From the NCBI RefSeq assembly GCF_018798885.1, contig NZ_CP076362.1:186001-250000 (forward strand): DNA of 64,000 nucleotides. The letters run 5' to 3'. Under the pieces are notes generated by a model. That model saw only the letters and a list, made by a program, of their open reading frames with translations. It made no database searches and was not told the origin of the DNA. The first letter of the stretch is position 1, and each line of letters starts with the position of its first letter. The DNA is from Gemmobacter fulvus (GTDB taxonomy: Bacteria; Pseudomonadota; Alphaproteobacteria; Rhodobacterales; Rhodobacteraceae). Below are positions 1-64,000 of this stretch, in pieces. The position numbers and the translations under genes are program-made.

Positions 1-163
1 GGGTTGGCGGCACTGGCCGTATGCTGCCCGGCGGAACTTTTCGGGTATCGCACCATACCGGCCACCCGGCTGGCGCGACGCGCGGCGGCGGTGCAGGGTC
101 TGGCAGAGGAAGACAAGGCAGTGGCCGCGGCGCATCCGGCCACCACCGAGGAGGAGGAAAAAC
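1..163. other. Window edge, no assignable gene
   Basis: All three forward frames stay open into the next gene, so the end of an upstream gene cannot be placed. None of the translations resembles a protein I recognise. The last bases carry a purine-rich GAGGAGGAGG run that serves as the ribosome binding site of the dioxygenase starting at 164. Any upstream operon partner lies outside the window. Confidence 0.5.
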
Positions 164-1036
164 ATGCGGAATGTCACCATCGACAACGTCACCGACGTTG
201 TGATTTCGTCACTTGGCCAGACGACGCCGATCCCGGCACGGCAGCGGGAAATCATGGAGGCCCTGCTGCGCCACCTGCACGGTTTCTGCAAGGACGTGAA
301 CCTGACCCATGCCGAGTTTCTGGCCGCCTGCGATTATCTGGGCCGCGCCGGGGCGATCTGTTCGGACAAGCGGCAGGAATTCATCCTGCTGGGCGACATT
401 CTGGGCGTCGAGGTGCTGGTCGACATGCTGTCGAACCCGATCACCGGCGGCGAGACCATTTCGACCGTGCTGGGGCCGTTCTTCCGCGAAAATGCGCCGG
501 TGATGCCCAAAGGGGCCTCGACCGTGCAAAAGGCGTTCGACACGCAGGAAACCGTGCTGGTCGAGGGCTATATCCGCGACACCGAGGGCAATCCGATTGC
601 GGGCGCGATCATCGACGTGTGGGAAGATGCGCCGAACGGTCTGTATGAAAACCACGACCCCGAGCAGCCGGATTACAACCTGCGTGGCCGCTTTGAAAGC
701 GATGCAGACGGCCACTATGCCTTCCGCGCCATCCGCCCGGTGCCCTATCCGATCCCCGGCGACGAGACGGCGGGCGAGCTGATCCGCTTCATGGGCCATC
801 ACTGCATGCGCCCGGGCCATATTCACGTGATGGTGTCGCATGACGGCCACCGCCCGCTGATCTCGCAGATCTACGATGCGGAGAGCGCGCATCTGGACAA
901 TGACTCGGTCTTTGCGGTGAAGGCGGATCTGATCGGCGAGTTCAAGAAGGCGCCGGCAGGGGCCGACACCGATCTGACGCTGCGCTTTGATTTCGCACTG
1001 CCCCGGGCGGATGCCGCGCGCATGGCAGCCGAGTAA
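164..1036 (+). CDS. Intradiol ring-cleavage dioxygenase (catechol/hydroxyquinol 1,2-dioxygenase type)
   Basis: A 290-residue cytoplasmic Fe(III) enzyme that would open catechol or hydroxyquinol between the two hydroxyls, giving cis,cis-muconate or maleylacetate. An N-terminal helical linker domain (about 1-100) is followed by the intradiol beta-sandwich. The expected iron ligands are visible as Tyr161, Tyr195 (PVPYPIPGD), His219 and His221 (RPGHIHV). The stretches DKRQEFILL and VLGPFFRE read more like hydroxyquinol dioxygenases than classical CatA, while the next gene (muconate cycloisomerase) argues for catechol, so substrate is left open. The start is set by a strong GAGGAGGAGG site. A strong hairpin separates it from catB. 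Confidence 0.9.
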   Translation: MRNVTIDNVTDVVISSLGQTTPIPARQREIMEALLRHLHGFCKDVNLTHAEFLAACDYLGRAGAICSDKRQEFILLGDILGVEVLVDMLSNPITGGETISTVLGPFFRENAPVMPKGASTVQKAFDTQETVLVEGYIRDTEGNPIAGAIIDVWEDAPNGLYENHDPEQPDYNLRGRFESDADGHYAFRAIRPVPYPIPGDETAGELIRFMGHHCMRPGHIHVMVSHDGHRPLISQIYDAESAHLDNDSVFAVKADLIGEFKKAPAGADTDLTLRFDFALPRADAARMAAE

Positions 1037-1045
1037 GACAGAAGG

Positions 1046-1080
1046 GCGCGCCGCAGCCCCATCCGGGGCGTGCGGCGCGC
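1046..1080 (+). terminator. GC-rich intercistronic hairpin
   Basis: GCGCGCCGCAGCCCC, a 4-base ATCC loop, then its complement with one bulged G. It sits directly after the dioxygenase stop and before catB. No T-run follows, so it is probably a partial terminator or an mRNA-stabilising 3' end rather than a complete stop. Confidence 0.6.
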
Positions 1081-1120
1081 ATCGTTGACCGGCGCGCCTG
1101 TTGGCCGCCCTTGAAGGACC

Positions 1121-2302
1121 ATGCAGATGAACATGCCGGGCATTGCCGCGCCAAGCCATCCTATTGCCTTGGGCGATCTTGCCCGCGGGCGCGAGATTGT
1201 CGCCGTGGAAACCGTCATCGTCGACGTGCCCACCGCGCGGCAGCACCGGCTGTCAAACACCGAGATCACCGTGCAATCCTATGTCATCGTCAAGGTCGCG
1301 CTGGCCGATGGCACGCTGGGCTATGGCGAGGCCGCCACGCTGGGCGGGCCGCGTTGGGCCGAAGAAAGCGTCGAGGCGATCAAGGCCAATATCGACAGCT
1401 ATCTGGCCCCCGCCGTGCTGGGCCGGTCGGCCCTCTCGTTCGAGGCGAACCAGTTGGCGATGCAGATGGCGGCCAGTCGCAACAATGCCGCCCGCGGCGG
1501 CGTGGATGCGGCGCTGTTCGATGCGGCGGGCAAATCGCTGGGCCTGCCCACGCATCAGTTGCTGGGTGGCGCGCTGCGCGACCGGATCGAGGTGCTCTGG
1601 GCGCTGGCCTCGGGCGATGCCGATCAGGAGATCGAAGAGGCGCGGGCGAAGCTGGCCGCGCGCGAACATCGCCGCTTCAAGATCAAGCTGGGCTTTCACA
1701 GCCCCGCCGAGGACATGGCGCGCCTGGCCCGGATCGTGGCGGCCCTGCCGGGCTGCGAGATTGTCTGTGACGTCAATCAGGGTTGGTCAGAGGCGACGGC
1801 CATCCGTTATGTGCCGCAGCTGGCCGAGCTGGGGGTGGTGCTGATCGAACAGCCGCTGCGCCCCGGTCTTGCCGCCGCAACCGCCCGGGTGGCCGCGCGC
1901 AGCCCCATTCCGATCATGACCGATGAGGCGGCCTTTACCGGCCCCGAAATCGTGGCGCAGGCCATGGCCGGGGCGGGATCGGTCTATTCGCTGAAACTGG
2001 TGAAAAGCGGCGGGTTGATGGAGCTGAAGCGCGCCGCCGCCATCGCGCAGGCCTGCGGGATGGAGTTGTATGGCGGCTGTCTTTTGGAAACCGGGCTGGG
2101 GGCCGCTGCGCATCTGGCAGTGTTTTCCACCCTGCCGCGTCTGGAATGGGGTTGTGAACATTTCGGGCCGCGCATCGTGAAAACCGATCTGACCAATGGC
2201 GAGGTGGTGTTCAGGGATTTCCACATCCATTGCCCGCCGGGCCCCGGCCTTGGCGTGACGATCAACGAGACCGCGCTGCGGGCGCTGACACGGAAGGGAT
2301 GA
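1121..2302 (+). CDS. catB: Muconate cycloisomerase (enolase superfamily)
   Basis: A 393-residue enolase-superfamily enzyme that would close cis,cis-muconate to muconolactone in the cytoplasm. The superfamily catalytic set is present: KIK with Lys187 and Lys189, metal ligands Asp217 (CDVNQGW), Glu243 (LIEQPL) and Asp268 (MTDEA), the second base Lys295 (LKLVKSGG) and Glu323 (LETGLG). This pattern fits the muconate lactonizing subgroup rather than mandelate racemase. The start may be 1121 or 1127; GAAGGA is better spaced for 1127. It overlaps the next gene by 4 bases (ATGA). No catC (muconolactone isomerase) is found nearby. Confidence 0.87.
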   Translation: MQMNMPGIAAPSHPIALGDLARGREIVAVETVIVDVPTARQHRLSNTEITVQSYVIVKVALADGTLGYGEAATLGGPRWAEESVEAIKANIDSYLAPAVLGRSALSFEANQLAMQMAASRNNAARGGVDAALFDAAGKSLGLPTHQLLGGALRDRIEVLWALASGDADQEIEEARAKLAAREHRRFKIKLGFHSPAEDMARLARIVAALPGCEIVCDVNQGWSEATAIRYVPQLAELGVVLIEQPLRPGLAAATARVAARSPIPIMTDEAAFTGPEIVAQAMAGAGSVYSLKLVKSGGLMELKRAAAIAQACGMELYGGCLLETGLGAAAHLAVFSTLPRLEWGCEHFGPRIVKTDLTNGEVVFRDFHIHCPPGPGLGVTINETALRALTRKG

Positions 2303-2928
2303 CGATGCCGCTTTTGCATTGGTCGCCCCGCTCGCCCTATGTGCGCAAGGTGATGGTTGCCCTGCATGAAAAGGGGCTGGCCGGGCAGGTGGAAACCGTG
2401 CGCACCCATGCCGACCCGCTGATCCCGCATCCGGGGTTGATGGCGCTGAACCCCTTGTCCAAGATCCCGACGCTGGAGCTGGACGATGGCCGCCTGCTGT
2501 TCGACAGCCATGTGATCTGCCGCTGGGCCGACCGCAGCGGCGCTGTCGGGCCCCGCCTCTTCCCCGAGGATCTGCTGGCAGAGCGCGACGAGGCCCTGGG
2601 CACCGGCCTGCTGGATGTCGCGTTGCCCTGGCTGGTCGAGGTGCGGTTGCGCCCAGCCGCCCAGCGGTCTGACGACATGATCGCGGTCTATCGCACCAAG
2701 ATGAACCGCGTGGCCGACTGGCTGGAGGATCATGTGCCCGCGCTGGAGGCCCGCGCCTTCGACATCGGGCATCTGAGCATCGGCGTCGCCCTCTGTTATC
2801 TGGATTTCCGCTTTGAGGCCGAGGCTTGGCGCAAGGGCCGCCCGCGTCTGGCGGCATGGCACGCGGCCTTTGCCGCGCGGCCTTCGGTGCAGGCCACGGC
2901 CTTCCGCGACGATCCGCGCCCGACCTGA
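2299..2928 (+). CDS. Glutathione S-transferase family protein
   Basis: A 209-residue protein with an N-terminal thioredoxin-fold GST domain (SPRSPYVRKV near residue 8, the glutathione-site Ser region, and NPLSKIPTLELDDG near 52-65 with the conserved cis-Pro) and a helical C-terminal domain. It is translationally coupled to catB by an ATGA overlap, with an alternative ATG at 2305. Zeta-type GST-fold proteins can be isomerases of ring-cleavage products, for example maleylacetoacetate or maleylpyruvate isomerase. Its position where catC would be expected suggests, but does not show, an isomerase role. Confidence 0.8.
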   Translation: MTMPLLHWSPRSPYVRKVMVALHEKGLAGQVETVRTHADPLIPHPGLMALNPLSKIPTLELDDGRLLFDSHVICRWADRSGAVGPRLFPEDLLAERDEALGTGLLDVALPWLVEVRLRPAAQRSDDMIAVYRTKMNRVADWLEDHVPALEARAFDIGHLSIGVALCYLDFRFEAEAWRKGRPRLAAWHAAFAARPSVQATAFRDDPRPT

Positions 2929-2945
2929 CTAACCACCCGACCTGA

Positions 2946-3839
2946 CTAACCAAGCGTCTTGCGGGCGAATTTGCGGGTGATCTCCAGAAAGTTCATCACC
3001 TGCGGCGCGCGGTTGTCCAGCCGGGCATGGACGGTCAGCGCGGTGCCGGGATTGTCGCCCAGATAGGGCCGGTAGACCACGCCCGGCCGCTGCGTGCTCG
3101 ACACCGATTCCGGCACCACCGACAGGCCCACCCCGACCGACACCAGCGAAATCGCGCTTTGAAAATCCTGCGTCAGTTCCAGCTTGGCGGGGGTAAAGCC
3201 TTCGCGCGCGCAGATGTTCAGCACCACATCGGCATAACCGGGCCGCGGCCTGCGCGGATAGAGCACAAACACCTGATCTGCCAGATCGGCAAAGCGGATC
3301 TCGGGCAGGCTGGCCAGCCGCGAATTGTCGGGCAGGGCGAGGATCAGCTTTTCGCGGCACAGCAGTTCGTGGCGGAATTCGTCGTCATTCAGGGCCGGTC
3401 GGGCCACCGCCACGTCAATATCGCGGGCAATCAGCCCATGCGACAGTTCGGCATTGTTCATCGCCGACAGTGCCAGTTCCACATTCGGATAGAACGAGCG
3501 GTAGGATTTGATCAGCGTCGGCAGCAACCCGTGCGAGGCCGAGCCGACAAAGGCGATCCGCAATCGCCCGCCGCTGCCGCTGCCCACCAGCCGGGTGTCG
3601 CGGTAGGCGGCATCCAGACGCGACAGGATCTGCCGCGCGTGATCCTGCAACACCACGCCGGCCTGCGTCAGCCGTATCTGGCTGCGGCTGCGGTCGAACA
3701 ATTGCACGTCAAGATCGGTTTCCAGCGCGGCAATCTGCCGGGACAGCGGCGGTTGCGCCATGTCGAGCCGGGTGGCGGCGCGCCCGAAGTGCAATTCCTC
3801 GGCGACGGCCAGAAAGTATTTCAGGCGCTTGAACTCCAT
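2946..3839 (-). CDS. LysR-family transcriptional regulator (CatR/CatM-like)
   Basis: A 297-residue LysR protein: N-terminal winged helix-turn-helix (MEFKRLKYFLAVAEELHFGR onward, with AATRLDMAQPPLSRQI as recognition region) and a C-terminal inducer-binding domain. The QPPLSRQI pattern is typical of regulators of catechol and chlorocatechol genes. The start at 3839 is set by a GGGAGGGAAAGGG site just upstream. It is convergent with the catB/GST operon and divergent from the enol-lactonase at 3984, so that gene and the dioxygenase operon are its likely targets. The inducer, perhaps muconate, is inferred. Confidence 0.85.
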   Translation of the reverse strand: MEFKRLKYFLAVAEELHFGRAATRLDMAQPPLSRQIAALETDLDVQLFDRSRSQIRLTQAGVVLQDHARQILSRLDAAYRDTRLVGSGSGGRLRIAFVGSASHGLLPTLIKSYRSFYPNVELALSAMNNAELSHGLIARDIDVAVARPALNDDEFRHELLCREKLILALPDNSRLASLPEIRFADLADQVFVLYPRRPRPGYADVVLNICAREGFTPAKLELTQDFQSAISLVSVGVGLSVVPESVSSTQRPGVVYRPYLGDNPGTALTVHARLDNRAPQVMNFLEITRKFARKTLG

Positions 3840-3855
3840 CCCTTTCCCTCCCCGG

Positions 3856-3905
3856 AAACCCGTGTTGCGGGTTTGATACCGCAGGCGGCGATACCTTTGA
3901 GGTAT
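3856..3905. promoter_or_regulatory. Candidate LysR operators in divergent promoter
   Basis: Two perfect inverted repeats lie between the LysR gene and the enol-lactonase: AAACCCG-N5-CGGGTTT at 3856-3874 and ATACC-N5-GGTAT at 3891-3905. The second has the T-N11-A style of LysR boxes. Which one is the recognition site, and which a transcript hairpin, is not decided by sequence. Confidence 0.5.
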
Positions 3906-3983
3906 TGCATCACATGGCTGCGTGCATTGCCAGTGCGGCTGTGGCGCGGTTTGGTCGCGCAGCACGGCAAAAGGGGGGCTGAC

Positions 3984-4769
3984 ATGCGCATGATCCGATC
4001 CAACGGCATCTGGCTTCATTGCCGCGAGGATGGCCCGGCCACGGCGCCGCCGCTGTTGCTGATCAATTCATTGGGCACCGATCTGCGCATGTGGGATGCG
4101 GTGATGCCTGCGCTGTCGCAGGATTTCCGGGTGATCCGCTTTGACAAGCCGGGGCATGGCCTGTCGGAAACCGCGCCGCGCCCCTATCGGATCGACGGCT
4201 TGGCCGCTGATGCGCTGGCGGTGCTGGATGCCAGTGACGTGGCGGTGGCCGATGTGCTGGGCCTGTCGATCGGCGGGCAGATTGCGCTGTCCCTGGCGCT
4301 GAACCATCCCGAACGGGTGGGGCGGCTGGTGTTGTCGAACACGGCGGCGCGGATCGGCTCGGCGGCGATGTGGCAAGACCGGATCGCGGCGCTGGAACAG
4401 CAGGGCATCGCCGCGATGGCGGATGCGGTGCTGGAGCGCTGGTTCTCTGCCGCGTGGCGGGCCGGGAACCCCGGCGCGCTGGCAGGCTGGCGGGCGATGC
4501 TGTCGCGCACCGATCTGACCGGCTATCTGGGCTGTTGCGAGGCGCTGTCGGTGGCCGATCTGACCGCAGACTGCACCGCGCTGCGCCTGCCGGTGCATCT
4601 GATTGCCGGGGCCGAAGACGGGGCGACGCCACCGGCGCTGGTGCAGGCCACGGCGGATCTGATGCCGCAGGCGGCGCTGACCTGCCTGCCCGGGGTCGGG
4701 CATCTGCCCTGCATCGAGGATCCGGCAGGCTTTCTGGCGGTCTTGCGTGGGGCGTTGCCCACCCGCTGA
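3984..4769 (+). CDS. pcaD: 3-oxoadipate enol-lactonase (alpha/beta hydrolase), first copy
   Basis: A 261-residue alpha/beta hydrolase that would hydrolyse 3-oxoadipate enol-lactone to 3-oxoadipate. Conserved features are INSLGTDLRMW near residue 28, RFDKPGHGLS near 52, the nucleophile elbow GLSIGG with Ser95, the acid region AGAEDGATPP, and the catalytic His in GVGHLPCIE. The second enol-lactonase at 17880 has the same motifs, so both branches of the 3-oxoadipate pathway are separately equipped. The start at 3984 follows a GGGGGG site. Its own LysR gene is divergent. Esterase activity on another lactone remains possible. Confidence 0.85.
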   Translation: MRMIRSNGIWLHCREDGPATAPPLLLINSLGTDLRMWDAVMPALSQDFRVIRFDKPGHGLSETAPRPYRIDGLAADALAVLDASDVAVADVLGLSIGGQIALSLALNHPERVGRLVLSNTAARIGSAAMWQDRIAALEQQGIAAMADAVLERWFSAAWRAGNPGALAGWRAMLSRTDLTGYLGCCEALSVADLTADCTALRLPVHLIAGAEDGATPPALVQATADLMPQAALTCLPGVGHLPCIEDPAGFLAVLRGALPTR

Positions 4770-4833
4770 TGTCCGCGCGCCCTTCGGTCTGGTACAGCGA
4801 GGCAGATGGTTAGCCATCCGGCAAAGTTTTTCT

Positions 4834-4867
4834 TGCCACAGCGCGCGACTCGCTTATAGTTAGTGAT
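4834..4867 (+). promoter_or_regulatory. Sigma70-like promoter giving a probable leaderless transcript
   Basis: TTGCCA (4834-4839), a 16-base spacer and TATAGT (4856-4861) end only 6 bases before the ATG of the ArsR gene. No ribosome binding site is present, so transcription would begin at or beside the start codon. TTAGCCAT at 4811-4818 and ATGGCTAA at 4868-4875 form an inverted repeat that brackets this promoter. Confidence 0.5.
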
Positions 4868-5209
4868 ATGGCTAAGCATGACCCAGATCTTTCGCGGCTC
4901 TTTCAGGCGCTGGCGGATCCGACCCGCCGGTCGATCCTGTCGCGTCTGGCCGAAGGCCCCGCCCCGGTGACAGAACTGGCCCATCCCACCGGGCTGCGCC
5001 TGCCGACGGTGATGCGCCATCTTGGCGTGCTGGAGGAGGCGGGGCTGATCGCCACGGCGAAAGACGGGCGGGTGCGCACCTGCGCCATCGTGCCCGAAGC
5101 CCTGGCACCGATGCGGACCTGGCTCGATGAGCAGCGGGCCATATGGGAATCCCGGCTCGACCGGCTGGACGACTATGTAATGACCCTGATGAAGGAGCGT
5201 GAGGCATGA
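4868..5209 (+). CDS. ArsR-family transcriptional regulator
   Basis: A 113-residue winged-helix repressor: FQALADPTRRSILSRLAEGP (about residues 12-31) and the recognition helix LRLPTVMRHLGVLEEAGLI are typical of ArsR proteins. No metal-binding cysteine pair is present; the only Cys lies near the C-terminus in RTCAIVPEA. It therefore belongs to the non-metal subgroup usually paired with SRPBCC (AHSA1) proteins, as here. It overlaps the downstream gene by 4 bases and probably autoregulates. The transcript appears leaderless. Confidence 0.85.
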   Translation: MAKHDPDLSRLFQALADPTRRSILSRLAEGPAPVTELAHPTGLRLPTVMRHLGVLEEAGLIATAKDGRVRTCAIVPEALAPMRTWLDEQRAIWESRLDRLDDYVMTLMKEREA

Positions 5210-5682
5210 CACTGGACCTGGATCCAAGCACCGACCTGAGTTTCACCCGCACGCTGGCCGTGCCACGGCAGTTGATCTGGGAATGCTGGACCGAGCCGAA
5301 GCATATCCCGCATTTCTTCATCCCCGCGCCGCACAAGGTGACGGCGGTGGATATCGACCTGCGGGTCGGCGGGCGGTTCAACACCACCTTCGATGTGGAC
5401 GGTCATGTGATGGACAATCACGGCGTCTATCTGGAGGTGGTGCCGGACGAAAAGCTGGTGTTCACCGATACCTATACCGAAGGCTGGAAACCCGCGCCCG
5501 AGCCGTTCATGACCGCGATCCTGCTGCTGTCGGATGCGCCGGGCGGCGGCACAACCTATACGGCCATCGCCCGCCACCGCAACGAGGGCAGCCGCAAGTC
5601 GCATGAGGACATGGGGTTCTTCGATGGCTGGGGCACGGTGGTCACACAGCTGGAAGCCTATGCCAAGGGCCTGATGCCATGA
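5206..5682 (+). CDS. SRPBCC (AHSA1-type) domain protein
   Basis: A 158-residue START-like fold protein. FTRTLAVPRQLIWECWTEPK at the N-terminus and the later DLRVGGRFN and EDMGFFDGWGTVVTQLEAY segments are hallmarks of the AHSA1 family. These proteins bind hydrophobic ligands in a deep cavity; the ligand here cannot be told. It is the middle gene of an ArsR-SRPBCC-SRPBCC operon with ATGA overlaps at both ends, so it is co-translated with its neighbours. Confidence 0.85.
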   Translation: MTLDLDPSTDLSFTRTLAVPRQLIWECWTEPKHIPHFFIPAPHKVTAVDIDLRVGGRFNTTFDVDGHVMDNHGVYLEVVPDEKLVFTDTYTEGWKPAPEPFMTAILLLSDAPGGGTTYTAIARHRNEGSRKSHEDMGFFDGWGTVVTQLEAYAKGLMP

Positions 5683-6554
5683 CCGACCGCTTTGCCACCC
5701 TGACGTTCACGCGGCAGGTGGCAGCGCCACTCGCCACCCTGTGGCAGGCCTGGACGGCCCCCGCCGCGCGGGCGGTCTGGGCCGCGCCTGCGCCCACGGT
5801 CACGGTGGTCTTTCTGGAGGCGGACACGCGGGTGGGCGGGCGCGAAGTCTCGCTCTGCAAGCTTGAGGGCCAGCCCGACATCCGCTGTGACTGTGGCTGG
5901 CTGGATCTGGTGCCGCCGCAGCGCTGCGTGAATTACGAGGTGATCTCCTGCGAAGGTGTCACGCAATCCGCCGCCCTTGTGACCGCCGATTTCGTCCCTG
6001 CGGGGGAGGGCAGCCAGCTGGTGGTGACGGTGCAGCTTTCGTCGCTGGCGGCGGATATGCAGGCGGGCTACCGGCAGGGTTTTGGCGCCGGGCTCGACAC
6101 TCTGGCGCAGGTGGCCGACCGCACGATGGTGTTGCAGCGCAGGATCATGGCCCCCCGGCAGGTGGTCTGGGGCGCGTGGATGAACCCCGAAACCCTGCCG
6201 CGCTGGTGGGGGCCGGACGGGTTTTCGTGCCGCACAAAGCGCATCGACCTGCGGGCAGGCGGCGAATGGGTGTTTGACATGATCGCCCCCGATGGCACGG
6301 TGTTCCCCAACCACCACCGCTATGGCGAGGTGCGGGCCGAAGATCGGATCAGCTATGCGCTGCACTGGGGCGAGAACGGGCCGAAACACGCCGATGCCTG
6401 GGCGCTGTTCGAAGAGGCCGACGGGGCCACAACCGTCACGCTGGGCATGATCTTCAGCTCTGCCGCCGAGTTTCAGGAGGCCAAGGGTTTTGGCGCGATC
6501 GAGCTGGGGATGCAGACGCTGGGCAAACTCGCGCGCTTCGTTGGGGCCGCGTAG
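5679..6554 (+). CDS. Tandem SRPBCC (AHSA1-type) protein, two domains
   Basis: A 291-residue protein made of two AHSA1-like domains in one chain. Domain 1 (about 1-145) starts with LTFTRQVAAPLATLWQAWTA. Domain 2 (about 150-291) starts with LQRRIMAPRQVVWGAWMNPE and contains the usual RWWGPDGF and GAIELGMQTLGKLARFV elements. Domain 1 is degenerate around the WGP motif (AVWAAPAP). It is the last gene of the ArsR operon. A two-domain version suggests a larger or bipartite ligand pocket, but no function is assignable. Confidence 0.82.
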   Translation: MTDRFATLTFTRQVAAPLATLWQAWTAPAARAVWAAPAPTVTVVFLEADTRVGGREVSLCKLEGQPDIRCDCGWLDLVPPQRCVNYEVISCEGVTQSAALVTADFVPAGEGSQLVVTVQLSSLAADMQAGYRQGFGAGLDTLAQVADRTMVLQRRIMAPRQVVWGAWMNPETLPRWWGPDGFSCRTKRIDLRAGGEWVFDMIAPDGTVFPNHHRYGEVRAEDRISYALHWGENGPKHADAWALFEEADGATTVTLGMIFSSAAEFQEAKGFGAIELGMQTLGKLARFVGAA

Positions 6555-6563
6555 GCCGATCTT

Positions 6564-7379
6564 CTACGCCCGGCCTGCCGCGCGCAAAAGCCGCCGCGCG
6601 CCATCCAGCGCGCGGGCCGCAACGGCACGGCTGCCTTTTTCGGCCTGAAGCGCCGACATGGGCACCTCCAACGCCACCGGCACCTGTGGCGGCAGGCGCG
6701 ACAGGATGGCCGGCAGGTCGATCTGCCCAGAGCCGGGTGGCAGCCGTTCGGCGCGGCCCGTGTGCAGCAGCTCTTCGGTCGAATAGGGCGGATGGACCGC
6801 CGCATCGCAGAGATGCAGGAACGGCAGCCGCGCGGGAGGCAGGCCCTCCAGATCGGCCAGCGCACTGGCAGAGCGATCAAAATGCAGCGTGTCGATCAGG
6901 ATACCGACATCGGCGATGCCCGTGCGTTCGACCACAGCCCGCGCGGCAGAGAGGCCGGGCACATTGGTCCAGGGAAAGAATTCCAAGGCGCAGGTCAGGC
7001 CAAACGGGTGGGCCAGCCTGTGCAGCGCGGCAAGATTGTCGGACAGCCGCGCAAGATCGGGGTCATACGGGGCGCAGATGACATGGCGCGCGCCAAGGGC
7101 CGCGCCCGCGTCCAGAAAGGGCAGCAGGGCTTCGGGGCGGAACTCGGGCGTCAACCGCACGAACTCGATGTCATTGACGGTGATGCCGGTCGCGTCCAGC
7201 GCCGCGCGGGTGTCGCGCAGCGCCGCCGGATCCGCGTGCAAGGCATAGCCGGGGGTGGTGTCTGTCACCCGGATCAGCCGCAGCCCGACGCGGTCATAGC
7301 CCAGCTCTGCCGCGAGCCGGATCATTCGGGGTGGCGGCAGGTCCAGCACTGTCAGGTGGGCAAGCGAGATCGGGGTCAT
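6564..7379 (-). CDS. Sugar phosphate isomerase/epimerase family TIM-barrel protein
   Basis: A 271-residue AP-endonuclease-2-like TIM barrel. Metal-site elements can be seen: FVRLTPEF, LEFFPWTN (Glu), GILIDTLHFDRS (Asp/His), PFLHLCDAA (His) and a late VALEVPMS (Glu). Members include xylose isomerase-like enzymes, inosose dehydratases and 3-dehydroshikimate dehydratases. It is the last gene of an IclR-FAD dehydrogenase-TIM operon with ATGA coupling to the flavoprotein. That pairing suggests dehydration or isomerisation of a product of the flavoenzyme; the substrate is unknown. Confidence 0.8.
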   Translation of the reverse strand: MTPISLAHLTVLDLPPPRMIRLAAELGYDRVGLRLIRVTDTTPGYALHADPAALRDTRAALDATGITVNDIEFVRLTPEFRPEALLPFLDAGAALGARHVICAPYDPDLARLSDNLAALHRLAHPFGLTCALEFFPWTNVPGLSAARAVVERTGIADVGILIDTLHFDRSASALADLEGLPPARLPFLHLCDAAVHPPYSTEELLHTGRAERLPPGSGQIDLPAILSRLPPQVPVALEVPMSALQAEKGSRAVAARALDGARRLLRAAGRA

Positions 7380-9061
7380 GGGGCGGGATCCAGTTTGCAG
7401 GCCGCATGCAGGGCCGCGATATGGCCAAAGGTCAGGGCCGGGCCAAGATTGATGCCGCCTGCCGGGTAAAACCCGCCCATGACCGAAGCCATGTCGCCGC
7501 CCGCCGCATAGAGGCCGGGGATCGGCGCGCCCGCGCACAGCACCCGCGCGGCGGCGTCGGTGGCAAGGCCCGCGAAGGTGCCGAAGCTGCCGGGAATGAC
7601 CCTGACCGCCAGATAGGGCGCGCGGTCGATCGGGGCAACGCAGGGGTTGGGCGTGTGCGCCGCATCGCCTTGCAGCCGCATATAGGCGGTGGTGCCCCGG
7701 TGAAATGCCGGGTCGTCCCCGCGGGCGGCGTGCAGGTTCCACTGATCCAGCGTGGCGCGCAGCCCCGCCGGATCAATGCCGCAGGCGGTGGCCAGCGCCT
7801 CGGGCGTCCTGGCCGATGTCAGATACCCCCGCCGCAGCCAGGGCCGCAGCGGCACCGGAAAGGGGCGCGAGATGCCCAGCCCATAGCGGCGCTGGAAGGC
7901 GCGGGTGGTGATCAGCCAGGCCTCGGGCGGCTGATCCGGCGGGGTGGCGGCCAGCAAGGCCGTGACGAAATCATGGTAGCCCAGCCCTTCATTGCAGAAC
8001 CGCTGGCCGCTTGGCAGCACGGCGATCAGGCCGGGTTTGCCGCGCTCGATGATATGGGGGAAGGGCGCTTCACGGCCATCGGGCCAGCGCACCACCGACA
8101 CCGGGCACCATGCGCCGGGGCTGGCCACCGCGCCTTGCCGCGCCCCCACCGCCTCGGCCATGCGCAGCCCGTCGCCGGTGGCGGTGGGCACGGCAAGGCT
8201 GCGGTGGGTTGCGTTCTGCGGGAATTGGGCGGCGCGCCGGTAGCTGTCATGCGGAAATCCGCCCGAGGCGAGCACCACGCCGCGCGTGGCCTGGATGGTG
8301 ACTTCGGCGCCGTTGATGCGCAGCACCGCGCCGGTGATCAGTGCGCCCTGTTGCGTCAGCCGGATGGCGGGGCTGTGGGTGCGCAGCTCCACCCCCAGAT
8401 CGGCGGCAGAGCGGATCAGCCGGGCCACCAGCGCGCTGCCATTGCGCAGCTGCATCGCCCTTCCATGGCGGGCCAGATCCCACAGGTGACGTGTCATCCG
8501 GCGGGCGACATGCAGAAAGGCCCGGGGCTGGCGCGTCATCGACATGAAGGCGCGCAGATCCGCCCCGGCCTGAATGGTCAGACCCCAGAAGCTGGTTTCG
8601 CGCAGCGGTTTGCGCAGCAGCGGCAGCAATGGGCCAAGGGCGCGCCCGTCATAGGGGGCTGCGATGACCGACCGTCCCCCCATGCCCGCGCCGGGCAGAT
8701 GGCCATAGGTATCGGGAATATGGCTGCCGGGTTCAAAGACAAGCGCCGTATGGGTTTCAAGGAAGGCGACCATTCCGGGGGCATGGGTCAGGAAGCCCGC
8801 CACGCGCGCGGGGTCAAAGTAGGGGCCGAGCACGGCGCGCAGGTAGGTCTCGCAGGCTGCAACGCTCTCGACGATGCCGCTGCGGGCGCAGACCGGATTG
8901 CCCGGTGCCCAGATCCAGCCACCGGACCAGGCCGTCGTGCCACCCAGCACCGCGTCCTTTTCGGCAACGATCACCCGCAGACCGTGATGCGCGGCGGTGA
9001 CGGCAGCCGACAGACCCGCCGCGCCGGAGCCGATCACCAGCAGATCGCAGCTTTCGGTCAT
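7376..9061 (-). CDS. FAD-dependent dehydrogenase (fumarate reductase / 3-ketosteroid 1-dehydrogenase-like flavoprotein)
   Basis: A 561-residue flavoprotein. The N-terminal Rossmann motif is GSGAAGLSAA (residues 11-20), followed by GLRVIVAEKDAVLGGTTAWSGG, and the C-terminal FAD-closing segment is GLYAAGGDMASVMGGFYPAGG. The family desaturates carbonyl-activated C-C bonds or reduces fumarate-like alkenes; 3-ketosteroid dehydrogenase-type members also desaturate oxocyclohexane rings. No signal peptide or CXXCH haem sites are present, so it is a soluble cytoplasmic enzyme. It is coupled by 4-base overlaps to IclR upstream and the TIM-barrel gene downstream. In this neighbourhood an alicyclic acid substrate is plausible but unproven. 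Confidence 0.85.
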   Translation of the reverse strand: MTESCDLLVIGSGAAGLSAAVTAAHHGLRVIVAEKDAVLGGTTAWSGGWIWAPGNPVCARSGIVESVAACETYLRAVLGPYFDPARVAGFLTHAPGMVAFLETHTALVFEPGSHIPDTYGHLPGAGMGGRSVIAAPYDGRALGPLLPLLRKPLRETSFWGLTIQAGADLRAFMSMTRQPRAFLHVARRMTRHLWDLARHGRAMQLRNGSALVARLIRSAADLGVELRTHSPAIRLTQQGALITGAVLRINGAEVTIQATRGVVLASGGFPHDSYRRAAQFPQNATHRSLAVPTATGDGLRMAEAVGARQGAVASPGAWCPVSVVRWPDGREAPFPHIIERGKPGLIAVLPSGQRFCNEGLGYHDFVTALLAATPPDQPPEAWLITTRAFQRRYGLGISRPFPVPLRPWLRRGYLTSARTPEALATACGIDPAGLRATLDQWNLHAARGDDPAFHRGTTAYMRLQGDAAHTPNPCVAPIDRAPYLAVRVIPGSFGTFAGLATDAAARVLCAGAPIPGLYAAGGDMASVMGGFYPAGGINLGPALTFGHIAALHAACKLDPAP

Positions 9062-9843
9062 CGCCTCCCCCGGAACAGGCCCGATGCCGGAAGCATGGCG
9101 CCAATTTCGGCGGCGGCAGCCTTCAAGGCGGGCAGCAGGGCGGCGCGGCGGGCCGGGGTCAAGCGAACGGCGGGGCCTGCGATGGACAGGCAGCCGGGCG
9201 CGGGTCCTTCGGCGGGGATCGCCACGGCAATCGCCGCCATTCCCGCCAGAAAACAATCCACCGCCTCGGCATGGCCCGCCGTGCGGCTGTGGGCCAGTGT
9301 TGCGACCACCTGTGCCATGTCCTGCCGCGTGCCGTCGGCAGCCCCGTCCGGCAGGGTCAGACCCTGCGCCGCAATCAGGCGCTGCGCGGTATCGGCGGGC
9401 AGGGTCGCCGCCCAGGCCCGCCCGCTGGCGCTATAGGCAAGCGAGGCCGAGGCCCCCTGTTCGCGCGCCGGATCATAGCGCAGCCCTGCGGTAGCACCTT
9501 GCGCAAAGGCCACCCAGACCAGCTGATCGCCATCGACCACCGACAGGCGCACCAGTTCTGCCGAGGTTGTGGCCAGCCGGTCCAGCACCGGCTGCGTCAC
9601 ATCCAGAACCCCGGTGCGCCCCAGCCATGAGAGGCCCATCGCCGCAAGGCGGATGGTCAGGGCGTAATCGCTGCTTTGGGGATCCTGCCGGACATAATCG
9701 GCGCGCAGAAGATCGTTCAGCAACCGATGCGCCGCCGAGGGCGCTATGCCCATCTGCGCCGCGACGGCCTGCACCGACAGCCCGGCGGGGTGCCGGCACA
9801 GCAGGTCCAGAACGGCAAGGGTGCGGTCAATTGCGGCGGTCAT
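9058..9843 (-). CDS. IclR-family transcriptional regulator
   Basis: A 261-residue IclR protein with N-terminal winged helix-turn-helix (AIDRTLAVLDLLCRHPAGLS to PSAAHRLLNDLLRADYV) and a C-terminal effector domain (LATTSAELVRLSVVDGDQLVWV, YSASGRAWAA). It is the first gene of the flavoprotein operon and is divergent from the LysR gene at 9942. A perfect palindrome lies 37 bases upstream of its start, the natural site for autorepression. The effector is probably an aromatic or alicyclic acid by family habit only. Confidence 0.87.
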   Translation of the reverse strand: MTAAIDRTLAVLDLLCRHPAGLSVQAVAAQMGIAPSAAHRLLNDLLRADYVRQDPQSSDYALTIRLAAMGLSWLGRTGVLDVTQPVLDRLATTSAELVRLSVVDGDQLVWVAFAQGATAGLRYDPAREQGASASLAYSASGRAWAATLPADTAQRLIAAQGLTLPDGAADGTRQDMAQVVATLAHSRTAGHAEAVDCFLAGMAAIAVAIPAEGPAPGCLSIAGPAVRLTPARRAALLPALKAAAAEIGAMLPASGLFRGRR

Positions 9844-9879
9844 CGCGGGATCCGGGTTCAGGTGGGTTGGCCCTGATTA

Positions 9880-9896
9880 TTGGAATGTCATTCCAA
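9880..9896. promoter_or_regulatory. Perfect 17-bp palindrome, probable IclR operator
   Basis: TTGGAATG-T-CATTCCAA has 8-base arms around one central base, in the 98-base gap between divergent iclR and lysR genes. Length, symmetry and TGGAA/TTCCA ends match IclR-family operators. It could control both divergent transcripts. Confidence 0.65.
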
Positions 9897-9941
9897 AAAC
9901 AACCCTCTTTTCCTTTGCCCCCGTGCTGCTAGGCTTCGTCC

Positions 9942-10871
9942 ATGAAGGAACTGACGCTCAGACAGATGGAAGTGGTGCGGGCGGTCATGATCGCGGGCAG
10001 CATTCAGGGTGCGGCAAATCTTCTGCATGTCTCGGCGCCCGGCATCAGCCGCCTGATCAAACATACCGAGGACGGTCTGGGCTTTCGCCTGTTCGAGCGT
10101 CGCGCCGGGGTCTTTGTGCCTGCGCCCGAGGCACATGCGATCTTTGCCATGCTCAACCAGGTTTACCGGCAGGTTGAAAACCTGAATGCGGCGGTCTCGT
10201 CGGTGCAAAAGGGGCAGGATTTCGCGCTGTCCTTTGCCTCGGCCCCGTCCATCGCGCAGTTCATTGCGGCGCGGGCGATCCGCACGATCCGGGGGCGGTT
10301 TCCCGATCTGATGATCGACCTCGACATTCTGAAGATCGAAGAGACGCTGGATTACCTGCTGCTGGAACGCGGGGAAATCGTGTTCATGTCCTCCTCGGTT
10401 GAAAACTCGGCGGTTGAATCGACGCCGCTTGTCACCGGGCGCATCGTTGCGATCCTGCCGGAAGGGCATGAACTGGCGGCGCAGGAGACGGTGTCCGTCC
10501 ATGATCTGATCCGGTTTCCCTTCGTCGGCGTGGATCCGCGCGATCCCTATGGTGAAATCCTCGCCCGCCCGTTCCGCGATGCGGGGCTGGAGCCGCGCCA
10601 CACCATGCGCGGGCGATTCGCACAAACGACGGTCAGCCTTGTGCGGCATGGTCTTGGCGTGGCGCTGATCGACGAATTCTCGGTGGCCGAGGTCTATATG
10701 CCGGGCCTGATCCGGCGGCCCCTGCGCGAGGATGCCACGATCACCGCCTTTGTCGTGCAGAAGCGCGGCCGCCAACTGTCCAGTTTTGCTGAATTTACCG
10801 TCGAACGGTTCCGGCTTGAGCTGACGGAAGCAACCGCGCGCAAGGCCTGGGATCCCGTGCGGCGGGATTAA
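9942..10871 (+). CDS. LysR-family transcriptional regulator
   Basis: A 309-residue LysR protein: MKELTLRQMEVVRAVMIAGS starts the winged helix and SAPGISRLIKHTEDGLGFRL is the recognition region, followed by a two-lobed effector domain. It is divergent from the IclR operon and lies 157 bases upstream of the tctC-tctB-tctA-aroE-quiC operon in the same orientation, so it is the best candidate to regulate that operon. The SAPGISR form with GLGFRLFERR is more like regulators of amino and opine-type acids than CatR, so its effector is uncertain. Confidence 0.83.
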   Translation: MKELTLRQMEVVRAVMIAGSIQGAANLLHVSAPGISRLIKHTEDGLGFRLFERRAGVFVPAPEAHAIFAMLNQVYRQVENLNAAVSSVQKGQDFALSFASAPSIAQFIAARAIRTIRGRFPDLMIDLDILKIEETLDYLLLERGEIVFMSSSVENSAVESTPLVTGRIVAILPEGHELAAQETVSVHDLIRFPFVGVDPRDPYGEILARPFRDAGLEPRHTMRGRFAQTTVSLVRHGLGVALIDEFSVAEVYMPGLIRRPLREDATITAFVVQKRGRQLSSFAEFTVERFRLELTEATARKAWDPVRRD

Positions 10872-11028
10872 CACCAGGTTACGATAGTAGATATATCGGT
10901 ATTTGCCGTTAAACCCGATTTGCGCGACAGTGCAAGCATCAGAGCCGGCAGACAGCAAACCGGACTGGGAGAGAGGGAGGGCCATACTGGGAGAGAGGTA
11001 TGGCCAGAATGTCAGGGAGGACACCGAC

Positions 11029-12024
11029 ATGCTGAGGAAAACCGTTTTTGGTGCCGTCATCGCACTGGGCCTGGGCGCGCTGCCCGCATTGGCCGAATAC
11101 CCCGAGAAAGAAATCCAGGGCATCATCCAATGGGGGGCCGGTGGGTCCACCGATACCGTGGCCCGCGCGATCACGCCCCATGCCGAAGCCAAGCTTGGCG
11201 GCACCATCGTGATGCAGAACGTGACCGGCGGTGTCGGCGCGATTGGCCTGAACCAGGTCGCCGATGCCGAGGCCGATGGCTATTCCATCCTGTTCGGCGC
11301 GGAAAACCCGCTGCTCTACAAGGTGATGAAGCTGGGCGACAAGGATTATGGCGATTTCGTTCCGGTCAATATCATTGCCCGGGGCGTGCCGGTTCTGGTC
11401 GCCAATGTGGATGCGCCCTTCAACACCTTCCCCGAGATGGTGGCCTATATCGGTGCGAATCCGAAGGCGGTGAAGTTCGGCTCCACCGGACCGGGCGGCC
11501 TGCCCTCGGTTGTCACCGCGATGATCAACTCCAAAACCCCGCTGGACGTGACCTTTGTGCCCTATGACGGCGACGGCCCGGCGCTGACCGCGTTGCAGGG
11601 CGGGGCCATCGATGTGATGCCCGCCGTGCTGGGGGCCGCCATGGAAGGCATCAAGGGCGGCACGATGAAGCCGATTGCCCTGTTCGAGGTCGAGCCCAGC
11701 CCGCAACTGCCGGATGTGCCGACCATCGTGTCGACCAACCCGGAATTCGCCGAGCTTCTGCCCTGGGGGCCGTTCTTTGGTGTCTTTGTTAAGAAAGGCA
11801 CGCCGGATGACGTGGTGGCCAAACTGGTGAATGCCTATGCCGAAGCCGCCAAGCACCCCGACTTCGTATCGCTGATCGACGGTCGTGGCTTCAAGATGCT
11901 GTCGCTGTCGGGCGCCGAGGCCGAAGCCTTCCTGACCGCCTGGCAATCCACCACCGCCTGGCTGATCCATGAGGCGGGCCTGACCAAAGCCTCGCCCGAG
12001 GATTTTGGCATCGCCAAGCCCTGA
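11029..12024 (+). CDS. tctC: Tripartite tricarboxylate transporter substrate-binding protein (TctC/Bug)
   Basis: A 331-residue periplasmic Bug-family receptor. A clear signal peptide (LRKTVFGAVIALGLGALPALA) precedes EYPEKEIQGIIQWGAGGSTD, where the GAGGSTD loop binds a carboxylate; LPSVVTAMINSK and LQGGAIDVMPA are family landmarks. It captures an organic acid for the TctA/TctB membrane unit. It is followed by a hairpin that would favour excess receptor over permease. The linked shikimate genes suggest shikimate, dehydroshikimate or quinate as ligand, which is an inference from context. Confidence 0.87.
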   Translation: MLRKTVFGAVIALGLGALPALAEYPEKEIQGIIQWGAGGSTDTVARAITPHAEAKLGGTIVMQNVTGGVGAIGLNQVADAEADGYSILFGAENPLLYKVMKLGDKDYGDFVPVNIIARGVPVLVANVDAPFNTFPEMVAYIGANPKAVKFGSTGPGGLPSVVTAMINSKTPLDVTFVPYDGDGPALTALQGGAIDVMPAVLGAAMEGIKGGTMKPIALFEVEPSPQLPDVPTIVSTNPEFAELLPWGPFFGVFVKKGTPDDVVAKLVNAYAEAAKHPDFVSLIDGRGFKMLSLSGAEAEAFLTAWQSTTAWLIHEAGLTKASPEDFGIAKP

Positions 12025-12057
12025 GCCGGGTCTGACCGCCCACTGCCCTGAACTGAC

Positions 12058-12087
12058 GCCGCCCCCTTTCCTCGCAACCGGGGCGGC
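12058..12087 (+). terminator. Intercistronic hairpin between tctC and tctB
   Basis: GCCGCCCC and GGGGCGGC form an 8-bp stem with a 14-base loop, 33 bases after the tctC stop. There is no T-run. It is probably an attenuating or 3'-protecting structure that keeps receptor mRNA more abundant than that of the membrane subunits. Confidence 0.5.
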
Positions 12088-12158
12088 GCGCCTATTCCAG
12101 ACGACCGGGAGGGAGGAGCCACCCGGGCAAATCATCTGACCCTTGGGAGGGGAAAACA

Positions 12159-12674
12159 ATGCAGACAAAGGAACCAAGACGGCCGGGCGAGTTGGTCTTC
12201 AACATCGCCATGGTTCTGGGCAGCCTGATCCTGTTGTGGTCTGCCTATGGCATTTCGGGGTTCGAGGCGATGTCCGCCCCCGGTGCGATCCCGATGGTGA
12301 CGACCGCGGCAATGGTGATTTGCGGTGGCCTGATCCTGTGGGAGACGCTGAAGAAAAGTTCCGCCACGGACGAAAAGCTGGAACGGGACATCCTGCCGCT
12401 GCCGGTGGTGGTGACGATTGCCCTGATCGCGGCCTATTCCCTGTTGCTGAAACCGCTGGGATTCATTCCGACCTCGTTGCTGTTTCTGACGGTGATGATC
12501 CGCTATCTGGCCCAAAGCAGCTGGCTGCGCGCGGTTCTGTTGTCGCTGGCAATCGTGGCTGTCATCTACATGATCTTCCGCGTCGTGTTCACCGTGTTGA
12601 TGCCGCCCGGGATCGTGCCCGAAGCGGAAATCATCGCCTGGGCCAAAGGCCTGTTCGCCGGAAAGGGGAACTGA
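12159..12674 (+). CDS. tctB: Tripartite tricarboxylate transporter small membrane subunit (TctB)
   Basis: A 171-residue integral membrane protein with four predicted hydrophobic segments (roughly residues 13-32, 43-60, 78-96 and 107-140), the layout of TctB. It is poorly conserved in sequence, so the call rests on size, topology and position between TctC and TctA. RBS GGGAGGGG is well placed. The stop is one base from the tctA start, consistent with coupled synthesis of the two membrane subunits. Confidence 0.85.
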   Translation: MQTKEPRRPGELVFNIAMVLGSLILLWSAYGISGFEAMSAPGAIPMVTTAAMVICGGLILWETLKKSSATDEKLERDILPLPVVVTIALIAAYSLLLKPLGFIPTSLLFLTVMIRYLAQSSWLRAVLLSLAIVAVIYMIFRVVFTVLMPPGIVPEAEIIAWAKGLFAGKGN

Positions 12675-12675
12675 G

Positions 12676-14172
12676 ATGGACGTGATTCACAGCCTGCTGA
12701 TCCCCATTCTGGACCTGCAACTGCTGGGGCTGATTGCGCTTGGCACCTTTGCGGGCATCTATGTCGGCGCCATTCCGGGCCTGTCTGTCACGATGGCGGT
12801 GTCGATCCTGATTTCCTTCACCTTCTCGTGGGATGTGTATCCGGCGCTGGCGCTGATGATCGGCATCTATATGGGCGGGGTCTATGGCGGGTCGCGCACC
12901 GCGATCCTGTTGAACATCCCCGGCGCGCCTGCGGCGATTGCCACCGCGCTGGACGGCTATCCCATGGCGCAAAAAGGTCAGGCGGGCGAGGCCATCGGCA
13001 TCGTGACCGTGGTGTCCTTCATCGGTGGCTTCATCGGCATTTTCGCGCTTGCGGTCTTTGCCCCGCTGCTGGCCGATTTCGCGATCCGCTTCCAGCCGCG
13101 CGACTATTTCCTGCTGGGGGTGCTGGGCATCCTGCTGGTGGGGTCGCTGTCGGGCGAAAGTCTGGTCAAGGGCATCTTTGCGGGCGCGCTCGGCATTGGC
13201 CTTGGCGCGGTGGGCATGGACCCGCTGACCTTTACCGAACGCTTCACCTTCGGCACCGATGGCCTGCGCGCCGGTGTGTCCTTCGTCGCGGTGATGATCG
13301 GCATGTTCGGCATTTCGGAAGGGCTGATGCAGCTGCATACCGTCAACACGCCGGCGGTGAAGCAGAAGATCGGGCGGATCATTCCGTCCTGGCTGATGGT
13401 GCGCAAGCATCTGCCGCTCGGCCTGCAAACCTCGACCATCGGCACGGTGATCGGCGCCTTGCCCGGCACCGGCGGCGATATTGCGGCGCTGATTGCCTAT
13501 GACCATGCAACGCGGGTCACGAAAAACCCCGAAGTGCCCTTTGGCAAGGGCGCAATCGAAGGGCTGGTCGCCCCGGAAACCGCCAACAACGCCGCCGTGG
13601 GCGGGGCCTTCATCCCGATGCTGACACTGGGTATTCCCGGCGATGCGGTGACGGCGATCATGATCGGCGCGCTGTTCATCCATGGTCTGAACCCGGGGCC
13701 GATGCTGATGGTGGAACAGCCCGACATGTTCTGGTTCATCGTCAGTGCGCTGGGTCTGGCCAATGTGTTCATGCTGATCTTCGGCCTGACCGGCATCAAG
13801 GCCTTCGTCAAGATCGTGGAAATGCCGCGTGCCATCCTGCTGCCGGTGATCCTGCTGTTGTCCATCGTCGGGGCCTATGCGGTGTCGAACAGCCTGAACG
13901 ATGTCTATTGGATGCTGGGCTTCGGGGTGTTTGGTTACTTCATGAAGCTCTACGGTTATCCTCTGGGTCCGGTGATCCTGGGGGTCATCCTCAGCCGCCT
14001 GCTGGACGACAACTGGCGCCGGGCGATCATCTCGGATCAGGAAAGCCTGTGGCTGCTGCTGAAAGGCACGTTGATGAGCCCGCTGTCTCTGGTGCTGTTC
14101 GCCTCGGTTGTCCTGATCTTCGTGTCGAAAACGCCGCTTTGGGGCATGATCTTCCGCAAGAGGGCAGCATGA
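12676..14172 (+). CDS. tctA: Tripartite tricarboxylate transporter large permease (TctA)
   Basis: A 498-residue permease with about 11-12 membrane spans. The family signatures are visible: GTFAGIYVGAIPGLSVTMAV near 28, GGSRTAILLNIPGAPAAIAT near 70-90 with DGYPMAQKGQ, and GALPGTGGDIAALIAYDHA near 260. It is the ion-coupled channel of the TTT system. It overlaps the shikimate dehydrogenase start by 4 bases, so transporter and first catabolic enzyme are translationally coupled, which is strong contextual evidence for the transported substrate. Confidence 0.9.
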   Translation: MDVIHSLLIPILDLQLLGLIALGTFAGIYVGAIPGLSVTMAVSILISFTFSWDVYPALALMIGIYMGGVYGGSRTAILLNIPGAPAAIATALDGYPMAQKGQAGEAIGIVTVVSFIGGFIGIFALAVFAPLLADFAIRFQPRDYFLLGVLGILLVGSLSGESLVKGIFAGALGIGLGAVGMDPLTFTERFTFGTDGLRAGVSFVAVMIGMFGISEGLMQLHTVNTPAVKQKIGRIIPSWLMVRKHLPLGLQTSTIGTVIGALPGTGGDIAALIAYDHATRVTKNPEVPFGKGAIEGLVAPETANNAAVGGAFIPMLTLGIPGDAVTAIMIGALFIHGLNPGPMLMVEQPDMFWFIVSALGLANVFMLIFGLTGIKAFVKIVEMPRAILLPVILLLSIVGAYAVSNSLNDVYWMLGFGVFGYFMKLYGYPLGPVILGVILSRLLDDNWRRAIISDQESLWLLLKGTLMSPLSLVLFASVVLIFVSKTPLWGMIFRKRAA

Positions 14173-15029
14173 CCGAGACCATCCGCCCCACGCCGATACG
14201 CCTTGGCCTGATCGGCGACAATATCGCCAAATCGCAGTCGCCCCGGCTGCACCGTCTGGCCGGGGCACAAAACGGGCGGCGCGTCACCTATGACCAACTG
14301 GTTCCCGCCGAACTGGGCAAGGATTTCGATGCGCTGTTTGCCGATGTTGCCGCCGCCGACTATCGCGGCGTCAACGTGACCTACCCCTACAAGGAACGTG
14401 CGGCGGCAAAGGTCATCGTCGAGGATCCGCTGGTGCGGGCCATCGGCGCGGTGAATACCGTGGTGTTTGACGACGGCGGTCCGCATGGCTTCAACACCGA
14501 TTATTCGGGGTTCATGGCCGCCTATCGCCGGGTCCGGGGCGACGCCGCCCCCGGCCCGGTGCTGATGATCGGCGCAGGTGGGGTTGGCAGGGCGGTGGCC
14601 TTCGGGCTTGTGGCGCTCGGGCTGGAGGATATCCGCATCGTCGACCGTGATCTGCCCAAAGCCAGGGCGCTGGCCGCGGCTTTGGTGGCCGCCCGCCCCG
14701 GCCTTGTCGCACGGACCGGCACCGAAGCGGTAACGCTGGCGGCTGGGGCGGCGGGCATCATCAACTGCACCCCTGTCGGCATGGTCGGCTATGACGGCAC
14801 GCCGCTGGCCCGCACCGCGCTGACCCAGGCCGCATGGGTGTTCGACGCGGTCTATACCCCGGTCGATACGCAATTCCTGCGCGATGCCGCCGCCGAAGGG
14901 CTTCAGGTCATTTCCGGCTATGAGCTGTTCTTCGGTCAGGGCGTGGACGCCTGGGCCATCTTCACCAATCTGCCGCTGGACGAAGCGCGGATGCGCCAGG
15001 AGCTGGCCGAAGGAAAGGACGTGACATGA
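14169..15029 (+). CDS. aroE: Shikimate/quinate dehydrogenase
   Basis: A 286-residue NAD(P)-linked dehydrogenase interconverting shikimate and 3-dehydroshikimate (or quinate and 3-dehydroquinate). Seen: substrate serines in AKSQSPRLH (Ser22, Ser24), catalytic Lys75 in NVTYPYKE, Asp111 in FNTDYSGF, Rossmann loop GAGGVG (135-140), and NCTPVGM. Its place between TctA and a 3-dehydroshikimate dehydratase, both with ATGA overlaps, marks it as catabolic rather than the biosynthetic AroE. No 3-dehydroquinase is linked, so shikimate is favoured over quinate. Confidence 0.88.
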   Translation: MTETIRPTPIRLGLIGDNIAKSQSPRLHRLAGAQNGRRVTYDQLVPAELGKDFDALFADVAAADYRGVNVTYPYKERAAAKVIVEDPLVRAIGAVNTVVFDDGGPHGFNTDYSGFMAAYRRVRGDAAPGPVLMIGAGGVGRAVAFGLVALGLEDIRIVDRDLPKARALAAALVAARPGLVARTGTEAVTLAAGAAGIINCTPVGMVGYDGTPLARTALTQAAWVFDAVYTPVDTQFLRDAAAEGLQVISGYELFFGQGVDAWAIFTNLPLDEARMRQELAEGKDVT

Positions 15030-16906
15030 AAACCTCGATCGCGACCGTCTCGATTTCCGGCACTTTCGCCGAAAAACTGGCGGCCATCGCCACCGCCGGT
15101 TTCGATGGCATCGAAATCTTCGAGCAAGATTTCATCGCGTCGGATTTCACCCCGGCCGAGGTGGGCCGCATGGTGCGCGATCACGGGCTGGAGATCACGC
15201 TGTTCCAGCCGTTCCGCGATTTTGAAGGCCTGCCCGAACCGCACCGCAGCCGCGCCTTTGCCCGCGCGGCGCGCAAGTTCGATCTGATGAACCAGCTGGG
15301 CACCGATCTGGTGCTGGTCTGCTCCAGCGTCCACCCCGCCGCGATGGGCGGGATTGACCGCATGGCCGCAGATTTTGCCGAACTTGGCGATCTGGCGCAA
15401 AGCCATGGCATCCGCGTCGGCTTCGAGGCGCTGGCCTGGGGTCGCCATGTCAACGACCACCGGGACGCCTGGGAGGTGGTGCGCCGCGCCGATCACCAGA
15501 ATATCGGGCTGATCCTCGACAGTTTTCACACGCTGGGCCGCAAGATCGACCCCGACACCATCCGGCGTATTCCGGGCGACAAGATCTTTTTCGTGCAACT
15601 GGCCGACGCCCCGGCCATCGACATGGACCTGCTGTATTGGTCGCGCCACTTCCGCAACATGCCGGGCGAGGGTGATCTGGATGTGACCGGCTTCATGCGG
15701 GCGGTGCTCGCCACCGGCTATTCCGGCCCTCTGAGCCTTGAGATTTTCAACGATCAGTTCCGCGCGGGCCTGCCGCGTCTGGTCGCGCAGGATGGCCATC
15801 GCAGCCTGATTTCGCTGATGGACCGGGTGCGCCGATCCGAACCCACCGTGCCGGTCGCCTTGCCGGAGTTTCCGGCGGCGGCCCCGGTGGAGCGGGTGGA
15901 ATTCATCGAATTTGCCACCTCTGCCGAGGATGCGCCGGGGCTGGAAGCGCTGTTGGCGGCAACCGGCTTTGCCCGCGCGGGCAGCCATGTGTCAAAGCCG
16001 GTCACGCTGTGGCGGCAAGGCGGCGTCAATGTGCTGGTGAACACCGACAGCACCGGCTTTGCCCATACCTCGTTTGTGGCGCATGGCACCACCGTGTCCG
16101 AAGTGGCGTTGATGGTGCCCGATGCACAGGCAACCCATGCGCGGGCGCTGGCCCTGCTGGCGCGGGATCACCGCCAGCCCGGCCAGCCGGACGAGCTGGA
16201 GATCCCGGCCATCCGCGGGGTGGGCGGCAGCATTCTGCGGCTGCTGGATTCAGGCTCTGATCTGGCGCGCATCTGGTCGGTGGATTTCCGCAGCGATGCG
16301 GCGGCGCTGGAGGGGGCGGGCCTGACCGGCATCGACCATCTGGGTCAGACCATGGCCTATGACGAAATGCTCAGCTGGGCGCTGTTCTACGCCTCGATCT
16401 TTGATGCAAAGAAAGCGCCGATGGTGGATGTGGCCGATCCTGACGGATTGGTGCGCAGTCAGGCGGTGCAATCGGGCGGGCTGCGCATCACCCTGAACGG
16501 GGCCGAGGCGCGGCGCACCCTTGCCGGCCGCTTTGTCGAGGAGACCTTTGGCGCATCGGTGCAGCACATCGCCTTTGCCACCGTCGACATCTTTGCCACG
16601 GCGGCTCGGCTGGCCGAGCGCGACTTTCCGCTGTTGCAGATCGGCGAGAATTATTATGACGATGTCGAGGCCCGCTTTGGCCTTGATCCGGCGCTTGTGG
16701 CGCGGATGCGCGCCGCCAAGGTGCTCTATGACGAAGACGCGGGCGGGCAGTTCTTTCAACTCTACTCGGCCCCGCGCCCCGACGGGTTCTTTCTGGAGAT
16801 CGTGCAGCGGCAGGGCAACTATCTGGGCTATGGCGCGCCCAACGCGCCCTTCCGCATCGCGGCGCAGAAACGCTATGCCCGGCCCGCCGGGATGCCAAGG
16901 CTTTAG
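15026..16906 (+). CDS. quiC: 3-dehydroshikimate dehydratase fused to HPPD-like VOC domains
   Basis: A 626-residue two-part enzyme. Residues 1-280 form a sugar-isomerase-like TIM barrel (GFDGIEIFEQDF, FEALAWGRHVNDH, GLILDSFHTLG, FFVQLADAP, LSLEIFND) that would dehydrate 3-dehydroshikimate to protocatechuate. Residues about 290-626 form vicinal-oxygen-chelate domains related to 4-hydroxyphenylpyruvate dioxygenase, and retain the metal triad positions His438 (IDHLGQ), His514 (VQHIAFA) and Glu591 (FFLEIV). The same fusion is known from Pseudomonas QuiC1-type enzymes. It links the TTT operon to the pca operon that follows. The stop overlaps the convergent pcaQ stop. Confidence 0.88.
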   Translation: MKTSIATVSISGTFAEKLAAIATAGFDGIEIFEQDFIASDFTPAEVGRMVRDHGLEITLFQPFRDFEGLPEPHRSRAFARAARKFDLMNQLGTDLVLVCSSVHPAAMGGIDRMAADFAELGDLAQSHGIRVGFEALAWGRHVNDHRDAWEVVRRADHQNIGLILDSFHTLGRKIDPDTIRRIPGDKIFFVQLADAPAIDMDLLYWSRHFRNMPGEGDLDVTGFMRAVLATGYSGPLSLEIFNDQFRAGLPRLVAQDGHRSLISLMDRVRRSEPTVPVALPEFPAAAPVERVEFIEFATSAEDAPGLEALLAATGFARAGSHVSKPVTLWRQGGVNVLVNTDSTGFAHTSFVAHGTTVSEVALMVPDAQATHARALALLARDHRQPGQPDELEIPAIRGVGGSILRLLDSGSDLARIWSVDFRSDAAALEGAGLTGIDHLGQTMAYDEMLSWALFYASIFDAKKAPMVDVADPDGLVRSQAVQSGGLRITLNGAEARRTLAGRFVEETFGASVQHIAFATVDIFATAARLAERDFPLLQIGENYYDDVEARFGLDPALVARMRAAKVLYDEDAGGQFFQLYSAPRPDGFFLEIVQRQGNYLGYGAPNAPFRIAAQKRYARPAGMPRL

Positions 16907-17805
16907 GGCGGGGTGTTGTCGTGGCACAGGTGGATCAGCTGGTTCAACCCTGGCACCACTGGCCCCGCCTGTCTGCGCGTGATGCCCACCGACCCCGACA
17001 GAAAGCGGGCCCCGGTGGGCAGAACCACCATATCGCCCCGGTCCACCTCATCGGCCACCACCCCGCGCGAGATGAACCAGACCGCATCCGACCCGGCCAG
17101 AATACCCCGGCCCACCGCAAGGGCGGCTGTCTCGAACGCCGGGCGCAGGGCGGGCAGGCCAAGCGTCGCCAGAAAATCGTTTACCGCGCGGCGGATCAAG
17201 GCGCCTTCCGGCGGCAGGATCAGCGGCACCGCCTGCAACAGGCCGGGCAGGGACTGTGCCCGCAGCGGATGCCCGGCGCGGGCGACCAGCACGATTTCCT
17301 CTTCATAGAGATGCTCGAACGCCAGTCCGGCCATTTCGCCCGCCACCGGCATCCGCCCGATCATCAGGTCGATCTCATCCTCGCGCAGCAGGCGCAGCAG
17401 ATAGGAATGTGGCCCCGTCTCGATCTTCAGCAGTGTTTCGGGATGGGCCTCGCGGAAGCGCAGTGCCACGCGTGGGAACAGCCGGGGCGCGGCGGTGGGC
17501 AGGATGCCGACGCGGATGCTGTCACCACTGCCGCCCGGACGCAGCGCCGCAACACCATCCTCCAGCGATTGCAGCCCCAGACTCGCGTGGCGGCGAAACA
17601 GCGCGCCCGCTTCGGTCAGCACCAGCCGCCGCTTTTCGCGGCGAAACAGCGGGGTGGCCAGCAGATCCTCCATTTCGGCCAGGGTGCGGCTCAGGGCGGG
17701 CTGGCTGATGCCATGCCGCCGCGCGACGGAGGACAGGCTGCCGTCGGCGGCGATGTCCAGAAAGGCGCGGATGTGGCGCAGCTTGAGGGCCGGGTGCATA
17801 ATCAT
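16903..17805 (-). CDS. pcaQ: LysR-family regulator of protocatechuate genes
   Basis: A 300-residue LysR protein whose N-terminus (LKLRHIRAFLDIAADGSLSS, GISQPALSRTLAEMEDLL, FRREKRRLVLTEAG) is characteristic of PcaQ. It is divergent from pcaD-C-H-G, the standard alphaproteobacterial arrangement in which PcaQ activates with 3-carboxymuconate or carboxymuconolactone as inducer. The 74-base divergent gap contains no clear copy of the published ATAACC-N4-GGTTAA type site, so the operator may differ. The start at 17805 could instead be the second Met two codons on. Confidence 0.87.
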   Translation of the reverse strand: MIMHPALKLRHIRAFLDIAADGSLSSVARRHGISQPALSRTLAEMEDLLATPLFRREKRRLVLTEAGALFRRHASLGLQSLEDGVAALRPGGSGDSIRVGILPTAAPRLFPRVALRFREAHPETLLKIETGPHSYLLRLLREDEIDLMIGRMPVAGEMAGLAFEHLYEEEIVLVARAGHPLRAQSLPGLLQAVPLILPPEGALIRRAVNDFLATLGLPALRPAFETAALAVGRGILAGSDAVWFISRGVVADEVDRGDMVVLPTGARFLSGSVGITRRQAGPVVPGLNQLIHLCHDNTPP

Positions 17806-17879
17806 ATGGGTATCAACATTGCCGTATTTCGCATTATCGCATCTGGATTGCGCGGTTTATATTATGGATGGGAGTATGA

Positions 17880-18668
17880 ATGATGCAAGCTTTGAAACGT
17901 CCGTTCGGCAGTCTTCATGTGCAGGTCGATGGCCCCGAAGCCGCGCCTGCCGTGGTTTTCGCCAATTCGCTGGGCACCGATCTGCGGCTCTGGGACCGGG
18001 TACTGCCGGTGCTGCCGCAGGGGTTGCGTTATATCCGTTATGACAAGCGCGGGCATGGCCTGTCCGCGCTGGGGGGCGGCGCAGAGATTGGCGACCATGC
18101 AGAGGACGCGATTGCCGTGATCGAAGGCGTTGCGCGTGGCCCGGTGGTTTTTGTCGGTCTGTCGATTGGCGGGTTGATCGGGCAGGTGGTCGCCAGCCGC
18201 CGCCCCGATCTGATCCGCGCCATCGTGCTGTCGAATACGGCCGCGAAACTGGGCACGGCCGAAAGCTGGCAGGCGCGGATTCAGGCCGTGCAGGAGGCTG
18301 GGCTGGACAGCATTGCCGATGCGGTGATGGAGCGCTGGTTCGCCCCCGCCTTTCGCGCCACGCCCGAGCTGGGCCTTTGGCGTGCCATGCTGGCCCGCAC
18401 GCCCGCGCAGGGCTATGCCGCCGCCTGCGCGGCACTGGCCGGGGCCGATCAGACCGAGGCGACGCGGGCGCTGCGCCTGCCCGCGCTGGTGATCGCCGGA
18501 TCGGAGGACGGGGCCAGCCCGAGTGCCACCGTCCAGGCCACCGCCGCGCTGATCGCAGGGGCGGCCTTCCACGAAATCGCCGGGGCGGGGCATCTGCCCT
18601 GCGTCGAAACCCCTGCCGCCTGGGCCGCCCTCGCCGCACCCTTCCTGAAAGCACATGCCCATGTCTGA
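17880..18668 (+). CDS. pcaD: 3-oxoadipate enol-lactonase, second copy
   Basis: A 262-residue alpha/beta hydrolase and first gene of the pca operon. It shares ANSLGTDLRLW, YDKRGHGLS, nucleophile elbow GLSIGG (Ser95), AGSEDGASPS and GAGHLPCVE with the copy at 3984. It would convert 3-oxoadipate enol-lactone from PcaC to 3-oxoadipate. The start has a GGGAG site; a second Met follows immediately. It overlaps pcaC by 14 bases if pcaC starts at 18655. Confidence 0.9.
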   Translation: MMQALKRPFGSLHVQVDGPEAAPAVVFANSLGTDLRLWDRVLPVLPQGLRYIRYDKRGHGLSALGGGAEIGDHAEDAIAVIEGVARGPVVFVGLSIGGLIGQVVASRRPDLIRAIVLSNTAAKLGTAESWQARIQAVQEAGLDSIADAVMERWFAPAFRATPELGLWRAMLARTPAQGYAAACAALAGADQTEATRALRLPALVIAGSEDGASPSATVQATAALIAGAAFHEIAGAGHLPCVETPAAWAALAAPFLKAHAHV

Positions 18669-19056
18669 GCTGACCGAAACGGGCATGAAAACCCGTCGCC
18701 GCGTGCTGGGGGATGCCCATGTCAACCGCGCCGAAACGGCCAAGACCGGGGCCGATGCCCCGTTTCAGGCGCTGATCACCGATGCGGCCTGGGGCCATGT
18801 CTGGAGCCGCGACACCATCACCCTGCGCGAGCGCAGCATGCTGACCATCGCGCTGTTGGCCGGGCTTGGCAATGATCACGAACTGGCCATGCACATCCGC
18901 GCCACGGCCAATACCGGGGCCAGTCAGACCGATGTGATGGAGGCGCTGCTGCATGTCGCCATCTATGCCGGTGTGCCGCGCGCCAACCATGCCATCAGGA
19001 TCGCCAAGGACACATTCGCCACCATGGCCACCACCAGCACCGGGGAGACAGAATGA
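18655..19056 (+). CDS. pcaC: 4-carboxymuconolactone decarboxylase
   Basis: A 133-residue AhpD/CMD-fold protein, the normal size for stand-alone PcaC. Visible family elements are [17 protein letters not shown] at the N-terminus, [20 protein letters not shown] and the [11 protein letters not shown]...[16 protein letters not shown] segment. It decarboxylates 4-carboxymuconolactone to the enol-lactone used by PcaD. The start may be 18655 or 18661 (third codon also ATG). It overlaps pcaH by 4 bases. Confidence 0.92.
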
Positions 19057-19775
19057 AACCCGCCGAGTTCTATCAACGCGACCGCCTGTGGCAGCCGCCC
19101 GCCCTGACGCCGGACTACAAGACCAGCGTGGCGCGCAGCCCGCGTCTGGCGATGCTGTCGTTGCAAGGATCCCTGTCCGATATCACCGGGCCGACCTTTG
19201 GCCACAGCGACATTGATCCGATCGACAATGACCTGATCAAGAACTACGCCAAGACAGGCGACCCGGTGGGGGAACGCATCATCGTCCATGGCCGGGTGCT
19301 GGATGAAAACGGGCGCGGCGTGCCGAACACGCTGGTCGAGATCTGGCAGGCCAATGCGGGCGGGCGCTACCGGCACAAGAAGGACAGCTATCTTGCGCCG
19401 GTCGATCCGAATTTTGGCGGCTGTGGCCGCACCCTGACCGATGATCAGGGCTATTACTTCTTCCGTACGATCAAGCCGGGTGCCTACCCCTGGCGCAACT
19501 GGGTCAACAACTGGCGGCCCGCGCATATCCATGTGTCGGTGTTCGGAACCGCATTTGCGCAGCGGCTGATCACCCAGATGTATTTCGAGGGGGATCCTCT
19601 GATCGCCAAATGCCCCATCGTCGCCACCATCCCCGATCCCCGCGCGATTGATCAGCTGATCGCGCCGCTCGACATGAACGCGGCCATCCCGTTGGATTGC
19701 CTGGCCTACAAGTTCGACATCGTGTTGCGCGGTCGGCGCTCCACCCTTTTTGAAAACCGGCTGGAGGGGAACTGA
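19053..19775 (+). CDS. pcaH: Protocatechuate 3,4-dioxygenase beta subunit
   Basis: A 240-residue catalytic subunit. Non-haem Fe(III) ligands are evident: Tyr106 (GGRYRHKKD), Tyr145 (PGAYPWRNW), His158 and His160 (RPAHIHVSV). The [16 protein letters not shown] stretch is diagnostic of PcaH. With PcaG it forms the ring-cleaving complex that turns protocatechuate into 3-carboxy-cis,cis-muconate. It is coupled to pcaC by ATGA and lies one base from the pcaG start. Confidence 0.95.
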
Positions 19776-19776
19776 C

Positions 19777-20388
19777 ATGGCGCAGCCGCTGAATTACCTC
19801 AAGGAATCCGCGTCGCAGACGGCGGGGCCCTATGTGCATATCGGCCTCGCGCCCGGGGCTGCGGGGTTTGACATCTACCGGCAGGAACTGGGGCAGGTGA
19901 TCGCGGGGCCGGAGACGCCCGGCGAACGGATCCGGGTCGAAGGCATGGTGCTGGATGGCACGGGCGCGCCGGTCAAGGATGTCTTGCTGGAAGTCTGGCA
20001 GGCAGATGCGGCGGGCATCTATCCCCACTCCGAAGACCCGCGCGCCGCCGAGGTGGCCCCCGGCTTTCGCGGCTGGGGCCGGGTGATCACCGATTTCGAC
20101 ACCGGCCTCTGGGGGTTTGATACCATCAAGCCCGGCGTCGTGATGGGCCGCAACGGGCGGCCCATGGCGCCGCATGTCACGCTCTGGATCGTTGCGCGCG
20201 GCATCAACATCGGCCTCAACACCCGGATGTATTTCGAGGACGAGGACAACAGCGCCGATCCGGTGCTCAATCTGGTCGAGCAGGCCCCGCGCCGCGACAC
20301 CCTTCTGGCGCGCAGGGTCAAGCCCGGCCTCTATCGTTTCGACATCCGTCTGCAAGGCGATGGCGAAACCGTGTTCATGGATATCTGA
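19777..20388 (+). CDS. pcaG: Protocatechuate 3,4-dioxygenase alpha subunit
   Basis: A 203-residue structural partner of PcaH with the same intradiol beta-sandwich but without the iron ligand set. SASQTAGPYVHIGLAP at the start, VLLEVWQADAAGIY and FDTIKPG in the middle and LYRFDIRLQGDGETVFMDI at the end are standard PcaG landmarks. The start at 19777 is set by GGAGGGGA upstream. The BKACE gene follows after 3 bases. Confidence 0.94.
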   Translation: MAQPLNYLKESASQTAGPYVHIGLAPGAAGFDIYRQELGQVIAGPETPGERIRVEGMVLDGTGAPVKDVLLEVWQADAAGIYPHSEDPRAAEVAPGFRGWGRVITDFDTGLWGFDTIKPGVVMGRNGRPMAPHVTLWIVARGINIGLNTRMYFEDEDNSADPVLNLVEQAPRRDTLLARRVKPGLYRFDIRLQGDGETVFMDI

Positions 20389-20391
20389 CTC

Positions 20392-21231
20392 ATGGAAAAT
20401 CCCTGCATCATCTGTGTGGCCATCACGGGCTCCTTGCCGCGCAAGGCCGACAATTCGGCGGTGCCGATCACAATCGCCGAACAGGTCGAATCCACCCATG
20501 CTGCGTTCGAGGCCGGGGCGACCATCGCGCATTGCCATGTGCGCAATGAGGACGAGACGCCCTCTTCGGACCCCGAGAAGTTCGCGGCGCTGAAAGAGGG
20601 GCTGGAAAAGCACTGCCCCGGCATGATCGTGCAACTGTCCACCGGCGGGCGTTCCGGCGCGGGGCAGACGCGCGGCGGCATGTTGCCGCTGCGGCCCGAT
20701 ATGGCGAGCCTGTCGGTGGGGTCGAACAACTTTCCCACCCGCGTCTACGAGAATCCGCCCGATCTCGTTGATTGGCTGGCCGGCGAGATGCGCAGCCATG
20801 GCGTGAAGCCCGAGATCGAGGCGTTCGACCTGTCGCATATCCTGAAAGCCAAGGAGATGTGGGACAAGGGCCAGATCGTTGACCGCCCCTATGTGCAATT
20901 CGTGATGGGGGTGAAGAACGCGATGCCCGCCGACCGCGAGGTGTTCAACTATTATATCCAGACCGTGCACCGGCTGTTTGGCGCAGATGCGCCATGGTGT
21001 GCGGCGGGGATCGGGCCGAACCAGATCGTGCTGAATGATTGGGCGGTGTCCTCCGGCGGCCATGCCCGGACCGGGCTGGAAGATAACGTGCGTCTGGACA
21101 AGACGCGGCTTGCCCCCTCCAATGCGACCCTCGTGCAGCGTGTGGTGGCGCTTTGCGAAAAATACGAGCGCCCCGTTGCCACCTGGCGGCAGGCCCGCGC
21201 CATCCTTGGCCTGAAGCCCGTCAGCGCCTAG
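20392..21231 (+). CDS. Beta-keto acid cleavage enzyme (BKACE, DUF849), probable 3-oxoadipate cleavage
   Basis: A 279-residue TIM-barrel Zn enzyme of the 3-keto-5-aminohexanoate cleavage (Kce) family. The zinc ligands match Kce: His47 and His49 in AHCHVRNEDE and Glu230 in TGLEDN; QLSTGGRSG and FVMGVKNAMPA are further family marks. BKACEs condense a beta-keto acid with acetyl-CoA to give acetoacetate and a shortened acyl-CoA. It sits 3 bases after pcaG and before pcaB, while pcaI, pcaJ and pcaF are missing, so 3-oxoadipate is the natural substrate guess, with products succinyl-CoA and acetoacetate. The family call is firm; the substrate is inferred. Confidence 0.88.
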   Translation: MENPCIICVAITGSLPRKADNSAVPITIAEQVESTHAAFEAGATIAHCHVRNEDETPSSDPEKFAALKEGLEKHCPGMIVQLSTGGRSGAGQTRGGMLPLRPDMASLSVGSNNFPTRVYENPPDLVDWLAGEMRSHGVKPEIEAFDLSHILKAKEMWDKGQIVDRPYVQFVMGVKNAMPADREVFNYYIQTVHRLFGADAPWCAAGIGPNQIVLNDWAVSSGGHARTGLEDNVRLDKTRLAPSNATLVQRVVALCEKYERPVATWRQARAILGLKPVSA

Positions 21232-21281
21232 GATGGCTTACCCCGCCCCGACAGATGCCCGCCTGAACCGATAGGACAGCC

Positions 21282-22610
21282 ATGCCCGCCGCCCCCGCCG
21301 ATTCCCAGATCTACGGTCACCTGTTTGGTGACGCGGACACCGCCCGCCTGTTCTCGGACAGTGCGGAAATCCGTGCCATGCTGTTGGTGGAAGGGGCGCT
21401 GGCGCGGGTGCAGGGGGCGCTTGGCGTGATCCCCGCCGAGGCCGCCGCCTTCATCGACCGCGCCTCGCAAGAGGTGGTGATCGACCCGAGCGCGCTTGCC
21501 GCCGAAACCGCGCTGAATGGCGTGCCGGTGCCCGCGCTGCTGGCGGCGTTTCGCAAGGCCGCAGGCGCGCCCGAACCGATGCAATATCTGCATTGGGGCG
21601 CCACCAGTCAGGACATCATGGACACCGGGCTTGCCCTGCGGCTGCGCCCGATGCTGGCGCATTGGCAGGGGCGGTTCGACGCGCTGCTGGTGCGGCTGGG
21701 CCAACTTGCCGAGGACACGGCGACCCTACCGATGACGGGCCGCACCTATGGTCAGGCGGCGACACCCACCAGTTTCGGTGCGGTCGTTGCGGGCTGGGGC
21801 TGGCCGGTGCTGGAGCGGCGGCAGCATTTGGCCGGGCTGTGTGACAGCCTGCTGAAAGTGTCCTTGTCGGGGGCGGCGGGCACGCTGTCGGCGATGGGGC
21901 AGGACGGCCCGGCGGTGCGGGCCGCGCTTGCCACCGAACTCGGTCTCGCGGACCCCGGCCACAGCTGGCACAGCGACCGGTCCGGCCTGGGGCAGCTCGC
22001 CGCCTTTGCCGCAGGGCTGGCCGGCAGTCTGGGTAAGCTGGGCGAGGATGTCATTCTGCTCTGCCAGTCGGGCATTGCCGAGGTGACGCTGGGCGGGGCC
22101 GGCGGCGGATCGTCGACGATGCCGCAGAAGCAGAACCCGGTTGCCCCTTCGGCGCTGGTCGCGTTGGCCCGGCATGTCATCGGGCTTGCGGCACTTGTGC
22201 AGGGGGCCGCGCTGCACCGCCAGCAACGCGACGGGGCCGCATGGTTCGGCGAATGGCTGGCGCTGCCGCAACTGTGCATCTGCACCGGGCGGATGCTGAC
22301 ACTGGCGCAGGATCTGATGGCGACCCTGACCCCGGTGAATGCCGCCATGGCGCGTGCCTTGGAGGAAGGCAACGGCCTGATCCATGCCGAGGCGCTGAGC
22401 TTTGCTCTGGCCGAACGGATGCCGCGCCCCGACGCGCAGGCATTGGTCAAGCAGATGTGTGCCGAGGCCACGGCCAGCGGCACGCCGCTGCTGACACTCG
22501 CCGCGCAGCGCTTTCCGCATCTCGCCGGGCAGCAGGGTCTGGCCGCCAGCGGCCTTGGTCAAGCCCCCGCCGAGGCGCGTGCCTTCGCCGCGCGGGTGCG
22601 GGAGGGCTGA
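21282..22610 (+). CDS. pcaB: 3-carboxy-cis,cis-muconate cycloisomerase
   Basis: A 442-residue fumarase/aspartase-superfamily enzyme. The superfamily signature GGSSTMPQKQNP lies near residue 275, with MQYLHWGATSQDIMDT near 100 and MTGRTYGQAATPTSFG near 150, as in PcaB. It lactonises 3-carboxymuconate to 4-carboxymuconolactone, the PcaC substrate. It is the last gene of the pca operon, 50 bases after the BKACE gene, and is somewhat shorter in its tail than adenylosuccinate lyases, in line with CMLE proteins. Confidence 0.92.
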   Translation: MPAAPADSQIYGHLFGDADTARLFSDSAEIRAMLLVEGALARVQGALGVIPAEAAAFIDRASQEVVIDPSALAAETALNGVPVPALLAAFRKAAGAPEPMQYLHWGATSQDIMDTGLALRLRPMLAHWQGRFDALLVRLGQLAEDTATLPMTGRTYGQAATPTSFGAVVAGWGWPVLERRQHLAGLCDSLLKVSLSGAAGTLSAMGQDGPAVRAALATELGLADPGHSWHSDRSGLGQLAAFAAGLAGSLGKLGEDVILLCQSGIAEVTLGGAGGGSSTMPQKQNPVAPSALVALARHVIGLAALVQGAALHRQQRDGAAWFGEWLALPQLCICTGRMLTLAQDLMATLTPVNAAMARALEEGNGLIHAEALSFALAERMPRPDAQALVKQMCAEATASGTPLLTLAAQRFPHLAGQQGLAASGLGQAPAEARAFAARVREG

Positions 22611-22777
22611 GGGTTGCGTCAAAGCGCCTGTCAGGATTGGCGCGGCAATGGGGCACCCCGCTTGGCGCGCAGGCATCAGGTGCAATGAGCCTGACCCCGG
22701 CCCTTGCCTCTGGCGCGCCCACGTAGGACTATTTGCCCGCCGCAGCAGAATGTGCTGATGGAAAGGGGAGCAGTTCC

Positions 22778-23794
22778 ATGGTCACTGAGTCACGCGAACA
22801 TGCCTCCGCCGATTCGGGTGACGCCGAGGCTCCCGGCCCGGCGCTCCATGCGCTGCATTCCGGGGCGGCGCGCTATTTCATCGAGGTGGCGCGCTCTGCC
22901 TCGATCCGTCAGGCGGCAGACCGGCTGGGCATCGCGCCCTCGGCCATCAGCCGCCAGATCGCGCGGCTGGAGCGCGAGCTGAAGGCGCAGCTGCTGGAGC
23001 GGCGGGCCGACGGGGTGGTGCTGACCGACGCCGGGACCATCCTGTTGCAGCATCTGGAGGCGATTCAGGATCGGCTGGACCGGATCAGCGGCGATATTGC
23101 CGATCTGACCGCGCTGCGCCGGGGCACGGTGCAGATCGCCACGGTTGAGGGCATCACCCGGCCCTTCCTGTCCGAACAGATCGCGGAGTTCCGCACTCGC
23201 CATCCGGGGGTGCATTTCCACCTGCGGTCTTGCGGGCGGCAAAAGGTGCTGGAGGCGCTGGAGGAGCGGCGCAGCCAGATCGGCTTTCTCTACGATCACT
23301 TCTCGCACCCCGCGCTGGTCGAGGCCGGAAGCTGGCGGCAGCCGCTGCTGGTGCTGGCGCGGGCGGGGCATCCGCTGACACAGCGGCGGGGGCTGACGCT
23401 GGCCGATCTGGCGCAGGAACCCTGCGGCCTGCCGGATGAAACCTTCGGCATTCACCATCTGGTTCTGCGCGCCTTTGCCCGGGCCGGATTGCAACCGAAG
23501 GCCCCGATCCTGAGCGACAGTCTTGGCTTTCTGCGCGACCATGCCATTCGCAGCGGCTGCCTGACCTTCATGCCGTTGCAGGCGGCAATGCCGGAAATCG
23601 CTGCGGGTGATCTGGTGCCGCTGGATCTGGACTGTGCCGAGTTCCGGCACCGGCACATCTATGCGGTGGTGCGGCGGGATCAGGTGCTGGCCGCCGCCGC
23701 CGCCGCCTTTCTGCAAGAAGTGGTCGCCGCCTTTGCCGACGGCGACCGGCGGGATGCGGCGTTTCTGGCCGCAGCCCGCAGCGATCAGGCGTGA
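22778..23794 (+). CDS. LysR-family transcriptional regulator
   Basis: A 338-residue LysR protein with a roughly 25-residue N-terminal extension before the helix-turn-helix (AARYFIEVARSASIRQAADR, IAPSAISRQIARLERELKAQ). The start at 22778 is preferred for its AAAGGGGAG site; an earlier in-frame start has none. It is followed by the convergent RidA gene, with the two 3' ends overlapping by 10 bases. The likely target is the amidase-TRAP operon at 24535, though the pca operon upstream cannot be excluded. Confidence 0.82.
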   Translation: MVTESREHASADSGDAEAPGPALHALHSGAARYFIEVARSASIRQAADRLGIAPSAISRQIARLERELKAQLLERRADGVVLTDAGTILLQHLEAIQDRLDRISGDIADLTALRRGTVQIATVEGITRPFLSEQIAEFRTRHPGVHFHLRSCGRQKVLEALEERRSQIGFLYDHFSHPALVEAGSWRQPLLVLARAGHPLTQRRGLTLADLAQEPCGLPDETFGIHHLVLRAFARAGLQPKAPILSDSLGFLRDHAIRSGCLTFMPLQAAMPEIAAGDLVPLDLDCAEFRHRHIYAVVRRDQVLAAAAAAFLQEVVAAFADGDRRDAAFLAAARSDQA

Positions 23795-24270
23795 AGTTCC
23801 AGCGTCATTTCCGCCTCGACCGGGGCGTTGAAGCCCAGTTCGTGCTGGGTCAGCGCGGCACGGGCATGGCGGCCATGCGCCTCGCCCCAGAGCGCGACAA
23901 AAAGGTCTGACGCGCCGTTCAGCACCAGATGCGGTTGAGTGAAATTCGGGCCGCAGGTGATGTAGCCCACCATTTTCACCACGCGTTTCACCCGGTCCAG
24001 ATCGCCCAGCACTGCCTTCATCAAGGCCAGATGGTTGATCGCCATCAGCCGGGCCGAGGCATATCCCTGTTCGATGCTCAGATCCTGACCCACTTTGCCG
24101 ACATAGGGCAGCACGTCATTGTCATCTTCGTCGGGCTGGGTGCCCAGCGTGCCCGACAGATAGAGGATGTTCCCCACAACAACGCCGGGCAGGTAATTTC
24201 CGACCGCCTTGGGCGGGCGGGGCAGGGTGATTCCCATCGCGTTCAGCCGCTTCTCTGTCTCATGTGCCAT
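23785..24270 (-). CDS. RidA/YjgF-family protein
   Basis: A 161-residue member of the RidA superfamily, longer than the usual 125-130 residues. Characteristic stretches are GNILYLSGTLGTQPD, RVKRVVKMVGYITCGPNF and the C-terminal ELGFNAPVEAEMTLELHA. RidA proteins hydrolyse enamine/imine intermediates; this longer group is often next to amidases or amino acid catabolic genes, as here. The start at 24270 follows TGGAGAAAAC. It is divergent from the amidase, sharing a 264-base promoter region. Confidence 0.85.
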   Translation of the reverse strand: MAHETEKRLNAMGITLPRPPKAVGNYLPGVVVGNILYLSGTLGTQPDEDDNDVLPYVGKVGQDLSIEQGYASARLMAINHLALMKAVLGDLDRVKRVVKMVGYITCGPNFTQPHLVLNGASDLFVALWGEAHGRHARAALTQHELGFNAPVEAEMTLELHA

Positions 24271-24534
24271 CTGTTTTCTCCATTGCATCAGATGACCGGC
24301 AAAATAGGCAAATGCGGCCTGAAAGGGAGTACAGCGGCGGCAACAGGGATTTGCCTCAACGGCAACACCCGGATGCGCCAGCCCGTTGCTTCCGCATTTT
24401 ATCGTTTTTTTGCCAAGACTTACGGATTTTCATTGCTTGTCACCGCCACCCGGATCGGGGCGGTGGCCTGCCCTCAGCGGGCTAGCGTTCTGATGCCAGC
24501 CGCGACAGTCTGACCCCAGAACGAGGAGACCGGG

Positions 24535-25926
24535 ATGCCCAGCAACAGAAGTTCCATCGCACAGATTGCGCAACACTTGCGTGACGGCCGACCCGGCGGG
24601 GCCGAAGCTTTGATGCAGGCGACGGTGGCGGCGCATCAGGGCGCGGGTGCCGAATTGATGGCCTACAAGACCTGGGATGGGGATCGCGCGCTGGCCCAGG
24701 CCCGCGCCGCAGACGGCCTTCTGGCCAGTGGCATCGACCTTGGGCCGCTGATGGGTCTGCCCGTGTCGGTGAAGGATCTGTTCGGCGTGCCGGGGCTGCC
24801 GGTGTTTGCAGGCACGGACAGCGCCTTTGACGCCGCATGGTCGGCGGCTGGTCCGCTGGTGTCGCGGCTGCTGGCGCAACTGGGGATCGTGACCGGCAAG
24901 ACACATACGGTGGAATTCGCCTTTGGCGGGCTGGGGGTGAATGCGCATTGGGGCGCGCCGGTCAATCCGTGGTCCGGGCCAGACGGAGCGCGGGCGCCGG
25001 GCGGCTCCAGTTCGGGCGCGGGGGTATCGCTGGCCGAGGGGTCGGCACTGCTGGCGCTTGGCACCGATACGGCCGGATCGGTGCGGGTGCCCGCGTCGTT
25101 CTGCGGGCAGGCGGGGTTGAAGACCACGATCGGGCGCTGGTCCACCGAGGGGATCATGCCGCTGTCCCCGTCGCTGGACACGCCGGGGCTGTTGGCGCGG
25201 GATGTGGCAGATCTGGCCTATGGCTTTGCGGCGCTGGATCCGCAGGGCGGGGGCGTGCCCCAGCCGCGCGACCTGTCAGGCCTGCGCATCGGTCTGCCGC
25301 GCGACTTTTTCAATGACGAGGCGGATGCTGCCATCCTTTCGGTGGTCGCGGACAGTCTGCGCCAGCTGGAGGCGGCAGGGGCGGTGCTGGTCGATGTGGA
25401 TCTGCCGGGCTGTGCCGCAATGTTCGACATCTTCCGGCAGGGCGGCCTTGCTGCGCCCGAGCTGCGCAGCTTTTTGGACCGGCAGTTCCCCGACCGCATC
25501 GCGCGACTGGATCCGGTGGTCCGGCTGCGGGTCGAAGGGGCCGACAAGATCAGCGCCCCGGAATATCTGCGCCGCCGGGCAGAGCTGGCGCTGCATGGCC
25601 GGGCGGCCCTTGCGGTGTTTGACCACTGCGACGTGCTGGCAACGCCCACCGTCGCCATCGCGCCGCCGCTTCTGGCCGATCTGGCCGATCCGGCGGCCTA
25701 TGGTCGCGCCAATATCCTCGCGCTGCGCAACACCGTCATCGCCAATCTTTTCGGCTGGTGCGCGCTGACGTTGCCTGCCGGGCTGGACGGATCGGCGCTG
25801 CCGGTGGGCCTGCAACTGATCGCCGGTCCCTTTGCCGAGCCCGCCCTTCTGGCCTGTGGTCAGGCGGTCGAAAACCGGCTGGGCGCGGGGCCGGAACTGC
25901 TGGGACGCCCTCGGCGCGTCTCTTGA
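24535..25926 (+). CDS. Amidase-signature family hydrolase
   Basis: A 463-residue cytoplasmic amidase with the full Ser-cisSer-Lys triad: Lys80 (VSVKDLF), Ser158 in the GGSSSGAG loop and nucleophile Ser182 (DTAGSVRVPA). It hydrolyses an amide to acid and ammonia. GatA is unlikely because no gatB or gatC is linked and a TRAP transporter follows after 27 bases. Together they suggest import of a carboxylated amide or of an acid whose amide is processed inside. Substrate unknown. Confidence 0.87.
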   Translation: MPSNRSSIAQIAQHLRDGRPGGAEALMQATVAAHQGAGAELMAYKTWDGDRALAQARAADGLLASGIDLGPLMGLPVSVKDLFGVPGLPVFAGTDSAFDAAWSAAGPLVSRLLAQLGIVTGKTHTVEFAFGGLGVNAHWGAPVNPWSGPDGARAPGGSSSGAGVSLAEGSALLALGTDTAGSVRVPASFCGQAGLKTTIGRWSTEGIMPLSPSLDTPGLLARDVADLAYGFAALDPQGGGVPQPRDLSGLRIGLPRDFFNDEADAAILSVVADSLRQLEAAGAVLVDVDLPGCAAMFDIFRQGGLAAPELRSFLDRQFPDRIARLDPVVRLRVEGADKISAPEYLRRRAELALHGRAALAVFDHCDVLATPTVAIAPPLLADLADPAAYGRANILALRNTVIANLFGWCALTLPAGLDGSALPVGLQLIAGPFAEPALLACGQAVENRLGAGPELLGRPRRVS

Positions 25927-25953
25927 ACACCATCAAAAACAGGGAGTAACAAA

Positions 25954-26937
25954 ATGAAAAACCTCGGCTTCACTCTGGCCACCGTCTTTGCCGTCGGCTT
26001 TGGCGGCATGGCGGCGGCACAGGAATTCCGGCTGACCTTTGCCCATGTCCTGACGGAAAGCACGCCGAACGCGCGAGCCGCCGAAACCTTCAAGGCAGAG
26101 GTCGAAAAGAACTCTGGCGGGCGCATTGCGATTGATATCCGCCCTGCGGCGATGCTGGGCGGCGATGTGGAGATCATCGAACAGACGCAGATGGGCCTGA
26201 TCCATATCGCGATCCCGCCGACCGGCAACCTCGCGAATTTCAACGAAAAGATGTATCTGTTCGATCTGCCCTTCCTGATGGCGGACGAGGCGGCGATGAT
26301 GCGCCTGCTGGATGGCGAGGTGGGTGCAGAGATGCTGGCCACGCTCGAATCCAACAACCTGATGGGTCTGTCGCTTTGGGGGGCTGGCTTCCGTCAGATG
26401 ACCAACAACATCCGCCCGATCACGGGCCCGGCGGATCTGGCGGGCACGAAGATGCGCACGTTGCAGGCCCCGGCGATCCTTGCCACCTATCGCGCCTTTG
26501 GGGCCAACCCGACCGCGATGGCCTATGCCGAAGTCTATAACGGCCTTCAGCAGGGCGTGGTTGAAGGGCAGGAAAACCCCTTCGCGAATATCTATTCGAT
26601 GAAGTTCTACGAGGTGCAGAAATACCTGACCGTCACCAACCACTCCTACCACACCTATGCGGCGGTGATGCACAAGCCGACCTGGGACAGCCTGCCGGAT
26701 GACCTGAAAAAAGTGGTGCAGGAGGCGCTGGTTGTCGGGCGCGATGCGGGCCGCACCTATACCGCCGAGGATGAGGCCAAGATCATCGCCGAGATCCAGG
26801 ACGAGATCGAGATCATCGAACTGTCGCCCGAGGGCCGCGAAGCCTTTATCAAGGCGTCCGAGCCGATCTATGAGGAGTTCCGCTCCAAGATCACACCCGA
26901 GCTGATGGACCGGGCGATTGCCGCGGCCAAGGGCTGA
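25954..26937 (+). CDS. dctP: TRAP transporter substrate-binding protein (DctP)
   Basis: A 327-residue periplasmic receptor with signal peptide MKNLGFTLATVFAVGFGGMA ending AAA-Q. EFRLTFAHVLTESTPNARAAETF is the usual mature N-terminus, and the ligand Arg region (TKMRTLQAPA near 165) and GVVEGQENPFANIYS are conserved. It would bind a carboxylate ligand for the DctQ/DctM pair that follows. Context with amidase and RidA does not fix the ligand. Confidence 0.9.
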   Translation: MKNLGFTLATVFAVGFGGMAAAQEFRLTFAHVLTESTPNARAAETFKAEVEKNSGGRIAIDIRPAAMLGGDVEIIEQTQMGLIHIAIPPTGNLANFNEKMYLFDLPFLMADEAAMMRLLDGEVGAEMLATLESNNLMGLSLWGAGFRQMTNNIRPITGPADLAGTKMRTLQAPAILATYRAFGANPTAMAYAEVYNGLQQGVVEGQENPFANIYSMKFYEVQKYLTVTNHSYHTYAAVMHKPTWDSLPDDLKKVVQEALVVGRDAGRTYTAEDEAKIIAEIQDEIEIIELSPEGREAFIKASEPIYEEFRSKITPELMDRAIAAAKG

Positions 26938-26964
26938 GGTCGGCGCAGGGAAGGGGGCCGGGAC

Positions 26965-27474
26965 ATGATCGAAGGATTGAACCGCATTGTCGACAAGGTT
27001 GAAGGCGGCCTTGTCACACTGCTCATGCTGCTGGCGGCGGTGGTCGCGATTGCCCAGGTGGTCGCGCGCTATGCCTTCAACAGCTCGCTCTACTGGTCAG
27101 AAGAGTTTTTGCTCTATGCGCTGATTTCCATGAGCTTTCTGACCATGGGCATGGGGGTGCGCTATGCCGCGCATATCAGCGTGGAGGCCGGGCTGGCCTT
27201 TGCCGGCGAACGGCTGGGCCGGGCGTTGAAGATCGGGGCGGCGGTGCTGGGCCTGATCTTTGCCGCCGTGCTGATCGTGCTGGGTTGGCGGCTGTCGGCC
27301 AATACGCTGAACATGGGGCAGCTGTCGCCTGCGATGCGGATTCCGGTGGGCTATGTCTATCTGGTGATCCCGGTTTCGGGGGTGTTCATGGTGCTGCGCT
27401 ATCTTCTGGTGCTGTCCTTCCTGATCACGGGCCGCGACTACACGCCGCCGCAATCCGACATCAAGAACGCCTGA
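26965..27474 (+). CDS. dctQ: TRAP transporter small permease (DctQ)
   Basis: A 169-residue membrane protein with four predicted spans (about 15-35, 48-66, 87-107, 128-150). The VARYAFNSSLYWSEEFLLYALI segment is the standard DctQ signature. It bridges the receptor and the DctM subunit. An 11-base gap separates it from dctM. Confidence 0.88.
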   Translation: MIEGLNRIVDKVEGGLVTLLMLLAAVVAIAQVVARYAFNSSLYWSEEFLLYALISMSFLTMGMGVRYAAHISVEAGLAFAGERLGRALKIGAAVLGLIFAAVLIVLGWRLSANTLNMGQLSPAMRIPVGYVYLVIPVSGVFMVLRYLLVLSFLITGRDYTPPQSDIKNA

Positions 27475-27484
27475 GGGGAACATC

Positions 27485-28759
27485 ATGATTGGCACACTTG
27501 TCCCGGTTTTCTTCACCCTGCTGCTGTTCGGCCTGCCGATCTTTGCGGCACTGGCGCTGGCGGTCACCGGCTTTCTGTATTTCCTGACATCCATCGACCC
27601 GCTGGTCGTGCCGATGCGGATGTTTTCGGGGATGAACAACTTCTCCTTGATGTCGATCCCGTTCTTCATCCTCGCGGCAGAGCTGATGCGGATCGGCGGG
27701 CTGTCGGACCGGCTGATCAATCTGGCGCGGGCGCTGATCGGCTGGCTGCCGGGCGGGCTGGCGGCGGCGACGGTCGTGGCCTGCCTGATGTTCGGCTCGA
27801 TCTCGGGGTCGAGCCCGGCGACAGTGATCGCCATCGGCACGATCATGTATCCGGCGATGACCAAGGCCGGATATGACCGCTTTTTCGCCATCGGCCTGAT
27901 CACCACGGCGGGCACGCTTGGCCCGATCGTGCCGCCGTCGATCGCGCTGATCATCTATGGCTCTGTCACCGGCACTTCGGTGGGCAAGCTGTTTGCGGCC
28001 GGCCTGATCCCCGCCATTCTGATCGGCGGCATGCTGATCACCTATGCAAGCTGGTATTCGGCCCGCAAAGGCTATCCGCGCGATGCCTTTCCGACGATGG
28101 TCAGCATCCTTGCTGCGTTTCGTCAGGCCGCCTGGGGGCTGGGTCTGCCGCTGGTGTTGCTGGGCGGGATCTATACCGGGGTGTTCACGCCGACCGAATC
28201 CGCCGCCGCCGCCTGCCTTTACGGCTGGTTCATCGGGGCGGTGGTCTATCGGTCGATCTCGATGCGCGACACGCTGATGATTCTGCGCAACTCCGGGCTG
28301 CTGGCCGGACCACTGTTGCTGATCACGGCGGGGGCCTCGGCGTTTTCCTGGTTGCTGGCCAATAATGGCGCGCCGTCCGAGCTGGCCGCGGCGCTGCTGT
28401 CGGGCACCGACAATCCCGTGATCATCGTGGCGCTGTTCAACGTGATCCTGCTGGTGGCGGGCTGTTTCCTCGACAGTGCTTCGGCGATCATCATTCTGGC
28501 ACCGCTGATGCAGCCGATTGCTGAGCAGGTGGGCGTCGATCCGATCCACTTCGGCATCATCATGCTGGTCAACCTGTCGGTGGGCATGCTGACGCCGCCC
28601 GTTGGTCTGAACCTGTTCGTGGCGATGGGAATTGCGAAAATGTCGCTGTTTCAGATCTTCCGCGCCGCCTTGCCGACCATCCTGTTGATGGTGATCGCGC
28701 TGATCCTGATCTCTTATATCCCGGTGATCAGCACCTTCCTGCCGTCGCGCCTGTTCTGA
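27485..28759 (+). CDS. dctM: TRAP transporter large permease (DctM)
   Basis: A 424-residue permease with about 12 spans. GSISGSSPATVIAIGTIMYPAM near residue 100 and GTLGPIVPPSIALIIYG near 140 are the paired family signatures; LTPPVGLNLFVAMGIA near 365 repeats the motif in the second half. It carries the Na+-coupled transport. It ends the amidase-TRAP operon, and a hairpin follows before the convergent MocR gene. Confidence 0.92.
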   Translation: MIGTLVPVFFTLLLFGLPIFAALALAVTGFLYFLTSIDPLVVPMRMFSGMNNFSLMSIPFFILAAELMRIGGLSDRLINLARALIGWLPGGLAAATVVACLMFGSISGSSPATVIAIGTIMYPAMTKAGYDRFFAIGLITTAGTLGPIVPPSIALIIYGSVTGTSVGKLFAAGLIPAILIGGMLITYASWYSARKGYPRDAFPTMVSILAAFRQAAWGLGLPLVLLGGIYTGVFTPTESAAAACLYGWFIGAVVYRSISMRDTLMILRNSGLLAGPLLLITAGASAFSWLLANNGAPSELAAALLSGTDNPVIIVALFNVILLVAGCFLDSASAIIILAPLMQPIAEQVGVDPIHFGIIMLVNLSVGMLTPPVGLNLFVAMGIAKMSLFQIFRAALPTILLMVIALILISYIPVISTFLPSRLF

Positions 28760-28779
28760 AAACGCGGGCAAAAGACGGT

Positions 28780-28806
28780 GCGGCCTCCGGTTTTGCCGGG
28801 GGCCGC
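28780..28806 (+). terminator. Hairpin between convergent dctM and MocR gene
   Basis: GCGGCCTCCGG pairs with CCGGGGGCCGC around a TTTTG loop, with one U-G wobble, 20 bases after the dctM stop. It is followed only by a weak T tract. Being symmetric it could serve both convergent transcripts. Confidence 0.6.
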
Positions 28807-28832
28807 TGCTGTTTCCGCCGCCCGGTGGGGCA

Positions 28833-30221
28833 TTAGGCCGGGGGGGTGTTCATCGCCTGCGCGACCACCTCCCACGCGGGGTCGTGCATCTGGCTGACGT
28901 TGAAGCGCATGAATCCCGCCGCCGTCTGGGCCGGGCTGAAGATGTTGCCCGGCGCCAGAACGACATTCCGGCGCATGGCCGCCCGGGCGATCTCGGAGGC
29001 ATCTCGCCTCTGCGGCAGCGCGCACCAGAGGTAGAACCCGCCGCGCGGCATCAGCCATGGTGTTATCCCCATGGCCACCAGCCGGGCCGATGTGTCCTTG
29101 CGGATGCGGGTCAGACGCCGCCGGATCCCCTCCACATGCTTGCGATAGCTGCCATCGCTCAGCGTCGCATGGACGATCTCGGTGGAAACCGGGCTTGGCC
29201 CGCCGAAGTTGGTGGCGACCTGAAGATCGGTCAGGGCCGCAATCAGATCGGGCGGCCCCGCAATATAACCACAGCGGATCGAGGCGGAGAGCGTCTTTGA
29301 AAAGCTGCCGATGCGGATCACCCGCTCCAGCCCATCCAGCGTGGCAAGGCGCGGCGACAGATCGGGTTCCAGCGCGGCAAAGGTGTCATCCTCGATGATC
29401 GTCAGGCCATGCGCCTCTGCCAGTTTCAGCAGGCGATGCGCGGTCTGCGCCGTCATGGTGCCACCGGTCGGATTGTGCAGCGCCGAATTGGTGATGTAGA
29501 GGCGCGGGTGATGTGTGGTCAGCGCCTGCGCGAACTGCGCCAGATCCGGCCCCATCGGCGTGAACGGCACCGAGACGATGCGGGCCTTGTAGACCCGGAG
29601 CAGGGCCTGAAAGTTGAAATAGCAGGGATCATCCACCAGCACCGTATCGCCGGGCCGCAGCAAAGAGCGGCAGATCAGGTCAATCGACTGTGACGCCGAG
29701 GTGGCCAGCAGGATCGACTCGGGGCTGATCTCCAGCCCTTCTTCGGCGAACTGGCGGGCGAGGATGCGGCGCAGGTTCACCGGGCCAAGGCTGCTGCCAT
29801 AGTCGGTCAGGATCGCATCCGGCCCGCGGGCCAGCTGCCGCAATGCCCGCCGCATCGCGGCCTGCGGCATCCAGTCCGGCGGCAACCAGCCACAGCCCGG
29901 CTTTACAACATCGCGGCCGGTGTCCAGCGACTGGCGCGAGACCCAGAGCGGATCGACATCCCGCTCGCGCTGCGGTTCCGGCAGATGCAGATCCAGCGAG
30001 GGCGGAACCCCCGCGACATAGAACCCCGAACCCGGCTGCGAACGGATCACCCCTTCGGCCACCAGCCGGTCATAGGCCTCGACGATGGTCGAGGGCGATA
30101 CTCCCATGACCGCCGCAAACCGCCGGATCGAGGGCAGGCGTTCACCGGGGGTCAGCGCCCGCGTCGCAAGCTTGCGCCGGATCGCCTCCATCACCTCGGT
30201 CGTGCGGCGGGCCTGTGCCAT
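28833..30221 (-). CDS. MocR-type regulator (GntR winged helix fused to PLP aminotransferase fold)
   Basis: A 462-residue protein. Residues 1-75 are a GntR winged helix (MEAIRRKLATRALTPGERLP, VSPSTIVEAYDRLVAEGVIR); the rest is a class I aminotransferase-like domain with the PLP lysine in GSFSKTLSASIRCGY and IEDDTFAAL before it. MocR proteins use PLP or a PLP-amino acid adduct as effector. An earlier start at 30251 is possible. It is divergent from an EamA exporter, and a long inverted repeat covers the shared promoter, so it probably controls both itself and the exporter. Confidence 0.88.
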   Translation of the reverse strand: MAQARRTTEVMEAIRRKLATRALTPGERLPSIRRFAAVMGVSPSTIVEAYDRLVAEGVIRSQPGSGFYVAGVPPSLDLHLPEPQRERDVDPLWVSRQSLDTGRDVVKPGCGWLPPDWMPQAAMRRALRQLARGPDAILTDYGSSLGPVNLRRILARQFAEEGLEISPESILLATSASQSIDLICRSLLRPGDTVLVDDPCYFNFQALLRVYKARIVSVPFTPMGPDLAQFAQALTTHHPRLYITNSALHNPTGGTMTAQTAHRLLKLAEAHGLTIIEDDTFAALEPDLSPRLATLDGLERVIRIGSFSKTLSASIRCGYIAGPPDLIAALTDLQVATNFGGPSPVSTEIVHATLSDGSYRKHVEGIRRRLTRIRKDTSARLVAMGITPWLMPRGGFYLWCALPQRRDASEIARAAMRRNVVLAPGNIFSPAQTAAGFMRFNVSQMHDPAWEVVAQAMNTPPA

Positions 30222-30266
30222 TGCGTCAAGTGTACTTCCGACTGGAGCCATACAGTTTGACGCAAT
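30220..30266. promoter_or_regulatory. 10-bp inverted repeat in MocR/EamA divergent promoter
   Basis: ATTGCGTCAA (30220-30229) and TTGACGCAAT (30257-30266) are perfect complements separated by 27 bases. Widely spaced repeated half-sites are typical of MocR regulators. One arm overlaps the ATG at 30221, and each arm contains a TTGAC core resembling a -35 element. Confidence 0.6.
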
Positions 30267-30336
30267 TGTATCGGTCTGTGCCTGTCCGCACCAGTGCCAA
30301 GCCAGTATCCCTGACAAAAAAGGGGCGCGGCGGGCG

Positions 30337-31197
30337 ATGAGACAATTTGGCGAAGGCTGGGGCAGCGGGTTGCTCGGGGTCATCATTTTCAGCGGATCGC
30401 TTCCGGCGACACGGGTTGCGGTGGGTGGCTTTACGCCGCTGTTCCTGACCTCGGCGCGGGCGGTGATTGCCGCATTGCTTGGCGCGGCGCTGCTGCTGCT
30501 GTTGCGGCAGGCAAGACCGGAGCGCCGCGATCTGCTGTCCTTGGGCATCACGTCGGCCGGTGTGGTGATCGGCTTTCCCTTGCTGACCGCGCTGGCGTTG
30601 CAGCACATGACCTCGGCCCATTCCATCGTGTTCATCGGCCTGCTGCCGCTGGCGACAGCGATTTTCGCGGTGCTGCGCGGGGGTGAGCGGCCCCGCCCTG
30701 CGTTCTGGCTGTTTGCCTGCGCCGGGGGCGTGGCGGTTGCGGGTTTTGCCTGGGCGCAGGGCAGCGGAGGCACGCTTTTCGGGGATCTGCTGATGCTGGC
30801 CGCCATCCTGATCTGCGGATTGGGCTATGCCGAAGGGGCGGCGCTGTCGCGGCGGCTGGGGGGCTGGCAGGTGATCTCCTGGGCCTTGGTGCTGGCGCTG
30901 CCGATGATGGGGGCGGTGATGCTGGCAAGCTGGCCGTCAGGCTTTGCCGGTATCACCGCGCCGGAATGGCTGAGCCTTGGTTATGTGTCGGTGTTCAGCA
31001 TGTTGGTCGGGTTCATCTTCTGGTATCGCGGCCTCGCGCTTGGCGGGATTGCGGGCGTTGGCCAGTTGCAGCTGCTGCAACCGTTCTTCGGGCTCGCCCT
31101 CGCAGGCCTGCTGCTGGGCGAGCCGGTCGCCTGGACGATGATCGCCGTGACCGCCTTTGTGGTTGTCTGTGTCACAGGGGCCAAGAGGTTCGCATGA
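30337..31197 (+). CDS. EamA/DMT-family transporter
   Basis: A 286-residue membrane protein with ten predicted spans arranged as two EamA repeats (about 1-135 and 145-286). FSGSLPATRVAVGGFTPLFL and LQLLQPFFGLALAGLLLGEP are typical. Such drug/metabolite transporters often export amino acids or related compounds. The MocR neighbour suggests a link to an amino compound or vitamin B6, but the cargo is not identified. Confidence 0.85.
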   Translation: MRQFGEGWGSGLLGVIIFSGSLPATRVAVGGFTPLFLTSARAVIAALLGAALLLLLRQARPERRDLLSLGITSAGVVIGFPLLTALALQHMTSAHSIVFIGLLPLATAIFAVLRGGERPRPAFWLFACAGGVAVAGFAWAQGSGGTLFGDLLMLAAILICGLGYAEGAALSRRLGGWQVISWALVLALPMMGAVMLASWPSGFAGITAPEWLSLGYVSVFSMLVGFIFWYRGLALGGIAGVGQLQLLQPFFGLALAGLLLGEPVAWTMIAVTAFVVVCVTGAKRFA

Positions 31198-31227
31198 TGC
31201 GAGATCAGTCCATCCTGTCTGGCGGCG

Positions 31228-32280
31228 CTACAGGCGCAGGCCGCTTGTGCTGTCGAACAGATGCAGGGCATTGGCATCGAACGCGACAGACAGCCTTTGC
31301 CCCTCGGCATAGCGCGTGGTCGCGGCAACCGCCGCCATGAAGGTCTGCGTCCCGGTTCTGAGCGATACGAGACGGGTCTCGCCATGGAACTCGTCCCGCT
31401 CGACAATCGCGGCAATCGCTCCTGGCGTGCCTTCGGGCACGATCTGAACCGCCCCCGGGCGCACCCCCAGCGTCACCTTGCCGGGTGCGACGGGGAAGGG
31501 GGCCGCCAGGTCAATGGTGCCATCCCGCAACCGCCCGTCGCTAGCCTCAAGCGCGAAGAAATTCATGTTGGGCGTGCCGATGAAGCTGGCGGCAAACAGC
31601 GTTGCGGGGCGCGAATAGATCTCTTCCGGGGTGCCCATCTGTTCGATCTTGCCCTGATTCATCAGCACGATCCGGTCGGCCAGCGTCATCGCCTCCAGCT
31701 GATCATGGGTGACATAGATCGAGGTGGATTTCAGATCCTTGTGAAGCTTCGCGATTTCCACCCGCAGATGGCCGCGCAGCTTGGCATCGAGGTTGGACAG
31801 CGGCTCGTCGAACAGAAAGACCTCTGGCGTCTTGATCATCGCGCGGGCAATGGCGACGCGCTGCTGCTGGCCGCCCGACAGTTCGGTCGGCTTGCGGCCA
31901 AGGTAGACATCCAGCCCGAGGCTTTCCACCACCGGATCAAGCCTGCGGCGGATCTCGTCCTTGCCGGCCCCGGCGCGCTCCAGTGCAAACGTGATGTTCT
32001 CGCGCACGCTCATATGCGGATAAAGCGCATAGTTCTGGAACACCATGGCGATGCCCCGGTCGCCCGGATCGCGGTCATTGACCCGCGCGCCGCCGATCAG
32101 CAAATCCCCGCCCGAGATTTCTTCAAGCCCGGCGATCATGCGCAGGATGGTGGATTTTCCGCAGCCCGAAGGCCCTAGGAACACGACGAATTCATGATCC
32201 TTGATGGCCAGGTTGAAATCGCCGATCACTTCATGGGCGGCATAGGTTTTGCGCAGATTGCGGCATTCAACGGTCGCCAT
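31228..32280 (-). CDS. ABC transporter ATP-binding protein (MalK/UgpC type)
   Basis: A 350-residue ATPase: Walker [10 protein letters not shown] near residue 37, signature [14 protein letters not shown] near 133, Walker [17 protein letters not shown] near 153, then a C-terminal TOBE/MalK-like regulatory domain. It energises the CUT1-type sugar importer encoded upstream on the same strand. The start ATG at 32280 shares one base with the stop of the dehydrogenase gene (TGATG); a GTG one codon earlier is possible. Confidence 0.92.
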
Positions 32281-33332
32281 CACAGGGCCTCGCTTTCCAT
32301 GTCGATGCGGATCTGGAGCTTTACATCCCCCGGGCGGGCCTCGGCGGCGCGCTCAAAGGCCCGGATCGACTCCGGGAAGGCAAAGGTCTCGGTAATCAGC
32401 GGCTTCAGATCCACCTTGCCTGCGGCGATCAGGGCCAATGCGCGGTCATAGACATTGGCATACCGAAACACCGTTTCCATGCGACATTCGCGGGCGGTTG
32501 CGCCGGAAATATCAATCGCGACAGGATCGGGCGGCAGGCCGACGAACACCACCGCACCACCGGGGCGCACGATGCGGAACAGATCCCGCATTGCCGCCGC
32601 CGCGCCGGAACATTCAAACACCACATCCGCGCCCCAGCCGCCGGTTTCGGCCAGAACCCGGTCCAGCAGCGCGCCCTCGCGGATGTTGATGCCGGTGATG
32701 CCGGGAAAGGCGCTGGCAATCGCCAGTTTGGTTTCCGACAGATCGGAAATCAGCACCCGCGCGCAGCCCCCGGCAAGGGCGGCAAGGGCCACCATGATGC
32801 CGATGGTGCCTGCCCCGATGACAACCGCCGTATCGCCCGGCTCGATCCGCGCCCGTTTCGCGGCCTGCATGCCGACGGCAAAGGGCTCGACCATGGCGCC
32901 TTCGGCAAAGCTGACATTGTCCGGCAGCTTGTAGGTGAACGAGGCCGGATGCACCGTTTCCGGGCACAGAACCCCATGCACCGGCGGCGTTGCCCAGAAG
33001 GTCACTGACGGATCCACATTGTAGATGCCCAGCCGGGCGGCGCGCGAGGTCGGATCCGGGATGCCCGGCTCCATGCAGACACGATCGCCGGGCCGCAGAT
33101 GGGTGACACGCGCGCCGGTTTCGATCACGGTGCCCGATGCCTCATGTCCCAGCACCATCGGCGCGGTGATAATGAAGTCACCGATACGGCCATGGGTGTA
33201 ATAATGAACGTCGGAGCCGCAGACACCCACCGTATGCAGGCGGATGCGCACGTCATCCGGCCCCATGTCCGAGGGAAGATCAATGTCGCGCAGCGACAGT
33301 TCACCGACACGTTCAAGAACAAGAGCTTTCAT
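32280..33332 (-). CDS. Zinc-dependent polyol (sorbitol/xylitol-type) dehydrogenase
   Basis: A 350-residue MDR-family NAD enzyme. Catalytic zinc residues are in [13 protein letters not shown] (Cys) and GHEASGTV (His-Glu); the NAD loop is [16 protein letters not shown]. The Cys cluster of the structural zinc is absent, as in sorbitol and xylitol dehydrogenases. It would oxidise an imported polyol to a ketose in the cytoplasm. Embedded between permease and ATPase genes, it points to a polyol as the transported substrate. Confidence 0.88.
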
Positions 33333-33337
33333 AAGGA

Positions 33338-34156
33338 TCAGTCCTGAGAGGATTTTCTGGAGAAGGCGGAATTCATGCCGGCACCGATCAGGGCCAGCAG
33401 GACAAGCGGCGGCAAGGACAGCAACACCACCGCGGCATTCAGGATGCCCCATGGCACGTTCATGCCAAGTTGCGACATCTCGGAGGCGATGATCGGCAGC
33501 GTTCTTGCCTGCGAAGTGGTCAGCATCATCGCCAGCAGGAATTCGTTCCACACAAGGATGAAGGAAAAAGCGATGGCCGAGAGGATCTGAAGCCGGGCGA
33601 TGGGCAGAGCCACGCGGAAAAACACCGCATAGGGGCCAAGGCGGTCCACCCTTGCGGCCTCTTCCACGGCAATCGGCACGCGTTCAAACGCCGGAACCGA
33701 CAGCCAGATCGTGATCGAGGCGGTGATCGACAGATAGGTCAGGATCAGCGCAAAGCGGGTGTCGTAAAACCCGAGGCCAAGCCAGATCACCATCATCGGA
33801 ATGGCCACCGCCACCGGCGGCAAAAAGCGCAGCGACAGGGCGAAGAACTGCGCCTCCCGCGTGGCCTTGTTCTTGACGCGCGCAATCACATAGGCCGCAG
33901 GCACGCCGAGCAGCGCACCCAGCCCGACCGCCCAGGAACAGATCACCAGCGAATTGACCAGCGCGCGGGCCACCGAGCGGCGGTTGAGCACATAGTCCAT
34001 ATTGTCCCAGACCGGGGTAAAGATCAGCTTTGGCGTGCTGACCAGCAGGTCCGCATTGGTCTTGAAGGCATTCAGCAGCGTCCACAACAGCGGCAGCACC
34101 ACGATCAGCCCGGCCAGCACCAGCAGCAGGCGCAGCAGAAGGGTCGAAATTTTCAT
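33338..34156 (-). CDS. Sugar ABC transporter permease (MalG type)
   Basis: A 272-residue membrane protein with six predicted spans and the EAA loop [24 protein letters not shown] near residue 165. The short N-terminus and [13 protein letters not shown] are typical of the MalG/UgpE partner. It overlaps the MalF-type gene by 4 bases. It is 5 bases from the dehydrogenase start. Confidence 0.9.
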
Positions 34157-35052
34157 TGGTTCAGCCTCTTCCAGATCGAGGTAAAGAGGATCACCGTCAC
34201 AACCATCATGATGACGGCCATGGACGAGGCGTAAGAGATATTGCCCGCCTCGATGAAGCCCTGAGAATAGGCATACATATCAAGCGTTTCCGTCGAGATT
34301 CCGGGGCCGCCGCGCGTCATCACATAGACAAGGTCGAACGAGCGCAGCGATTCGATCGCCTTGACCAGCACCAGCGAGATCAGCGGCAGTTTCAGCATCG
34401 GCAGGGTGATGAAATAGTGGATTTCCCAGCCCTTCGCCTTGTCGATGCGCGCCGCCTCGATGGGTTGCGGCGGCAGCGCCTCCAGCAGTTTCAGCAGGAT
34501 CACCGCGAAGAACAGGCCCCATTGCCAGACATCGACAAAGGCCACCGTCAGCAAGGCCCCCCAGGGTGTGGCCAGCAGATCGGGCGTCTGGCCGGTCAGG
34601 GCGCGGGCGGGCCAGGTCATCGCACCATAAAGCGGATGGAACGAGAATTTCCACACGAAGGCGGCGCAGACCCGCGGCAACAGGACCGGGATGATGAACA
34701 GAATGCACAGGATGGCGCGCCAGCGGGCTGATGCTGCTTCGAACATCGCGATGGCAAGGCCGACGCCGACCAGCATGGTGGCCGAGACCGTCAGCACCTC
34801 CCATTTCAGCGAGACCCAGAGCGCATTCAGAAATCGCGCGTCCGAGAACAGCCGCAGATAATTGTCAAACCAGACGTAGCTTGCATCCGGCGCGCTCAGC
34901 GTCCGGTTTTGCAGCGAGATATTGACGGCGTAAAGTGTCGGAACCGCCGCAAGAATGACCAGCACCACAAGGGCCGGTCCCAGAAAAACATAGGGAAGTG
35001 ATCGCCCGGATCGCATTGCGCCCTCGCTCAGCATTGCAGGATCAGAAGACAT
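34153..35052 (-). CDS. Sugar ABC transporter permease (MalF type)
   Basis: A 299-residue membrane protein with six predicted spans. The EAA loop is EAARIDKAKGWEIHYFITLPML near residue 200, and the periplasmic stretch NRTLSAPDASYVWFDNYLRLFSD before span 2 is typical of MalF/UgpA. The first gene after the binding-protein gene, separated by a strong hairpin that probably lowers permease relative to receptor. Confidence 0.9.
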   Translation of the reverse strand: MSSDPAMLSEGAMRSGRSLPYVFLGPALVVLVILAAVPTLYAVNISLQNRTLSAPDASYVWFDNYLRLFSDARFLNALWVSLKWEVLTVSATMLVGVGLAIAMFEAASARWRAILCILFIIPVLLPRVCAAFVWKFSFHPLYGAMTWPARALTGQTPDLLATPWGALLTVAFVDVWQWGLFFAVILLKLLEALPPQPIEAARIDKAKGWEIHYFITLPMLKLPLISLVLVKAIESLRSFDLVYVMTRGGPGISTETLDMYAYSQGFIEAGNISYASSMAVIMMVVTVILFTSIWKRLNQ

Positions 35053-35053
35053 T

Positions 35054-35077
35054 GGGGGGCCGCAGCCGCGGCCCCCC
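35054..35077 (-). terminator. Perfect 10-bp intercistronic hairpin
   Basis: GGGGGGCCGC-AGCC-GCGGCCCCCC lies directly after the binding-protein gene and overlaps no coding sequence. No T-run follows on the minus strand. Likely a transcript-stabilising structure or partial terminator between receptor and permease genes. Confidence 0.65.
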
Positions 35078-35109
35078 GCACACTCGTCACAACAGCACTC
35101 GTCACAGCA

Positions 35110-36357
35110 TCAGAGGGTTTTTGCGAAGGCTTCGAGCTCATCCAGCGCGGTCTTCACATCGGTGCGCGAGCCGGTGATCAGCTCTTCCAGCTTGATCCCC
35201 CAGGCATTGCCCAACTCCTGCCAGCGCGGATCCTGCCAGAACAGCACTTCGGTCTTGGCGCCCGTTGCCGCCATGGCCGTCGACAGGTTCTCGCCGAAGG
35301 TCGCGACGTATTCGGCACTTTCATAAGTGCTTTTGCGGGTCAGCTCGCCCGGCTGGCCTTTGGCAAGACGGCGTGCCTCCTGTTCCTTCGAGGTCGCCCA
35401 GGCGACGAAAAGCCCGGCGCAGGCCTTGGCCTCTTCGGTGGCGTTCGCCTTGCTGGCAATCGCAAACCCATGTGCGTAGCCCGAGCCGGGCAGGGGCGTG
35501 GGCGGCGGGCTGAAGGCCACCACGTCAACCACCTGGCTTTGCGTGGGATCTTTCGACATCGCGCCAAGCGGTGCGGATTCGATGATCAAGGCCACCTTGC
35601 CCGACCGGAACGCCCCGGTCGATTCATCGAAAGAGCCGGTTTGCGTGCCCGGCGCAGAGAATTTGAACAGCGCGAGGTATTCCTCGGTCGCTTTCACCGC
35701 CGCATCGGAATTGAACGCAAAGTTGCCGCTCCCATCCACCCATTTGCCGCCATGCGCGGCAAACAGCGGCAGCCAGCGCCAGACATTCGCGCCCGAGCCG
35801 CGCTGGCCCCGCAGCGCCACGCCATAGATGCCGTTTGCAGGATCATTCAGCTTTTCGACGGCGGCCTTGTAATCCTCCCAGGTCGTCGGAGGCGCGATCC
35901 CTGCCGCGCTCAGCAGGTCGGTGCGATAGACCAGCAGATCGCCGCCGCCCTGGATCGGGGCGAACCATTGCTTGCCCTCGTAACTTGCGACCGTCCGCAT
36001 CCCGGCATCGAAATCGTCATAGTCGTAGTCGGCGGGGTAATAATCGGCCAGTGGCACGATCCAGTTCGACGAGGCAAACAGCGGCAGGTTCGCTTCATCC
36101 ACATAATACACATTGTAGCTGCCGACGGTGGAGGCATCGGCCTGTGATTTCGCCCGCCGGTCATTCTCGTTCAGATAGTCGATCTCGAAGCCTGCACCGG
36201 CAAGCGCCTCGAATTCATCAACATAGTCCTCCAGCAGGGTCAGCCCGTCACGCGGCTGTGCCAGAACACGCAAGTCATTGGCGCAGATAGATTCTGCATG
36301 TGCAGCCGTGCCAAGAAGGGCCGCCAGAATACCGGCGGTCGCGATAGTATGTTTCAC
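35110..36357 (-). CDS. Sugar ABC transporter substrate-binding protein
   Basis: A 415-residue family-1 extracellular binding protein. The start is a GTG at 36357, chosen for GGGAGGAG six to eight bases upstream and because it begins the signal peptide KHTIATAGILAALLGTAAHA-ES. Mature features include LEDYVDEFEALAGAGFEIDY and GGDLLVYRTDLLSAAGIAPP. It leads the polyol ABC operon and is divergent from the AraC regulator. The length and context suit a polyol or monosaccharide receptor. Confidence 0.88.
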   Translation of the reverse strand: MKHTIATAGILAALLGTAAHAESICANDLRVLAQPRDGLTLLEDYVDEFEALAGAGFEIDYLNENDRRAKSQADASTVGSYNVYYVDEANLPLFASSNWIVPLADYYPADYDYDDFDAGMRTVASYEGKQWFAPIQGGGDLLVYRTDLLSAAGIAPPTTWEDYKAAVEKLNDPANGIYGVALRGQRGSGANVWRWLPLFAAHGGKWVDGSGNFAFNSDAAVKATEEYLALFKFSAPGTQTGSFDESTGAFRSGKVALIIESAPLGAMSKDPTQSQVVDVVAFSPPPTPLPGSGYAHGFAIASKANATEEAKACAGLFVAWATSKEQEARRLAKGQPGELTRKSTYESAEYVATFGENLSTAMAATGAKTEVLFWQDPRWQELGNAWGIKLEELITGSRTDVKTALDELEAFAKTL

Positions 36358-36497
36358 AGTGATCTCCTCCCAAGAGCCCGGGGTTTGCCCCCGAATGTGT
36401 GCCACAGATTCGCGCAGTTTCGGGTAGATCACTAGTTTCGTGCTTGTGTAAAACTGATACTATTATGACATCGTGGCGGCAAAAACGGGGTGTGCAG

Positions 36498-37439
36498 ATG
36501 CAGAAAGAACCAGTGGCCGATTCGTCCTTGCCGACGCCGCTGCGCCCGACCGCAGCCATGCGCGAAAGCATCCGCATACCTGAAGACAGGTCATATCTGA
36601 TCCGCCGCGACGATTATCCTCACCCGCTCTGCACCTGGAACTATCACCCCGAATGGGAAATCCACTTCGTGCCGCATGCGCGCGGCTTTGCCTATGTCGG
36701 CGATTACATCGGCAGCTTCGAGCCGGGGCATATCGCGCTTTGCGGAGGAAACCTGCCGCACAACTGGGTGTCACCCGGCCTGATCGCGCCGGGGCGGGAC
36801 TATGTGCTGCAGTTCGACGCGGGGCAGCTGTTGTCGAAAATCCCGGTGCTTGCGGAACTGCGCAGCCTGCAAGCGCTGGTGCAGGAGTCGGAACGCGGGA
36901 TCGAGCTGATGGGGCGCGAGGCCGCCGAGGCGGGTGCCCTGATGATCGAGTTGGAACAGGCCCCGCCCGCCCGCGGCCTTGGCCTGTTTGTCGAAATCCT
37001 CAGCCGGTTCGCCACCGCGACAGACTACCGCCTGCTCGCCAGCCCCGGTTTCGCGACGGGATATGCCGCCTTGGCCAGTGGCCGTCATGCAAGGGTCAAC
37101 AACGCGGTGCAACTGGTGCAATCCAACCCGTCAATCTCGATGAATGAGGCGGCAGATATTGTTGGCGCCGAAGCCTCGACCTTCTCGCGCAGCTTCAAGG
37201 CGCTGACCGGCATGACCTTTTCGCATTATCAGCGGGCCATCCGCATTTCGCGCGCGCGCAGCCTTCTGGCCGAAACAGCGCGGCCCATCACCGAGGTTTG
37301 CTTTGAGGCCGGGTTTTCCAACCTGTCGAACTTCAACAGGATCTTCCTGAAGGAGGCCGGCATGACACCGCGCGAATATCGCAAGATTGCAAACATCCGC
37401 ACCATCTCGCGCTTGCGCACTGATGAGGATGGAGACTGA
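36498..37439 (+). CDS. AraC-family transcriptional regulator
   Basis: A 313-residue regulator. The N-terminal cupin-like sensor has HPEWEIHFVPHARGFAYVGDYIGSFEPGH pattern elements and LCGGNLPHNW; the C-terminal double helix-turn-helix includes NEAADIVGAEASTFSRSFK and FEAGFSNLSNFNRIFLKEAG followed by TPREYRK. The start at 36498 is preferred; earlier in-frame starts have no better ribosome site. It is divergent from the polyol ABC operon and most likely activates it. Confidence 0.87.
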   Translation: MQKEPVADSSLPTPLRPTAAMRESIRIPEDRSYLIRRDDYPHPLCTWNYHPEWEIHFVPHARGFAYVGDYIGSFEPGHIALCGGNLPHNWVSPGLIAPGRDYVLQFDAGQLLSKIPVLAELRSLQALVQESERGIELMGREAAEAGALMIELEQAPPARGLGLFVEILSRFATATDYRLLASPGFATGYAALASGRHARVNNAVQLVQSNPSISMNEAADIVGAEASTFSRSFKALTGMTFSHYQRAIRISRARSLLAETARPITEVCFEAGFSNLSNFNRIFLKEAGMTPREYRKIANIRTISRLRTDEDGD

Positions 37440-37834
37440 TCCGGCCAGCCTGCGAGGGCTCGGTCCTTGAAACCGCGCCTGCGGCCATTGGGCTTTGCCG
37501 GGCCTGACCGAGCAGGCCGCAGCCCTTTGCCAAGACGCTTGCGGGCGGGCTGAACCCCGAAGCCGCCACTGCCACCGCGCCAATCCGGGTGATTCGGTGC
37601 AGGCGTCGGCTGCTGGCTGCCGGGTGCGCTCCAGTGGCGAAAGGGGGACTGTCTCCGATGGGTTGCAAGTGCCCGATCTGGCCGGATCCGCATCAGAAAT
37701 CTTCTTCATAACACTGAATCTATTTGACAATTTCCGAAGCGCTGCTGGCGTCGGAAATATTGGACAGGTCATAATTACTATGCGTATAGTTATGACATTA
37801 AGAATCAATAAACCGTCCTCAACAGGGAAATCAC
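37440..37834. other. Gene-free region upstream of the HAAT transporter operon
   Basis: The first 240 bases are GC-rich with no convincing gene on either strand. The last 150 bases are AT-rich and look regulatory. TTGACA at 37724-37729 is followed by an 8-bp inverted repeat, ATTTCCGA (37730-37737) and TCGGAAAT (37751-37758), and then ACTAT-GCGT-ATAGT at 37777-37790. These are the probable promoter and operator of the downstream ABC operon, possibly a target of the GntR protein at its far end. Confidence 0.5.
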
Positions 37835-39040
37835 ATGCTGAACCGCCGTTCCTTCCTGTCCAGCACCGCTGGCGCAGGCGCTCTTCTTGCGACCCCCGCC
37901 CTGATCCGTGCGGCCTATGCTGCTGATCTTTTGAAGGTGGGCATCCCGGTGCCGATCTCGGGCGCGAATGCCGCCAATGGCAAATATGCTTCGATGGGCG
38001 CGCTCCTTGCCGCCGAAGAAGCCGCAGCCAAATATGGCCGGGCGGTGCAGACCTTTGATCTCGATACCGAAGGCAAGCCCGCCACTGCCGTGCGCAAGGT
38101 GCAGGACGCGATTGATCGCGACCAGATCAAGCTGTTCGCCGGCGGGATCCTGTCGTCGGAATCTCTTGCCATGGGCAAGGAATGTGAAAAGGGCGGCGCG
38201 AATTTCATCACCACCGCCGGCGCGGACGAGATCACCGGCACGGATTGCAACAAGGCTACGTTCCGCTGGTCGGTGCCCACATTCGGCGCGATCAACCAGT
38301 CGATCCGCCCGATCATCGACGCACTGCCCAATGCGAAACGCTGGTATACCATCACCCCGCAATATGTGTTCGGCGAGGGGCTGCTGAAGGCCGCGCAGGA
38401 CGTGCTGACCGAGAAGGGGCTGGATCTGGTCGGCAACAGCTATCACTCGCTGACCGAAAAGGAATTCTCGGGCTATCTGACCAATGCCATGGCCGAGCGC
38501 CCCGATGTGCTGCTGATCCTGAACTTCGGTGCGCAATGTGCGGATACGCTGCGTCAGGCGGTGTCCTTCGGGATGAAGGAGCGCATGACCATCGTCGTCG
38601 CCTGGGCCTCGGGGCTGGAACAGTTCGAGGCGCTTGGTGCCGATCTTTGCGAGGGCATCTATTTCGGGGCGCAATACTGGCATACCGTCGATGCGGCTCA
38701 GAACGCCGAACTGGTCAAGCTGACTCAGGCGAAATACGGCATCACTCCAAACTATTCGCTGGCCGGATCCTATATTTGCACCAAGCTGATGATCGACGCG
38801 GCCCAGACAGCGGGATCGGATGATCCGGCGGCAGTGCGCGCGGCGCTGGAGGGGCTGGCCTATCAGGGCCTGACCGGCGACGAGACCATCAGGGCCGCCG
38901 ACCATCAGGTAATGAAGAACTATTACCTGCTGAAGGCCCGGGCCAAGGCCGACATGGCCGACAAAGATGACTATGCCGAAATCATCTCCTCGGGGCAGAG
39001 TTTCCTCAGTGCGGAAGAGGCGGGCTGCAAGCTCGGCTGA
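37835..39040 (+). CDS. Branched-chain amino acid/amide-type ABC substrate-binding protein
   Basis: A 401-residue periplasmic receptor of the LivK/HAAT class. The N-terminus NRRSFLSSTAGAGALLATPA is a Tat-type signal, with cleavage around AYA-AD. DLLKVGIPVPISGANAANGKY is the mature start. Tat export is common in this class. It leads the livKHMGF-like operon. The ligand is probably an N-carbamoyl, amide or peptide-like compound, judged from the hydrolases at the 3' end, not from the protein itself. Confidence 0.88.
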   Translation: MLNRRSFLSSTAGAGALLATPALIRAAYAADLLKVGIPVPISGANAANGKYASMGALLAAEEAAAKYGRAVQTFDLDTEGKPATAVRKVQDAIDRDQIKLFAGGILSSESLAMGKECEKGGANFITTAGADEITGTDCNKATFRWSVPTFGAINQSIRPIIDALPNAKRWYTITPQYVFGEGLLKAAQDVLTEKGLDLVGNSYHSLTEKEFSGYLTNAMAERPDVLLILNFGAQCADTLRQAVSFGMKERMTIVVAWASGLEQFEALGADLCEGIYFGAQYWHTVDAAQNAELVKLTQAKYGITPNYSLAGSYICTKLMIDAAQTAGSDDPAAVRAALEGLAYQGLTGDETIRAADHQVMKNYYLLKARAKADMADKDDYAEIISSGQSFLSAEEAGCKLG

Positions 39041-39100
39041 TCGGGCTGCGGGCGGTGCCTGACGGGCCGCCCGCCATCCTCAAACAACAGGAGATTCTCG

Positions 39101-39955
39101 GTGACCTATCTGTTCCAGATGCTGAATGGCATCGGGCTTGGCATGCTTTACTTCCTGCTTGCCGTCGGCCTGACAATCATCTTCGGCCTGCTGCAATTCG
39201 TGAACTTTGCCCATGGTGCGTTCTATCTGCTGGGCGCCTATCTGACCTATGACTTCGTCGAGCGGGGGATGAATTTCTGGCTGGCGATGGTGCTGGCCGC
39301 AGTGATCGTCGCCGTGGTGGCGGGGGTGGTTGAGGCGGTTCTGCTAAGGCGGATCTACAAGCTGCCGCACACCTTTCACATTCTGGTCACCGTCGGGATC
39401 GCGCTGTTCATTCAGGAACTGGTGATCATCCTCTGGGGGCCGCTGGGGGGCAGCGTTGCCGCACCATCGGTGCTGAATGGCGTGGTGATGGTGGGGGATT
39501 TCATCTATCCGAAATACCGGCTTTTCATGATCGGCTTCACCGCCGTTCTGGCGATCGGGCTGTATTGGGCGCTGGAGCGGACACGGCTGGGCGCCATCGT
39601 GCGTGCGGGATCGGAATCGTCGGAAAACATGGCCTTGCTGGGCTATGACACACTGCGCATCAACACGCTGGTCTTTGCCGCAGGGGCCGGGCTTGCGGGC
39701 CTTGCGGGGGCGCTTGTGGCCCCGATCCGCGGCGTCGAACCCTTTATGGGGATCGAGGCACTTTCCATCGCCTTCGTCGTCGTGGTGATCGGCGGCATGG
39801 GATCCTATGTCGGCGCGCTGGTCGCGGGCATCCTTGTCGGCGTCGTACAATCGCTGATGGCGACGATATGGCCCGAAGGGGCGCGACTGATGATCTATCT
39901 GGGCATGGCGGCGGTGATTGTCCTGCTTCCCCGCGGCCTTTACGGGAGGGCATGA
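39101..39955 (+). CDS. livH: Branched-chain-type ABC permease (LivH)
   Basis: A 284-residue membrane protein with about eight spans. QMLNGIGLGMLYFLLAVGLTIIFG at the N-terminus and GAIVRAGSESSENMALLGYD as the coupling loop are typical of LivH. The start is a GTG at 39101 after AGGAG; no ATG fits better. It is one base from the livM start. Confidence 0.9.
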   Translation: MTYLFQMLNGIGLGMLYFLLAVGLTIIFGLLQFVNFAHGAFYLLGAYLTYDFVERGMNFWLAMVLAAVIVAVVAGVVEAVLLRRIYKLPHTFHILVTVGIALFIQELVIILWGPLGGSVAAPSVLNGVVMVGDFIYPKYRLFMIGFTAVLAIGLYWALERTRLGAIVRAGSESSENMALLGYDTLRINTLVFAAGAGLAGLAGALVAPIRGVEPFMGIEALSIAFVVVVIGGMGSYVGALVAGILVGVVQSLMATIWPEGARLMIYLGMAAVIVLLPRGLYGRA

Positions 39956-39956
39956 G

Positions 39957-40907
39957 ATGCTGGCCATCAACAAGCCTGTCGTGCAGTTCGGCCTGGCGCT
40001 GGCCACGGTTCTGGCGCTGCCCCTGTTCCTGGGATCGGGCATCCTCGCCTCCGAGATCCTGATCTACGCGCTGATCGCGGCGGCCTGCAATCTGTTGCTG
40101 GGCTATACCGGACTTCTGTCCTTCGGGCAGGGTATTTTCTTCGGCGTCGGCAGCTATGTCGCCGGGATCTTCCTGACCCGCTACGGCGTGCCGGTCTGGG
40201 TGGTGCTGATCGTGGCGACGATCCTCGGCGCGATGATTGCCACGCTGGTCGGCTGGCTTTCGATCCGGCGGCAGGGTGTCTATTTCGTGATGCTGACGCT
40301 GGCGTTCTCGCAGCTCTTCTTCTTCCTTGCCTATACCTTCTCGGACATCACCGGCGGCGACAACGGGCTGATGGATGTGCCGCGCCCGGTGGTGCTGGGT
40401 CAGGCCCTGAACAGTGCATGGAGCTTCTATGTCTTTGTCGCCCTGTCCTTCCTTGGCCTGTTCGCGCTGATGTTGCGCGCCATGCAATCGACCTTCGGCC
40501 GCACCCTGATCGCGGTGCGCGACAATGAGGAACGCGCTGCCGCCATCGGCTTTCCGGTCAAGGCCTTCAAGACGGCGGCCTTCGCGATTTCGGGTGCCGT
40601 GACCGCCTATGCGGGGGCGCTGAAGGCGATGTTGATCGGCGTGGCGCCGCTGGCAAACATCGAACACCACACCTCGGAAATGATCCTGATCATGACGATC
40701 ATCGGCGGGTCGACCAGCCTGTTTGCCTCGGTGCTGGGGGCGGCGGCCTATATGCTGCTGGCCGACTGGCTGTCGCAGATCTGGCCGCGCTGGTTACTGC
40801 TGCTGGGCCTCGCGCTCGTCGTCGTGGCGCTGTTCCTACAAAAGGGCCTCTGGGGGCTGGTGGAGAAACTCTGGGTCGCCGCCACCGGCGCGAAGAAGGA
40901 GGGCTGA
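39957..40907 (+). CDS. livM: Branched-chain-type ABC permease (LivM)
   Basis: A 316-residue membrane protein with about nine spans. NLLLGYTGLLSFGQGIFFGVGSYVAG and RTLIAVRDNEERAAAIGFPV are diagnostic LivM features. The start at 39957 is taken over an upstream in-frame ATG because it lies one base after the livH stop with GGGAGG upstream. Confidence 0.9.
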   Translation: MLAINKPVVQFGLALATVLALPLFLGSGILASEILIYALIAAACNLLLGYTGLLSFGQGIFFGVGSYVAGIFLTRYGVPVWVVLIVATILGAMIATLVGWLSIRRQGVYFVMLTLAFSQLFFFLAYTFSDITGGDNGLMDVPRPVVLGQALNSAWSFYVFVALSFLGLFALMLRAMQSTFGRTLIAVRDNEERAAAIGFPVKAFKTAAFAISGAVTAYAGALKAMLIGVAPLANIEHHTSEMILIMTIIGGSTSLFASVLGAAAYMLLADWLSQIWPRWLLLLGLALVVVALFLQKGLWGLVEKLWVAATGAKKEG

Positions 40908-40910
40908 GCC

Positions 40911-41684
40911 ATGACCGCATCCGATATCGCCTTGTCGACCCGGGGTCTGGGCGTCACCTATGGCAAGTTTGTCGCTCTGGCCGAGATGGATCTGGATATC
41001 CGGCGCAATTCCGTTCACTCGATCATTGGGCCGAACGGCGCGGGCAAGACCACAATGTTCCATGCCCTGACCGGGCGGGTCATGCCCTCGTCCGGCAGCA
41101 TCACTCTGAACGGCACCGACATTACCCGCACCCGCGATGATGAACGTGTGCGCCATGGCATCGCACGGTCCTTTCAGGTGACCAGCCTTTTCCCCACGCT
41201 GGAGGTGGCGGAAAACCTGCGCCTTGCCGCGCAGGGCAAGACCCCGTGGCAGGCCCTTGCCCCCTGGCGCAGTGCCGATGCGAACCGCAGCGCGCTGGCC
41301 ACGGCGGATCAGGTGATGGAACGTCTTGGCCTGACCCACGTCGCCCGCCGCCCTGCGGGAGAGTTGAGCCACGGCCAGCAGCGCCGACTGGAGGTGGGCA
41401 TGGCCATGGCCTCGCATCCGTCCGTTATCCTGATGGATGAGCCGACCTCGGGCATGGGCGTCGAGGATATCGAGGAAATGAAGGCGTTGATCCGCGATCT
41501 GGGACGCGACCACACAGTGCTGTTCATCGAACATAACATGGGGATCGTGATGAATATCTCGGACACGATCACCGTCATGCGGCTGGGGCGCAAGCTGGTC
41601 GAAGGGCCACCCGCCGTCGTGCGTGCCGACCCCGAAGTGCAGCGCGCCTACCTGGGCAACATGATCACCGGAGACATCGCATGA
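40911..41684 (+). CDS. livG: Branched-chain-type ABC ATPase (LivG)
   Basis: A 257-residue ATPase: Walker A GPNGAGKTT near residue 41, signature LSHGQQRRLEVGMAM near 155, Walker B VILMDEPTSGMG near 175. The LSHGQ form and AFFHALTGR-type region are normal for LivG. It pairs with LivF, whose start overlaps by 4 bases. Confidence 0.92.
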   Translation: MTASDIALSTRGLGVTYGKFVALAEMDLDIRRNSVHSIIGPNGAGKTTMFHALTGRVMPSSGSITLNGTDITRTRDDERVRHGIARSFQVTSLFPTLEVAENLRLAAQGKTPWQALAPWRSADANRSALATADQVMERLGLTHVARRPAGELSHGQQRRLEVGMAMASHPSVILMDEPTSGMGVEDIEEMKALIRDLGRDHTVLFIEHNMGIVMNISDTITVMRLGRKLVEGPPAVVRADPEVQRAYLGNMITGDIA

Positions 41685-42385
41685 CCGCGCTTCTCGAGGT
41701 GGAGAACCTCCACAGCTATTACGGCAAGAGCCATATCCTGCAAGGCGTCTCGCTTTCGGTGAAAGAGGGCGAGGTGGTCACGCTGCTGGGCCGCAACGGG
41801 GCGGGAAAATCGACCACGCTGAAAAGCATTGCCGGTGCGGTAACGCCTGCGCGGGGACGGGTCAGCCTTGGCGGGATTGATCTGGCGGGCCAGCCTGCCT
41901 TCCGCATCGCCAAGGCCGGGGTCTGTCTGGTGCCGGAAAACCGCGGCATCTTTTCCCTGCTGACGGTCGAGGAGAATCTGGCGATTGCCTGCCGCAAGGG
42001 CGCGGCCTGGTCGATGCAGGATGTCTATGCGATCTTTCCCCGGCTGGAAGAACGCCGACGCAACGGCGGCGGCCAGCTTTCCGGCGGCGAACAGCAGATG
42101 CTGTCCATCGCCCGCGCCTTGCTGACCGGCCCGCGCCTTCTGATGCTGGACGAGCCGGTCGAGGGGCTTGCCCCGGTGATCGTGGACGAGATCGTGGCCC
42201 AGATCCGCAAGATCGCAGCGGCGGGCGTGTCGATCCTGCTGGTTGAACAGAACCTTGCCGTCTGCACGGCGCTGGCCAATCGCCACAATATTATCGAACT
42301 GGGGCGCATCGCCTATCAGGCAAGCGGCCCGGATTTCATCGCCGACAGTGATGCGCGCGACCAATACCTTGGCGTAAAGGCTTGA
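41681..42385 (+). CDS. livF: Branched-chain-type ABC ATPase (LivF)
   Basis: A 234-residue ATPase, the shorter partner of LivG. Walker A GRNGAGKST, Walker B LLMLDEPVEGLAPV and signature LSGGEQQMLSIARAL are all present; NLHSYYGKSHILQGVSL is the LivF N-terminus. An ATGA overlap couples it to livG. The amidohydrolase gene begins 7 bases after its stop. Confidence 0.92.
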   Translation: MTALLEVENLHSYYGKSHILQGVSLSVKEGEVVTLLGRNGAGKSTTLKSIAGAVTPARGRVSLGGIDLAGQPAFRIAKAGVCLVPENRGIFSLLTVEENLAIACRKGAAWSMQDVYAIFPRLEERRRNGGGQLSGGEQQMLSIARALLTGPRLLMLDEPVEGLAPVIVDEIVAQIRKIAAAGVSILLVEQNLAVCTALANRHNIIELGRIAYQASGPDFIADSDARDQYLGVKA

Positions 42386-42391
42386 ATCGAC

Positions 42392-43648
42392 ATGTCAAAT
42401 CTGAAGATCAACCCGGACCGGCTCTGGCAGAGCCTGATGGAGACGGCCCGGATCGGCGGCACGCCGGAGGGTGGCATCGCCCGGCTGACACTGAGCGAAG
42501 ACGACGCGAAGGTCCGGGCCTGGCTCGCCGCGCAAACCGCCGCCCTTGGCATGACGCTGGTGGTGGATGAGGTCGGCAACATGTTCGCCACCTTGCCGGG
42601 TCGCAACCCGAACCTCGCGCCCATCGCCATGGGCAGCCATCTGGACACCCAGCCGACGGGTGGAAAATTTGACGGTGTGCTGGGGGTTCTGGCCGGGCTG
42701 GAGGTGCTGCGCAGCCTGAAGGATGCGGGTCTCACCACCGAAGCGCCCCTGATGCTGGTCAACTGGACCAACGAGGAAGGCTCGCGGTTTTCGCCGGCCA
42801 TGCTGGGGTCCGGGGTCTGGGCCGGGGTATATTCGCGCGCCGAGGCTGATGCCCGGCAGGATGCCGCCGGTGAAAGTTTCGGCGCGGCGCTTGATGCGAT
42901 CGGCTGGCGCGGCACGGCAAGGGCCGGATCGCAACGCTTTGCCGCGATGTTCGAGCTGCATATCGAACAGGGTCCGGTGCTGGAGGCCGAGGGCAAGGAG
43001 ATCGGCATCGTGACCGGCGTTCAGGGCCTGCGCTGGTTCGAGGCCCGGCTGACGGGCTGCGCCGCCCATACCGGGTCAACCCCGATGACGATGCGCCGCA
43101 ATGCGCTGCTGGGGGCCGCGCGGGTGATCGAGGCGGTGGACGCCATCGGGCTGGCCCATGCGCCGCACGCCGTGGCGACCGTCGGCTTTCTTGAGGTCTC
43201 GCCGAATTCGAACAATGTCATTCCGGGCCAGGTGGATTTCACCATCGACCTGCGCCACCCCGATGACGCGGTTCTGGCGCAGATGGAAGCCGATCTGCGC
43301 GCGGCCTTCGACACCGCTGCCGGAGGCATCGGGCTGGAGGGCGATCTGCGCCGCATCTCGAAGGTCGATGCGGTGCGGTTCGATGCGGACTGCATTGCCT
43401 CAGTTCGGGCGGGGGCCGAGCGCGCGGGAGTTTGCGGGCGCGAGATCATCTCGGGTGCGGGGCATGATGCGGTCCATTGTGCCGCCGTCGCGCCAACGGT
43501 GATGATCTTCGTGCCATCGGAAGGGGGCCTCAGCCACAATCCGGCAGAAGCCACCAGCGCCGCCGAATGTGCCACCGGCACTCAGGTTCTGCTGGATGCG
43601 GTTCTGGCGCATGACCGCCTGCTGGCCGAACGCCACCGCGCCGCCTGA
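42392..43648 (+). CDS. M20-family Zn hydrolase (N-carbamoyl amino acid / allantoate amidohydrolase type)
   Basis: A 418-residue di-metal hydrolase of the hydantoinase/carbamoylase family. Metal-site motifs are GSHLDTQPTGGKFDGVLG near residue 76, NEEGSRFSPAMLGSGV near 127 and HIEQGPVLE near 190; GAGHDA in the last third is typical. It cleaves N-carbamoyl or ureido groups from amino acids. It is in the ABC transporter operon, so it probably acts on the imported compound. Distinguishing carbamoylase from allantoate hydrolase is not possible here. Confidence 0.88.
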   Translation: MSNLKINPDRLWQSLMETARIGGTPEGGIARLTLSEDDAKVRAWLAAQTAALGMTLVVDEVGNMFATLPGRNPNLAPIAMGSHLDTQPTGGKFDGVLGVLAGLEVLRSLKDAGLTTEAPLMLVNWTNEEGSRFSPAMLGSGVWAGVYSRAEADARQDAAGESFGAALDAIGWRGTARAGSQRFAAMFELHIEQGPVLEAEGKEIGIVTGVQGLRWFEARLTGCAAHTGSTPMTMRRNALLGAARVIEAVDAIGLAHAPHAVATVGFLEVSPNSNNVIPGQVDFTIDLRHPDDAVLAQMEADLRAAFDTAAGGIGLEGDLRRISKVDAVRFDADCIASVRAGAERAGVCGREIISGAGHDAVHCAAVAPTVMIFVPSEGGLSHNPAEATSAAECATGTQVLLDAVLAHDRLLAERHRAA

Positions 43649-43722
43649 TCCTGCCATCTGATCCCCTTTTGCGTGCGGGTGGAACGCTCTGCCCGCATCC
43701 CTTCCTGCAAAGATCCTTATTC

Positions 43723-45204
43723 ATGCGCATTGTCATTGCCCGTCAGAACCACGAAACCAACACCTTCTCGCCGGTGCCGACGCCACTTGCCGCCTTCCGC
43801 CCGCTTTACGGTGCCGAGGCGCTGGCCGAGGCGCGCGGCATGAAGACCGCGCTTGGTGCCTTCCATGCCTGGGCCGAGGCACAGGGGGCCGAAGTCTCCT
43901 GCCCGCTGATCGCCCATGCCTGGCCAAGCGCCCCGGTCGAGGATGACGCGTTCGACCATATGGCAGCGGTGATCCTTGCCGATATCGCCAAGGGCTGCGA
44001 CATGGTCCTGCTGGACCTGCACGGCGCCATGGTCACGCGCAGCCATGACGATGGCGAGGGTGAACTGCTGGCCCGGATCCGGGCGGCGGCTCCGGGCGTG
44101 CCGGTCGGTGTTGCGCTGGATCTGCATGGCAACATCACGCCCCGCATGGTGGAAAACTGCGATGCGATGGCGGGGTTCAAAACCTATCCCCATGTCGACA
44201 TGTATGAAACCGGCGTGCTGGTCTGCACGATGATGGATCAGATCCGTCAGGGCCTGCGCCCCGTGATGGCGCGGGTGCAACCGCCGCTTTTGGGCCATAC
44301 GCTGCCGATGAACACCACGGTGCCCGGGGCCATGGCCGATGTGATTGCCGCAGCCCGCGTCGCCGAAACCCGCCCGGGCGTGCTGGCAGTCAGCGTCTTT
44401 GGCGGCTTTCCGGCGGCCGATCTCTACGAGGCAGGGGCCAGCGTGGTTGCGGTCACGACCCCGGATCTGGATCCCGAAAGCGTGGCACATGACATTGCCC
44501 GCCTGATCTGGGACCGGCGCGCCGAATTTCTCTATGATCAAAAGCCCCTAGGTGTGTCGATCCGCGAGGCAAGCGCGGCAGCGGCGCGCCCCGGCAACGG
44601 GCCGGTTCTGATGCTGGATCATGGCGACAACTGCATGTCGGGCGGCACCTGCGAGAACATGGATGTGCTGGAGGCGGCGCTTGCCGCTGGGCTGGCCGGC
44701 ATCCTGACCGGCCCCGTTGCCGATCCGCAGGCTGTAGAACAGGCCTTTGCGGCAGGCCTTGGGGCCGAGGTGGAGATTGCCGTTGGCAACCGGATTGCCG
44801 CCGATGGTTTTGCGCCGCCGCGTCCGTCTCTGATCTTGCGCGGCCGGGTTCTGGCGCTTGCCGACGGGCGTTATACGATCACCGGGCCGATCTATACCGG
44901 CATGACCTGCGATATGGGCCGGTCTGTGGTGATTGAGACCGGCGCCGCAAAAGTGCTGATTTCTTCCCAGACGCATGAACCCTGGGATGAAGCCGTGTTC
45001 ACATCGCTGGGCATCGACCCGCGCGACTGCCAATATCTGTTGCTGAAGTCGCGGATGTATTGCCGGCCGGTCTTTGAACCTCTAGCTAAGGCTGTGGTGG
45101 AATGTGCGGGGGGCGGTGTGACCGGCTCGGATTACAGCCTGTTCCCATATCACAAGTTGCGCCGTCCGATCTGTCCGCTGGATCCGGGTGTCGAATGGGA
45201 GTAG
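43723..45204 (+). CDS. M81-family (MlrC-like) metallopeptidase
   Basis: A 493-residue protein similar to MlrC, the microcystin-degradation peptidase. Seen: IVIARQNHETNTFSPVPTPL at the N-terminus, LLDLHGAMVTRSHDDGEGEL near 100, DLHGNITPRMVENCDAMAGF near 130 and HVDMYETG. Family members are common outside toxin degraders and are often linked to carbamoylases or racemases; their substrates are mostly unknown. It follows the amidohydrolase with a weak ribosome site, so an upstream start cannot be ruled out. Confidence 0.85.
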   Translation: MRIVIARQNHETNTFSPVPTPLAAFRPLYGAEALAEARGMKTALGAFHAWAEAQGAEVSCPLIAHAWPSAPVEDDAFDHMAAVILADIAKGCDMVLLDLHGAMVTRSHDDGEGELLARIRAAAPGVPVGVALDLHGNITPRMVENCDAMAGFKTYPHVDMYETGVLVCTMMDQIRQGLRPVMARVQPPLLGHTLPMNTTVPGAMADVIAAARVAETRPGVLAVSVFGGFPAADLYEAGASVVAVTTPDLDPESVAHDIARLIWDRRAEFLYDQKPLGVSIREASAAAARPGNGPVLMLDHGDNCMSGGTCENMDVLEAALAAGLAGILTGPVADPQAVEQAFAAGLGAEVEIAVGNRIAADGFAPPRPSLILRGRVLALADGRYTITGPIYTGMTCDMGRSVVIETGAAKVLISSQTHEPWDEAVFTSLGIDPRDCQYLLLKSRMYCRPVFEPLAKAVVECAGGGVTGSDYSLFPYHKLRRPICPLDPGVEWE

Positions 45205-45210
45205 TTGCCG

Positions 45211-46005
45211 ATGGAAGCTGAAGATGCTCACGGGGCACAGCAGGCCGCAGAACTGCCGCCCGGTCGCCGGATGCGCCGGATCAAGCTGTCCGATCAGGTG
45301 GCCGAAGAATTGCGCCGCTGGATCGCACGCGACAATCTGGGCCCCAAGGACCGCCTGCCGCCCGAAAAGGTGCTGATGCAGCATTTCGGCTGCTCCAAGG
45401 GCACCATCCGCGAGGCCCTGAAGGCGCTGGAGGTCGAGGGCCTGCTGGTCATGCAGTCCGGCGCGAATGGCGGACCCGAGATTCAGGCCACCACAACCGA
45501 GACCGTCATCCAGCAGATGCGGCAGTATTTCCATTTTCAGCAGCTGGATTTCGAAGATGTCTACGAGCTGCGCAAGAAACTGGAAGTCATGTTGGCCGAA
45601 AACGTCGTCGGCAAGCTGACCGAGGATCACTTCCGCCGTTTGCAGGCCAATATCGACACCTGCATACAGGCCATGCGGGATGATGACCGCGAAGCCGGTC
45701 GTGTGGTCGAGGTGCAGTTCCACGACATCCTGGCCGAGGCTTGCGACAATCCGATCCTGGATCTGATGTGCCGCTTCCTGAATGTGATGGTGCGCGATCT
45801 GGTGCTGCGTCGCACCGACAGCCTGCGTGAACATTCCGCCTTCGGCCAGCAGAACATCGACGCCCATATCGAACTGATCGAAGCCCTGCGCCGCGAAGAT
45901 CGCGATGCGGTCAGCGCCGCGATGGGCCGCCACATGCATTGCGCCGAATGTTCGATGAAGGAACTGGACGCAACCTTCCACCTCGATCTTCTCAGCCGTC
46001 AGTGA
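45211..46005 (+). CDS. GntR-family (FadR/FCD) transcriptional regulator
   Basis: A 264-residue regulator: winged helix KLSDQVAEELRRWIARDNLG, LPPEKVLMQHFGCSKGTIREA, then an FCD effector domain (YELRKKLEVMLAENVVG, VQFHDILAEACDNPIL, HIELIEALRRED). The FCD metal-ligand histidines are plausible at these positions. It is the last gene of the operon, 6 bases after M81, and probably regulates it. The repeats upstream of 37835 are candidate sites. Confidence 0.87.
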   Translation: MEAEDAHGAQQAAELPPGRRMRRIKLSDQVAEELRRWIARDNLGPKDRLPPEKVLMQHFGCSKGTIREALKALEVEGLLVMQSGANGGPEIQATTTETVIQQMRQYFHFQQLDFEDVYELRKKLEVMLAENVVGKLTEDHFRRLQANIDTCIQAMRDDDREAGRVVEVQFHDILAEACDNPILDLMCRFLNVMVRDLVLRRTDSLREHSAFGQQNIDAHIELIEALRREDRDAVSAAMGRHMHCAECSMKELDATFHLDLLSRQ

Positions 46006-46050
46006 CACGGCCTGACCCCAGCCGTGGCAGGTTTCCCCGTTTTGGCGGGG
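46006..46050 (+). terminator. Two consecutive hairpins after the gntR gene
   Basis: CACGGC-N9-GCCGTG (46006-46026) directly follows the stop codon, and CCCCG-TTTTGG-CGGGG (46035-46050) follows that. They lie between the convergent gntR and queF genes and are the likely transcription end of the ABC operon. T-runs are short. Confidence 0.55.
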
Positions 46051-46176
46051 AGTAGAATCCGCGCTGGCGCAGAAACTTTCAACGCCTTTGCAGGCTGTGG
46101 TTTCGGTCTCCTGACTGTGACAGCGGTGGGCGGGCGTGGCGGGGTGCAGGTGCAGTTCCGCTTCGGCGTTCGCCGC

Positions 46177-46641
46177 TCAGCCGCGCCCGCGATAGGGCGG
46201 CACGCCCTGATCCGGGATCCAGACGGAAGACGGCGCTGCGCCCGATTGCCAGAACACATCAATCGGAATCCCGCCGCGTGGATACCAGTATCCGCCGATG
46301 CGCAGCCATTGCGGTTCCAGAAACGCCACCAGCCGCCGGGCAATCGACACGGTGCAATCCTCGTGGAAGGCTCCGTGATTGCGGAAGGCTCCAAGGTAAA
46401 GCTTCAGCGACTTGCTTTCCACCAGCCACTCGCCCGGCACATAGTCGATCACCAGATGGGCGAAATCGGGCTGGCCGGTCATCGGGCAGAGCGAGGTGAA
46501 TTCGGGCGCGGTGAAGCGCACGCAATAGGCGGTGTCGGCCTGCGGGTTGCGCACGCGCTCCAGTTCGGCCACCTCGGGGCTGGCGGGCAGCACGGTGGCA
46601 CCGCCCAATTGCTTGAGATCGCTGTAAATCGTGTCAGTCAT
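46177..46641 (-). CDS. queF: preQ0 reductase (7-cyano-7-deazaguanine reductase)
   Basis: A 154-residue single-domain (YkvM-type) QueF. The catalytic Cys52 is in [11 protein letters not shown], Asp59 follows, and [20 protein letters not shown] carries the Glu and His of the QueF motif. It reduces preQ0 to preQ1 with NADPH. It is the last gene of the queCDEF operon, 18 bases after queE. The stretch between it and gntR (46051-46176) holds nothing recognisable. Confidence 0.95.
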
Positions 46642-46659
46642 CGGGAACTCCTGAAAAGG

Positions 46660-47367
46660 TCAGACGCCGCGCTGATTGCCCCAGACCCAGACATGCAGCT
46701 GCGGCAGCACGCGGGGGGCAAACCAGCCATCGGCGGTTACGGTATCAATCAGTCCGCGCAGGCGCGCGGCGGCGGCTTCCAGATCCACCGGGGCCTCGGG
46801 GCCCACCTCGGGGTTGCCGGGTTGCAGATAGAGCGGCAGGCCGGGGTGGCGGGCATGGGCGGCACGGGCAAAGGCGTAATCGGCGGCATCGAAGATCACG
46901 AGCTTCATGACCACAGGCGCTGCCCCCGCTGCGGCAAGGCAGGCGTCAAACCGGGCCCAGTCGGTCGCCTCGCCGCTGGAGGGAGGCTTGGGGCTCAGCA
47001 CCAGCATGTCCAGTGCCGCGAACCAGTCTTGCGCGATGCTGCCCTGCGTCTCGCAGGCAAAGCCATAGCCCTCGGCCCGGCCAAGCGCGATCAGCGGCGC
47101 GAAATCCTGTATCGCCGGATTGCCGCCCGAGATCGACACGGTGAGGGGCCGCCCGCCGCTGAGGCTGCGGATGCGCGCCATCACCGCCTCGGGCGTCAGG
47201 GCGGCCCAGTCGTGGCGGAACTGGCTGTCCACGGCGTGCAGGCTGTCGCACCATACACAGCGGTAATCGCAGCCGCCCGCGCGCACAAAGACCGTGGGCT
47301 GCCCGATCAAGGCGCCTTCGCCCTGCACGGTGGGGCCGAAAATCTCGGCGATGCGCAGGCGGCTCAT
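46660..47367 (-). CDS. queE: 7-carboxy-7-deazaguanine synthase
   Basis: A 235-residue radical SAM enzyme that contracts the ring of 6-carboxytetrahydropterin. The [4Fe-4S] motif is CDYRCVWC in the C-X3-C-X2-C form, preceded by [32 protein letters not shown] is the SAM-site glycine motif. The start at 47367 overlaps queD by 4 bases; a longer upstream frame has no basis. Confidence 0.93.
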
Positions 47368-47720
47368 GGCCGATACTCGGCCCAGGTCTTGGGCGTCTCC
47401 GACACCCGCACAGCGGCGGTTTCGGGCCAGCGGGCGGCGCACCAGTCGTAAAAATGCAGCGCCATCGCCTCGGCGGTCGAGGGGCCGGGGAACACATCAT
47501 TCAGGTGCCGGTGATCAAACTGGCTGTCGATATAGTGTTTCAGCGCCGCAAGCTCGTGATAATCGCGCACGAACCCATCGGCATTCAGCGTCGGTGCGGC
47601 CAGTTCGACCATGACGACATAATTATGCCCATGCAGCCGTGCGCATTGATGATCGGCGGGCAGGTGGGTCAGTTGATGTGAGGCGGAGAAGTGGAATTCC
47701 TTGCAAATGCGGAACATCAC
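47364..47720 (-). CDS. queD: 6-carboxy-5,6,7,8-tetrahydropterin synthase
   Basis: A 118-residue T-fold enzyme. Zinc ligands are the His in [11 protein letters not shown] and the pair in RLHGHNY; the catalytic Cys lies in DHQCARLHG. It converts dihydroneopterin triphosphate into the QueE substrate. It is coupled by ATGA overlaps on both sides. Confidence 0.94.
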
Positions 47721-48418
47721 ACCCCCGCCCGGTTGGCCACGGCCACACGCCAGAAATCGGGGTCGGCATAGGCGGTCGGGTCGGGCAGGCCCGCCAGATC
47801 AAAGGCCTCGCGCCGTTCCACACAGGTGCCGCAACGCCCGCAATGCTGCGCGCCGCCCTTGTAGCAGGACCATGTTTCGGCAAAGGGCGTGCCATTGGCC
47901 GCGCCCTCGCGCACGATATCGGCCTTGTTGCGATGCACGAAGGGCGTCCACAACCGCACATCGGCGTAACCATCCAGCGCGGCGCGCTGCATGATGTCAA
48001 ACGCCTCGGTAAAGGCGGGGCGGCAATCGGGATAGATGAAGTGATCGCCGCCATGCACCGCCGTCGCCACCGCCGCATCGCCATGGGCCGCCGCGATGCC
48101 ATAGGCCACGGTCAGCATGATGGCGTTGCGGTTCGGGACCACGGTGATGCGCATGGTGTCTTCGGCGTAATGCCCATCCGGCACGTCGATATCATCGGTC
48201 AGCGCCGAGCCGGTCAGCGCCGCACCGATGGCGCGCAGGTCGATCAGGTGATGCGGCACGCCCAGCCGTGCGGCGGCGGCGGCGGCAAAATCCAGCTCCT
48301 TGCGGTGGCGCTGGCCGTAATCGAAGGAAACAAGCCGGGTCAGATCACGGCTGCGGGCCGTGATATGGGCCAGCGATACGGAATCCAATCCGCCAGAGCA
48401 GATGACAAGTGTTTTCAT
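47717..48418 (-). CDS. queC: 7-cyano-7-deazaguanine (preQ0) synthase
   Basis: A 233-residue ATP-dependent enzyme. The PP-loop is SGGLDSVSL near residue 8, and the zinc site is the four-Cys cluster in CYKGGAQHCGRCGTC. It converts CDG to preQ0. It is the first gene of the operon; the start at 48418 is fixed by AAGGA six bases upstream, which is also the 3' end of a preQ1 riboswitch. Confidence 0.95.
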   Translation of the reverse strand: MKTLVICSGGLDSVSLAHITARSRDLTRLVSFDYGQRHRKELDFAAAAAARLGVPHHLIDLRAIGAALTGSALTDDIDVPDGHYAEDTMRITVVPNRNAIMLTVAYGIAAAHGDAAVATAVHGGDHFIYPDCRPAFTEAFDIMQRAALDGYADVRLWTPFVHRNKADIVREGAANGTPFAETWSCYKGGAQHCGRCGTCVERREAFDLAGLPDPTAYADPDFWRVAVANRAGV

Positions 48419-48424
48419 GATCAG

Positions 48425-48460
48425 TCCTTGTTTTGATAACCGGGTAGGCTGCGACCGGTG
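48425..48460 (-). ncRNA. preQ1-I riboswitch aptamer controlling queC
   Basis: Reading the minus strand: stem ACCGG, loop UCGCAGCCUAC, stem CCGGU, an A-rich tail UAUCAAAACA and then AAGGA. This matches the preQ1-I layout and is close in sequence to the well-studied Thermoanaerobacter aptamer (UCGCAG loop, ACAAAACAAGG tail). The Shine-Dalgarno AAGGA of queC forms the 3' strand of the pseudoknot, so preQ1 binding should block translation. It lies 6 bases before the queC start, the first gene of the preQ1 pathway operon. Confidence 0.85.
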
Positions 48461-48546
48461 CGCGCCGCTTCTAGGGCCTTGAGGGCAGTCCCGCAACCCC
48501 GCCAAGGAGTGTTCGCCAGGAAACCGCCGCCGGCATCATTGTGCTG

Positions 48547-49542
48547 TCAGTGTTGCCAAACCACCGAGCCCCACAATGTTCCCGCGCCGAAGGCCGAAAA
48601 CAGCATCGGCCCGGGGCGCAGCGGGCCGCGCTGGGCAATGCGGCAGGACAGGGCAAGCGGTATGGTGGCGGCGGATGAGTTGCCATGCCGTGCAAGCGTG
48701 CCCAGACATTCTGCATCTTGCAGGTCAAGCCGCTGCCTGACCTTGTCGAGGATACGCTGATTGGCCTGATGCGGAACCCAGGTTGCGATCTCTGGCGCGC
48801 CCAGCCCGGCGCCGCTCAGCGCTTCTTGCGCGGAGAGAACCATCCCCTCCACTGCGCGGGCAAAGATGGCACGGCCATCGCGCATCCGCATGGTCAGACC
48901 GCCCGCACCGGGGGCAGTGAACGGCAGGCGCGAGCCGCCCCTGTCGATGCGGATCATGTCATAGCCTGCCCCGTCTGACCGCAGCACGACCGCCTTGGGG
49001 CCGAGCGACGGATCGGAGGCAGGCCGCAGCAGCACCGCCCCCGCCGCATCGGCAAACAGCACCCGGCTGGCAATTTCGGTCGGCTCGATCCGCCGCGACA
49101 GCAGATTGGCCGCCATCACCAGCACCGCACGCCCGGTAATCCGCACATGCCCGGCCCCCAGCACCAGCGCATGCAGAAACCCGGCACAGGCGCCGGCCAG
49201 ATCCACCGCGCCGCAGTCCAACCCAAGCCGCTGTGCCACCAGCGGCGCCGTGGGTGGCAGCAGGTGATCGGGGGTCGAGGTGGCCAGCAACAGCAGCCCG
49301 ACCTCGGCAGGTGCCGCGCCCGCCATGCGCAGCGCCATCTCTCCGGCAGGCACCGCCAGATCGCTCAGCGCCTGATCCGGTGCGGCGTAGTGGCGGCTGC
49401 GAATGCCGGTGCGCGCCTCGATCCAGCCTGCGGGCAGGGCCAGATCGGCCTCGATCTCGGCATTCATCACCCGGCGCGCGGGCAGATAATGGCCAAAACC
49501 TGCCATGGTGACCCCGCGCGCCGCGCCCTCAGCCCAGGTCAT
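48547..49542 (-). CDS. bioZ: BioZ, KAS III-like enzyme for pimeloyl-ACP synthesis
   Basis: A 331-residue beta-ketoacyl-ACP synthase III-fold enzyme with the complete triad: Cys in DLAGACAGFLHAL, His in WVPHQANQR and Asn in RHGNSSAA. It closes the bioB-F-D-A operon and overlaps bioA by 14 bases. BioZ in alphaproteobacteria condenses glutaryl-CoA with malonyl-ACP to start the pimelate moiety; no bioC or bioH is linked, consistent with that route. The start at 49542 gives the usual N-terminal length; 49506 is an alternative. Confidence 0.88.
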   Translation of the reverse strand: MTWAEGAARGVTMAGFGHYLPARRVMNAEIEADLALPAGWIEARTGIRSRHYAAPDQALSDLAVPAGEMALRMAGAAPAEVGLLLLATSTPDHLLPPTAPLVAQRLGLDCGAVDLAGACAGFLHALVLGAGHVRITGRAVLVMAANLLSRRIEPTEIASRVLFADAAGAVLLRPASDPSLGPKAVVLRSDGAGYDMIRIDRGGSRLPFTAPGAGGLTMRMRDGRAIFARAVEGMVLSAQEALSGAGLGAPEIATWVPHQANQRILDKVRQRLDLQDAECLGTLARHGNSSAATIPLALSCRIAQRGPLRPGPMLFSAFGAGTLWGSVVWQH

Positions 49543-50791
49543 CGGCGGCCTCCAGCAGGGCATCGTGGCAGGCGGTCAACTCGGCCCCGGTGCTGCAATA
49601 GGGCGGCAGCAGGTAGACCGTATTGCCCAGCGGGCGGATCAGCAGGTTGCGTTCGATGAAAAAGCGCAAGAGCGCCGAGCCAGTCTCGGCCATATAGCTG
49701 CCCGGCCCGCCGATCTCGGCGGCCAGAAGCGTGCCAAGCTGGCGCGCGCCACGGATCTTCGGGTGGGCGGCCAGCCGGGCTAGCCCCTTGGCCTGCGCCG
49801 CCGACACGGCGTCGATCCGGGCCTGCACCGGCTCGTTCGCCCAGATCTCCAGATTGGCAACCCCGGCGGCGCAGGCAATCGGGTTGGCGGTATAGCTGGA
49901 GGAATGGAAGAAGGTCTTGCGCCGGTCCTGCGACCAATGCGCGGCAAAGATCTCCTCGCGGCACAACGTCACCGCCAGCGGCAGATGGCCGCCGGTTATG
50001 CCCTTGGACAGGCACAGGATATCCGGCACGACCCCGGCATGGTCACAGGCCAGAAACCGCCCGGTGCGGCCCCAGCCGGTCATCACCTCATCAGCGATCA
50101 GCAGCACGCCGTGGCGGGCGCAGATTGCCGCCATCTCGGCCAACAGGGCAGGGGGGTAGAACAGCATCCCCCCCGCGCCAAGGGCCAGCGGCTCCAGCAG
50201 CAGGGCCGCCGTTTCGGGGGCACGGGCCAGATGGTCCAGCGCGTCCAGCGTTGCCTGTTCGCGCCCCGGTGCGGGAAAGGGGATACGGTCTACCGCGTAC
50301 AGCAGCGGGTCATAGGGCTGGGTAAAGACACCCCGTTCGCCCGCCGACATCGTGCCGACGGTATCGCCGTGATAGCCGTTTTCCATCACCACGATGCGGT
50401 GCCGCGCCGCGCCCCGGTGGCGGAAATGGCCAAGCGCCATCTTGATCGCCACCTCCACCGCGGTCGAGCCGCTGTCGGAAAAGAACAGCCGGGTCAGGGA
50501 GGGCGGCAGATGCGCGAGCAGCAGCGCGGCAAATCGCTCGGCGGGTTCGTGGGTATGGCCCGCAAAGATCACCTGATCCAGCCGCCCGGCCTGATCGCGG
50601 ATCGCCTGCACGATATGCGGGTGGCAATGGCCATGCGTGACCACCCACCACGACGAGACGGCATCAAACACCCGCGCCCCCGCCGCATCGGTCAGCCAGG
50701 CCCCCGAGGCAGAGGTGATCGTGCGCATCTGCGGGAACAGCGCATGCTGGGTGAACGGGTGCCAGATCGGCGAGGCTTTGGGCATCCTCAT
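49529..50791 (-). CDS. bioA: Adenosylmethionine-8-amino-7-oxononanoate aminotransferase
   Basis: A 420-residue PLP aminotransferase. [12 protein letters not shown] at the N-terminus, [35 protein letters not shown], and the PLP lysine in [16 protein letters not shown] are diagnostic of BioA. It uses S-adenosylmethionine as amino donor to make 7,8-diaminopelargonate. Coupled by ATGA to bioD. Confidence 0.95.
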
Positions 50792-51435
50792 GCCTGCGCT
50801 CCAAGTTCGAAGGCGTCGGTGGCGAAGCCCGCTTCAAAGCCCGCGCGCAGGCTGGCGGGGGTGACGGTGCCCAGCCGGGGCAGGCGGCCCAGATGGCGGG
50901 CCCCGCCCATGCGGCAGATGGTGTCCTCGACTTGCGGCTCGGCGCTGCCGATAAAGGCCACACCATGCAGCGGCACGCCAGCCCGGCGCAGGGCTGCAAT
51001 GGACAGCAGGCTGTGATTGATGGTGCCAAGCGCGGTTCGGGCGCAGAGGATCACCGGCATCTGCCAGCGCGCAAACACATCCAGAAAGGTCGTCCGATCG
51101 TTCAGCGGCACCATGAGGCCGCCCGCGCCCTCGATCACCAGGGGCCGCGCGGGCGGTGGGGTGAGGGCGCTGTCGTCGATCTGCACACCCTCGGCGTCGG
51201 CCGAGAGATGCGGCGAGGCGGGCAGGCGCAGGCGGTAAGCCTCGGGGGGGCAAAAGGCCCCGGTCAGGCGGGCAACGGTCTGGCTGTCGGTCTCCTCCTC
51301 CAGCCCGGATTGCACGGGTTTCCAATAGCTTGCACCCAGACGTGCAACCAGCCCGGCAGAAAACAGCGTCTTGCCGATGCCGGTATCCGTGCCGGTCACG
51401 ATGAAGGCGGGGGGCACGATGAAGGTGGGGGTCAC
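50788..51435 (-). CDS. bioD: Dethiobiotin synthetase
   Basis: A 215-residue ATP-dependent carboxylase-type enzyme. The P-loop is [17 protein letters not shown] near residue 12, with YWKPVQSG and [12 protein letters not shown] as further BioD motifs. It closes the ureido ring using CO2. It overlaps bioF and bioA by 4 bases each. Confidence 0.94.
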
Positions 51436-52556
51436 GCAAGCACCTGTTGCAGCGCGGTAAAGGCAGCGGGCAGCGCCGATGCGGGCGGGTTGAGGGTCAG
51501 CGACAGGCGCAGCCGCTCGGCCCCTTTGGGCACGGTCGGCGCGCGGATGGCGCGAATGTCAAAGCCCTGCGCGTGCAGGGCGGCGGCGGCGGCAAGGCAG
51601 GCGGCATCGCCGGGCAGGATCACCGGCAGGATCTGGCTGCCCGAGGGCGCGAGGCCAATGCCGCGCGCCAGATCGCCCGCCTGCGCCACCCGCGCCAGCA
51701 GGGCAAGGCGGCGGGTCGGATCGGCCTCCAGATGCGCCAGCACACCGCGCAGTACCTCGGCCAGCAGGGGCGAAGGCGCGGTGGCATAGATAAAGCTGCG
51801 CGCCCGGTTCACCAGCAGTGCCACCAGCACCGGGTCGGCACAGACCAGCGCGCCCTGCACCCCAAGCGCCTTGCCGCAGGTGTGCAGCGTTACCACTTGT
51901 TCCAAGTGGGCAAAGGGCGCGGCAAGGCCCCGGCCTTCCGGCCCCCAGATTCCCGTCGCATGGGCCTCGTCAACGATCAGAAAGGCCTGCTCTTCAGCCG
52001 CAAGCGCGGCCAGGTCGGCCAGAGGCGCGAAATCGCCATCCATGGAATACACGCTTTCCACCGCCAGCCAGACCTGGCCTTTGCCGCCCTGCGCCCGCCA
52101 GTGCCGCAGCGCCGCGCGCGCGGATTGCGGATCGTTATGGGCAAAGGCGCGGGTTTCGGCGGCGCCAAGGCGCATACCGTCCCGCGCGCTGGCATGGATC
52201 AGTGCATCATGCAGCACCAGATCGCGCGCGGCGGGCAGGGCACTGAACAGCGCCAGATTGGCGGTGTAGCCCGCGCCGAAATACAGCGCCGCGCCGCTGC
52301 CGAAATGCGCGGCGGCGGCGGTTTCCAGCGCGGTGAACGCGTCGTGATTGCCGCGCAGCAGCCGCGCCGCGCCCGCGCCGGGGGAAAGCCCACGCTCCAG
52401 TGCCGCGCGGGTCAGATCGCGCAGCAGGTCAGACCCCGCCAGCCCCAGATAATCGTTCGAGGCGAAATCCACCCCCGCCACAGGCCGCAGCGCACGGCTG
52501 CGCCCGCGCTGATCCAGCGCCTGCAACAAGCCGCGCTGTGTGTTCAGCAGGCTCAT
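51432..52556 (-). CDS. bioF: 8-amino-7-oxononanoate synthase
   Basis: A 374-residue PLP enzyme joining pimeloyl-ACP/CoA with alanine. [20 protein letters not shown] near the start, [28 protein letters not shown] and the PLP lysine in [14 protein letters not shown] fit BioF. It is slightly shorter than the E. coli enzyme. It couples to bioB by ATGA. Confidence 0.94.
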
Positions 52557-53548
52557 GCGTCACCGGCAGCGCCGCTACAGCGGGGCGCTTCGGGGCGCAG
52601 GCCCAGCTTTTGGAACAGCTGCATATCCCGATCCTCGCCGGGGTTGGCGGCGGTCAGCAGCGTGTCGCCCATGAACAGCGAATTGGCCCCGGCAAAGAAG
52701 CACAGCGCCTGCATCTCGTCGCTCATTTCCGTGCGGCCCGCCGACAGGCGCATATGGCTGCGCGGCATCAGGATGCGGCCAAGGGCGATGACGCGCACAA
52801 ACGCAATCGGGTCCACCGGGGCGGCCTTGGCCAGCGGCGTCTCTGCAATCGGGATCAGCATGTTGATCGGCACGCTTTCGGGATGTTCGGGCAGCGTGGC
52901 CAGCGTGAGCAGCATGTCGATCCGGTCGCCCGCCGTCTCGCCCATGCCAAGGATGCCGCCGGAGCAGACCTTGATCCCGGCCTCGCGCACACGAGCGAGG
53001 GTGTCGATCCGGTCGGCAAAGCTGCGGGTGGTGATGACCTCGGGGTAGAAGGCTTCCGAGGTGTCGATATTATGGTTGTAGTAATCCAAGCCCGCGCCCT
53101 TCAGGCGCAGCACCTGAGTGTCATCCAACATGCCAAGTGTCATGCAGGTTTCCATGCCCAGCTCGCGCACGCCACGCACCATCGCCTCGATGGCGGGCAT
53201 GTCGCGGTCCTTGGGGCTGCGCCAGGCTGCGCCCATGCAATAGCGCGTGGCGCCCGCCGCCTTGGCCTTGCGCGCCTCGGACAGCACGCGCTCCACCTCC
53301 ATCAGTTTGGAGGCAGAAAGCTGGGCACCATTGCGCGCTGATTGGCTGCAATAGCTGCAATCCTCGGGGCATCCGCCGGTTTTCACCGACAGAAGGCGGC
53401 TCATCTGCACCCGATTGGGGTCGAAATGCGCCCGATGCACGGATTGCGCCCGATACAGTAGATCCACGAAGGGTAAATTATAGATAAATTCTGCCTCTGC
53501 GCGCGTCCAGTCGGTTCTGATTTCGTTAATCTGTATATCTTTAGGCAT
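52553..53548 (-). CDS. bioB: Biotin synthase
   Basis: A 331-residue radical SAM enzyme inserting sulfur into dethiobiotin. The cluster motif [13 protein letters not shown] supplies C-X3-C-X2-C, and [28 protein letters not shown] and [12 protein letters not shown] are standard. The start at 53548 has GGAGGA at the right distance; a GTG one codon upstream also reads. First gene of bioBFDAZ; a BioR box lies upstream and a second one lies inside the first 25 codons. Confidence 0.95.
53478..53487. promoter_or_regulatory. BioR-type box inside bioB
   Basis: TTATAGATAA matches the BioR consensus TTATMKATAA (reverse TTATCTATAA) and lies at codons 21-24 of bioB. It could act as an internal roadblock or auxiliary site, or be coincidental because the encoded EFIYNL is usual in BioB. 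Confidence 0.4.
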
Positions 53549-53633
53549 CACATTCCTCCGCGCACACCGAGTCGGTGACGCTGGAATGCCAAAATATATA
53601 TCTTTCGTCCAGAAAATCCGATGAAGTTATGAA

Positions 53634-53643
53634 TTATCTATAA
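53634..53643. promoter_or_regulatory. BioR operator upstream of bioB
   Basis: TTATCTATAA is the canonical BioR box. It lies 86 bases upstream of the bioB start, overlapping the last codons and stop of bioR. The intervening AT-rich bases (AAAATATATATC around 53590) would contain the bioB promoter. This supports autoregulated, BioR-repressed expression of bioBFDAZ. Confidence 0.75.
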
Positions 53644-54270
53644 GCTGCGCGACAGATGGCCCCGGCGGATATGCTGCACCAGCACGGTTGCCGCGCGCTC
53701 GGCCTCGCCACTGCGCAGGGCGGCCAGGATGGCCTTGTGTTCCCGGTCGTCGCGGGGCAGGGACAGCCGCTGCCGCCCGCCCAGTTGCACCTCGCCCCGG
53801 CGCAGCACGGAATTGAGCCTGCCAATCTCGGCCAGCAGCCCCGGCATCGGGCAGGGCGCGATCAGACAGCTGTGAAAGCTGCGGTTGGCCTCGCCCCAGG
53901 CGGCCTCGGTCTGTGCGAGGCTACAGGCCTGATCGGCAGCGACCAGCTTGGCCAGATGGCCGGCCGGGTAATGGGCAAAGGCATGGCGCAGCGCCAGCCC
54001 CTCCAGCACGGCGCGCATCTCCAGGGCTTCGAAATGGCTGGCCGCATCTACGCCCGCCACCCGCACGCCCCGGCGCGGCAGAGATATTGCAAGGCCCATG
54101 GCCTCCAGCCGCCGAAACGCTTCGCGCACGGGAACGTGGCTGGCGGCAAAGCGCGCAGCGATGTCATTTTGCAGCAGGCGCGCGTTGGGCAGGAGCTGAC
54201 CGCTCTCGATTTCTGCGGAAAGCGAGGTCACAATGCGATCAACAAGTGTGGGATCGGTGTCTTCAGCCAT
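53638..54270 (-). CDS. bioR: BioR, GntR-family repressor of biotin genes
   Basis: A 210-residue GntR protein: short winged helix (IVTSLSAEIESGQLLPNARL, FAASHVPVREAFRRLEAMGL) and an FCD-type C-terminal domain. Size and position directly upstream of bioB, plus canonical BioR boxes in the downstream region, identify it as BioR, the alphaproteobacterial biotin repressor that works without BirA fusion. No BioR box was seen upstream of bioR itself; 54271-54428 holds no recognisable gene. Confidence 0.85.
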   Translation of the reverse strand: MAEDTDPTLVDRIVTSLSAEIESGQLLPNARLLQNDIAARFAASHVPVREAFRRLEAMGLAISLPRRGVRVAGVDAASHFEALEMRAVLEGLALRHAFAHYPAGHLAKLVAADQACSLAQTEAAWGEANRSFHSCLIAPCPMPGLLAEIGRLNSVLRRGEVQLGGRQRLSLPRDDREHKAILAALRSGEAERAATVLVQHIRRGHLSRSL

Positions 54271-54428
54271 GACATGGACCTACCTCTCCACCGCGAAAGT
54301 TCCAACAGCAATCGTCTGCCCGCAAACCAATCTCCGGCGTGGCCACTTGCTATTGAGGATGCTCGCAGGCCCTTGGCAGATCAATGCCGTCGCCGGATTT
54401 ATGCCCCCTGCCGACAAGCACAGTCGCC

Positions 54429-55334
54429 TCACGCATCAGAGAGGTCGTCGTCCGTCGGGGAAAGCTCGCGCAGGAAGGACCGGATCAACCGGCTGTCCTT
54501 GCGATCAGCGCGTGTAATCGCGCAGAAACGAATATGGTAGCTGAACACCTTGGGCATCAGTTCCTGCAGTTGACCTTGCTGAACCCAATGCAGGGCAAAG
54601 TGATCAGGCAGAAACCCCAGGTAGCTGCCCGTCATGACAAGGATGCCAATACCTTCGATCGAGTTTGTCCGGCTGACGATCCGCAGCCTGTCACCATGAA
54701 TGCCCAGCCTGTCGCTGAGCAGATAGTCTGGTGATGCAATCTCGGCCGCGTAAATGTCTTCCTTGCTACAGGTTTTCCCGAAGAGCGGATGGCCCTGACT
54801 GCAATAAAGCGACATGCGTTCTCTGTGCATGTCCTGATAGTTCAGATCGTCAGCACGGCTATGGGCGGGCAGGAAACCGACATGCGCCCGCCCGTCGCGA
54901 ATTGCAGCGCGCACGCCCGAGGGCGGCAAGACGATCAACTCGATCCGCACGTCCGGCGCGCGCGATTTGTAGCGCGCGATATGTTCCGAAATCCGGTTCT
55001 TGTGATCCGAAAGCGTGCTTTCGGTGATGGCAAGCCGCAGCTCTCCCTTGATGCCTAACCTGTAGCCCTTCAACTGCTCGGACACATCATCCATCGCGCT
55101 CATCAGCCGTTGGGCGGCCTGAAGCACGAACTCGCCATCCGGTTCCAGCGTGAAACCGCCGCGACCGCGCGTGCAGAGCCGGAGCCCCGTGCGGGCTTCA
55201 AGGTCTGACATCGCCCGGCTGACCGCGGCTTCGCTGAGGCCAAGCTTGACCGCCGCGGGCGAGAAGCCCTTCTCGGCGGCGACACAATGAAAGACCTTCA
55301 GAAGGCGGATATCGCTGATGGCCAGGTTGAACAT
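54429..55334 (-). CDS. LysR-family transcriptional regulator
   Basis: A 301-residue LysR protein: ISDIRLLKVFHCVAAEKGFS, LGLSEAAVSRAMSDLEARTG form the DNA-binding domain, followed by an effector domain (LGIKGELRLAITESTLSDHK). It is less GC-biased than its neighbours. It is divergent from the ureohydrolase and symporter genes and probably regulates them; LysR regulators likewise accompany guanidino-acid hydrolase genes in pseudomonads. Confidence 0.85.
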   Translation of the reverse strand: MFNLAISDIRLLKVFHCVAAEKGFSPAAVKLGLSEAAVSRAMSDLEARTGLRLCTRGRGGFTLEPDGEFVLQAAQRLMSAMDDVSEQLKGYRLGIKGELRLAITESTLSDHKNRISEHIARYKSRAPDVRIELIVLPPSGVRAAIRDGRAHVGFLPAHSRADDLNYQDMHRERMSLYCSQGHPLFGKTCSKEDIYAAEIASPDYLLSDRLGIHGDRLRIVSRTNSIEGIGILVMTGSYLGFLPDHFALHWVQQGQLQELMPKVFSYHIRFCAITRADRKDSRLIRSFLRELSPTDDDLSDA

Positions 55335-55348
55335 CACTTACCTTTGGC

Positions 55349-55372
55349 GCAAGTAAATATACATAAACTTGC
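55349..55372. promoter_or_regulatory. Inverted repeat in LysR/ureohydrolase divergent promoter
   Basis: GCAAGT-N12-ACTTGC lies 15 bases from the LysR start codon in an AT-rich gap. The spacing and symmetry suit a LysR recognition site for both divergent genes. Confidence 0.5.
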
Positions 55373-55428
55373 ATTTATTTTGGTTTGCGGCCTCTGACAA
55401 GGTTTCTCGCACAGAGCGAGGAAAGCAG

Positions 55429-56406
55429 ATGACCAAATTGAAATCAGAACTCTATCAGCCGCTGTCGTCGGATGTGGTGCCACGCTATGCCGGCATTGCC
55501 ACCTTCATGCGCCTGCCATACGTCGCATTGGAGCAGGCAACCGATCTGGATATCGGGATCGTTGGGGTTCCGTGGGACGGCGGCACGACCAATCGGGCGG
55601 GCGCACGTCACGGCCCGCGCCAGGTGCGCGAGATGTCGGCCTTGATGCGGCGCTATCATCCGGTTCTGGACATCAGCCCCTATGCAATCGCGAATTGCGC
55701 CGATCTGGGGGATGCTCCGGTCAATCCGCTGGAGATCCTGGGCACTCTGGACGGTCTGACGGCGCATTATCGGCAGATTGTCGGACGGGGGATCACTCCC
55801 TTGTCCGTCGGCGGCGATCACTTGGTGACGCTGCCGATCCTGCGCGCTCTGGCCGAGTGTCATGGTCCGTTGGGCATGATCCAGTTCGATGCCCATTCAG
55901 ACCTGTGGGATGTTTATTTCGGCGGCAGCGAATACGCGCATGGCACACCCTTCCGGCGCGCGATTGAAGAAGGGATCCTCGATCCGAACCGTCTGGTCCA
56001 GATCGGTCTGCGAGGCGGACTTTACAGTGCCGAGGACAATGCCTGGGCGGTCGAGCAGGGCGTGCATCAATTCCCGATCGAGGTTGTGGATGAGCGGGGT
56101 TGCGACGCCGTTCTGGCCGATGCGCTCCGGCTGGTCGGAGCAGGGCCGACCTATGTGACATTTGACATCGACTGCCTGGATCCGGCCCATGCGCCGGGCA
56201 CCGGAACACCCGAGGTCGGCGGCTTCACCACATTGCATGCACAAAGGATGCTGCGCCGCCTGCGCGGCGTGAACCTCGTCGGCGCGGATGTCGTGGAGGT
56301 CTCGCCCCCTTTCGATCCCGGCGGAGCAACCGCACTGGCCGGTGCAACGATGTTGTTTGAACTGATCTGCCTTCTGGCAGAGCACCGGGCAGCGACCACC
56401 GGCTGA
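55429..56406 (+). CDS. Ureohydrolase (agmatinase / guanidino-acid hydrolase family)
   Basis: A 325-residue Mn-dependent hydrolase. The three metal motifs are GGDHLVTLPI near residue 126, QFDAHSDLWD near 150 and FDIDCLDPAHAPGTGTPEVGG near 245. It releases urea from a guanidino compound. The family covers agmatinase, guanidinobutyrase, guanidinopropionase and guanidine hydrolase, and substrate cannot be assigned from motifs. The start at 55429 is preferred because GAGGAAAG precedes it. A symporter follows, suggesting uptake of an external guanidino compound. Confidence 0.88.
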   Translation: MTKLKSELYQPLSSDVVPRYAGIATFMRLPYVALEQATDLDIGIVGVPWDGGTTNRAGARHGPRQVREMSALMRRYHPVLDISPYAIANCADLGDAPVNPLEILGTLDGLTAHYRQIVGRGITPLSVGGDHLVTLPILRALAECHGPLGMIQFDAHSDLWDVYFGGSEYAHGTPFRRAIEEGILDPNRLVQIGLRGGLYSAEDNAWAVEQGVHQFPIEVVDERGCDAVLADALRLVGAGPTYVTFDIDCLDPAHAPGTGTPEVGGFTTLHAQRMLRRLRGVNLVGADVVEVSPPFDPGGATALAGATMLFELICLLAEHRAATTG

Positions 56407-56539
56407 CGGTTCCAAGTCTGGTGGGCCACATTCGCGGGGAGGCGGGTGGCCCAGCCAATAATCGCAAAAGCAACGGGTCCATGCAGGCAATCTTTCGGGA
56501 TCGCCTGAGAGATGGACTTTCATATGGGAGGAGCATGAA

Positions 56540-57913
56540 ATGGTGATCGATGTTGTGATTGTCGTCGCGTATTTCGCGATGATGATCGTGTGTGGAATTG
56601 TGGCAATGCGTCGGCTTAAAAGCACGGTGGATTATCTGGTGGCGGATCGCAATCTGCCGTTCTGGGTGTTTTTCCCCTGTCTGTCGGCCGTCATTCTGGG
56701 TGGTGGATCGACCTTTGGCTCTGCCTCGCAAAGCTATCAGTTCGGCCTTTCGGGCGCATGGATCACATTCATGTTCGGTCTGGGCGTCGTTTTCATCGGG
56801 CTGTTCCTCGCTGGCAGGATCGCCAAACTTGATGTGTTCACGCTGAGCGAGTTGCTTCAACGCCGATATGGCCATGGCAGTGGCTATGTGAGTGCCATCG
56901 TTTCCACGATCTATACCGTTCTGATTGCAGTGGTCCAGATCATCGCCTTGGGAACCATTCTGAAAGAATTGCTTGGCTGGAGCCTCAATGCCGGTATTCT
57001 TGCCGGCGGTATGGTGACTGTGATCTACACCATGATCGGCGGGATGATCGCCATTACCATCACGGATTTCTTGCAGTTCGTGCTTATGACCATCGGCGTC
57101 ATCCTGCTGCTGATCTTCGGGATTGACGCGGCAGGCGGGGTTCACGCCGTTACCCAGGCGGTGCCCCCAGAATTTCTGACGCTGACGAATATCAGTGGCC
57201 AGCGCCTTCTGGGATTGTTCCTGTCACTGTTCCTCGGGATCATGATTGGGCAGGACATCTGGCAGCGGATTTTGACGGCCCGGAGCCAAAACGTTGCCAA
57301 GGCCGGATCAATCTTTGCAGGCCTCTATTCCGTTGGTTGGGGGGCCGCGATGGGCATCTGTGGCATATTGGCGTATATTCTCTTGCCTGACCTTGCATCG
57401 CCCCAGTCTGCCTTGCCTGCGCTCGTCATAGAAGTGTTGCCCGCGGGGTTGAGCGGCATCGTCCTTGCCGCCCTGATGTCAGCCCTGATGTCGACTGTCA
57501 GCGCCACGGTTCTGGCATCTGCCACGCTGGTGACGAATGACATCCTGAAACCTCTGCTGCACCTGAGCGAAGCGGCCGAGTTCAACATCTCTCGCGCCCT
57601 CACGGCGGTGGCGGGTGTTGTGGTCATCCTGCTGTCGATTTACATCGGGGATGTCTTCGTCGCTCTGGATACTGCCTATTCCTATCTCTCGGGCTGTTTG
57701 TTCGTGCCGATCATGGCGGCCCTGTTCTGGCCAAGGGCAATTTGGCAGGGCGCAATCGCCTCGATCCTCGTGAGCGCGATCGCCGTGACGGCGAGCCTGG
57801 CGATGTATGGCCCGACCAGCGTCGCACCGATCATGCTCGGCATAGGCTCAAGCGCAGTTGTGATGATCCTGGTGAGCTTGCTTCTGGCGCATTCGCCTGC
57901 TGCACGGAACTGA
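56540..57913 (+). CDS. Sodium:solute symporter (SSS family)
   Basis: A 457-residue transporter with about 12-13 spans. The N-terminal VIVVAYFAMMIVCGIVAMRR, SVILGGGSTFGSASQSYQFG-type region around 55-75 and GQDIWQRILTARS near 235 are SSS features. It is 133 bases after the ureohydrolase with GGGAGGAGC before its start, and would bring in the guanidino substrate or its relative with Na+. Confidence 0.87.
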   Translation: MVIDVVIVVAYFAMMIVCGIVAMRRLKSTVDYLVADRNLPFWVFFPCLSAVILGGGSTFGSASQSYQFGLSGAWITFMFGLGVVFIGLFLAGRIAKLDVFTLSELLQRRYGHGSGYVSAIVSTIYTVLIAVVQIIALGTILKELLGWSLNAGILAGGMVTVIYTMIGGMIAITITDFLQFVLMTIGVILLLIFGIDAAGGVHAVTQAVPPEFLTLTNISGQRLLGLFLSLFLGIMIGQDIWQRILTARSQNVAKAGSIFAGLYSVGWGAAMGICGILAYILLPDLASPQSALPALVIEVLPAGLSGIVLAALMSALMSTVSATVLASATLVTNDILKPLLHLSEAAEFNISRALTAVAGVVVILLSIYIGDVFVALDTAYSYLSGCLFVPIMAALFWPRAIWQGAIASILVSAIAVTASLAMYGPTSVAPIMLGIGSSAVVMILVSLLLAHSPAARN

Positions 57914-57921
57914 CTGTAAAT

Positions 57922-57950
57922 CGGGCGGGTTTCACTCTGAGACCCGCCCG
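57922..57950 (+). terminator. Hairpin after the symporter gene
   Basis: CGGGCGGGT and ACCCGCCCG form a 9-bp stem around an 11-base loop, 8 bases after the stop codon. A second small stem (CGGCACGCGCCGG) and a TTTTG run follow shortly after, so termination is likely here. Confidence 0.65.
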
Positions 57951-58341
57951 CACCGGCACGCGCCGGTTTTGCCGCTTCAGGAAATGGCTGTTCTGGCTGA
58001 GCGACCATTGACCAGATACTGGATGTGTGATGGCGTCTCCTCCCACCGTTCTGACGTGCTGTTCCCAATGCAACCCACAAGCTGTAGGCCGCGCCCTGAT
58101 CGGCCGCTTTTGCGCGCTCGACCCCGGTCGAAGCGCCGGTGTTGGTCAATGACGCCAGTCGTGGTGGGAATGAACGCGCGGCCATACTTGGCGGTGGTTT
58201 CAGTGATCGGCGGGCCATGTTTAGGAATTACAGATATATTACATAACTATCATTATCGGATTCATCCTTTCACCCGCGCTGGCTGTGCCGACATGCCGCT
58301 CACCAAGACCAACTGCTGGGCGAACGCGGGGCCTGCTGTGA
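57951..58341. other. Gene-poor region, no intact gene seen
   Basis: Open frames in this stretch are short, lack ribosome sites and resemble nothing I know. Composition changes to AT-rich around 58225-58265. Together with the fragment that follows, it looks like decayed, possibly horizontally acquired DNA between the symporter and the cytochrome oxidase cluster. Confidence 0.45.
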
Positions 58342-58728
58342 CCAGTTCCACCAGGACGGATCGCCGCTCAGGCCAATACAGCTGCCTTCCTCTGGGCTGC
58401 GGATGAATCCTCTTCCGTCAAGGCCACGGAAAGCCTCGAGCAGGTCCACGAGCTCGTTCAGGAAATCCCGGACAGGGAAGGGCTGAAAGAGGCCATCGAC
58501 CTCAACACCCGCAGCATGACAGCGGAACTGCCGATTGCGCTGGCCAATATCTGGAAAATGGAATCCGCCCAGCTGATGGGCATGGGCGAAGCGGGCGTCA
58601 CTTCAGGCGACGGTGACACTGTGGCCCAACAATTGAGATGGCCTTTCTTTAGGAAGTCTCTAAGCTGCCTTTGCTGCCAGACCAAGGCAGTGAACAAAAA
58701 AGGATATGGACAATGGCCAAAGGCATGA
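58342..58728 (+). pseudogene. Possible VirB5-like (type IV secretion) fragment
   Basis: An open frame of 128 codons with no plausible start and a foreign-looking tail. Residues about 28-98 read as a helical secretory-type protein: SLEQVHELVQEIPDREGLKE, AIDLNTRSMTAELPIALANI and KMESAQLMGMGEAGV. The arrangement resembles the C-terminal half of VirB5/TrbJ-type conjugation proteins. After QQLRW the sequence loses character, suggesting truncation at both ends. No other type IV secretion gene is in the window. The identity is tentative. Confidence 0.35.
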
Positions 58729-58844
58729 CCAAACGACGACGTGATGAGAAAAAACCCAAGAAAGAAGTTGTGAAAGTGATCGCGGCTGCGCCCAGTATGA
58801 AAAACGCCGTGGCAGTAAATACCCCCAAAACCAAGCCCAGGTAA
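58713..58844 (+). CDS. Small basic Lys-rich protein (43 residues)
   Basis: An intact 43-codon gene beginning MAKGMTKRRRDEKKPKKEVV and ending in KTKPR, with AAGGA eight bases before the ATG. The MAKG start followed by a KKPKKE block recurs in a family of tiny, uncharacterised proteobacterial proteins. It has a hydrophilic, probably disordered chain with no membrane segment. It is the only convincing gene in the 57.9-59.3 kb gap. Nucleic-acid binding is possible by charge but unsupported otherwise. Confidence 0.6.
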   Translation: MAKGMTKRRRDEKKPKKEVVKVIAAAPSMKNAVAVNTPKTKPR

Positions 58845-59339
58845 AACCACAGATCGGCGGCCTCTCCGGGTCGGTCTGATATGGTTCAACGTCGACCGGA
58901 GATGCTGCCGATCTATTTCAGCGAGATTTTTTAAAAGGCCAACAGTGCGCAACTTCGACTCCCCAAGTCAAAAATATGCCCTGACGATTTTTCTGAGTAT
59001 TTGCGGTTCAGAGTTCTGATCTTCGGTGCACGGTGTTTAAAAGACGCACATTCAGGACATCTCACACAGAGGCAGGCACGATTTTCGACACTTCAGGTCG
59101 ATTCCTTGGTCTGGGCGTCGGCAAAGAAGCCCGGCGTTACGGTTGCTTGATACGCGGAGAATCAACGATTGGCCTGCAAGAATTTCTTGCTGGTCGTTGC
59201 CGGACGCGCGTGCTTGCCTCCGATTCGAGTCGAAGGTGCTGAGCGTCAGGATTCGGCCCTCGGCATTCACGGACAGTTGAAGCACACGAATGGCGTATTC
59301 GGGGCGGGGGCGGCCATTCACGCCTGCGTCATGGCCGGA
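58845..59339. other. Gene-free region between small ORF and ccoS
   Basis: Lower GC than the surrounding genes with scattered stops on both strands. Short frames around 59033-59321 have no ribosome site or recognisable similarity. No tRNA-like fold, repeat or operator was found. It may hold the transcription end of the cco operon, which reads toward it from the right. Confidence 0.5.
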
Positions 59340-59561
59340 TCATGGCCTGCGGTTGGGTGCAGTGAGATCAAGGCTGGCAGCCGGTTTTCGGTCAGGGCTT
59401 TCGCCCCCCGGGCGTGCGATGGGTGTGTCAGGGGCATTCAGGACACGGGCCGCAGCACCGGAAAGGTCGTCATATTGATCGTGCCGCATGGCCCAGAAGA
59501 AAGCGCACAGTCCGGTCAAGCCAAGACCGATCGACACCGGGATGAGGAAGAAATAGTTCAT
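59340..59561 (-). CDS. ccoS: cbb3-type oxidase assembly protein CcoS
   Basis: A 73-residue membrane protein with one N-terminal span (NYFFLIPVSIGLGLTGLCAFFW) followed by RHDQYDDLSGAAARVL, the short D-D-L-containing motif of CcoS. The C-terminal 30 residues are extra compared with many homologues. CcoS is needed for cofactor insertion into cbb3 oxidase. It overlaps the DUF2189 gene by 4 bases. The usual preceding ccoG, ccoH and ccoI are not here. Confidence 0.85.
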   Translation of the reverse strand: MNYFFLIPVSIGLGLTGLCAFFWAMRHDQYDDLSGAAARVLNAPDTPIARPGGESPDRKPAASLDLTAPNRRP

Positions 59562-60364
59562 GTGCCGCCCCTATCGGATGGTCGCAAAGCGATCCAGGCG
59601 TGCCAGGTGCCGTGACCCAGCAGCGGAAAGATCACGATCAAGCCCAAAAGCCCGGTGGCGGCCGACAGTGCAAAGCCCAGCGTGACGATCAGCCCCCAAG
59701 GCAGCACGGCCCGCAGGTTCTGCGCGGTGATGGCGAAGGATGTGCCAAGGGATGTCAGGGCATCCACCCGCCGCTCCAGCAGCATCGGTATGGAAAACAG
59801 GCTGATCGCCATGGCAAAAGCCGCGAACAGGCCGCCGACCGCTGATCCGGTCAGGATCAGAGCCCAGCCGCGTGGCGTAGTCAGCAGTTGCGCCAGAATC
59901 TGGTCAAAGCCCGGGAACGGCAGCATCCCGAAGAACAGCGCGTAAAGCAGGTCCGCCGCGCGCAGCCACAGCACAACCAGAAGGCACGACAGCAGTCCCG
60001 CGAACACCAGTTGCCCGCCCGATGCGGGACGCACCAGCAGCATTTGCGCCAGGGTAGCCGGGGCGTCGCTGTGCCGACGGCGGCTTTTCTCGTAAAGCCC
60101 GATTGCCAGCAGCGGGCCTATGACCAGAAACCCCGACAGGGCCGGAAAGATCAGCCAGGGCAGGCCCGCGCGCATCAGACCAAGGATGACACAGGCCGAC
60201 AGGATGAACACGGCAAGGCCGTAGGTCAAACTTTGCGCCGGGCGGTCGCGCAGATCGGCCCAGCCTGCGGCCAGCCATTGCAGAGCCGCGCCCGCTGGCA
60301 GGTGGCGGGCAAAGCGGTCTGGCGCGGCCAGCCGCGGTTCGATGGCGGGAAGTGGTTCAAGCAT
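59558..60364 (-). CDS. DUF2189 membrane protein
   Basis: A 268-residue integral membrane protein with about six spans. WLAAGWADLRDRPAQSLTYG near residue 30 and the later AITAQNLRAVLPWGLIVTLG, plus the closing GHGTWHAWIALR, fit the DUF2189 family often found beside cbb3 oxidase genes. Its function is not known. It lies between a 52-residue membrane peptide gene and ccoS in the same operon. Confidence 0.82.
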   Translation of the reverse strand: MLEPLPAIEPRLAAPDRFARHLPAGAALQWLAAGWADLRDRPAQSLTYGLAVFILSACVILGLMRAGLPWLIFPALSGFLVIGPLLAIGLYEKSRRRHSDAPATLAQMLLVRPASGGQLVFAGLLSCLLVVLWLRAADLLYALFFGMLPFPGFDQILAQLLTTPRGWALILTGSAVGGLFAAFAMAISLFSIPMLLERRVDALTSLGTSFAITAQNLRAVLPWGLIVTLGFALSAATGLLGLIVIFPLLGHGTWHAWIALRPSDRGGT

Positions 60365-60376
60365 CGGCGTGGCCTT

Positions 60377-60535
60377 TCAACATCCCGGTTTCGCGGCGGC
60401 CTGGCCCGGTCGTTCGGCGACACAGCCCGGTTGCGACCGGAAGGCCAGATCGACGAGTTGCCAGTTGGCGCCGATCACCAGCGCCAGACCTGCGACAATT
60501 GCAACGGCGATCCAGACGCGCGGTGGCACGGTCAT
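60377..60535 (-). CDS. 52-residue single-span membrane protein of the cco operon
   Basis: A short gene with ATGA overlap to the ccoP stop. One N-terminal span (RVWIAVAIVAGLALVIGANW) is followed by a tail with two cysteines (QPGCVAE and the final GC). Translational coupling makes it a real operon member. Similar tiny proteins occur in related oxidase clusters but I know no function; an accessory subunit or copper/haem handling role for the cysteines is speculative. Confidence 0.7.
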   Translation of the reverse strand: MTVPPRVWIAVAIVAGLALVIGANWQLVDLAFRSQPGCVAERPGQAAAKPGC

Positions 60536-61410
60536 GGCGCATCTCCGGCTCCATCAACGGACAAGCCCTCGACATACAGGGCCATCATGCGGATTTCAGC
60601 ATCGGACAACCGGCCCTGCCAGGCGGGCATGACACCTTGCCGCCCGTTGAGAAGAATCTGCCGGATCGTCGTGGGGGCGCCACCGTAGAGCCAGTCTGCA
60701 TCGGTCAAGTCGGGTGCGCCGGTGCCTTCAAGGCCACGCGCATCCGCCCCATGACACCCCGCGCAGTTGGTCTGGAACAGCACCGCCCCTTCGGCAGGAT
60801 CGTCGGGGATCACGCCGTTTGCGAGTGTCAGGACGTAGTCGGTCACCACCGCGATTTCGGCCCGGGTCAGCAGACCATCGCGGCCAAAGGGGGGCATCTG
60901 GGCAAAACGGGTGTCCGGGTGCGGACTGTTGATGCCATAACGCAGCGTCGTTTCGATTTCCTCCGCAGTGCCACCCCACAGCCAGATATCATCGGAAAGA
61001 CGCGGAAAGCCTGGGCCACCTGTGCCGTCGGCACCGTGGCAGACCTGGCAATTCTGGCCGAACAGCGGGGCCGCCGTGGCCTTGGCACGCGCCATCAGAT
61101 CAGGGTTTTCGCGGATCGTGTCGAAATCCTGCGTGGCAAGCGCCGCCATCCAGCTGGCCCGCGCGGTGGCTGCGGCGGCAAGGTCGGCGGCCACCGCGTC
61201 TTGCTGATCGCCGCCCAGCAGACCCTTGGTATAGGTATTTCCCAGTGGCCAGGTCGGAAAAAGCAGCCAGGCGATCACCGCATAGATATGCGTCACCGCC
61301 AGAAACCACAGCACGATCCGTGGCACCGGAGAGTTCAATTCCTTGATGCCATTCCAGTCGTGCCCGGTGGTCAGATACCCCGAGATGGGGTCGCGCTCCG
61401 TCACGGACAT
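60532..61410 (-). CDS. ccoP: cbb3 cytochrome c oxidase subunit III (dihaem)
   Basis: A 292-residue membrane-anchored dihaem cytochrome c. An N-terminal span (IVLWFLAVTHIYAVIAWLLF near 35-55) is followed by two periplasmic haem sites, CQVCH and CAGCH, each with a downstream Met ligand region. It passes electrons to CcoO/CcoN. Its start overlaps ccoQ by 10 bases. Confidence 0.94.
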   Translation of the reverse strand: MSVTERDPISGYLTTGHDWNGIKELNSPVPRIVLWFLAVTHIYAVIAWLLFPTWPLGNTYTKGLLGGDQQDAVAADLAAAATARASWMAALATQDFDTIRENPDLMARAKATAAPLFGQNCQVCHGADGTGGPGFPRLSDDIWLWGGTAEEIETTLRYGINSPHPDTRFAQMPPFGRDGLLTRAEIAVVTDYVLTLANGVIPDDPAEGAVLFQTNCAGCHGADARGLEGTGAPDLTDADWLYGGAPTTIRQILLNGRQGVMPAWQGRLSDAEIRMMALYVEGLSVDGAGDAP

Positions 61411-61565
61411 GGCCGATCCTCCGCCGTCAGGATGGATGCCGCGGCACGCTCGGCCGCAGACTTGCGGGACGGTCGGTAGGTGTGGATCACGATCAGGATG
61501 AAAAAACCCATCAGGTAGAACAGCCCGAAGGTTTTCGCGAGGAAGAGTGCAAGATCATGGCTCAT
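61401..61565 (-). CDS. ccoQ: cbb3 cytochrome c oxidase subunit CcoQ
   Basis: A 54-residue single-span protein ([22 protein letters not shown] is the span region) with the usual basic tail [12 protein letters not shown]. Its start overlaps the ccoO stop by 4 bases and its end overlaps ccoP. Size, order and topology are those of CcoQ, which stabilises the complex. Confidence 0.88.
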
Positions 61566-62290
61566 GGAGCGGCCCCCGACGCATAGGGGGCCTGTGTCAG
61601 TTGTCCCAGCACCTGCAGATAGGCCACCAATGCGTCCATCTCGGTCAACCGATCCGCGCCCGAGAATGGCCTGAGGGTCGTCGCCTCGCCATAGCGGGCA
61701 ATCAACCCCTCGGCCCCGTCACTGTCAGGACGGGTCTGCGCCAGCGCATCGCGGGGTGCGTTGGCGATCATTTCGGCCGTGTAGGGCACACCCAGACGGC
61801 TTTGGGCGGCCAGATGCGCCCCAAGGTCGGACACAGGCAGCGGCGCATCGGCCAGCCAGGGATAGGCGGGCATGATCGAGCTCGGCACCACGTCGCGTGG
61901 ATTGATCAGATGCGCCACATGCCAATCGTCGGAATACTTGCCGCCCAGCCGCGCGATGTCCGGTCCGGTGCGCTTTGACCCCCAAAGCATCGGATGGTCA
62001 TACTGGCTTTCCGCAGCCAAGGAATAGGGACCATACCGCTCCACCTCGTCGCGCAGGGTGCGGATCATCTGGCTGTGGCAGGCATAGCAGCCTTCGCGGA
62101 TATAGATATTGCGTCCTGCCAGTTCCAGCGGCGTATAGACGCGCATGTCGGGCACGGTTTCCACCGTCTCGTCGATGGTGAACAGCGGAAGGATTTCCAC
62201 CACGCCGCCCACGCTGGCCGCAAGGATGATGGCGACCACAAACCCGACCGAGTGCTTTTCAAGGTTGTAATGTGCTTTGAACAGGGACAT
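61562..62290 (-). CDS. ccoO: cbb3 cytochrome c oxidase subunit II (monohaem)
   Basis: A 242-residue membrane-anchored cytochrome c. An N-terminal span ([20 protein letters not shown]) is followed by the haem motif CYACH near residue 70 and [20 protein letters not shown]-like stretch and [15 protein letters not shown]. The distal Met is probably in [10 protein letters not shown]. It follows ccoN by 4 bases. Confidence 0.94.
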
Positions 62291-62294
62291 CCGC

Positions 62295-63920
62295 CTACTC
62301 CGCCGCTTGGGGGGCAAGGGGCAGATCGCTGGCCGATCCGCGTGCGCCGCGCACCGTCAGCCAGATGTTCACCGCCCCCACACAGATGCCCGCCAGAAAC
62401 AGCGCGCCGCCGATCACCCGGGCGATGTAGAAGGGGCGCATCGCCTCCATGCTGTCGATAAAGGAATAGTTCAGCGTGCCGGCGGCATTGTAGGTGCGCC
62501 ACATCAGCCCCTGCGTGATGCCCGCGTTCCAAAGCGCGAAGACGTAGGTCAAAAGCCCCGCCAGTGCCAACCAGAAGTGCCACTCCACCAACTTCGGCGA
62601 GTGCATCGCCGCGCGACCCCAGATCTGCGGGATGACCGAATAGAACGCGCCGAATGTCACCATCGCCAACCATCCCAGCGCGCCGGAATGGACGTGGCCC
62701 ACCGTCCAGTCGGTGTAATGCGACAGCGCGTTGACCGGGCGGATCGCCAGGAACGACCCCTCGAATGTGGACAGGCCATAGAACACCGCGGCCACAAACA
62801 TGAAGCGCAGCGTCGCGTCGTCGCGCACCCGGTGCCAGGCGCCGTTCAACGTGGCCAGCGCATTGCCCGCCGATGCCCAGCTCGGCACCAGCAGCATCAC
62901 GGAAAACGTCATGCCAAGGTTCTGCACCCAGGTCGGCAGGGCGGTGTAATGCAAGTGGTGAGAACCGACCCACAGGTAGAAGAACGTGATGCCCCAGAAG
63001 CTGATGATCGACAGCCGGTAGGAAAAGATCGGCCGCTGCGCCCTGACCGGCAGGTAGTAATACAGCATCCCCAGAAAGCCCGATGTCATGAAGAACGCCA
63101 CCGCGTTGTGGCCATACCACCATTGCACCATCGCATCCTGCACACCCGAAAAGGCCGAATAGCTTTTCGACCCGGTCCAACTGATCGGCAGGGCGGCGGC
63201 ATTGACGACATGTAACATCGCCACCACAACGATGAAGGCGAGGTAATACCAGTTGGCGACATAGATATGCGGCTCGGCCCGGCGCTTCAGCGTGCGCAGA
63301 TACAGGACGAGATAGACCAGCCAGACGATCACCAGCCAGATATCGGCATACCATTCGGGCTCGGCATATTCCTTGGACTGGGTGACGCCGATGAAATAGC
63401 CCGACACCGCCCAGACCAGGAACAGGTTGTAGCCGATCAGCACGACCCATGGGCTGAGTTGATCCGCAAGTCGCGCCCGACAGGTGCGCTGCATGACGTG
63501 GAAAGACGTGGCGATCAGCGCGTTGCCGCCAAAGGCGAAGATAACACCCGTCGTATGCACGGGGCGCAGACGGCCATAGCTGGACCACGCCTGCGAAAAG
63601 GTTGCCTCGGGCCAGACCATCAGGGCCGCCACCCACAGCCCGATGGCCATGGCAAACACCCCCCAGACCATCGCCAGCACGATGCCTGCCTTGATCGGGT
63701 CGTCGTAATACCGCTGCAGTCGCGCCGGATCGGGAGAGGGTTCCTCCAGCACACCGCCCACGGCGAAGACGAGGGTGATGCCAAGCGCCAGCGCCATGAA
63801 GCCGTGCACGGCAATCGGATCCTGCCTGCCGAGCGCCGCCATGGTCAAGCCCAGAAGAGCCAGACAAATCGCCAGGAACAGGGCGAGATGCCTTTCCGTT
63901 CTGGTCAGTCGCGCGATCAT
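62295..63920 (-). CDS. ccoN: cbb3 cytochrome c oxidase subunit I (catalytic)
   Basis: A complete 541-residue haem-copper oxidase subunit with about 12-14 spans. Haem and CuB ligands are seen in [37 protein letters not shown] and [17 protein letters not shown]. It reduces oxygen to water at high affinity under low-oxygen conditions. It heads the ccoNOQP operon; the preceding gene overlaps its start by 4 bases, so the promoter lies further upstream outside the window. Confidence 0.94.
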
Positions 63921-64000
63921 GCGCTTACCGCCCTTTCCATCGGTGGCAGGGCTACCTCTGCCAGGGTCGAGCGATCCAGGTCTGCCAGAAACGCTGCCTC
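63917..64000 (-). CDS. C-terminal end of an unidentified gene upstream of ccoN
   Basis: The last 27 residues (EAAFLADLDRSTLAEVALPP then MERAVSA and stop) of a minus-strand gene running in from the right edge. Its TGA overlaps the ccoN ATG in an ATGA, so it belongs to the same transcript. Too little remains to name it. Confidence 0.6.
   Translation of the reverse strand, partial: EAAFLADLDRSTLAEVALPPMERAVSA

Follow-up and report, generated by a model that had tools for sequence, protein, structure and literature searches.

A probable 3-oxoadipate-cleaving BKACE enzyme in the protocatechuate operon of Gemmobacter fulvus, in a genome that also holds pcaRIJF

We find, in the protocatechuate operon of Gemmobacter fulvus, a gene for a BKACE enzyme (DUF849/PF05853) that in all likelihood cleaves 3-oxoadipate with acetyl-CoA, in a genome (4.68 Mb, 7 contigs, completeness 100) that also carries pcaRIJF on another contig. 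A wider reading, in which most protocatechuate-branch genera of the Rhodobacteraceae end the pathway with BKACE and a SCOT-type CoA transferase and not with PcaIJF, in which their clusters are self-contained and plasmid-transferable, and in which the present strain has both endings on different contigs and under different regulators, seems to us about evenly poised between right and wrong. The operon lies in a window of 64,000 nucleotides (the whole stretch analysed, C2:186001-250000), and its genes and upstream neighbours are listed here with their model scores and cut-offs:

14181..15029, + strand: quinate/shikimate dehydrogenase-like protein (NF009201, 231.4, just below 235)
15026..16906, + strand: QuiC-like 3-dehydroshikimate dehydratase (NF042435, 654 bits over 616 aa, below the cut-off of 1200)
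16903..17805, - strand: PcaQ-like LysR regulator, divergent from pcaD (TIGR02424, best family, 278.2, below 303.8)
17880..18668, + strand: pcaD, 3-oxoadipate enol-lactonase (TIGR02427, 291.5 vs 255.85)
18655..19056, + strand: pcaC, 4-carboxymuconolactone decarboxylase (TIGR02425, 180.3 vs 155.7)
19053..19775, + strand: pcaH (TIGR02422, 374.9 vs 296.4)
19777..20388, + strand: pcaG, protocatechuate 3,4-dioxygenase alpha subunit (TIGR02423, 243.2 vs 126.25)
20392..21231, + strand: BKACE (DUF849/PF05853), predicted 3-oxoadipate:acetyl-CoA acetyltransferase type, 279 aa (NF053568)
21282..22610, + strand: pcaB, 3-carboxy-cis,cis-muconate cycloisomerase-like (TIGR02426, best family, 310.7, below the cut-off of 355.75)

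An earlier note on this DNA had described the order pcaD-C-H-G-[DUF849]-pcaB, and this order is confirmed, with PcaD, PcaC, PcaH and PcaG scoring over their NCBIfam cut-offs and PcaB having its best family below the cut-off; genes that form 3-oxoadipate (pcaD-C-H-G and the pcaB-like gene) flank BKACE. The pcaG frame is open from 19750, with a likely ATG at 19777, and the BKACE gene begins, as the note had also stated, 3 bases past the pcaG stop (20392 against 20388). Because PcaQ-, QuiC- and shikimate dehydrogenase-like genes lie upstream (each below its cut-off), the cluster plausibly leads from quinate/shikimate to protocatechuate and on to 3-oxoadipate, with the QuiC-like dehydratase as the enzyme that would form protocatechuate. 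The statement that no CoA transferase or thiolase is encoded in the 64 kb also stands for the two models used, PF01144 (CoA transferase) and TIGR01930 (thiolase), neither of which has a match in the window, and the window's operon is without a SCOT-type CoA-transferase gene. RepC (PF03428), the sole replication family searched, matches C4 and C5 and gives no mark of a plasmid on C2. A second possible 3-oxoadipate-forming set lies at 164-4769 of the window (+ strand) and could also supply BKACE or PcaIJF; it comprises an intradiol dioxygenase (164-1036, which matches three catechol/chlorocatechol models, each below cut-off), a muconate-type cycloisomerase (1121-2302; TIGR02534, 381 vs 335) and an enol-lactonase-like domain at residues 330-575 of the frame 3027-4769 (TIGR02427, 295.5 vs 255.85).

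The BKACE protein matches the NCBIfam equivalog model NF053568 with 491 bits against a cut-off of 350 (141 above it), over positions 2-273 of 274, and PF05853 with 301 bits; because NF053568 bears the name '3-oxoadipate:acetyl-CoA acetyltransferase' and the score is above its cut-off, the chemistry put forward in the earlier note is well supported. The zinc ligands His47, His49 and Glu230, correctly read there as intact, form the His-x-His plus Glu set of the BKACE fold and are invariant in the best 80 relatives (80/80) and in both genomic paralogs, and with cut-off passed and ligands conserved the protein appears not to differ from NF053568 in any respect that we could find. A further 24 polar residues are kept in at least 98% of the best 80 relatives and are absent from both paralogs; K18, R94 and R117 belong to these, and we would guess that one of the three binds the distal carboxylate. 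The nearest solved chains (3fa5, 3chv and 3no5) are strong full-length matches and were deposited without a named function. Compared with six close relatives the gene has a dN/dS of 0.07-0.10: it is intact, in the operon and under purifying selection. The genome has two other BKACEs, at 5901-6830 (-) of locus L019 and 5598-6512 (-) of L020. On NF053568 this pair of paralogs yields scores of 165 and 182 bits; one of them passes the 3,5-dioxohexanoate model (454 vs 430) and adjoins an aminotransferase-like gene, and the other adjoins 3-hydroxyacyl-CoA/carnitine dehydrogenase-like and acyl-CoA dehydrogenase-like genes (neighbours named by eye).

In the route that we propose, the zinc-dependent BKACE would swap acyl groups, converting 3-oxoadipate and acetyl-CoA to succinyl-CoA and acetoacetate, and would close a quinate/shikimate-to-protocatechuate-to-3-oxoadipate module on the 425-kb contig. 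A SCOT-type succinyl-CoA:3-oxoacid CoA transferase (scoAB, at about 643 kb on C1) would then turn acetoacetate and succinyl-CoA into acetoacetyl-CoA and succinate, and a thiolase would convert acetoacetyl-CoA and CoA to two acetyl-CoA. Relative to PcaIJ and PcaF the order would be swapped, with C-C cleavage first and CoA transfer second, and generic ketone-body enzymes would stand in for 3-oxoadipate-specific ones, leaving the module independent of host pcaIJF. The sum of BKACE, ScoAB and thiolase is 3-oxoadipate + CoA -> succinate + acetyl-CoA, the same net conversion as that of the canonical pair, whereas in the latter CoA transfer precedes C-C cleavage and the intermediate is 3-oxoadipyl-CoA, not acetoacetate. 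The earlier note had envisaged a shortened pathway end; because a CoA transferase and a thiolase are still required to activate and cleave acetoacetate, and the net reaction is equal, the route is re-ordered but no shorter, save where storage or assimilation takes up acetoacetyl-CoA. The predicted reaction itself is supported by the NF053568 match, by the pca or other intradiol-dioxygenase genes in 69 of the 80 best loci, by operons with SCOT genes and by growth of Methylobacterium extorquens as given in the available part of PMC12379598. The literature searched, which did not include Bastard 2014, yielded no enzyme assay of this protein or a close relative.

The earlier note had further implied that the organism as a whole lacks pcaIJF, which is not confirmed: in a profile search of the contigs, pcaR, pcaI, pcaJ and pcaF are found side by side on C1 (3.38 Mb), near 2,022,693-2,026,209, with these scores:

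C1 set: pcaI (TIGR02429, 342 bits vs 128.5)
C1 set: pcaJ (TIGR02428, 294 vs 243.55)
C1 set: pcaF (TIGR02430, 646 vs 597)
C1 set: divergent pcaR/pcaU-type regulator (TIGR02431, 327.5 vs 284.75)

The subfamily models TIGR02429 and TIGR02428 take in ScoA and ScoB as well, and pcaI and pcaJ are named by score, by adjacency to pcaF and pcaR, and by distance from ScoAB. The second CoA-transferase pair is scoAB, whose ScoA scores 325.5 bits to 3cdk and 281.8 to 3dlx (which we take to be human SCOT), against 196 and 162 for PcaI, and is by this comparison far closer than PcaI to succinyl-CoA:3-ketoacid CoA transferases. Given pcaRIJF and scoAB on C1, the strain holds the canonical ending, BKACE and candidate acetoacetate-using enzymes together, and BKACE would work side by side with PcaIJF. 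A pathway variant without PcaIJF is consequently what the operon and window present and not what the whole genome presents; the operon was rejected as proof of PcaIJF loss in this strain, and since pcaRIJF is present BKACE need not carry flux here. Functional, protocatechuate-induced pcaIJF elsewhere had been named beforehand as the observation that would tell against the proposal, and part of it, the presence of the genes, is found on C1.

The genomic surroundings of BKACE were compared in the best 80 of at least 547 confirmed matches from 84,980 species genomes, ranked by similarity to the window protein; because loci were chosen in this way, the contexts of more distant BKACE members fall outside the sample. 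The 80 loci are mostly from Rhodobacterales, and also include Bradyrhizobium (L052) and Bosea (L094). The nearest queried upstream gene is pcaG in 50 of the 80, its match ending no more than 60 bp from the BKACE match in 49 of those 50, and the nearest queried downstream gene is pcaB in 31. Buchan and colleagues are said to have described in 2004 an ORF that immediately follows pcaG and is conserved in eight Roseobacter isolates, with no assigned function at that time, and this ORF is in all probability the BKACE gene. Of the 80 loci, 69 contain pca genes or another intradiol-dioxygenase set: pcaHG is present in 51 and other pca genes in 2; a different intradiol-dioxygenase cluster, which would likewise make 3-oxoadipate, in 14; a hydroxyquinol-type dioxygenase with a maleylacetate reductase-like gene in one (by eye; NCBIfam gives no close name); and a weak catechol-type dioxygenase match with a cycloisomerase-like match in one. 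The queries used found no 3-oxoadipate-forming gene in 11 of the 80, at least one of which (L085) ends at a contig edge.

Several single loci deserve mention. In L058, L065 and L069 a 3-oxoadipate-type BKACE (near 10001) lies close to urease-like genes (by eye) and directly after a TIM-barrel-like gene; the queries used detect no aromatic genes in these loci, and the BKACE copy of L069 (9100-9939) has no match among NCBIfam families at E up to 1e-10. The BKACE match of L084 contains a stop and was retained in the counts. Among the family genomes described below, matches with one in-frame TGA occur in each of G024, G036, G045 and G138, the last two of which have another listed match without TGA; such frames may be pseudogenes or contain sequence errors.

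A CoA-transferase subunit A match lies near BKACE in 16 of the best 80 loci, and in 15 of these it is of the SCOT (acetoacetate) type, with 76-91% identity to the ScoA of the window genome and 39-45% to its PcaI (the latter in the 13 loci that gave an alignment). In 11 of the 15, 0-33 bp separate the end of the BKACE match from the start of the ScoA frame; in L082, L091 and L092 ScoA comes after pcaB, and L074 gave no aligned start. Only L061 (Paracoccus siganidrum) differs, with PcaI-type transferase genes and a whole pcaRIJF set beside its pca-BKACE operon. Operons on two annotated plasmids, chosen by name, display the SCOT arrangement in full: pP88_d of Phaeobacter inhibens, mobilizable by PLSDB, carries pcaC-H-G-BKACE-CoA transferase A-B-pcaD-pcaB (L106 7280-12989), and plasmid IV of Paracoccus aminovorans (L107 625-9673) has the window's gene order plus a transferase pair between BKACE and a lyase gene at the place of pcaB. 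Their transferase subunits A have 85% and 84% identity to ScoA against 40% and 41% to PcaI, and no thiolase gene is among the adjacent features listed for either. By these identities the transferase pair in BKACE operons is assigned to the ScoAB type, and some operons would thereby carry the next enzyme for acetoacetate; a SCOT gene in BKACE operons is what the BKACE reaction predicts. We found no description of this pairing in the available parts of the literature searched, Bastard 2014 not being among it.

Because a host would need only generic acetoacetate enzymes, such aromatic clusters would be self-contained and plasmid-transferable, and independence from 3-oxoadipate-specific host enzymes may suit clusters on mobile replicons. 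A relative (E up to 1e-80) is found in 82 of 72,556 plasmid records, of which 63 are predicted to be non-mobilizable, 12 mobilizable and 7 conjugative, and this high non-mobilizable share does not favour the mobile-replicon idea.

Across the family we surveyed 199 genomes with a completeness of 95% or more, each from a different genus: 146 carry a 3-oxoadipate-type BKACE over cut-off, 129 pcaH, 133 a PcaF/PaaJ-type thiolase and 41 a PcaI-type subunit, the last by a gap in scores at a cut of our own, set on this family (at least 309.9 bits for PcaI-type, at most 267.5 for the rest), below which a CoA transferase could also act on 3-oxoadipate. A PcaI-type gene is present in 25 of 119 genomes with both pcaH and BKACE, the window genome being one of them, versus 7 of 10 with pcaH and without BKACE (Fisher p 0.002, kinship of genera not corrected), and hence absent from 94 of 119 versus 3 of 10. 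Two genomes whose BKACE has an in-frame TGA and no second listed match (G024, G036) are kept among the 119, and excluding both gives 92 of 117. A listed thiolase match lies within 4 kb of the PcaI-type gene in at least 27 of the 41 genomes, and counting only thiolase-linked PcaI-type genes among the matches listed gives 15 of 119 versus 5 of 10 (p 0.008). BKACE is within 4 kb of pcaH in at least 77 of the genomes that have both (positions listed for 111 of the 119), and occurs without pcaH in 27 family genomes. Since PcaI-type genes are missing from 94 of the 119, BKACE is probably sufficient in other genomes; the earlier suggestion that it replaces pcaIJF is not borne out for the window genome, with its pcaRIJF on another contig, and is plausible for most of the family.

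Thiolase was rejected as a marker of pcaIJF, TIGR02430 not separating PcaF from PaaJ, and the pcaI/scoA model took its place. Of the 119 genomes, 87 have a PcaF/PaaJ-type thiolase, which we discount as evidence of pcaIJF because the stronger TIGR02430 match of our genome (711 bits, C1 2.569 Mb) sits between PaaX-like and PaaB-like frames (by eye). In a class-wide sample of 241 genomes, PcaI-type genes were counted by hand in pcaH-bearing genomes outside the family, at a cut of 296 bits and with no clear score gap, in 0 of 5 with BKACE and 14 of 42 without; the cut probably misses PcaI in other orders, because 28 of those 42 also have no match above it. Two family genomes (G013, G052) have pcaH and a PcaF-type thiolase within 6 kb of each other and neither a PcaI-type gene nor BKACE over cut-off.

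These observations may be explained in other ways. BKACE could have 3-oxoadipate activity and yet be a passenger or a backup, with PcaIJF under PcaR carrying nearly all the protocatechuate flux, a reading that we consider possible if rather doubtful. It draws on the contiguous pcaRIJF of C1, every model of which is over its cut-off, and on the retention of a PcaI-type gene in 25 of the 119 genomes, but fits poorly with an intact gene placed 3 bp after pcaG in the operon and held under purifying selection, and with the 94 genomes that have no PcaI-type gene to carry such flux. That BKACE instead cleaves another beta-keto dicarboxylate, such as methyl- or hydroxy-3-oxoadipate from substituted protocatechuates, while 3-oxoadipate goes to PcaIJF, is very improbable: the equivalog score, the same 94 genomes and the linkage to several intradiol-dioxygenase routes all argue against it, although the family is reported as promiscuous in the accessible text of PMC4922564, and in 11 of the best 80 loci the stretch examined is without a 3-oxoadipate-forming gene. 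To a reading in which the protein is of Kce type, with 3-keto-5-aminohexanoate as its substrate, we attach almost no weight. That product name does stand in most of the 25 plasmid records listed, and the fold family is shared, but the protein reaches only 234.5 bits on the Kce model NF052387 (cut-off 382), and its Leu15 aligns with Kce Glu14, the residue that, according to the available part of PMC10470551, binds the 5-amino group of the lysine-pathway substrate. Cleavage of 3-oxoadipate with acetyl-CoA remains our preferred reading of the BKACE protein.

The use of BKACE in place of PcaIJ/PcaF is already proposed in those parts of two reports that were accessible (2022 and 2025), an earlier one (2019) suggests a beta-ketoadipate cleavage enzyme, and because of these proposals the kind of system is already known. 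What was available of PMC6449761 (2019) puts forward a COG3246 protein, from the CatM/BenM regulon of Ralstonia eutropha H16, as a possible beta-ketoadipate cleavage enzyme with homologs beside the protocatechuate 3,4-dioxygenase genes pcaHG; unlike ours, that protein belongs to the catechol branch of a betaproteobacterium. Excerpts of PMC8963497 (2022) describe Methylobacterium clusters that lack pcaIJF and have DUF849 placed after pcaG and before pcaB, credit the predicted beta-ketoadipate activity of DUF849 to Bastard 2014, and consider as another possibility that pcaIJF is encoded outside the cluster, as it is in the window genome. The accessible sections of PMC12379598 (2025) label the gene kce, draw the bypass, and report that M. 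extorquens PA1 grows on protocatechuate after transfer of pcaHGBL and kce (and vanABK), the transferred kce being the M. nodulans homolog; in those sections we found neither a strain that lacks just kce nor an experiment that excludes host enzymes. As far as these two sources go, the Methylobacterium cluster shares with ours the position between pcaG and pcaB, the lack of pcaIJF in the cluster and the enzyme proposed for PcaIJ/PcaF, whereas our strain adds pcaRIJF on another contig, upstream quinate/shikimate-type genes and a PcaQ-like regulator. Beta-ketoadipate is among the substrate groups of the BKACE family tabulated in the part of PMC4922564 at hand. A similar release of acetoacetate by a BKACE-family enzyme, whose gene is clustered with those for an acetoacetate CoA transferase and a thiolase homolog, is found in the phloroglucinol pathway of Clostridium scatologenes (partial text of PMC10470551), where in contrast the substrate is 3,5-dioxohexanoate (triacetate) and the route anaerobic. 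What the present analysis adds is the family-wide counts and the SCOT pairing.

If the wider reading is true, a major route for lignin- and plant-derived carbon would, in a large part of a family abundant in sea and soil, not end as in the textbooks, and reconstructions that seek pcaIJF would call such genomes incomplete. Engineers would have a one-gene ending, with acetoacetate activation still required. Acetoacetate is an entry to polyhydroxybutyrate and the ethylmalonyl-CoA route, and in these bacteria aromatic catabolism would be tied to it.
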